Below, in pieces: positions 1 through 26,167 of a stretch of 26,167 nt of DNA; within the stretch, counting starts at the first letter, position 1, and the number at the start of each line of letters is the position of its first letter. Under the pieces are notes generated by a model. That model was not told the DNA's origin. It searched no databases and saw nothing but the letters and a program-made list of their open reading frames with translations. This DNA is from a virus, in IMG/VR virus record IMGVR_UViG_3300030451_000031, positions 1-26,167 of that record; one strand, 5' to 3'. The position numbers and the translations under genes were made by a program.

Positions 1-245
1 TTGTTTTAATGAAGATTGATGAAAGATTATCTACTTGTAAATCTTGTATTGTTAACACAGTGCATGACTCAATAGTTATTGATGTTCATCCTGAGGAACA
101 AGATCAAGTTTTGTTTATAATTAAATCAATCAATAATGATATGAAAACAATAATAGACAATTATTATGGTATCAATTTTAATGTGCCATTGTTACTCGAA
201 GCGAAGATGGGTGACAACTGGCTTGACACAAAAGAGGTATCGTGA
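1..245 (+). CDS. DNA polymerase, family A, C-terminal fragment (cut by window start)
   Basis: The reading frame is open from the window edge (first whole codon at base 3) to TGA at 243-245, so the ATG at base 9 is probably internal. The fragment carries NTVHDSIVIDVHP, which matches motif C of family A (Pol I-type) DNA polymerases: the His-Asp pair, here followed by Ser rather than the more usual Glu, supplies a metal-binding aspartate of the palm. The remaining 50 residues, ending LLEAKMGDNWLDTKEV, resemble the C-terminal tail of phage replicative Pol I-type enzymes. It would replicate the phage genome. The 3' end is followed after about 30 bp by the ssDNA-binding-like gene, as expected in a replication operon. 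The fingers, most of the palm and any exonuclease domain lie outside the window. Confidence 0.85.
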   Translation, partial: VLMKIDERLSTCKSCIVNTVHDSIVIDVHPEEQDQVLFIIKSINNDMKTIIDNYYGINFNVPLLLEAKMGDNWLDTKEVS

Positions 246-266
246 TAAAACTATTACTACTTTATA

Positions 267-272
267 AAGGAG
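267..272 (+). promoter_or_regulatory. Shine-Dalgarno site that sets the start of the ssDNA-binding-like gene
   Basis: AAGGAG lies six bases before the ATG at 279. This favours 279 over the TTG codon at 276, which would add one methionine and have only three bases of spacing. Confidence 0.75.
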
Positions 273-278
273 TCATTG

Positions 279-1199
279 ATGACAGAATTAGCTAATATTA
301 ACACAGATAGCTATGAAAATTTAGCAAGGGCAATGGGCATGGCAACAGATAAGCCAGCCAAGCGTTCTAACACATTGAATAGATTAAGAATTTGGCACTC
401 ACCTATTATGGGTAAGGCAGAGATAAATGGTAAGCTCTCAAATGTCGAAGTTGTTGAGGGTGGTTGTTACAGACTTGAAATAGTAAAAGAGGATTCCTCC
501 ACCTTTTTGTTTTCAAAGAATATTACAATCAGACCATTTATGCAGCGATTCATGCTCAAAAGGTATGTCGCTAATGCTAGTGCCAAAGGTGGTGAACCTA
601 AGGGTTCTTTCCACCGAACCATCATGGCAGATAGTCTTAACATGGATTTGAAGGATAACACAGGTCGTTTTAATTGTGGTAAGCCATCAGGTTATGTTCA
701 AGATTTTCAAGCCTTACCAAAAGATATGCAGGATTTAATCAGGCAGATTAAAAGGGTAAGGGTCGTGTTTGGCACAGTGACTTTAGATAGTCCTGTTGAC
801 GATAAAGGTATTCTTGTTGAAGATGGAACAGATTTTCCTTTCATCTGGGAAGTTGACAACAAGGATGCTTTTAAAATATTTGGCGATAAGTTTGCAGAAT
901 TTTCTGCTAAGTCTGTATTGCCAATTCAACATGCGATACATTTTAATGGCACTAATGCTAATCCTTTGCCTAATGGTAGTAAGTTTTACACACCTATAGC
1001 TGAAGTAGACTTCTCTGCAAGTTTTGATATGACAGAAGAAGATCAAAAGATGTTTAGGGATTTTAACGACTTTGTTAAAAACTTTAACGATTACATTTGC
1101 AAAGAGTGGGATAATAGAGTTCAGAGTAGGCAAGGAGAAGTTAGTAAAGAGGACATACAAACTGTAGAAGATTTTATTGATATAGAAGATTCTCAGTGA
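279..1199 (+). CDS. Single-stranded DNA-binding-like replication protein
   Basis: A 306-residue protein with no membrane segment, basic in its first half, followed by a terminal stretch of about 55 residues rich in Asp and Glu (EEDQKMF, EDIQTVEDFIDIEDSQ). An acidic tail is a known feature of phage ssDNA-binding proteins such as T7 gp2.5, where it contacts polymerase and helicase. The location directly between the polymerase and two recombination-type nucleases, and the resemblance to proteins annotated as ssDNA-binding in marine podoviruses, support this role. I cannot show an OB fold by eye. The start at 279 is chosen for its AAGGAG site. The stop overlaps the GTG start of the next gene, implying translational coupling. 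Alternative: another replication accessory protein of unknown fold. Confidence 0.6.
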   Translation: MTELANINTDSYENLARAMGMATDKPAKRSNTLNRLRIWHSPIMGKAEINGKLSNVEVVEGGCYRLEIVKEDSSTFLFSKNITIRPFMQRFMLKRYVANASAKGGEPKGSFHRTIMADSLNMDLKDNTGRFNCGKPSGYVQDFQALPKDMQDLIRQIKRVRVVFGTVTLDSPVDDKGILVEDGTDFPFIWEVDNKDAFKIFGDKFAEFSAKSVLPIQHAIHFNGTNANPLPNGSKFYTPIAEVDFSASFDMTEEDQKMFRDFNDFVKNFNDYICKEWDNRVQSRQGEVSKEDIQTVEDFIDIEDSQ

Positions 1200-1936
1200 T
1201 TAAAAATGATCCTTTCAAGGTGCATAATATAAATTATTTATCACCTAGTAGTATAAATACTTATATTACAGACAAGTCTCAGTGGATAATGAGATACCTC
1301 TTTGGCATTAAATCCTTCAGTGGTGCTAGTGCTATGAGAGGTATTGCACTTGAGCATGTATTAGCAGAGAAAGTTGAGAAAGGATTTTATGACTTTGATA
1401 TGCTTGACAAAAAATTTGTAGCTTTGTGTGGTGAAGCAGGTATTGATTTACATGAAGCTAGAACAGAGAAAGAGAGAAAGTCTCTTGAGGGTTATGGTAA
1501 AGTATTAGATGAAAAATTTAAATACAAAAAACTTGAGGGATATCAAGAAAAAGTAGAGGTACAGTTAGATGATTTACCCATACCTATTATTGGTTATATT
1601 GATTTTTTGTTTGATAATACCATAGTTGATTTAAAGACAACTGCAAGGATACCATCAAAGCCTACAGAATCACAAAAGAGACAGATGGCTTTATACTCTA
1701 TGGCATATCCTGATAAGAAGGTAGATTTGTTTTTTGCTAGTTCTAAAGACAGTAAAAAGTTTTCATTAAGAAGTTTATCTGCCTACAAAAAGCAAATAAA
1801 AACAGTTGCTTTTACAATACAAAGATTTTTATCTTTAAGTGAGGACAAGCATACTTTAGCACAGTATGAGTTTCCAAATACTGACTCTTGGATGTGGTCG
1901 GATAAGATGAAAAAAGAAGCAGAGAAGATTTGGTAA
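1196..1936 (+). CDS. PD-(D/E)XK exonuclease, RecB/Cas4-like
   Basis: A 246-residue protein with the ordered motifs of RecB/Cas4-type nucleases: YLSPSSINTY near residues 14-23, a Gly-x-x-x-x-His at residues 49-54 (His54), GYIDFLFD with Asp136, the catalytic IVDLKTT with Asp145 and Lys147, and QMALY with Gln163 and Tyr167 (the Q-x3-Y motif). These residues coordinate Mg2+ in the family. It probably processes DNA ends in phage recombination, replication or host DNA breakdown. No four-cysteine iron-sulfur cluster is visible, unlike canonical Cas4. It starts at GTG 1196, overlapping the previous stop by four bases, and its end overlaps the next nuclease gene by seven bases. Confidence 0.8.
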   Translation: MIKNDPFKVHNINYLSPSSINTYITDKSQWIMRYLFGIKSFSGASAMRGIALEHVLAEKVEKGFYDFDMLDKKFVALCGEAGIDLHEARTEKERKSLEGYGKVLDEKFKYKKLEGYQEKVEVQLDDLPIPIIGYIDFLFDNTIVDLKTTARIPSKPTESQKRQMALYSMAYPDKKVDLFFASSKDSKKFSLRSLSAYKKQIKTVAFTIQRFLSLSEDKHTLAQYEFPNTDSWMWSDKMKKEAEKIW

Positions 1937-2277
1937 AACCACAAAGTGCGAAAGCAAAAGGCAGAAGATTACAACAATGGTTTCGTGACCTTCTTATACA
2001 TAAACTAGATATACATCCTGATGATGTTGAATCAAGATCAATGGGTGCAGGTGGGGAAGATTTGATAATGGCAAGAGCAGCAAGAAAAAAGTTTCCCTAT
2101 TCTATTGAATGTAAGAATCAAGAAAAGATAAATATATGGAAGTCTTATTTTCAAGCACAAGAAAATAGTAAAGATTACGAACCTATCGTTGTAATTAAAC
2201 GTAACAATCACAAACCATTGTTATTGGTTGATGCAGAACATTTTATAGATTTACATAGCAAAAATGAAAGGAAATAG
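1930..2277 (+). CDS. Small PD-(D/E)XK endonuclease, resolvase-like
   Basis: A 115-residue protein read from TTG 1930. It shows the compact core of a PD-(D/E)XK nuclease: Glu34 near the N-terminus, GAGGEDL with Asp44, then YSIECKNQE with Glu60 and Lys62, followed by a helix with Gln75 and Gln77. Size and motif spacing recall archaeal-type Holliday junction resolvases and similar small phage endonucleases, so branch resolution or debranching before packaging is a reasonable role. Substrate cannot be read from sequence. It overlaps the upstream RecB-like gene by seven bases, so the two nucleases are probably made in a fixed ratio. The next ATG is at residue 38 and would remove Glu34, which supports the TTG start. 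Confidence 0.7.
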   Translation: MVKPQSAKAKGRRLQQWFRDLLIHKLDIHPDDVESRSMGAGGEDLIMARAARKKFPYSIECKNQEKINIWKSYFQAQENSKDYEPIVVIKRNNHKPLLLVDAEHFIDLHSKNERK

Positions 2278-2279
2278 TT

Positions 2280-2579
2280 ATGAGAAGAAAAGCAAATGCA
2301 GTATATATAGAGTTAGTTCCAAAAGCAGAAGGAACTTACTGGGGTGGAGATGTTGAATTAAATATTATTTGTGATCCTAATTCTACGTTGGATAAAGAAA
2401 GTCAAAAGGCTTTAAATCATTTAGCAGAGTTAATAGCTTGCTCAGTTCCTATCATGGAAGTAGAGCCAAGTGTGGCAATAAAAATGGAGCAGTTTTTAGC
2501 TACTTTTGTTAAGAAAAAATTTGACATAAAAAAAGAAAAAGATAATGTTATACATATAGATTTTAAAAGAGAAGATTAA
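2280..2579 (+). CDS. Hypothetical protein, 99 aa
   Basis: I do not recognise this protein. It is soluble, with no signal peptide or membrane segment. The N-terminal third looks like beta strands (VYIELVPKAEG, WGGDVELNIIC), the middle is a helical stretch (SQKALNHLAELIACS), and the last 30 residues are lysine-rich (FVKKKFDIKKEKDN) before an IHIDF strand. It begins two bases after the preceding nuclease, with a GAAAGGAAA ribosome site overlapping that gene's end, and one base separates it from the DUF3310 gene, so it belongs to the replication and nucleotide operon. Confidence 0.7.
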   Translation: MRRKANAVYIELVPKAEGTYWGGDVELNIICDPNSTLDKESQKALNHLAELIACSVPIMEVEPSVAIKMEQFLATFVKKKFDIKKEKDNVIHIDFKRED

Positions 2580-2580
2580 T

Positions 2581-2895
2581 ATGGGAATGTACAGAGAAGA
2601 ATTAAATAGAAAATTTAAAGAAATAGGTGACATGGCTAGAAAACAAGCAAGAGAACAATCTGATCACAAAGAGATTATGGATATGGTTAATCATCCACCA
2701 CATTACAATCAAGCAGGTATAGAGGCTTTGGATGCAATTTTGGCTGCTACAAATGAAGGCAGTGAGTATTATCTGCAAGGCAATATAATAAAATATATTT
2801 GGAGATATAGATATAAAAATGGTGTTGAGGATTTAGAAAAAGCATTATTTTATTTGAAGAGACTAATTAAAGTAAAGAAAGATGATACGAGTTAA
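2581..2895 (+). CDS. DUF3310 family protein
   Basis: A 104-residue protein whose second half matches the DUF3310 signature: VNHPPHYNQAGIEALDAI, then YLQGNIIKYIWRYRYKNG, then EDLEKALFYLKRLI. The family is widespread in tailed phages and is sometimes annotated as a nucleotide kinase, but its biochemical role is not established. The first 35 residues are charged and helical and lie outside the family core. Its position just upstream of ribonucleotide reductase fits a role in nucleotide metabolism. Its 3' end overlaps the next small gene by 14 bases. Confidence 0.85.
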   Translation: MGMYREELNRKFKEIGDMARKQAREQSDHKEIMDMVNHPPHYNQAGIEALDAILAATNEGSEYYLQGNIIKYIWRYRYKNGVEDLEKALFYLKRLIKVKKDDTS

Positions 2896-3049
2896 CATAA
2901 TTTTAAATGTTAAAGCTGACCCTAACGAATATCCAATACCATCAGATGGAGATGTAGGGCAGGAAATAGAAGATTATTTAAAAGATATAATACATGAGGT
3001 GGATGGTCTAAAAGTGACTAGCATAAAGGTAAGAACACAGGAGACATAG
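2882..3049 (+). CDS. Small hypothetical protein, 55 aa, coupled to ribonucleotide reductase
   Basis: ATG at 2882 opens a 55-codon frame ending with TAG at 3047-3049, immediately before the reductase ATG at 3050. The product begins MIRVNIILNVKADPNE and contains an acidic helix (GQEIEDYLKDIIHEVDGL) followed by KVTSIKVR. This beta-helix-beta pattern suggests a compact folded domain. It overlaps the DUF3310 gene by 14 bases, fills the only gap in the operon, and contains the reductase ribosome site (AGGAG, 3039-3043) in its last codons, all of which support a real gene. I know of no function. Confidence 0.7.
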   Translation: MIRVNIILNVKADPNEYPIPSDGDVGQEIEDYLKDIIHEVDGLKVTSIKVRTQET

Positions 3050-5011
3050 ATGAATAATTATTTACCAACAGATTATCAAAATTTTATAGCTTTATCTCGT
3101 TATGCGAGATGGAATGATGAAGAGCAAAGAAGAGAAACTTGGCTTGAAACTGTTGATAGATATTTTGATTACATGGATAATCATCTTAAAACTAAAAATG
3201 ATTATACAATAACAAAGGCATTAAAAGAAAAAATGACTGATGCTATTGTTTCTCTTAGTGTTATGCCTAGTATGAGAGCGTTGATGACTGCAGGTGTTGC
3301 TTTAGACAGATGTCATGTTGCAGGTTACAACTGTAGCTACATACCTGTGGATAGTCCAAGAAGTTTTGATGAATGTATGTACATTCTTATGTGTGGCACA
3401 GGTGTTGGATTCTCTGTTGAAAGAGAGAATGTTGATAAGTTACCTGTAGTTAATGAACACTTTGAAAATAGCACTACAGTTATAACAGTTGGAGATAGCA
3501 GACCGGGTTGGGCAAGAGCATTACGTGAACTTATTGCTATGTTATATGTGGGACAAGTTCCATCTTTAGATGTAACACAAGTTAGACCATCAGGTGCAAG
3601 ATTAAAAACATTTGGTGGTAGAGCGTCAGGTCCTCAACCTTTAGTAGACTTATATCATTTTTGCATAAGCATATTTAAGAAGGCATCAGGAAGAAGACTA
3701 TATCCTATTGAGTGTCACGATATTATGTGCAAGATAGGAGAAGTTGTAGTTGTTGGTGGTGTTAGACGTTCTGCACTTATATCTTTGTCTAATTTAGGTG
3801 ATGATCAAATGAGACATGCAAAGTCAGGTCAATGGTGGGAGAACGAAGGGCAAAGAGCATTAGCCAATAACTCTGTAGCATTCAAAGGTAAACCTGAGAT
3901 GGGTACATTCATGAGAGAATGGACAGCCTTATATGAATCTAAATCAGGAGAGCGTGGCATTTTCAATAGAGAATCAGCCATCAAACAAGCAGCTAAAAAT
4001 AAAAGAAGAAAATATGCTTTAGTAGAAAAGCCTGTGTTACCTTTAGATTATATACAGTTTGGTTGTAATCCTTGTAGTGAGATTATATTAAGACCTTATC
4101 AGTTTTGTAATCTTACAGAGGTCGTATGTAGACAAACAGATGATTTACAAACATTAAAAGATAAAGTTAGAATGGCTACTATATTAGGAACATTCCAATC
4201 TACTCTTACAGATTTTAAATATCTACGTAAGGTGTGGAAAGATAATACAGAAGAAGAAAGATTGTTAGGAGTTTCCCTAACAGGTATTCTTGATTGTCCT
4301 ATTCTATCTCCATACGATAAAAATTTAGAAGACACTCTTGAACAATTAAAAGAAGTTGCAGTAGAAACAAATAAAAAGGTAGCTAAAGATTTAGGTATAC
4401 CTCAATCTACTGCTATTACCTGCATTAAACCATCAGGAACTGTTTCTCAGTTAGTCGATAGTGCAAGTGGTATTCATGCTAGACATAATTCGTATTATAT
4501 TAGAACTGTTCGTGGAGATAATAAAGACCCACTAACACAGTTTATGAAAGAAGCAGGTATACCTATAGAGCCTGATATTACTAAGCCTGACAGTGTTTCT
4601 GTTTTTAGTTTTCCTATGAAATCACCAAAAGGTGCTACCACCAGAACTGAGATGACTGCCATAGAACAACTTAATTATTGGTTAACTTTTCAAAGACATT
4701 GGTGTGAACACAAACCTTCAGTCACTGTATCTGTAAAAGAGAACGAATGGATGAAAGTTGGTGCATGGGTGTATGATAACTTTGATGAGGTATCAGGAAT
4801 ATCTTTTTTACCTTTTAGTGAACACACTTACAAGCAAGCACCTTATCAAGATATTGATGAAGAAGAATATAATAATTTATTAAATGATATGCCTGAGTCA
4901 ATTGATTGGAGTAAACTAAAAGATTTTGAAAAAGAAGATACAACTACAGGAAGTAAAGATTTGGCATGTGTTGCTGGATCGTGTGAGATAGTTGATATAG
5001 AAGGAAGATAA
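3050..5011 (+). CDS. nrdJ: Class II (adenosylcobalamin-dependent) ribonucleotide reductase
   Basis: A 653-residue enzyme that reduces ribonucleotides to deoxyribonucleotides for phage DNA synthesis. The finger-loop motif CNPCSE carries the thiyl-radical Cys342 with Asn340 and Glu344. The active-site pair is Cys95 (YNCSY) and Cys353 (FCNL), eleven residues after Cys342, the same spacing as Cys408/Cys419 in the Lactobacillus leichmannii enzyme. KPSGTVSQL fits the phosphate-binding loop. The C-terminal CVAGSC (Cys640, Cys645) fits the dithiol that re-reduces the active site. It is a single chain with no adjacent small subunit, as expected for class II. The leichmannii enzyme has about 739 residues, so this is a short version. 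Dependence on host or environmental B12 follows from the class. AGGAG sits six bases before ATG. Confidence 0.92.
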   Translation: MNNYLPTDYQNFIALSRYARWNDEEQRRETWLETVDRYFDYMDNHLKTKNDYTITKALKEKMTDAIVSLSVMPSMRALMTAGVALDRCHVAGYNCSYIPVDSPRSFDECMYILMCGTGVGFSVERENVDKLPVVNEHFENSTTVITVGDSRPGWARALRELIAMLYVGQVPSLDVTQVRPSGARLKTFGGRASGPQPLVDLYHFCISIFKKASGRRLYPIECHDIMCKIGEVVVVGGVRRSALISLSNLGDDQMRHAKSGQWWENEGQRALANNSVAFKGKPEMGTFMREWTALYESKSGERGIFNRESAIKQAAKNKRRKYALVEKPVLPLDYIQFGCNPCSEIILRPYQFCNLTEVVCRQTDDLQTLKDKVRMATILGTFQSTLTDFKYLRKVWKDNTEEERLLGVSLTGILDCPILSPYDKNLEDTLEQLKEVAVETNKKVAKDLGIPQSTAITCIKPSGTVSQLVDSASGIHARHNSYYIRTVRGDNKDPLTQFMKEAGIPIEPDITKPDSVSVFSFPMKSPKGATTRTEMTAIEQLNYWLTFQRHWCEHKPSVTVSVKENEWMKVGAWVYDNFDEVSGISFLPFSEHTYKQAPYQDIDEEEYNNLLNDMPESIDWSKLKDFEKEDTTTGSKDLACVAGSCEIVDIEGR

Positions 5012-5013
5012 CT

Positions 5014-5259
5014 ATGAGAGAAATGTTATTAGGAGCTTTAAAGTCTTATTATGTTGGCAATATAAACAGACATATAGCTAACGTAGAAGTATTTTTAAGA
5101 ACATCTGTTGGTATTGGAGAACACTCTGATATACAAGGATCAATAGATAAGGAGTTAGAAGCCATAGACAAATATGATGCTAGACTATCTATGCTTATAA
5201 AATACTTTGAAAGAAAGACTGTAGAAAAAAGTGATAAAGAAGAAAAAAAATCTAAGTAG
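5014..5259 (+). CDS. Hypothetical marine-phage protein, 81 aa
   Basis: A small soluble, mostly helical protein beginning MREMLLGALKSYYVGNINRH, followed by IANVEVFLRTSVGIGEHSDI and a C-terminal coiled-coil-like helix with a lysine/glutamate-rich end. Proteins of this style (a helical hairpin with a conserved VGIGEHSDI-like turn) recur in marine phages, but I know of no function. It starts two bases after the reductase stop with an AAGGAAG ribosome site, so it is cotranscribed with it. Its last 29 bases overlap the next gene. Confidence 0.7.
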   Translation: MREMLLGALKSYYVGNINRHIANVEVFLRTSVGIGEHSDIQGSIDKELEAIDKYDARLSMLIKYFERKTVEKSDKEEKKSK

Positions 5260-5449
5260 ACAAGAAAGAGGTCTAGGTAAATATGATGCACCTTTGAAGT
5301 TGCAGTATAATCAGGGCATCACAGGTTTTAGATTTAATAAAAAGAATCCTTTTCCTGCAAAAACTATGCAACATAGGGAGTGGCAAAGAGGTTATAACTT
5401 TGCTTATTTTAAACAGGTTGAAAAGAATGAGGCTAGAAAAAGAAGCTAA
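5231..5449 (+). CDS. Ribosome modulation factor-like small protein
   Basis: A 72-residue, strongly basic protein read from GTG 5231. Its C-terminal half follows the layout of ribosome modulation factor (RMF): QGITG at residues 28-32, NPF at 39-41, and REWQRGYNFA at 49-58. E. coli RMF has AGIAG, CPY and SQWLGGWREA in the same order and with nearly the same spacing. RMF binds 30S subunits and promotes 100S ribosome dimers in stationary phase. A phage version could dampen or retune host translation, but that is inference. The first 20 residues are an extra lysine-rich leader. The gene overlaps both neighbours. Short motif similarity is the only evidence. Confidence 0.55.
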   Translation: MIKKKKNLSRQERGLGKYDAPLKLQYNQGITGFRFNKKNPFPAKTMQHREWQRGYNFAYFKQVEKNEARKRS

Positions 5450-5591
5450 AGAGTTTATGGAAAAGAAAAATAATACTACTTCAAAAAAATTAGAAGAGAT
5501 ATTTGAGAATGTTAAACTTGTGCAGGGTTTAACAGATATAATTCTAAAAAAGTTAAAGGAGTTAAATGCAAAAAATAACTCCAACGCATGA
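5427..5591 (+). CDS. Small coiled-coil hypothetical protein, 54 aa
   Basis: The product is one long charged helix (MRLEKEAKEFMEKK, then KKLEEIFENVKLVQGLTDIILKKLKELN) with heptad-like leucines and isoleucines, consistent with a coiled coil. I chose ATG 5427 rather than the TTG at 5400 because the latter would overlap the previous gene by 50 bases. From 5427 the overlap is 23 bases. The 3' end overlaps the next gene by 26 bases. The region is very AT-rich (27 G+C in the 120 bases 5461-5580). Function unknown. Confidence 0.55.
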   Translation: MRLEKEAKEFMEKKNNTTSKKLEEIFENVKLVQGLTDIILKKLKELNAKNNSNA

Positions 5592-5814
5592 CCTATCTTG
5601 GTATCTAAAATGGATAGGTTCTATGTTCATCATGTCAGGGATAATCTGTCGAGCAGTCGGTGTGTTCCCCTTCTACGATTTGATATCCTCCTGCGTAGGC
5701 ACAGGTTGCTTAACTGGTATGGCTTATCTTTGGCATGATAGAGCATTATTAATGGTTAATGGTGTTGCTTGTGCAGCGTTAATGATGGGAATATTAAGAT
5801 ACGTTGCTACTTAA
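5566..5814 (+). CDS. Small membrane protein, three predicted TM segments
   Basis: An 82-residue protein with hydrophobic segments near residues 15-32, 37-55 and 60-78, separated by short polar turns (FYDL, WHDRA). The N-terminal DLSWYLKWIGS and the central WHDRALL stretch recall small membrane proteins of unknown function found in marine phage genomes. It would sit in the host inner membrane. A role as holin or in superinfection control is possible but not shown. It is the last plus-strand gene, and its stop overlaps the convergent minus-strand gene by eight bases. Its first half is far richer in G+C than its neighbours (55 of 120 bases at 5581-5700), a possible sign of recent transfer. Confidence 0.65.
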   Translation: MQKITPTHDLSWYLKWIGSMFIMSGIICRAVGVFPFYDLISSCVGTGCLTGMAYLWHDRALLMVNGVACAALMMGILRYVAT

Positions 5815-8800
5815 TTATTCCAAAATCTTCCCCTATTTCCAATAAATCTCCGTAATCATCCATTTCTATATCCTGACCCGGATTTTGTTTTCTCCATTCT
5901 CTTTCTATTATTTCTCTATCTAATCCACGGAGTCTAAAAAATCTTGCTCTATTTTTTCTGATTATATCATCGGTTGTATCCCAATCCTGACTACTTAAAG
6001 CATAAGCTAATGCTTCATTTTTAATATTAGCCATTTCTATTTTAAGAGCTTTTTTCTTTTGTGCATCATTATCTAAACTATTATAATCAGAACTATTAAT
6101 ATAATCAGTTAAATATCCCTCTAATGCATAACCTGTGTATAATCTTGCATCTCTATTCGCTTCAGGGTCTTTTAATTTTCTTGGTGCTACTTCAACATAA
6201 TCTAATTTTAATCTATCTAGTTCTTTTTGTGCAGTATTTCTTGGCTCTTGTGGGGTCAATCCTGTTATCTGTCTGAAGAAAGGCATATGATTTTGTATGC
6301 CACCTGCTTTGTATGGGGATGTTTGTGCAGGTCTTTCAAAGAATCCGTCACCATCTGCGTGTGCTTCCATTGGAAATGAACGAGTAGCTTGTTTCAATAC
6401 GTAAGGAATAAACTCAACATCTGTATTGTCGGTCAATAACCTGTAATCAGGATCAACCATAGCATATACATCTTTTAACACCCCTGCACCCACAGTGTAT
6501 GTGCTAAAATAATTTCCTAAAAATCTAGCTCCAACTTCATTTAATTTAGTTTCATCAGAAAGATTTGACTCCTTAGTCAAAGCAGACACTAATCCATCCA
6601 TCATGTCTAAACTCACACCTGCTCTACCAAATGCTCCACCTGTTAATGCAGTGGTTAAATCTCTTATACTTATCTTTTCTGACACCTTTTCATTATCGTG
6701 TAATCTAAAACCAAACACTCTTTCAAAGAAACCATTAGGTTTTCCTAGTCTGTAGAAATAATCTGCTAGTGCCGCAAATGCAGTGAAAGGACCTAAGGCT
6801 GCTCTTGCATCAAATGTACCATGACCGAATGGATTTTTGTATTGATAAGCACCTGTGGTCTCATCTCCAAACTGTTGTCTCATGCCATAGAGAGCAGTAA
6901 TCATTCCAAAGCCTGTTATTTGCTTTGCAAATTTATCTGCACCTCTGGCTTTATTTAATATACCAAAAGCGTCAATCATCCCAAATACAGGAGCATGTTC
7001 ATAAAAAAATCTAAATGCATTTACCATGTATCTTGGAAAAGGAACAAATGTTGATCCTAACTGTGTGCTAAAGGTATCAATGAAACCTGCTGCAACTTGA
7101 TTAAATCCACCTTTTCTTCCTCTAAATCTACCTGTTTGATAGGTAAAATCCATTGCCTCTGACATGGCATTTGCTATGGCTTTGTCATCCATTAACTTCA
7201 TGTTGCCACTAGAAACTAAATCACTTAAATTATTTATTCCATTTTTCTTAAATACGTCACCTGCATCTATTCTAATTAATTTGTCTATCTCTCTAGAGAA
7301 TATAGCTGCCTTAAACATGTTATCACTCATGGTGTTAAATCCGTTGAGCAAAGAAGCAACTCTCATCATTCTGCTATTTTGTGTTCCTATCTTTGATGTT
7401 ACACTGTTTCCTATATCTCCTAGTGATCTAAACAATTCTGATGCTTTTTCAGAATTACCTAATTTAGGGTCTTTAAACATTTTAACTAATACTGCAGTGT
7501 CTTCACTTTGTATTCCTAAAACTAAATCTTTTAAATACGCAGAACTAAATGCATTTTTTAAATCTGCCACACCTTCTTTGGCAGCAAAAGCACCTGCTTT
7601 TTTTAATTGATCATCATTAAATATCACACCTCTCACATATCTTTGAGGTGCTACAACTAAAGTTCTAAGTAAACCTGCGTTTAAATTATTAAGACCATAA
7701 ACATAATTTCTAAGATATCCGTTTGTAGTGTTTCTTACAGTTGTAGCTAGTTGCACTGTCATTAAACCAATACGTGTTTTATTTAATGCACGTAGTCCAT
7801 CATTGATAGAGTTTAAAAAGTTACCTCTATCTGCATTTTTAAGAATCTCTTCTCTAGCTTGTTCTGTAGTTCTACCTAAAGTATATAAATTTTTGTCTAC
7901 CTCATTTAACTCTTCAAATAATTGTTTAGTTTGAGCTTTTGATATTCTACTTTGCACACCTAATGTTCTACCTGCTTCAGATATCTCTGCTAAATACAAT
8001 GACCCAAACTCTTGAGCAGTTAGATTATGTTTTTTAAGAATACCTTGAAAGGCATCCATTAACTTACCCTTCATCTCTTCATTAGGTAAAGAAAAACCTC
8101 TTGCTATTCTAGAAGTTATTCTCTCTTCTAAATCTTCTTTACTGCCTTTAGTAACACCTGCTCTAGGTCCTATCATATCTATTATTTCTGCACCTGCAGA
8201 TGATATATTAGCTATAATTTTACTATCTAAGCTAAATAGTGTTCCAACTTCAGGAGCTAAATCCTCTTTTAGTTTTTTACCTTTTTCAAGTGACTCTTCT
8301 GCAGTTTTTGACAAAGCTACTTTATTTAATTTTGAGTTTAAATCTTTAGTTAACTTTCCTATAGTTCCTTTGTCTTTTAAATTTTTTAAAGTGTGATTTT
8401 TAAAAGATGAATGTACTGCTTTTCTATTTTCTTTTAATGCATTTTTTAAATACATTTCTGCAGTATTACCTGCTATTGCTTTCTTTGCACCTGTAAATCC
8501 ACCCAATAAAGTTCCGGGAAGAAATCCTAACGCACCTGCTAATGCAACATTACTATTGTCAAACTCTCTTTCAGGATCAATCGTAACTCTAGTTTTTTCT
8601 TGAGCGGCAGCAGTTCCTGATGCACCTAAAGCGTCTACAACACCTGCACCTATAGCAGTTTTATATCCACCATTTGCAAAGCCTTCTCTTAATGCTTTTA
8701 ATCTAGAATAATTACCTGCTTTTTTTAATGCTCCTGTTGTCAAATCTTTACCTGCAACTTTAGCACCATTTTTAATTATTTCTTTTATTCCAAACTTTAT

Positions 8801-9226
8801 TCCTTGTTGAGCAGCTAAAGCACCACTTTTCGCAGCCCCAAAAGAAAACATACCTGCATAAGTAGATGGAGCAGTAAACACACCACCTAAGTAATCTGTT
8901 AAAGTTTCCGTTGTATACTCGCTATCTTGCTTATCAAAAGTGTCCATGAGTCTGCCCATTCTAGCTAGACCTTCATCATCACCTTTTGATTTGTAATCTT
9001 GTGCTTGATACATATCTCTTACAGCAGTTACCTCATTAACGTTTTGATAACGAAAATGTTCTAAGTATCTGTCGTATATGTCTTCAGGGTTATCGGAATA
9101 GTAATCTTCTCTATCTGCTAAAAAGGCTCTAGCATCTGATAAAAAATTTACGTTTTGGGTTAGATTTTCTCTAGTTAAACCTTTTTGATCAAACTGAGTG
9201 TAATCAGCATCTATTTCATACTGCAT
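5807..9226 (-). CDS. Large internal virion (DNA ejection) protein, gp16-like by position
   Basis: At 1139 residues this is the largest gene of the structural module and the last to be transcribed, as gp16 is among the ejection proteins of T7-type phages. Residues 110-150, 190-205 and 225-253 are rich in Gly, Ala and hydrophobic residues (LGGVFTAPSTYAGMFSFG, ALAGALGFLPGTLLGGFTG), suiting a protein that leaves the capsid and inserts into the cell envelope. The rest is largely charged helix. I see no clear lysozyme-type transglycosylase motif, which T7 gp16 has at its N-terminus, so peptidoglycan cleavage should not be assumed. Assignment rests on size, composition and order. The stop overlaps the convergent gene. 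Confidence 0.65.
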   Translation of the reverse strand: MQYEIDADYTQFDQKGLTRENLTQNVNFLSDARAFLADREDYYSDNPEDIYDRYLEHFRYQNVNEVTAVRDMYQAQDYKSKGDDEGLARMGRLMDTFDKQDSEYTTETLTDYLGGVFTAPSTYAGMFSFGAAKSGALAAQQGIKFGIKEIIKNGAKVAGKDLTTGALKKAGNYSRLKALREGFANGGYKTAIGAGVVDALGASGTAAAQEKTRVTIDPEREFDNSNVALAGALGFLPGTLLGGFTGAKKAIAGNTAEMYLKNALKENRKAVHSSFKNHTLKNLKDKGTIGKLTKDLNSKLNKVALSKTAEESLEKGKKLKEDLAPEVGTLFSLDSKIIANISSAGAEIIDMIGPRAGVTKGSKEDLEERITSRIARGFSLPNEEMKGKLMDAFQGILKKHNLTAQEFGSLYLAEISEAGRTLGVQSRISKAQTKQLFEELNEVDKNLYTLGRTTEQAREEILKNADRGNFLNSINDGLRALNKTRIGLMTVQLATTVRNTTNGYLRNYVYGLNNLNAGLLRTLVVAPQRYVRGVIFNDDQLKKAGAFAAKEGVADLKNAFSSAYLKDLVLGIQSEDTAVLVKMFKDPKLGNSEKASELFRSLGDIGNSVTSKIGTQNSRMMRVASLLNGFNTMSDNMFKAAIFSREIDKLIRIDAGDVFKKNGINNLSDLVSSGNMKLMDDKAIANAMSEAMDFTYQTGRFRGRKGGFNQVAAGFIDTFSTQLGSTFVPFPRYMVNAFRFFYEHAPVFGMIDAFGILNKARGADKFAKQITGFGMITALYGMRQQFGDETTGAYQYKNPFGHGTFDARAALGPFTAFAALADYFYRLGKPNGFFERVFGFRLHDNEKVSEKISIRDLTTALTGGAFGRAGVSLDMMDGLVSALTKESNLSDETKLNEVGARFLGNYFSTYTVGAGVLKDVYAMVDPDYRLLTDNTDVEFIPYVLKQATRSFPMEAHADGDGFFERPAQTSPYKAGGIQNHMPFFRQITGLTPQEPRNTAQKELDRLKLDYVEVAPRKLKDPEANRDARLYTGYALEGYLTDYINSSDYNSLDNDAQKKKALKIEMANIKNEALAYALSSQDWDTTDDIIRKNRARFFRLRGLDREIIEREWRKQNPGQDIEMDDYGDLLEIGEDFGIIK

Positions 9227-9235
9227 TTAAACTCT

Positions 9236-10615
9236 CTATTTTATTAAATTTTTAGCTATATTCATTGCATCATTATAACTTATGGGTGTCCCTTGAGCCT
9301 TTCTGTTACTAATTATAAGTTTTACTAACTGATCCATAGTTTTTGTTCTATCAGGTGTGTTTGGTTGCATAGATTTAATTTTTGCCACTAATTGAGATTG
9401 ATTCATGCCTGATAACTTTGTCTTTCCGGGTTGATTTAATTGACTTGTTGTTTTATTTTTAAGTGTATCAAAATCTTCTTGGTTAAATATTACATCATCA
9501 TTCACAGTTGTCAAAACACCATCGACATCTACTAACTTTTTATTTGCAAGAATAGCTTGAGACACAACAGTCATAAAATTTCCTTGTTTGCTTAATACTC
9601 CTTTTTTAGCGGCATCATTTAATGTAATCATAATTTTGTTTACATAATCCATCACTAATTTATTTTTTTTATTTTTATCACCAATTGAAATATAAGCACC
9701 TGTAAAATCATTTCTTTTAACATTTATGTCAAATGCACTTACAATTTGATCTGTTATAAATTTCATATAGTCCTTTGCCTCAGCTTCATTAAAAGGTCCG
9801 GGAGCTCTTTGTGTTTTAATTTTATTCTGTCTATCAATAATATTTTGTTGTACTTGAATCATATTCTTGACTCTAGCCTCTGTGTCATTTGACATGCCTT
9901 GTTTATTATCTTCCAAATAATTTTGTAATCTTATTATTTCATTTGTAGGGTTGGATTGCATACCTAAAACTAAGGGATCAAGTTTAACTTTAACTGCTGC
10001 AGGTAAATTTAAATCTCCTCTATTTAAATCAATTCCTCTAGCTCTTGCTAATGCTTTGACTCTTGTTTCTACTTGACTAGTGGTAAAATCATCGTCTTTA
10101 TCTAAAATATTTCCAAAAAGTTTCATTATGCCAACGTCTGTGTCTTTCGCTAATTCTTTAATATTAGGAATATTAATAGCAGGAACAGTTGACTTAGTTA
10201 ATAAATCAGCAGTTATAGGAGTTGAGTGATTTACGCTTTTTGCTATACCTAAGTTTTTTATTGGGTCTCTGCCATATAATTGAAATTGATTACTTAAATT
10301 TTCAGAATATTTTAAAGCACCATCTAATCCTTGATCAGATATTAATCCTTGAGCAGCAACAATCGCCTTAGGATTATCAGCACCTTGCTCTCCACCTAAG
10401 TTAGCAATAATCTGATCAACAATCTTTCTGTTCTCTTTATAAACTCTATCAAATTCTTTTTTAGCTTCTAATTGACCTTTATAAGATTCTATTACAAGAT
10501 TATCTACATTGTTTTTAGTTCTTTCAATATCGTCAGCAAAACTTTTCTCTAATCCTTGAGCCAATCCTTTTGTAAGACCTTTTCCAAATTCTCCACCAAA
10601 TATTTTACCAAACAT
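9236..10615 (-). CDS. Internal virion protein, gp15-like by position
   Basis: A 459-residue soluble protein beginning MFGKIFGGEFGKGLTKGLAQ, a Gly/Lys/Phe-rich amphipathic start, followed by long charged helices with coiled-coil character (KSFADDIERTKNNVDNLV, KKEFDRVYKENRKIVDQII). It ends in a basic helical region. No enzymatic motif is visible. It lies nine bases upstream of the large internal protein and one base downstream of the preceding gene, in the order expected for the middle ejection protein (T7 gp15), which forms part of the trans-envelope DNA channel. There is no sequence-level similarity to T7 gp15 that I can point to. Confidence 0.55.
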   Translation of the reverse strand: MFGKIFGGEFGKGLTKGLAQGLEKSFADDIERTKNNVDNLVIESYKGQLEAKKEFDRVYKENRKIVDQIIANLGGEQGADNPKAIVAAQGLISDQGLDGALKYSENLSNQFQLYGRDPIKNLGIAKSVNHSTPITADLLTKSTVPAINIPNIKELAKDTDVGIMKLFGNILDKDDDFTTSQVETRVKALARARGIDLNRGDLNLPAAVKVKLDPLVLGMQSNPTNEIIRLQNYLEDNKQGMSNDTEARVKNMIQVQQNIIDRQNKIKTQRAPGPFNEAEAKDYMKFITDQIVSAFDINVKRNDFTGAYISIGDKNKKNKLVMDYVNKIMITLNDAAKKGVLSKQGNFMTVVSQAILANKKLVDVDGVLTTVNDDVIFNQEDFDTLKNKTTSQLNQPGKTKLSGMNQSQLVAKIKSMQPNTPDRTKTMDQLVKLIISNRKAQGTPISYNDAMNIAKNLIK

Positions 10616-11113
10616 CTATGCTCTCCTCGACATTAATCCCATAGGCTCTTGTTGGGGTTGCTCTTCTTGCATTGTTTCTTGATTTTCCTCTACAGGCATA
10701 TCATCCTGATTTAAATTTTTTTCTTTCATAATGTCACTTATAATTCTATTAGCAATAGTAGGTCTTTCATTTTCCATACCTTCCATTCCTGTTTGATATT
10801 TAACATTTGCAGAATCAGCTATTGTAATCATTAGTTCTACTATAATGGGTATCATTAGTATGCCTACGTCAACTGTATGCATACCTTCCATAACACTAGC
10901 TAATTGTATAGTATTTGCTAAAGTGGTTAATGGCACACCCATTTCCATGACATCAATCAATTGTGCTTTAAACTGATCTGATCCCATTCTTTCTATATAA
11001 TAATCAGTAGCTTCCTCTACTGTTACTAATGCTGGAGGGGTTTGCCAAGGTCTAGCTCCTACTTCATGTGTCATTCCCATTCCGGGGATGGGTCTATCAA
11101 ACGATTGTTCCAT
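10616..11113 (-). CDS. Virion-module hypothetical protein, 165 aa
   Basis: The conserved-looking body starts MEQSFDRPIPGMGMTHEVGARPWQ, so I place the start at 11113, where a GGAG lies nine bases upstream. A longer frame reaches 11149 but has no ribosome site and would overlap the previous gene by 53 bases. Proteins with an FDRPIPG opening, a YxxER helical middle and a hydrophobic helix (VDVGILMIPIIVELMITIAD) are common in marine podoviruses, always among virion genes, and remain uncharacterised. The C-terminal 40 residues are Gln/Glu/Met-rich and low in complexity. A structural or assembly role is inferred from location only. Confidence 0.6.
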   Translation of the reverse strand: MEQSFDRPIPGMGMTHEVGARPWQTPPALVTVEEATDYYIERMGSDQFKAQLIDVMEMGVPLTTLANTIQLASVMEGMHTVDVGILMIPIIVELMITIADSANVKYQTGMEGMENERPTIANRIISDIMKEKNLNQDDMPVEENQETMQEEQPQQEPMGLMSRRA

Positions 11114-11330
11114 CGTCTTTGTCTCCATTCTTTTGTGTATTTCTTGCATTTCTAATATGCATTTGTATTTCTTTTGCTATCATTGCAGGTTGCTTCTTTG
11201 TGTCAGACATTTCTTGAACAGGTGTTCTCGATCTTGACATCATGCCCATACTTTTAGGTTTAGCTTCTTTTTCTGGTAATTTTAATTTTGCAAATGAATT
11301 TAAAATTTGTAGTGTTGGGTTTGTTATCAT
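11097..11330 (-). CDS. Small hypothetical protein, 77 aa
   Basis: I do not recognise this protein. It is basic and polar, with a short helical N-terminus (LQILNSFAKLKLPEKE), a Met/Ser/Arg stretch (KSMGMMSRSRTP), and a hydrophilic end. It starts with ATG whose A is the last base of the preceding stop (TAATG arrangement), a strong sign of coupled translation, and it overlaps the next gene by 17 bases with the start chosen there. It probably encodes a minor virion or assembly protein. Confidence 0.6.
   Translation of the reverse strand: MITNPTLQILNSFAKLKLPEKEAKPKSMGMMSRSRTPVQEMSDTKKQPAMIAKEIQMHIRNARNTQKNGDKDDGTIV
11123..11126 (-). promoter_or_regulatory. Shine-Dalgarno GGAG supporting the 11113 start
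   Basis: GGAG lies nine bases before ATG 11113. The alternative starts at 11149 and 11128 have no comparable purine-rich site, so this motif decides the start of the 165-residue gene. Confidence 0.5.
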
Positions 11331-13321
11331 TATCCAAATAGTCCTCTAGTTATTGCAGCACCACCTAATGTGCCTATCAAATTACCCACTGCAGTTCCTG
11401 CAGCAGAGCTTGATTCCATAGCCGCGACTTCTTTTCTAATATCAGCACTAACTTCTGCTATGGCTAATTGATTTATTCTATCTAATTGATTATCTGCACT
11501 TCTCCATGCCCACTCCATTGTATCACTATAATGTGACCACAGATTATCGTAGGCTTCTTTTGATATATCTAATATTGCATTTGCATTGAGTTCATTAGCT
11601 CTGTTTACTGCAACAGTATCTGCAGTAGCAATCTCTCTTCTCCATACTGCATTGTTCTGTGCTATAGCTAATTGATTCTGTGCATTAAACTGATCACGTT
11701 GATTATTTATTTCAGCATTAAATCTTTCTACTGTATTCACTTGACCTGCATTAAACTGAGATTGAGCATTTGCTTGTGTTGCATTAAACTGCGATGCTAG
11801 TTGTGATAAGTTAGAAAAAAACTGATCTACTTGATTTTGAGATGTTGCATTGAATTGATTAGCAGCGTTAACTGCGGCTTGATCTGTGAACAAAGATTGT
11901 ATCCTTTGTTGTGCTTTAAATAATTCTGTTTGTTGTAGATTACTTAAATTAGCCATATCTAATTGTAAAAAGTTTTGTGCGTTTTGAACTGCAGCTTGTT
12001 GTCTATTATTTAAATTAGACATATCCATATTACTTAACGCTGATGCTTCTGCTAATACAAGAGCCTGTCTATTTGACAAGTTATTTAAGTTCATTGTATT
12101 TGCGGCTTGACTATTCTCTAAAGCTATAGCTTGCTCTGCAGTAAAATTTTGATTTGCTATATCGCTAATCTTTGAAGCATTTGCAACTCTAGCTTGAAAT
12201 TCTTGATCAAACTCTTGACCTATAAACTCTGCTCTTTGTTGAGCAGCTAACATTGCTCTTTGTTGTCTATTAGATAAGTTCTTATCTTCAAATTGTGCAA
12301 ATATTGTAGCATCTGCTTGTGCCACAGGTAATGCAGATTCTAATGCCGCTTGCACAAGAGCTTGTCCTGCCACACTAGAAACACTTAAACCTCTTTTGGC
12401 TAGTTGAGCACCTACACTTCTTATAGCTCCTGCCGCCCATGAAGGAGGATTTTCAAGATCAAAGTCTTTTGTTAATGATGATAGCTGACCTGCTACAGTT
12501 GCCTTTTCACTAGGTGTTGCAGTTGCCGCTTCAATTTGTTCTGTAAATTTAGCTGCCTTCTCTGCATTTGCCGCACCTTCAATTAATTCACCACTTTGTA
12601 TTTTTCTTTGAACAGGATTTTGTAATTCTATTGCTTGACCTTGGGCAGCATTTAAATCGCCAACACTTGTTGCAGTTTGTTGGGCAGCAACAACTGAGGC
12701 TCTAGGGTCTTCTAAACTTGTTTGGGCAGCGTTAGTTGCCGCTAAAGCACTATCTACTCCAGTAGAACTTCTTTCTGCAGTTGTTAGGTTAGCCTCTTTT
12801 TCGTCTTGTAACTGTTGAGTTGTAGTTGTTGCTTGTGCAGTAGATACACCAACTGTGCCTTCTACTTGACCTGTGTCTCCACTTATAAGCTGATCTTGAG
12901 TTACTTGTGTGCCAACAGGTATAGTTACACCACCCTCAGGTAAAGAGGGGTCTTGTGCTCTATCTGTAAAAACATCTCCTATACCTGTTTCAGGTGTGTA
13001 GTCTGATCCTACAGGAACATCTGCTTGTGGTAATTGTCTTGGGTCTGCTTGAGCATTAGGGTTAGGAAGATTTAATTCAGCAGGGGGGATTGTATATATA
13101 GGGTCTGTAATGAAAGAAGGAGGAGTAGCACCACCCTCTTGCATTCTAACAACACCACCTTTAGCCATCTGCCTAGCTAAAGATTCATAGACAACCATTT
13201 GTCTTTTCTTCTCAGGATTTTGTTCTAGGTAACTGTCAAAGTCATCCATCGAACCTGTGTACCCCATTCTAGAGGCAATCTTTTGTATACCCTGAGGTTT
13301 AAATCCAATAAATCTAGCCAC
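11330..13321 (-). CDS. Gln/Ala-rich hendecad-repeat virion protein, gp14-like by position
   Basis: A 663-residue protein read from GTG 13321. It has four zones. Residues 1-60 form a basic helical head ending in GGVVRMQEGG, a motif I associate with marine phage virion proteins. Residues 61-170 are Pro/Thr/Gln-rich linker. Residues 190-600 are a long helix rich in Gln, Ala and Asn with 11-residue repeats: NLSN/NLNN motifs at 348, 414, 436 and 458, and QFNA/RFNA at 489, 511, 522, 533 and 544. Residues 640-663 are a Gly/Ala hydrophobic tail that could insert in a membrane. Composition and its place first in the ejection-protein series suggest a counterpart of T7 gp14. A needle or fibre protein is the alternative. 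Confidence 0.55.
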   Translation of the reverse strand: MARFIGFKPQGIQKIASRMGYTGSMDDFDSYLEQNPEKKRQMVVYESLARQMAKGGVVRMQEGGATPPSFITDPIYTIPPAELNLPNPNAQADPRQLPQADVPVGSDYTPETGIGDVFTDRAQDPSLPEGGVTIPVGTQVTQDQLISGDTGQVEGTVGVSTAQATTTTQQLQDEKEANLTTAERSSTGVDSALAATNAAQTSLEDPRASVVAAQQTATSVGDLNAAQGQAIELQNPVQRKIQSGELIEGAANAEKAAKFTEQIEAATATPSEKATVAGQLSSLTKDFDLENPPSWAAGAIRSVGAQLAKRGLSVSSVAGQALVQAALESALPVAQADATIFAQFEDKNLSNRQQRAMLAAQQRAEFIGQEFDQEFQARVANASKISDIANQNFTAEQAIALENSQAANTMNLNNLSNRQALVLAEASALSNMDMSNLNNRQQAAVQNAQNFLQLDMANLSNLQQTELFKAQQRIQSLFTDQAAVNAANQFNATSQNQVDQFFSNLSQLASQFNATQANAQSQFNAGQVNTVERFNAEINNQRDQFNAQNQLAIAQNNAVWRREIATADTVAVNRANELNANAILDISKEAYDNLWSHYSDTMEWAWRSADNQLDRINQLAIAEVSADIRKEVAAMESSSAAGTAVGNLIGTLGGAAITRGLFG
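11672..11872 (-). repeat. QFNA 11-residue repeats within the 663-aa protein
   Basis: Residues 484-550 of the encoded protein contain five QFNA/RFNA units, the last four at a strict 11-residue step and the first 22 residues earlier. This makes a 33-base in-frame periodicity. A hendecad step is typical of right-handed coiled coils. Confidence 0.7.
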
Positions 13322-13554
13322 TATTTAGCTCCAATTAATATTTTATCTAACTTATCTTCTAATCTTTTCATTGCATCCATGATGTCATGCATATCTTCTT
13401 TGACATCATCTTTACGTGCATACTCTTCTCGTGTCTTATTTAATAATATTTGTAATCTCTTTACTTCGCCAAACATCTTGTTGAATGCCCAACCAAATGG
13501 TACAACGACCATAGTTAGGATAATATTCCAAAATAACATTGCATCTATTTCCAT
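13321..13554 (-). CDS. One-TM coiled-coil protein, possible lysis protein
   Basis: A 77-residue protein with one hydrophobic segment at residues 7-24 (LFWNIILTMVVVPFGWAF) followed by a basic turn and a charged coiled-coil helix to the C-terminus (KRLQILLNKTREEYARKDD, MKRLEDKLDKIL). This is the shape of an inner-membrane spanin or a small holin-like protein. No lysis gene is otherwise recognisable in the window, which makes the role plausible but unproven. The stop overlaps the GTG of the next gene by one base (TAGTG), so the two are coupled. A virion-assembly membrane protein is an alternative. Confidence 0.55.
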   Translation of the reverse strand: MEIDAMLFWNIILTMVVVPFGWAFNKMFGEVKRLQILLNKTREEYARKDDVKEDMHDIMDAMKRLEDKLDKILIGAK

Positions 13555-13556
13555 GT

Positions 13557-13745
13557 TTATTCTGCTTCTTGTATTGTGTTGCCTTCAGCTACCCATTCTA
13601 GGATTGCTTTGTAGTATCTGTGGTTAGCACCAATTGGAACAAAGAAAGTTTGATTACGTGAAATTATTTTAATAATTTGTTTTTCACCATCAACTGGATT
13701 AGTCACATATTGTGCTGAAGTAATTTGTATTTCGTTGCTATTCAT
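13557..13745 (-). CDS. Small tail-fibre accessory protein, XkdW-like C-terminus
   Basis: A 62-residue protein whose end, YYKAILEWVAEGNTIQEAE, matches the Y-x-x-I-L-x-W-V-A-E-G-N-T-I motif common in small phage proteins encoded next to tail fibres (XkdW-like, often thought to be fibre chaperones). The N-terminal half is beta-rich (IQITSAQYVTN, KQIIKIISRNQTFFVPI). It lies nine bases downstream of the 349-residue tail fibre gene, the usual place for such a partner. Function is by family resemblance only. Confidence 0.6.
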   Translation of the reverse strand: MNSNEIQITSAQYVTNPVDGEKQIIKIISRNQTFFVPIGANHRYYKAILEWVAEGNTIQEAE

Positions 13746-13753
13746 ATAATATC

Positions 13754-14803
13754 CTATAATTCTGCATCCATTTGAAGAAAAGCATCACTTCCACTATTTA
13801 AATAAATTACACTATTAGCACTTCCACTTCCTGCACCAATTCCTGATCTGCCAGTGAAAGTGTTGTATATAGTAGGATTTCCTGCAAATCCAGTACTGCT
13901 TGTAAATGTACCACTATTAGTGCCTACTGGAGTATCTCTCATCTCTGTATAAAAATGGACATCATTTAGTCTTGCTCCTGTATTGTGATAATATCTTGAT
14001 AAATTAAAATAAGTAAATGTAAATTTTTGATAGTATCTTTGACATAGTAATAATTCTTCAGCAAGTGTCCTATGCTCAAATGGTGTGGCTACAGAGCCTA
14101 CTTCTAGTTGTACACCCGTGATATATAATTCATTGTCTGTGCTATCAAAAAGACTTTGACAACCAACCATTCTATTTGCACTAGTTGTTCCACCCCATGT
14201 TGTTTGTAAAGTTCCACTTGTGTAGTCTGAACCTGCATGAAACCAAAATATAATAGTCAGACCAGTTGTAATATCGTTATCTATTTCTCCAGTTGTATCT
14301 GCAGGAACGTCTATCGTAAATCTTTGCCAAGAAGTTGTAGTAGTAAATGTTCTACTAAATCTTCGTGAATTATCATCTTGAAACTCTACTATAAATGTCT
14401 TTGCAGTACCTTTTGCATAAAAACTAAATGTAGATTTTTTTGCAGCAGATGTTCCTTTAGCTAACGATTGTACGTTTAACCCTTCAATGCGTTGAAGAAC
14501 CCCTACTGACTCACCTGATGCAATACTTGTATCAGCAGTTGTAACATCTATTTTCATAGAGTTAGTAAAACCATCAGGTGTATCTGTAGATTGTGACATT
14601 GTAAATCTACCTGCTGTAGTTCCATTTATTCCTACATTAAATCTATCAAGAGTAAAGTATCCTGCAGCCGAACCTACATTACTTGAACTTGTAGCTCTTT
14701 GTGAAACTTGCATACCACCATTGATGATAATATTTCTTCGCCCACTAATCTGACTGTTGGTTAGGACTTCGCCCATCTTTGCTAATTCTGCTGCTTTTGT
14801 CAT
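13754..14803 (-). CDS. Tail fibre / receptor-binding protein, 349 aa
   Basis: The protein opens with a short helix (MTKAAELAKMGEVLTNSQI) and the NIIINGGMQVSQR motif typical of marine phage fibre domains. A beta-rich carbohydrate-binding-module-like fold covers residues 40-235 (STFSFYAKGTAKTFIVEFQD, SWQRFTIDVPA, LTIIFWFHAG). Then comes LYITGVQLEVGSVATPFEHR with AEELLLCQRYYQKF, a signature of C-terminal fibre regions in many marine phages. The final 75 residues are likely the most variable and may contact the receptor. The gene overlaps the start of its own upstream neighbour by four bases (ATGA), linking it to the tail-assembly-like gene. Confidence 0.8.
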   Translation of the reverse strand: MTKAAELAKMGEVLTNSQISGRRNIIINGGMQVSQRATSSSNVGSAAGYFTLDRFNVGINGTTAGRFTMSQSTDTPDGFTNSMKIDVTTADTSIASGESVGVLQRIEGLNVQSLAKGTSAAKKSTFSFYAKGTAKTFIVEFQDDNSRRFSRTFTTTTSWQRFTIDVPADTTGEIDNDITTGLTIIFWFHAGSDYTSGTLQTTWGGTTSANRMVGCQSLFDSTDNELYITGVQLEVGSVATPFEHRTLAEELLLCQRYYQKFTFTYFNLSRYYHNTGARLNDVHFYTEMRDTPVGTNSGTFTSSTGFAGNPTIYNTFTGRSGIGAGSGSANSVIYLNSGSDAFLQMDAEL

Positions 14804-15363
14804 TCTGTAGTCTCCTGTGGGAAATCATATATAGGTGCGTTATCGCCTTCTTTTTCAGCTTCAAACAATGCCATAAACTCTTTTAAGTTAGAACAATTAT
14901 TAATTTTAGTTTCTATTGTATTACAAGCAGTTCTTACACTATCTCTATATTTTGTTGTTGCATCAGGTATTGCAGTTCCCTTTTCTGCTTTACGTGTAAT
15001 CATCCAATCTGTGTTAGATAATAAGGTATTAGCAGTTTGTTTTGTTTTAGTTATCCAAATAGATTTCAATCCTAGTTGTACTGCTTGTTTACCTGTCATA
15101 GGGTCTATTACTGCTTTTCCATCCTCATCAGTTGACTTTACATCTGTAAGACTACGTTCAATTAAACTACCATCTGTTTTTCTACCCCAATAAAATCTAT
15201 CATCAAAAGGTGTTTCAGATGCAGGTGGGTTCTCCCAAACTAAACCTTTATCTTTCTTTGCAGAGTCAGACCATATCATCCAATTAGAAGGATGTCTAAT
15301 TTTATTGTCATCTACCCAACTTCTTCCTACTTTTATTGTTCTTCCGTTATGCTTCCACGGCAT
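14800..15363 (-). CDS. Tail fibre assembly-like protein, 187 aa
   Basis: The C-terminal part follows the pattern of phage tail assembly chaperones: TANTLLSNTDWMITRKAEKG, then AIPDATTKYRDSVRTACNTI, then NLKEFMALFE. This L-L-x-x-T-D-W ... Y-R-x-x-V-R arrangement is typical of small proteins that help fold or trimerise fibres. The N-terminal part (MPWKHNGRTIKVGRSWVDDN, HPSNWMIWSDSAKK) is a separate small domain often present in the marine versions. It lies between two fibre genes and overlaps the next one by four bases. I infer that it assists one or both. Confidence 0.65.
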   Translation of the reverse strand: MPWKHNGRTIKVGRSWVDDNKIRHPSNWMIWSDSAKKDKGLVWENPPASETPFDDRFYWGRKTDGSLIERSLTDVKSTDEDGKAVIDPMTGKQAVQLGLKSIWITKTKQTANTLLSNTDWMITRKAEKGTAIPDATTKYRDSVRTACNTIETKINNCSNLKEFMALFEAEKEGDNAPIYDFPQETTE

Positions 15364-15374
15364 AGTCTATCTCC

Positions 15375-17801
15375 CTATCTTGCATTACTAAATTTAAATG
15401 GCTGTTCTGCAAATGCCCAGTAAATGTATGTATTTACATTAAAAGCATCATTACTCGTTCTTAATTTGAAACCATTACTTAAAAAGTCCAATGTTGTAAA
15501 TGTGGCATTTGCTTGATTGGTATTTGGGTTTAATTCTAAATCAACTACATTGCTAGTATTTCTTTTATTATCGTAAAGATACCAATTATGAGCTGCAGTT
15601 CTTCTAATCAAAAGCCAAGCAGGTCTAAATCCAGTGTAAACAAATGTGCCATCTGCATTACTGTTGCCATTATAAGAACCAAATTTAGAGAATCCATCAA
15701 TTTCAGCAAAAGCATAAAGGACATAAGTTCCATTTAATGCATTAGTATTTGTACTATCTCCTAAATTAATCACTGTTGATGTAGGTGCTGTGCTATTCCA
15801 ATGTGTAGCTTCTACATCTTGAGCAGTAGTTAAATTTAAAGGTATCCAATAAGAAGCATCCGTATAATCTTGATGGTAGGTAACCCAATGACTAGTTGAA
15901 TCTCGTCTTTTTGCTATCATCATTTTAGGAACTGCACCTAATCCATGTGCTATTGTACCATTATTTCCAGTTCCAGTATATGTTATAATACTAAATCCTG
16001 CAGTTGTGTTCGCTTGTACTGTACTTGCTATAGATGGAACTCCACTTGATATATCACCTACTGAAATATTTGAAGTTGTTCCACCATTAGCTTTCCAACT
16101 CCAAGCCACATAGGTATCACTACTTCTATTAACATACCAAGTATCATCTGTATTATCATCTAAAGTAAAACCTGTAGGGTCAAAAGAACGAACTTGGTCA
16201 TTTTCTCCCGCGTATTCTTCTGTAGTACCATTTGTCATAAGAACTCTCATGCTATCTCCAGTTCCTAATCCTCTACTGGAATCAGCTAAGTAATGTGAAG
16301 CAACTTGGTTTGTTGGCTTAATCCATAGCCAATCTGGTTGAAAACCAACATCAGTTCTTTGATGTGTATTTAAGCCATTACCATCATATGTAATTGTATT
16401 AAAATGGTCATCTGCTTGAGTACTACTATTTGGACCTATTGCAACGTTTGGCATATTAGCTGAACATAATGCTAAAAACCCACTTGGAGGTGCATAGTAA
16501 AAATCTCCTCTTCCATTATCATCTGAAGCATTATTTGAGCCACTTGTTTTCTCTCCAGTAAAAGAACTATCTTGCCCAAAGTTTGCTATATTATCTGATG
16601 TTCTACCACCAGATGAATCATACAAATAAGGAAAATATTCTGCATCTGTCGTGTAATTTCCAGAATAAACACTAGAATTATTATTAAAAAATTGAATACT
16701 TTTTGCATCTACATCAACTGCAACTCCCATGATATCACCATCATCAAAAGTGCCAGTATTACTTAATATTGAGTTATCTATTCTTGGTGTTCCATTATAC
16801 ATATCTAAACTTTGTCCTTTACCACTATGAACTGTATTTTCAATATTATTAATACCAACAAAACCATTATTGCCATCTTTAGAAAGCACTTCAAAATAAA
16901 CTTTGCCATGAAGTTTTATAGTTCCAGTTGTAAAACCTCTATTAGTTGACGATGACTGAAATCTTAAAGCACCCCTAGAGATAGTTACTTGTCCTCTATT
17001 GTCGTTTGTATTTAAAGGTAATAATGTGCAAAAATTATTTTCAGGACTATCAGGTAAATCACTGTCGTGTTCATCTAAATTATAATCTTTATAATGATTA
17101 TTGTTACCACTTGTATCTGCACCTATTGTGGTTGAACTTGCAGTAGTTTCACCATCACCAGTTTGTTTAAACTGCAATCTATAACCATTTGTACCATATG
17201 TTACATTTGGTTCTTTAGCAATCCAAACTCCATTTTTTGTTTCACCAAAGTCAGACGCTTCATATTTTTGACCATCTGTGTAATTTACTTCAGCTAAATA
17301 CATATCATTAAAATAAGATGTACCCCAAGAGTGTTTTCCAATAACCATAGGTACACTAGATTGATTCATAGGATAATTGCTATCTCCGGGATTCCTACTA
17401 GAGTTTAATGCTATTTCATCTCCATTTACCCAAACTTTTTGACTTGTATTCGCAGCATCGACTTGATGTACAAAATGATACCAATTTGTAGTATCTCTAA
17501 ATTGTACGTCACTAATTATACCATAATTACTACCAGTTCCATAGTAACTAGCAAGTTTTCCCTCTTTAAAATAAAAAGCAAAATAATTACTACCAGAGTG
17601 AGCAGTATAAATATATTGGTTAGAACGAGTTACATTAGTTCTTTTTATCCAACCACTCCAAGTCCAAGTTTTTCTATCACCAGTGCTTGAAGGAGTAAAA
17701 TTTAAATATGGTCCAGTATCATAATCCATTCGTAATGAACGTGTAGCAACGTTATTATAAAAATTTCCCTCACCAAACCATAATGAACCTTGACCTGTCA
17801 A
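15375..17801 (-). CDS. Multidomain receptor-binding protein: LamG, SPRY and repeated beta modules
   Basis: An 808-residue protein read from TTG 17801, which has GGAG eight bases upstream. Residues 40-185 look like a LamG/concanavalin A-like lectin domain (TWSGWIKR, WYHFVHQVDAAN, VWVNGDEI, YLAEVNYTDGQ). Residues 270-410 look like a SPRY domain (GKVYFEVL, GFVGI, IMGVAVDVDAKSIQFFNN). Residues 465-808 hold three related beta modules with the pattern GFxPxWLxIK ... YxAWxWxA at about 487-571, 620-705 and 725-800. Multi-lectin proteins of this kind are common in marine phage tail clusters and probably bind host surface glycans. It is not essential to know the fold to see that it is entirely beta. 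The next gene starts 11 bases on. Confidence 0.75.
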   Translation of the reverse strand: MTGQGSLWFGEGNFYNNVATRSLRMDYDTGPYLNFTPSSTGDRKTWTWSGWIKRTNVTRSNQYIYTAHSGSNYFAFYFKEGKLASYYGTGSNYGIISDVQFRDTTNWYHFVHQVDAANTSQKVWVNGDEIALNSSRNPGDSNYPMNQSSVPMVIGKHSWGTSYFNDMYLAEVNYTDGQKYEASDFGETKNGVWIAKEPNVTYGTNGYRLQFKQTGDGETTASSTTIGADTSGNNNHYKDYNLDEHDSDLPDSPENNFCTLLPLNTNDNRGQVTISRGALRFQSSSTNRGFTTGTIKLHGKVYFEVLSKDGNNGFVGINNIENTVHSGKGQSLDMYNGTPRIDNSILSNTGTFDDGDIMGVAVDVDAKSIQFFNNNSSVYSGNYTTDAEYFPYLYDSSGGRTSDNIANFGQDSSFTGEKTSGSNNASDDNGRGDFYYAPPSGFLALCSANMPNVAIGPNSSTQADDHFNTITYDGNGLNTHQRTDVGFQPDWLWIKPTNQVASHYLADSSRGLGTGDSMRVLMTNGTTEEYAGENDQVRSFDPTGFTLDDNTDDTWYVNRSSDTYVAWSWKANGGTTSNISVGDISSGVPSIASTVQANTTAGFSIITYTGTGNNGTIAHGLGAVPKMMIAKRRDSTSHWVTYHQDYTDASYWIPLNLTTAQDVEATHWNSTAPTSTVINLGDSTNTNALNGTYVLYAFAEIDGFSKFGSYNGNSNADGTFVYTGFRPAWLLIRRTAAHNWYLYDNKRNTSNVVDLELNPNTNQANATFTTLDFLSNGFKLRTSNDAFNVNTYIYWAFAEQPFKFSNAR

Positions 17802-17809
17802 TTACGTAT

Positions 17810-17813
17810 CTCC
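17810..17813 (-). promoter_or_regulatory. Shine-Dalgarno GGAG for the TTG start at 17801
   Basis: GGAG sits eight bases before TTG 17801, which opens the conserved-looking TGQGSLWFG start. The next in-frame ATG is at residue 25 and would cut the domain entrance, so the TTG start is preferred. Confidence 0.55.
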
Positions 17814-17816
17814 AAA

Positions 17817-18158
17817 TTAAATAACTTCTTGTGCTTCTTTAAATGTTTTAAATTCTTTTTTCACATTATCTGTCCATGTTGCATTACAAATAGTTTGAAC
17901 TTGTGCGTCTTCTTTTGAAATATCAGTAGCTGTATGTGTCCATTGTAATTTACCGTCTTTATCTAAATCAGGTATCATTGCTCCATCATCATCTTTTTTT
18001 GTTTTATAAACAGATGCAAAAGGTTGCAAGACATGACGATGTACTGACCTTGATACCTCATTACCATTTTCTTTTATAGTAGTGTCAGTTCTTACATGGA
18101 TTGACCAATTATTTACTATTTCTATTTTACCTATTTTAATTTCTTTTGTTAAACTCAT
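17817..18158 (-). CDS. Tail-cluster hypothetical protein, 113 aa
   Basis: A small protein beginning MSLTKEIKIGKIEIVNNWSI, with HVRTDTTIKENGNEVSRSVH as a beta-rich middle, a Lys/Asp-rich loop (TKKDDDGAMIPDLDKDGK), and a C-terminal helical stretch ending EFKTFKEAQEVI. Similar small proteins with an IKEDGxExSRSxHRH-like core occur beside fibre genes in marine phages. Their function is unknown; they might be fibre accessory or assembly factors. It sits 15 bases upstream of the multi-lectin gene and 8 bases after the 299-residue fibre gene. Confidence 0.6.
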   Translation of the reverse strand: MSLTKEIKIGKIEIVNNWSIHVRTDTTIKENGNEVSRSVHRHVLQPFASVYKTKKDDDGAMIPDLDKDGKLQWTHTATDISKEDAQVQTICNATWTDNVKKEFKTFKEAQEVI

Positions 18159-18166
18159 AAAAGCTC

Positions 18167-19066
18167 CTAATCTGTTATATATGTACCCCCAATAAGAAGA
18201 GTTACAGAATCGCCATCTTGGTCACCACGTTGTACCCCATCACCATTATTATTATGTCTATACCTAAGAAGTCCAAATTCAGTTGCATCTGGAGCAATTC
18301 TTGCAGTCATTGCTAACATACTTGCAGATGTAAATTTAATATAACTACTAAATCCCACACTCATTGATTGTTGCATATTAGTAGTTGAATTTGATGAAAA
18401 AGGTAATCCTGATACTGTTATACTACCACTTCCAGTTATTACACCAGCCACATGGGCATGAGCAGTTACTATATTACCAACTTTTACATATCTCCCAACT
18501 TGTGTAGAATGACTGCTTACTCCACTTAATGAAGGTGTCCAAGAACCTTCTTCGTAATCATGTAGCAAGTTAGAGGCAGTCGCAGAATTTACACCTAGAT
18601 AAATACCTGCACTTGCACTCGCAGGAAGTAAATCATTATTAGTACCATTGTTAGACCAACCTGTAATTCCTACACCTGATAATCCAGAGCCGTCACCACT
18701 GAAGGCATTTCCTGTTATTGTACCAGAAGAGGTGAAATTACCACTAACAGTTACAGCACCATCAAATGTGCCACCATCAGATTTACTTACTGTATCTGCT
18801 ACAGAGAAGACATCATAAACAATTATGACTACAACATCGTCTGCAGAAGCTCCTTGAGCTAATACGACTTGTGTACCATTGGTTGAAGTATAATCTGATT
18901 TATCTAGTAAAACACCATTTTGATATACGTCTATGTAAGTAGAGTCTGTGTATGCAAGAGTTTGACCCTCTGTACTTGCACCACTAAAAGTAGTTTGACT
19001 TGCAGTAGCAGTATATGAGTATACTCTTCTTACTCCATTTGAGGGAGATGTTCCAATATAAGGCAT
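18167..19066 (-). CDS. Tail fibre protein with MPYIG N-terminus, 299 aa
   Basis: The N-terminus MPYIGTSPSNGVRRVYSYTA is followed by a domain of about 90 residues with DVYQNGVLLDKSDY and VVVIIVYDVFSVAD, a common baseplate or fibre attachment module of marine phages. A Gly/Ser/Thr-rich shaft follows (GTITGNAFSGDGSGLSGVGI), then a beta-rich C-terminal domain, residues 150-299, likely the receptor-facing end. The same MPYIGxSPS start occurs in the next upstream gene, so the two products may dock at the same site. Role inferred from domain style and position. Confidence 0.75.
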   Translation of the reverse strand: MPYIGTSPSNGVRRVYSYTATASQTTFSGASTEGQTLAYTDSTYIDVYQNGVLLDKSDYTSTNGTQVVLAQGASADDVVVIIVYDVFSVADTVSKSDGGTFDGAVTVSGNFTSSGTITGNAFSGDGSGLSGVGITGWSNNGTNNDLLPASASAGIYLGVNSATASNLLHDYEEGSWTPSLSGVSSHSTQVGRYVKVGNIVTAHAHVAGVITGSGSITVSGLPFSSNSTTNMQQSMSVGFSSYIKFTSASMLAMTARIAPDATEFGLLRYRHNNNGDGVQRGDQDGDSVTLLIGGTYITD

Positions 19067-19079
19067 TAATTACTCTCCA

Positions 19080-19529
19080 TTATGCTTCTACAAAATCTTT
19101 TTGGATTGCTCCTAACAATATTGTGCCATCGGCTTTCACAAAATATGGCACGACATCTACATCGTTAGCACCTGTAGATAAAGTAAGAGAAAATCCCCCT
19201 GCTACATGATATCTGTCATCTGCATGAGATAATGTGTGACCACCTGTGCCATCTTGTATAAATACAAATACACCTGACTGTCCTGCTACTTCATCTCCGG
19301 GGTCAGTTAAAGTTAAGTTACCTGTTAGTGTATAAATAAAATTAGTATATTGGGAAAAGTCTGGAGCTTTATTTCCACTAACATTAGTTGTGCTACTTGC
19401 ACCATCTGTATTAGGTACATTACCTGCACCTATTGTTATAGCACTTCCTACACCTGCGTCAGATGTTATACTATTAATTGATATACTTGTAGGTAAAGTG
19501 TCACTAGGACTCTGACCAATATAAGGCAT
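19080..19529 (-). CDS. Tail-associated protein with MPYIG N-terminus, 149 aa
   Basis: A short beta-rich protein opening MPYIGQSPSDTLPTSISINS, with the first residues shared with the adjacent 299-residue fibre. The middle has an alternation of Thr, Asn and hydrophobic strands (FIYTLTGNLTLTDPGDEV, GVFVFIQDGTGGHTLS) and the end is DVDVVPYFVKADGTILLG. It lacks any long shaft, so it may be a cap or adaptor rather than a fibre. Its ATG overlaps the previous stop by one base (TAATG), indicating coupled translation. Function is unknown beyond virion association. Confidence 0.65.
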   Translation of the reverse strand: MPYIGQSPSDTLPTSISINSITSDAGVGSAITIGAGNVPNTDGASSTTNVSGNKAPDFSQYTNFIYTLTGNLTLTDPGDEVAGQSGVFVFIQDGTGGHTLSHADDRYHVAGGFSLTLSTGANDVDVVPYFVKADGTILLGAIQKDFVEA

Positions 19530-19870
19530 TATGTAATCTCCATAATACTCAATGTAGCACTAATTTTGTCTGCTACAGAACAATCTACCTTTATAATATC
19601 TGATGCTTCTAAAATTATTTTATTACCTCCCATGATCTCTAAACTACCACCTACAGGTATCGGTGCGTTTTTTACCACATGTGAAGTTTCATTACTGTTA
19701 CTACTGTCTATTACTGTAACTGAAGTTGTGACTTGTGATGTATGAACATTTGCAAGTGTCAATCCTATAACAACAGTAGTTGTGCTACTAGGCACAGTGT
19801 AAAGAGTGTCAGGAGTACCTGCACTACTAGGCATCACTGCGTTGTTCTTTAATTTAAATGTATTTGCCAT
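19529..19870 (-). CDS. Small beta-rich virion protein, 113 aa
   Basis: The protein begins MANTFKLKNNAVMPSSAGTP and contains LYTVPSSTTTVVIGLTLANV, then SVTVIDSSNSNETSHVVKNA, then EASDIIKVDCSVADKISATL. This is a single beta-sandwich-like domain with the character of a small neck, fibre-base or head-decoration protein in marine phages. AGGA seven bases before ATG could serve for translation. However, the strong promoter just upstream would start RNA at about base 19865, inside codon 2, so this gene is likely read from a longer upstream transcript while the downstream genes gain extra mRNA. Confidence 0.65.
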   Translation of the reverse strand: MANTFKLKNNAVMPSSAGTPDTLYTVPSSTTTVVIGLTLANVHTSQVTTSVTVIDSSNSNETSHVVKNAPIPVGGSLEIMGGNKIILEASDIIKVDCSVADKISATLSIMEIT

Positions 19871-19871
19871 A

Positions 19872-19900
19872 ATTATATCCTATTTTTACTAATTTGTCAA
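19872..19900 (-). promoter_or_regulatory. Consensus sigma-70 promoter inside the virion module
   Basis: On the minus strand TTGACA (19895-19900) is followed by exactly 17 bases and TATAAT (19872-19877), a full match to the sigma-70 consensus in all twelve positions. It lies in the 41-base gap between the long fibre gene and the next gene, in the right orientation. Start of transcription would be near 19865. It would add host-polymerase transcription of the fibre, lysis-candidate and ejection genes downstream. Confidence 0.7.
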
Positions 19901-19911
19901 TGCTTTCTTAA

Positions 19912-22293
19912 TTAACCTAATGCAATCGCTAATGCAGTTGGGTCTTCACTAGAAAAACCTGCACTTGTCAAATATGTTTTCAAAGTAGTTAATGCTACTT
20001 GTTTCATAGTACCACCATCGTTGGTTACTAATCTGTCTGCATCTGCTAATGTAATCGCTGAAGCAGATGTGTCACCATCCATGACATTTAATTCTGCCGC
20101 AGTAGATGTTACTCCATCTAAGATGTTTAGTTCTGCAGTAGTGGATGTTACCCCATCTAATATATTTAGTTCTGCAGTAGTGGATGTTACTCCATCTAAT
20201 ATGTTTAGTTCTGTTGCAGTTGATGTAATAGAAGTCCCTGCTATTTGTAATGTTGTTGCATTGACTTCACCACTAGAACCATATATGACTGCTTTACTAT
20301 TTACTATTGTTCCTGCAGATGAACCATCAACTAAGTTTAGTTCTGTAGCAGTTGAATCTACGGCAGCTAATTTTGTAAAATCAGCCTGTACTAATCCTGA
20401 AACTCCATCTAATAAGTTTAACTCTGTTGCAGTAGATGTTAATGCTACATCTTCATTTATCTTTGGACTTGTTAATGTTTTGTTTGTTAAAGTTTGTGTT
20501 GCTGCTATACCTGTAATTGTATCTGTAGTAGCAGGTAAAGTTAATGTTATGTCTCCTGAAAAGGCAGAGTGTGCAGGAGCTTGTAATCTTGCATAGTGTG
20601 CATTTGATGATTCACAATAAAAGTCTATGTAAGATTGACTTCCTGAGTTCTTAATAGATATAGAACCTGACTGCATATCAATACCATTAGAACCATCTAT
20701 TCTTACAACACCTGTTCCATTTGGTGTAAGTGCAATATTACCATTAGATACAGAAACAATAGCATTTCCATTTACATCTAGGTCTCCACCTAGTTGTGGT
20801 GTGCTATCACCACTTATATCAGATAATCCACCAAGTCCTGATGATAATGTTGCAAGTGTAATCTTTTTTAGTCCACTAGCAGAGTTATCAAACATTAATA
20901 ATGTATCATTAGATGTATCTAAAGATGTCTCTGTAGATTGTCCACTAATAACATTTGCATTTAACATTGCAGTTTCTACTGCATCATTAGCTATGGTTAC
21001 TGCACCTGTGTTTGATATTGTTACATCACCTGATACTGCTACAGGATTAAAGTTAGTTCCATCTGCAACCATAATGTGACCACTAGTGTTAGTACCCATA
21101 GTCAAGTCATCACCTGATATGGTTAAGTCACCTGTAACAACTACGTCACCACTAAAAGTAGCTTTACCTGCTAATGCCATATCAATGTCAAGAGCAGTTA
21201 TTGCACTAGAACCATCTGTTCCTTTTATTGCAAAGTTTTTGTCTGCAGTGCTTACTGTTAATTCTACATCACTAGAATTGTTAGCTATATCAAGTATTGA
21301 TGTACCACCATCTTTAAATATAACGTTAGCACCATCAGCATCGAGAATAATATCACCACCTGCATCAAGAGTTATATCACTAGAGTTATCTATCTCTGCA
21401 ATAACAGGAGTAGTTAGTGTTTTGTTTGTGAGAGTTTTTGTTGTAGCAGAAAAATATGTGTCTAAGTCTGTAACTGCAACTTGAACCATTGTTCCATCGT
21501 CATTTAAAACAACTCTATCTGCATCTGCCACAGTTGTAGATGTTGCACTAGTATTACCATCTATGATATTTATTTCTGCTGCAGTAGAGGTAACACCATC
21601 TAGTATATTTAGCTCTGCTGCAGTAGATGTTACACCATCGAGAATATTTAACTCTGAGGCAGTCGCTGTAACCCCATCGAGAATATTTAACTCTGCTGCA
21701 GTAGAAGTTACGTTAGTACCACCTATGTCAAGTGTAGTTACAGATATCTCTCCTGCGACAGTTAAAATACCTGATGCAAGTGTAAGTAAGTCAGTATCAT
21801 CTGTGTGACCTATAGTAGCACCATTAATATTTATATTATCAATAACTGCTTGTGTAACTGCACTGTTTGTTCCTAATGTTACACCATCTATTGTGCCACC
21901 ATTTATATCTGCAGTATCAGCAACTAAACTATCTATATTAGCAGTGCCATCAAGATGTAAATCTTTAAACTCAAGACTACTTGTTCCCAAGTCAATATCG
22001 TTATCTGTAATTGGTACAATAGCACCATCTTGTATTCTTAATTGTTGTACAGCAGCAGAAGATACTTCTACATAAAATTCTAAGTGATTGTTTGTTGTGT
22101 CTACAAATATTTTGTTTAAAGAATCAGTATCTCTAAGAGTGGTTACAGGACCACCATCGGCTGCAGTGCCATCATGTGAGTGTCCTGTACTTGCTACGAA
22201 AGCTGCTAATAACTGATTAAACTCATCATTGGTATGAGCCGCAGTTATTATGTCTCCATCTGTATATGTAGATTGTCTAGTATATCCTGCCAT
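19912..22293 (-). CDS. Long repeat-rich tail fibre protein, 793 aa
   Basis: The N-terminus (MAGYTRQSTYTDGDIITAAH, NDEFNQLLAAF, GHSHDGTAADGGP) is a common attachment domain of marine phage fibres. The shaft consists of beta-helix-like segments with INGGTIDGVTLG, DITLDAGGDIILDADGANV, TLTNKTLTTP and TLTNKTLTSP. There are two blocks of four 13-residue repeats (STAAELNILDGVT) near residues 197-248 and 691-742, each followed by the same DADRxVxNDxGTMxQVA stretch. Such repeats build long, stiff, trimeric fibres. It directly follows the tail nozzle gene, so it is likely the main fibre attached to the tail. The C-terminus is short (SSEDPTALAIALG) with no evident receptor domain, so separate downstream proteins may supply the tip. 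Confidence 0.8.
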   Translation of the reverse strand: MAGYTRQSTYTDGDIITAAHTNDEFNQLLAAFVASTGHSHDGTAADGGPVTTLRDTDSLNKIFVDTTNNHLEFYVEVSSAAVQQLRIQDGAIVPITDNDIDLGTSSLEFKDLHLDGTANIDSLVADTADINGGTIDGVTLGTNSAVTQAVIDNININGATIGHTDDTDLLTLASGILTVAGEISVTTLDIGGTNVTSTAAELNILDGVTATASELNILDGVTSTAAELNILDGVTSTAAEINIIDGNTSATSTTVADADRVVLNDDGTMVQVAVTDLDTYFSATTKTLTNKTLTTPVIAEIDNSSDITLDAGGDIILDADGANVIFKDGGTSILDIANNSSDVELTVSTADKNFAIKGTDGSSAITALDIDMALAGKATFSGDVVVTGDLTISGDDLTMGTNTSGHIMVADGTNFNPVAVSGDVTISNTGAVTIANDAVETAMLNANVISGQSTETSLDTSNDTLLMFDNSASGLKKITLATLSSGLGGLSDISGDSTPQLGGDLDVNGNAIVSVSNGNIALTPNGTGVVRIDGSNGIDMQSGSISIKNSGSQSYIDFYCESSNAHYARLQAPAHSAFSGDITLTLPATTDTITGIAATQTLTNKTLTSPKINEDVALTSTATELNLLDGVSGLVQADFTKLAAVDSTATELNLVDGSSAGTIVNSKAVIYGSSGEVNATTLQIAGTSITSTATELNILDGVTSTTAELNILDGVTSTTAELNILDGVTSTAAELNVMDGDTSASAITLADADRLVTNDGGTMKQVALTTLKTYLTSAGFSSEDPTALAIALG
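20068..20223 (-). repeat. Four tandem 39-bp repeats, C-terminal block of the long fibre gene
   Basis: Four in-frame 39-base units encode STATELNILDGVT, STTAELNILDGVT twice, and STAAELNVMDGDT. The two middle units differ at only a few bases. Single related copies occur around 20320-20440. Confidence 0.85.
21550..21705 (-). repeat. Four tandem 39-bp repeats, N-terminal block of the long fibre gene
   Basis: Four in-frame 39-base units encode STAAELNILDGVT, ATASELNILDGVT, STAAELNILDGVT and STAAEINIIDGNT. The block has the same length (156 bases) and order as the block at 20068-20223. Confidence 0.85.
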
Positions 22294-23835
22294 TTATCTT
22301 CTTGCTCCTACTTGATATTCTAATCCGAAACCTCTTAACGCATATGGTGCAGAAGTTCCGTTATCATTAACTCTAAGTGCTATAGTAAATCCTGAACCTT
22401 CGACAGATTGTCTAAGTAATGGTTCTGCCTGACCACCATAAGTTGATACACCGTAAGTAGCACTACCATATACGGCAGCTACATCTCCTGCAGATAAAGA
22501 ATAAGCTGCAGGTCTTGGTGTATTAGGGTCTTCGTAATCATACCTTAATAATAAGTCTGCATTGATTGAAGACTCAGGTTTATAACTAACAAGAACACGT
22601 TGCATATGTTTACGTATTCCTGCATCTCCAAAACCTAAATCAGGACTTCTGTACTTACCATCTATAGAAGTTCCATCAAAGTCATTACCACTTTCTTGTT
22701 CATAAACAAATCCATCAAATCCACCATGTATTATTGTTGTTCCAGTCGTGTCAACAAATGTAGATGTTGACGATGGTTTTATACCTTTTAGTTTAGCAAA
22801 TTCAAATTGTTGTCCTCTTAAAGAACAAATAGCACCTTCTGTTATAGATTCAGGTATTCCTGCCTTAGAAAAAAATACTCTGTATTGAGTTTTATTTGGT
22901 ATTACTAAAGACGTAAAATTAGTAGCAGTTGCTATGTTATCATTAAACAAAGGTTGAACAGTAGCACTTATAGTTCCTAATTCAACGTCACCAATTCTTG
23001 CAGTACCAGCAACTGTTCTTAATCCATCAGGTGCTAAGAAAATTAAATCACCTGCAAATTCTTGTATTGTCTGTCCATTTACACATCCTATATCTCTTGT
23101 TACAGGTATTACTGCAAAATCAGAGGCTGATGTGCCTGATAATTTAAATATTCTATTTTCACAAAAGATAAATAAATCTTCTCGGAAAACTTTAAGACCG
23201 ACAATAGTATCATCAACTAAAAAATTACTAGCAGGTAAAGTTCCTGAAGTGCTAAAATCGGTCTCATCAAGACCTTTACTTATTACAACTTCTTGTGGTT
23301 TACCTGACATACCTGCATAAACCATGTGATTCTTAAATGCTTTTACAAACTTAGCACCTGCCACTGAAGTTGATATTTCTCCAGTACCAGCTGAACTTAT
23401 ATCTGTTGCTGTAAAAGATGTGTTAAATACTGTCGGTGCATTATTACTACCACTAGCGACTATAAACTTATCAGTGCCATCAAAATTAAATATTTCAAAA
23501 TCATAAACACCTGCACTTGTTCTTCCTGTAGCTATAGCTGACCAAGAATTATTACCTGCAGTTGCAGTAAATATTTTTTCACCTCTTGCAGCAACAATCT
23601 TATTGTTAAATTTTATAGATAATAAAACTGCTTCTGTTGAGGCACTTGTTTGTGGCACAATATTATCAACAAGTTTAGTAAATCCATTTATTCTTCTATA
23701 TCCACCTTGTATATCAGGTTCAAAGTTTTGTAACTCTAATGCCTCTCCCGGTTGCATAGCAAACGTAGATTTATTTAAAACTAACCCACCCTGTAACGGA
23801 AAGTTTACAGGTGTTACTTGTGATGTATCAGGCAT
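22294..23835 (-). CDS. Tail nozzle / tail tube distal protein (gp12-like)
   Basis: A 513-residue protein opening MPDTSQVTPVNFPLQGGLVL, then NKSTFAMQPGEALELQNFEP, then GGYRRINGF. This start is typical of podovirus tail nozzle or stabilisation proteins (T7 gp12, P22 gp10 type), which build the beta-propeller-like lower tail. The body is full of short beta strands with Gly/Asp turns (NKIVAARGEKIFTA, FDGTDKFIVASGSN, FREDLFIFCENRIFKLSGTS, GDLIFLAPDGLRTVAG), in line with a propeller. It overlaps its upstream neighbour, the adaptor gene, by one base, which matches the T7 order gp11-gp12. The protein would anchor the fibres encoded just after it. Confidence 0.8.
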   Translation of the reverse strand: MPDTSQVTPVNFPLQGGLVLNKSTFAMQPGEALELQNFEPDIQGGYRRINGFTKLVDNIVPQTSASTEAVLLSIKFNNKIVAARGEKIFTATAGNNSWSAIATGRTSAGVYDFEIFNFDGTDKFIVASGSNNAPTVFNTSFTATDISSAGTGEISTSVAGAKFVKAFKNHMVYAGMSGKPQEVVISKGLDETDFSTSGTLPASNFLVDDTIVGLKVFREDLFIFCENRIFKLSGTSASDFAVIPVTRDIGCVNGQTIQEFAGDLIFLAPDGLRTVAGTARIGDVELGTISATVQPLFNDNIATATNFTSLVIPNKTQYRVFFSKAGIPESITEGAICSLRGQQFEFAKLKGIKPSSTSTFVDTTGTTIIHGGFDGFVYEQESGNDFDGTSIDGKYRSPDLGFGDAGIRKHMQRVLVSYKPESSINADLLLRYDYEDPNTPRPAAYSLSAGDVAAVYGSATYGVSTYGGQAEPLLRQSVEGSGFTIALRVNDNGTSAPYALRGFGLEYQVGARR

Positions 23836-24776
23836 TAAACTGTCCTACCAATAATGTTTGTTGTGCTATATGCTCCCACTCTTGGTATAAAAGTAGACCT
23901 TACATAGTCAAACTTGTTTACTAACAATGTTTGCATGTTCTTTATGCCTTGATCAAATCTGTCAAAATTTAATTGATACTGTGATGTTTCGCCTCTGTAT
24001 TGATATACAAATGCAGTTGCACCATCGATTATAACAGGATCAAATCTCTCAGGTATACTTGTTGTATCTCCATGTGCAGATAATTCTGTTGGAAAAGTAA
24101 AAAAATCAAATTTTACAGAATATGATTTATCAGGAAAAGGATAAAATAAATAGTTATTGTCAGGAGTTCTAACTACATATTCAGGTATACCACCTTTACT
24201 AAATTGTGCTACTGTTACTCCACTAGCTATAGAAGCAGCAGTTGTGCTAAAAGCACCTCTTGTACAACCTGTAAATGTTGTGCTACTACCAATTCCAGTA
24301 TAACTTATTTGTTCATTACCAATGTGTAAAGTCCCTGCAGAATCAAATCCTGAGGTACTTGCCACTGTTATAGTTGTTACACTATCTGTGTGTGTTGTGC
24401 TTGTTGTTGTAGTGTTTATTTCATCTTCTTGATCTATAACACTATTTATGTATTCATTGTAATCAAGTTGATTTAATCTATATCCTGAGTTGCCTAAATC
24501 ACTATCTTTGACTATTCTAAATGTATTATAATCTATTGTTTTAGTTGATGTCGGAACTGTGTATCTTACCACACCTGCAGTTAAAGTTTTAGTCTCTGTG
24601 CTATGATTAAAAGGATAATTAAATTCTCTTTGATTAATATATCTTATAGCTTCGTTTACTGCGTTTTGAGCTTGAACTTGTATTCCTCTAGCATTTACAA
24701 AAGATGAAGAAGTTAATTGTACTTCGTTCAACCTTGCCAAAGTTTTATTTGTAAGAGAAAGAAAAGTTCCTGACAT
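23835..24776 (-). CDS. Tail adaptor protein (gp11-like) with inserted beta domain
   Basis: A 313-residue protein with helical N-terminal sequence (LTNKTLARLNEVQL, AQNAVNEAIRYINQREFNYP) and a C-terminal half (GIPEYVVRTPDNNYLFYPFP, VKFDFFTFPTEL, FVYQYRGETSQYQLNFDRFD) typical of podovirus head-tail adaptors such as T7 gp11. Residues 121-190 look foreign: a Thr-rich lead (TTTTSTTHTD) and an Ile/Gly domain (TITVASTSGFDSAGTLHIGN, EQISYTGIG, TFTGCTRGAF). This domain type occurs as an insert in other marine phage tail proteins. The gene follows the capsid-side terminator and precedes the nozzle. It would link portal to tail. Confidence 0.75.
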   Translation of the reverse strand: MSGTFLSLTNKTLARLNEVQLTSSSFVNARGIQVQAQNAVNEAIRYINQREFNYPFNHSTETKTLTAGVVRYTVPTSTKTIDYNTFRIVKDSDLGNSGYRLNQLDYNEYINSVIDQEDEINTTTTSTTHTDSVTTITVASTSGFDSAGTLHIGNEQISYTGIGSSTTFTGCTRGAFSTTAASIASGVTVAQFSKGGIPEYVVRTPDNNYLFYPFPDKSYSVKFDFFTFPTELSAHGDTTSIPERFDPVIIDGATAFVYQYRGETSQYQLNFDRFDQGIKNMQTLLVNKFDYVRSTFIPRVGAYSTTNIIGRTV

Positions 24777-24796
24777 TTGTAATTCCTAAGTGTAAA

Positions 24797-24820
24797 GAGG
24801 AGCAAGTTGCCCTGCTCCCC
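24797..24820 (-). terminator. Intrinsic terminator between capsid and tail genes
   Basis: On the minus strand GGGGAGCA and TGCTCCTC can pair over eight base pairs (one G-T wobble) around an eight-base loop, followed by TTTACACTT. It starts seven bases after the TAA of the capsid-associated gene and precedes the adaptor gene. The U tract is interrupted, so termination is probably partial, as with the T7 terminator after gene 10. Confidence 0.6.
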
Positions 24821-24827
24821 TAAATAG

Positions 24828-25358
24828 TTACGCTAACTGGTCTCTATCGACCTCATCAGGCTTATCATCTAGTCCATGACCTGCTAAATCAATAACAGTT
24901 GCATAAACTCTGAGTCTGCCTGTAGCTGGAGCAGCACCTGCAATCTTACAATCAATAGTGTCTGTAGTAGTTACAAACTGAGTGTAAGTTGAAGCGGCAC
25001 TTCCTACAACAGTGTTAGTTTGACCATTAGTTCCTGCTGCACAAAAACCTGTAGAGGTTATATCTGCACCATCAATAATGTCATCACCACCATCAAAGTC
25101 CATGTCAAGAGTACAACTTGAAGTAAATGCTTTCATTACTTCTGCACCTGCATTCAAGACTAAAGTATTTGCTGGGATTTCTAACACCTGAAAGATGTCT
25201 CCATCTGAAAAACTGCCACCTGCTGCTACTAACGCATCAATATCAAGGTAAGCCTCAATATTTCTCATGACGTTACTATTCTTCATAGAAGGCATAGCTA
25301 CGATAGAGTCGGAAAATACACCAGTGGTATCTTTAGAGGTTAAATCAAAAGTTGCCAT
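24828..25358 (-). CDS. Capsid-associated (decoration-like) protein, 176 aa
   Basis: The protein begins MATFDLTSKDTTGVFSDSIV and consists of beta strands with Gly, Ala and Asp turns (FQVLEIPANTLVLNAGAEV, LDMDFDGGDDIID, TGRLRVYATVIDLAGHG), and ends in an acidic tail (DDKPDEVDRDQ). It contains cysteines at three to four positions that might form no disulfide in the cytosol. It lies 11 bases downstream of the major capsid gene and upstream of the terminator, the usual slot for a head decoration protein or a minor head protein. Proteins of this type are known from marine phage virions, but its exact place in the particle is inferred. Confidence 0.6.
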   Translation of the reverse strand: MATFDLTSKDTTGVFSDSIVAMPSMKNSNVMRNIEAYLDIDALVAAGGSFSDGDIFQVLEIPANTLVLNAGAEVMKAFTSSCTLDMDFDGGDDIIDGADITSTGFCAAGTNGQTNTVVGSAASTYTQFVTTTDTIDCKIAGAAPATGRLRVYATVIDLAGHGLDDKPDEVDRDQLA

Positions 25359-25369
25359 TTATATCTCCC

Positions 25370-26167
25370 TTACGCTACGTTATATTTAGCAGTTACGATT
25401 GCCTCAGGTCTGAGAATCTTTCTGCCATACAAATGCATACCACGAACAATATCAGCGAAAGAGTCAGGGTCTCTGTATGTCTCTGTCTTATTGATTTGCT
25501 CTGCAGTAGCTACTGCTGAACTATGTCCTGCAACGATAACTCCATAGTTGGAGTTTTGGTTTGCTGTACCTGTTGTTCCCGGACCTGTTCCAACTGCAGG
25601 TAGGTTATTTGACATGTATACGTCAAAACCATGTATTCTTCCTACAGATAGACCTTGTCTTAATCCACCTGACTCACCGAAGTCACCATTTAAAAGACGA
25701 GAATCTTCATCTTTTAAGACTTCAATAAATGTTGGATGTAAGACTAACCATCTTCCATCAGTGTCTACAAACTGTGTATCAAGCAGTCTGCCCATTCTTG
25801 CAATGATTTGCAATGGTGTAGCAGTTGTTGTTGCTTGAGCAGTTGCACCACCCATTCTTGGAGCTATCGGTATAGAATGATCTCCTGCACTACCTGTAGT
25901 AATGTTTCCGAAGTCACCCTTCTTTAGCTTCATGCTTGTCAACAATTCGTCTGAACCTGCAGTTGATACTGCTTTAGTTCCGTTAACTGTTGAGTTCGCT
26001 GAACTTGCAACTGCATTATTAGATGCCTGTGCAAATCCTGATAGATAACCAAGTACGTCTTGATCGTAGTTATCTTTTAGTCTGTAACCTGCTCTGTCAC
26101 TTGCGAGTTGAGAGAAGTTTACGTGACTGTGAGCCTCTTCAATATCGTCTATCTTGAAAGCAAAATA
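25370..26167 (-). CDS. Major capsid protein, C-terminal part (cut by window end)
   Basis: A clean frame runs from the window edge (first codon TAT at 26167-26165) to the TAA at 25370-25372. The TTG at 25945 is internal: upstream of it the frame continues FKIDDIEEAHSHVNFSQLAS, then DRAGYRLKDNYDQDVLGYLS. This is a typical marine podovirus major capsid stretch. Downstream, RWLVLHPTFIEVLKDEDSRL, SVGRIHGFDVYMSNNLPA and a C-terminal GRKILRPEAIVTAKYNV support a HK97-fold capsid protein. 265 codons are visible, and the N-terminal part is missing. The gene begins the virion operon visible here. It builds the icosahedral head. Confidence 0.88.
   Translation of the reverse strand, partial: YFAFKIDDIEEAHSHVNFSQLASDRAGYRLKDNYDQDVLGYLSGFAQASNNAVASSANSTVNGTKAVSTAGSDELLTSMKLKKGDFGNITTGSAGDHSIPIAPRMGGATAQATTTATPLQIIARMGRLLDTQFVDTDGRWLVLHPTFIEVLKDEDSRLLNGDFGESGGLRQGLSVGRIHGFDVYMSNNLPAVGTGPGTTGTANQNSNYGVIVAGHSSAVATAEQINKTETYRDPDSFADIVRGMHLYGRKILRPEAIVTAKYNVA

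Follow-up and report, generated by a model that had tools for sequence, protein, structure and literature searches.

Within the tail genes of a 26,167-nt stretch of viral DNA (the window, 35% GC), a 41-nt gap (positions 19871–19911) separates two genes read on the minus strand. Upstream lies the gene for a 793-aa fibre-like protein (19912–22293, minus strand), whose stop codon opens the gap; its PHROG match is of unknown function, and ‘fibre-like’ derives from its position and from the annotation of phage HMO-2011. Short tandem-like DNA repeats can be seen by eye within this gene, at about 20080–20200. Downstream is the gene for a 113-aa virion protein of the gp42 family of HMO-2011 (19529–19870, minus strand), predicted to be a single jelly roll. 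The gap holds TTGACAAATTAGTAAAAATAGGATATAAT (19900–19872, on the minus strand, which also codes for the tail genes), a match to the sigma-70 consensus at all 12 positions, as a sequence-only reading of this DNA had noticed: a −35 box, TTGACA (19895–19900, minus strand), and, 17 nt downstream, a −10 box, TATAAT (19872–19877, minus strand), both conserved in relatives, with a spacer at the optimum of the 16–18 nt range. AGGA at the end of the spacer (19878–19881, minus strand), 7 nt before the ATG, is likely to be a ribosome-binding site, available in read-through mRNA only. Transcription usually starts 6–8 nt past the −10 box, and the start predicted from this distance, 7 nt past the box at 19865 (minus strand), falls on the third base of the second codon of the 113-aa gene, agreeing with the earlier placement of the RNA start inside that codon. 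The same reading had taken this for the only sizeable gap among the tail genes, but a gap of 51 nt lies at 24777–24827, between the post-coat gene and a tail gene, and contains a terminator-like hairpin with a weak U-tract (24796–24821, minus strand).

Its gene content places the window in the genome of a marine phage of the HMO-2011 type: gene order and orientation agree with those of Puniceispirillum phage HMO-2011 over the part of the genome that the window covers, and its ribonucleotide reductase and tail/amidase genes are 72% and 55% identical, respectively, to those of that phage. Contig G006 (locus L013 at the promoter) is 99.86% identical to the window over 24.9 kb and hence belongs to the same species; its coat gene (L092) lacks 118 nt found at window positions 26003–26120, which breaks the frame and represents either a true deletion or an assembly error. 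Recorded hosts of relatives include Puniceispirillum, Pelagibacter and Rhodobacteraceae bacteria, among others.

TTGACA-17-TATAAT at 19900–19872 is the sole 12/12 site in the whole window. Dinucleotide shuffles of the window gave an expectation of 0.025 perfect matches per window at a spacing of 17 nt (15/600 shuffles had one), close to the earlier rough estimate of about 0.02, and of 0.055 at spacings of 16–18 nt, while shuffling the 41-nt gap produced a perfect match in only 1/200,000 cases. There was no surplus of weaker sites: at a spacing of 17 nt, 12 with two mismatches or fewer were found, a count that 22/100 shuffles reached, against an expectation of 9.3, and positions 10000–26167 held 49 promoter-like sites against 64.8 expected, so the weight falls solely on the perfect match and its conservation. 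A chance match in AT-rich DNA might be entertained, given that sites with 9–10 matches are no commoner than expected and a match alone therefore means little. The boxes are conserved across relatives, though, and shuffles and conservation together rule chance out, leaving it next to no probability and bearing out the original view that chance was unlikely.

Window positions 15000–24000 gave no match when phage records were searched for nearly identical DNA, and relatives were therefore sought by protein. Three gp42-family queries were used, namely the 113-aa protein of the window, HMO-2011 gp42 (39% identical to the former over 79 residues) and HTVC103P gp70 (45% identical to HMO-2011 gp42), and the best 80 loci per query, out of 563, 524 and 328 relatives respectively, yielded 240 mutually related loci. 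Among these best 80 per query, the gap to the upstream gene was bimodal in length, and the promoter followed it: a site matching at ≥10/12 positions was present in 174/174 gaps of ≥39 nt and in 0/65 gaps of ≤17 nt, one further locus of the 240 having a 12/12 promoter and a gap of unknown length. Fully 158/175 of these promoters were 12/12, and the spacer measured 17 nt in 172/175 and 16 nt in the other 3/175. Between the 58 distinct promoters with 17-nt spacers, pairwise identity was 97% in the boxes and 53% in the spacers (36% if random); the choice of promoters at ≥10/12 sets a floor on the box figure, yet no long gap scored lower. Pairwise identities were used because single-linkage clustering of the spacers was uninformative, A-rich spacers tending to chain.

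What is conserved, then, is two sigma-70 hexamers and the distance between them, and neither the spacer nor the flanks. Comparison of the gap across relatives had been proposed from the outset, with conservation of boxes and 17-nt spacing as the outcome in the promoter's favour, and this outcome was obtained strongly. Loss of the boxes where gene order is kept had been named as evidence against it; such loss does occur, in 65/240 loci, but the gap itself is gone there, and no long gap with decayed boxes was seen. Because boxes and 17-nt spacing are held while the spacer drifts, and because the gap is present only with the promoter in the loci examined, the pattern points to a promoter under selection. 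A reading of the −10 box as a mere AT-rich ribosome-binding region is ruled out, since conservation is just as strict in the −35 box and in the spacing.

A scan of viral contigs, in which the two boxes and the start ATGGCWAAYAC were fixed and 5–35 nt were allowed between the boxes, covered at least 119 loci. Among the matches listed for 119 loci, the distance was 17 nt in 94/131 box pairs over all genes, and in 65/72 pairs (44/49 unique sequences) preceding MANTF[KR] genes, the kind found in the window. Within those same listed matches, 17-nt pairs also preceded other genes, for example those with MANTDIM starts, and pairs at 25 nt and 20 nt preceded still others. The perfect pattern occurred in 14/30 whole records searched, and a backward control in 0/30.

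Cultured phages divide in the same way. Of eight isolates read, three (HMO-2011, HTVC103P and HTVC104P) have a 12/12 promoter in the same gap, and five (HTVC115P, CRP-9, CRP-13, HTVC106P and HTVC010P) have the gp42-family gene without it; the HTVC010P gap, at 27 nt, falls between the two gap classes and holds no promoter. This count of eight leaves aside HTVC026P and HTVC034P, which carry the gp42-family gene, as well as HTVC033P and CRP-1, 2, 3, 207, 212, 235, 345, 603 and 738, in which the gap lies beside a gene of unproven gp42 homology. Since 65/240 loci and 5/8 cultured phages keep the gene without it, the promoter is not essential.

The promoter appears to have turned over repeatedly. 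A tree built from 132 distinct protein rows requires a minimum of 14 changes of promoter state, 7 of them forced by starred branches; it is based on few columns, leaves 65 branches open and carries a long-branch warning. Two pairs of loci are instructive. In L054 and L055 the fibre and gp42-family genes are homologous, and the loci differ by about 50 nt holding the promoter. L041 and L046, one with the promoter and one without it before the same gene, are 99.7% identical from position −4 downstream, and blastn found no match between them over the upstream 1.1 kb. To judge from such alignments the promoter is gained or lost as a unit of about 50 nt, and the two pairs mark the joint as a site both of insertion or deletion and of recombination. 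That the L041/L046 breakpoint coincides with the site lends something to the notion that the boxes are kept for another factor, be it a phage DNA-binding protein or the recombination joint, and are not used by host sigma-70; we regard this as improbable, given that the parts conserved are precisely the sigma-70 hexamers and their spacing, and not spacer or flanks. Since the site is either close to perfect or missing, and closely matched pairs of both kinds exist, it offers a natural experiment on one late promoter before the same gene in cultured phages.

In 174/175 promoter-bearing loci the distance from the end of the −10 box to the ATG was 11–27 nt, which by the usual start rule predicts RNA beginning 5–21 nt before the gene. 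Among the 175, the species of the window alone (L013) has a distance of 1 nt and a predicted start inside codon 2. The claim that the next gene would be skipped thus fits the window's species and does not generalise. The HTVC103P gp70 query accounts for all 77 loci with a distance of 11–12 nt, and in every one (77/77) AGGA fell in the first 6 nt past the −10 box, ahead of the predicted start; promoter mRNA of HTVC103P-type loci would consequently have a leader of 5–6 nt without a ribosome-binding site, and be nearly leaderless. HTVC103P and HTVC104P, both pelagiphages, resemble the window in having a 12/12 promoter in the same gap and differ from it in this AGGA, ≤6 nt past the −10 box and ahead of the predicted start. 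HMO-2011, the type phage (NC_021864), likewise has, in the equivalent gap ahead of gp42, a 12/12 promoter whose spacer is 17 nt, but it has 26 nt, including a ribosome-binding site, from −10 box to ATG.

Against L001 and L003, whose proteins are 93–95% identical to that of the window and which have aagga between −10 box and ATG, the window lacks about 16 nt that include the aagga site. Deletion of this stretch in the species of the window may have taken the leader and ribosome-binding site and shifted the predicted start into codon 2, so that the first gene would be fully translatable only from mRNA begun upstream; the AGGA at the end of the spacer would now serve that gene on read-through mRNA, and the promoter would feed only the genes after it. 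Alternatively, the deletion could have uncoupled promoter from gene and left a relic in this species, its boxes intact only because the event was recent. The restriction of the 1-nt distance to the window and the 99.86% identical G006/L013 among loci fetched, and the full leader kept by L001 and L003 despite such similar proteins, would suit a recent loss; the boxes, however, are still 12/12, and AGGA is suitably spaced from the ATG; the region may thus have adapted. We consider a relic unlikely, if appreciably less so than use of the boxes by some other factor.

Taken together, these comparisons make it very probable that the site is a genuine promoter, of a known kind. Our preferred reading, which we hold with good though not full confidence, is that selection has maintained here a host-type sigma-70 promoter, which restarts transcription within the HMO-2011-type late block; conservation of boxes and spacing in relatives supports the initial proposal of a sigma-70-type promoter in the late module. 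Housekeeping sigma-70 promoters share with the site TTGACA-17-TATAAT, the coding strand and an intergenic position. It differs from them in lying within a virion gene block, in its perfect consensus and in being gained or lost as a unit, and in the window's species it also abuts the start codon. Under the preferred reading, the hairpin behind the coat block would halt part of the polymerase arriving from the coat gene, and the promoter would then provide mRNA for the small jelly-roll virion protein as well as for the genes further downstream. The layout recalls that of the gene 10 region of phage T7, where a promoter for the major capsid gene 10 has a terminator behind it and further promoters serve later virion genes; the likeness is one of layout, T7 using its own RNA polymerase and its own promoters.

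Structure prediction gives the 113-aa protein an all-beta fold at high confidence (model pLDDT 93), and this matches jelly-roll proteins, its close predicted-structure matches including phage virion structural proteins. The trimeric cement protein of Helicobacter phage KHP40 aligned with the model over 104 residues (Z 10.2, rmsd 2.9), and others scored alike: plant HDT2 (Z 10.2), nucleoplasmin-like histone-chaperone folds and viral turret jelly rolls. Were the product a many-copy surface protein, a promoter of its own would make sense.

Other parts of the late block complete the setting. A strong hairpin was present in the post-coat gap, behind the coat gene or genes adjacent to it, in 17/17 genomes folded, the window among them along with 16 isolates, the gap folding at −17 to −35 kcal/mol (no shuffle control); the hairpin is GC-rich, with a weak U-tract in the window and a good one in HMO-2011. 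Upstream of the coat gene, TTGACA-16-TATAAC, with a −10 box ending in C, was found in 61/73 relatives (62 by exact pattern), 7 of 80 loci having been dropped for short upstream DNA or want of a clear upstream gene, to leave 73 (L385–L464). Across the spacer and −10 box of this coat promoter an inverted repeat, AGTTAT/ATAACT, occurs in 32/62 exact-pattern loci, an 8-nt form of it in 24/62; it is possibly an operator.

No RNA polymerase is present among the annotated genes of HMO-2011. Sigma region 2 was found in 0/18 genomes, and PF00940 (T7-type polymerase) also in 0/18, although 14 control genomes were equally silent for the latter. Sigma region 4 gave one match in 18 genomes, below the family cut-off, in a 224-aa open frame of CRP-212 (MZ892988, 52190–52291, minus strand). 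The two sigma-region searches bear on a T4-kind late promoter, which consists of TATAAATA alone, without a −35 box. The gene concerned is structural and of late type, as such a promoter would have it. TTGACA is nevertheless as conserved as the −10 box, at a spacing fixed at 17 nt, and of the sigma regions only the sub-threshold region 4 of CRP-212 was seen among the 18 genomes. A conserved −35 box is the reverse of what defines the T4 type, which we reject as having hardly any likelihood.

The picture that emerges, drawn from sequence comparison, is of a late block that may be read by host polymerase from several promoters, and it suggests that late virion genes in such phages answer, at least in part, to ordinary sigma-70 control. 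Four sigma-70 promoters, near replication genes, have been reported in the pelagiphage Polarivirus skadi, which has no RNA polymerase of its own and for which use of the host polymerase has been proposed (PMC10504331). The word ‘promoter’ is absent from the available main text of three papers on HMO-2011-type phages (PMC9038755, PMC8528129, PMC6918029), and no report of a promoter at this place was found in the literature searched, which was mostly without subscription papers and included the available portions of PMC12753301 and PMC10504331. The all-or-none turnover is unusual, and so, in the species of the window, is an overlap with the start codon.

More tentatively, and with the balance somewhat against it, the promoter may be a portable cassette of about 50 nt, inserted, dropped or recombined at the joint between fibre and virion-surface genes, and part of a host-polymerase late programme with two kinds of mRNA. 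If so, these phages would run a late programme without a phage polymerase or sigma factor, built from the coat promoter and a structured leader RNA, the hairpin behind the coat block and a second promoter at the gp42-family gene. The same gene would be served by read-through RNA with a ribosome-binding site and by promoter RNA, the latter nearly leaderless in the HTVC103P group and without a start codon in the window's species.

The leader RNA, a structured element of about 165 nt, lies upstream of the coat gene (L385:1310–1480, plus strand; NC_021864 37413–37583, minus strand, corresponding to L085:30414–30584). No consensus fold emerged from a first alignment of 14 coat leaders, and an alignment of 54 sequences gave ≤3 pairs among the columns listed. 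In 24 closer sequences, hand-picked among the 49 references listed, and hence for that class, the structure has 42 pairs, 22 of them with compensatory changes, and 97.7% of cells are paired, against 29–45% when slid. No Rfam match was found in the sources searched. The model matched the coat leader in 60/73 coat loci, 24 of which had been used to build it, and in 8/16 isolates (E up to 0.014); it found no match in the window, in G006 (of the same species), in G001 or in the other 8/16 isolates, and gave 14 weak minus-strand matches.

Additional perfect sigma-70 sites were noted on the late strand elsewhere. In HMO-2011 another 12/12 site lies at 53396 (minus strand), ahead of the late strand, and G001 has perfect sites at 16793 and 11487 (both minus strand); like that of HMO-2011, these lie outside the listed open frames or genes.
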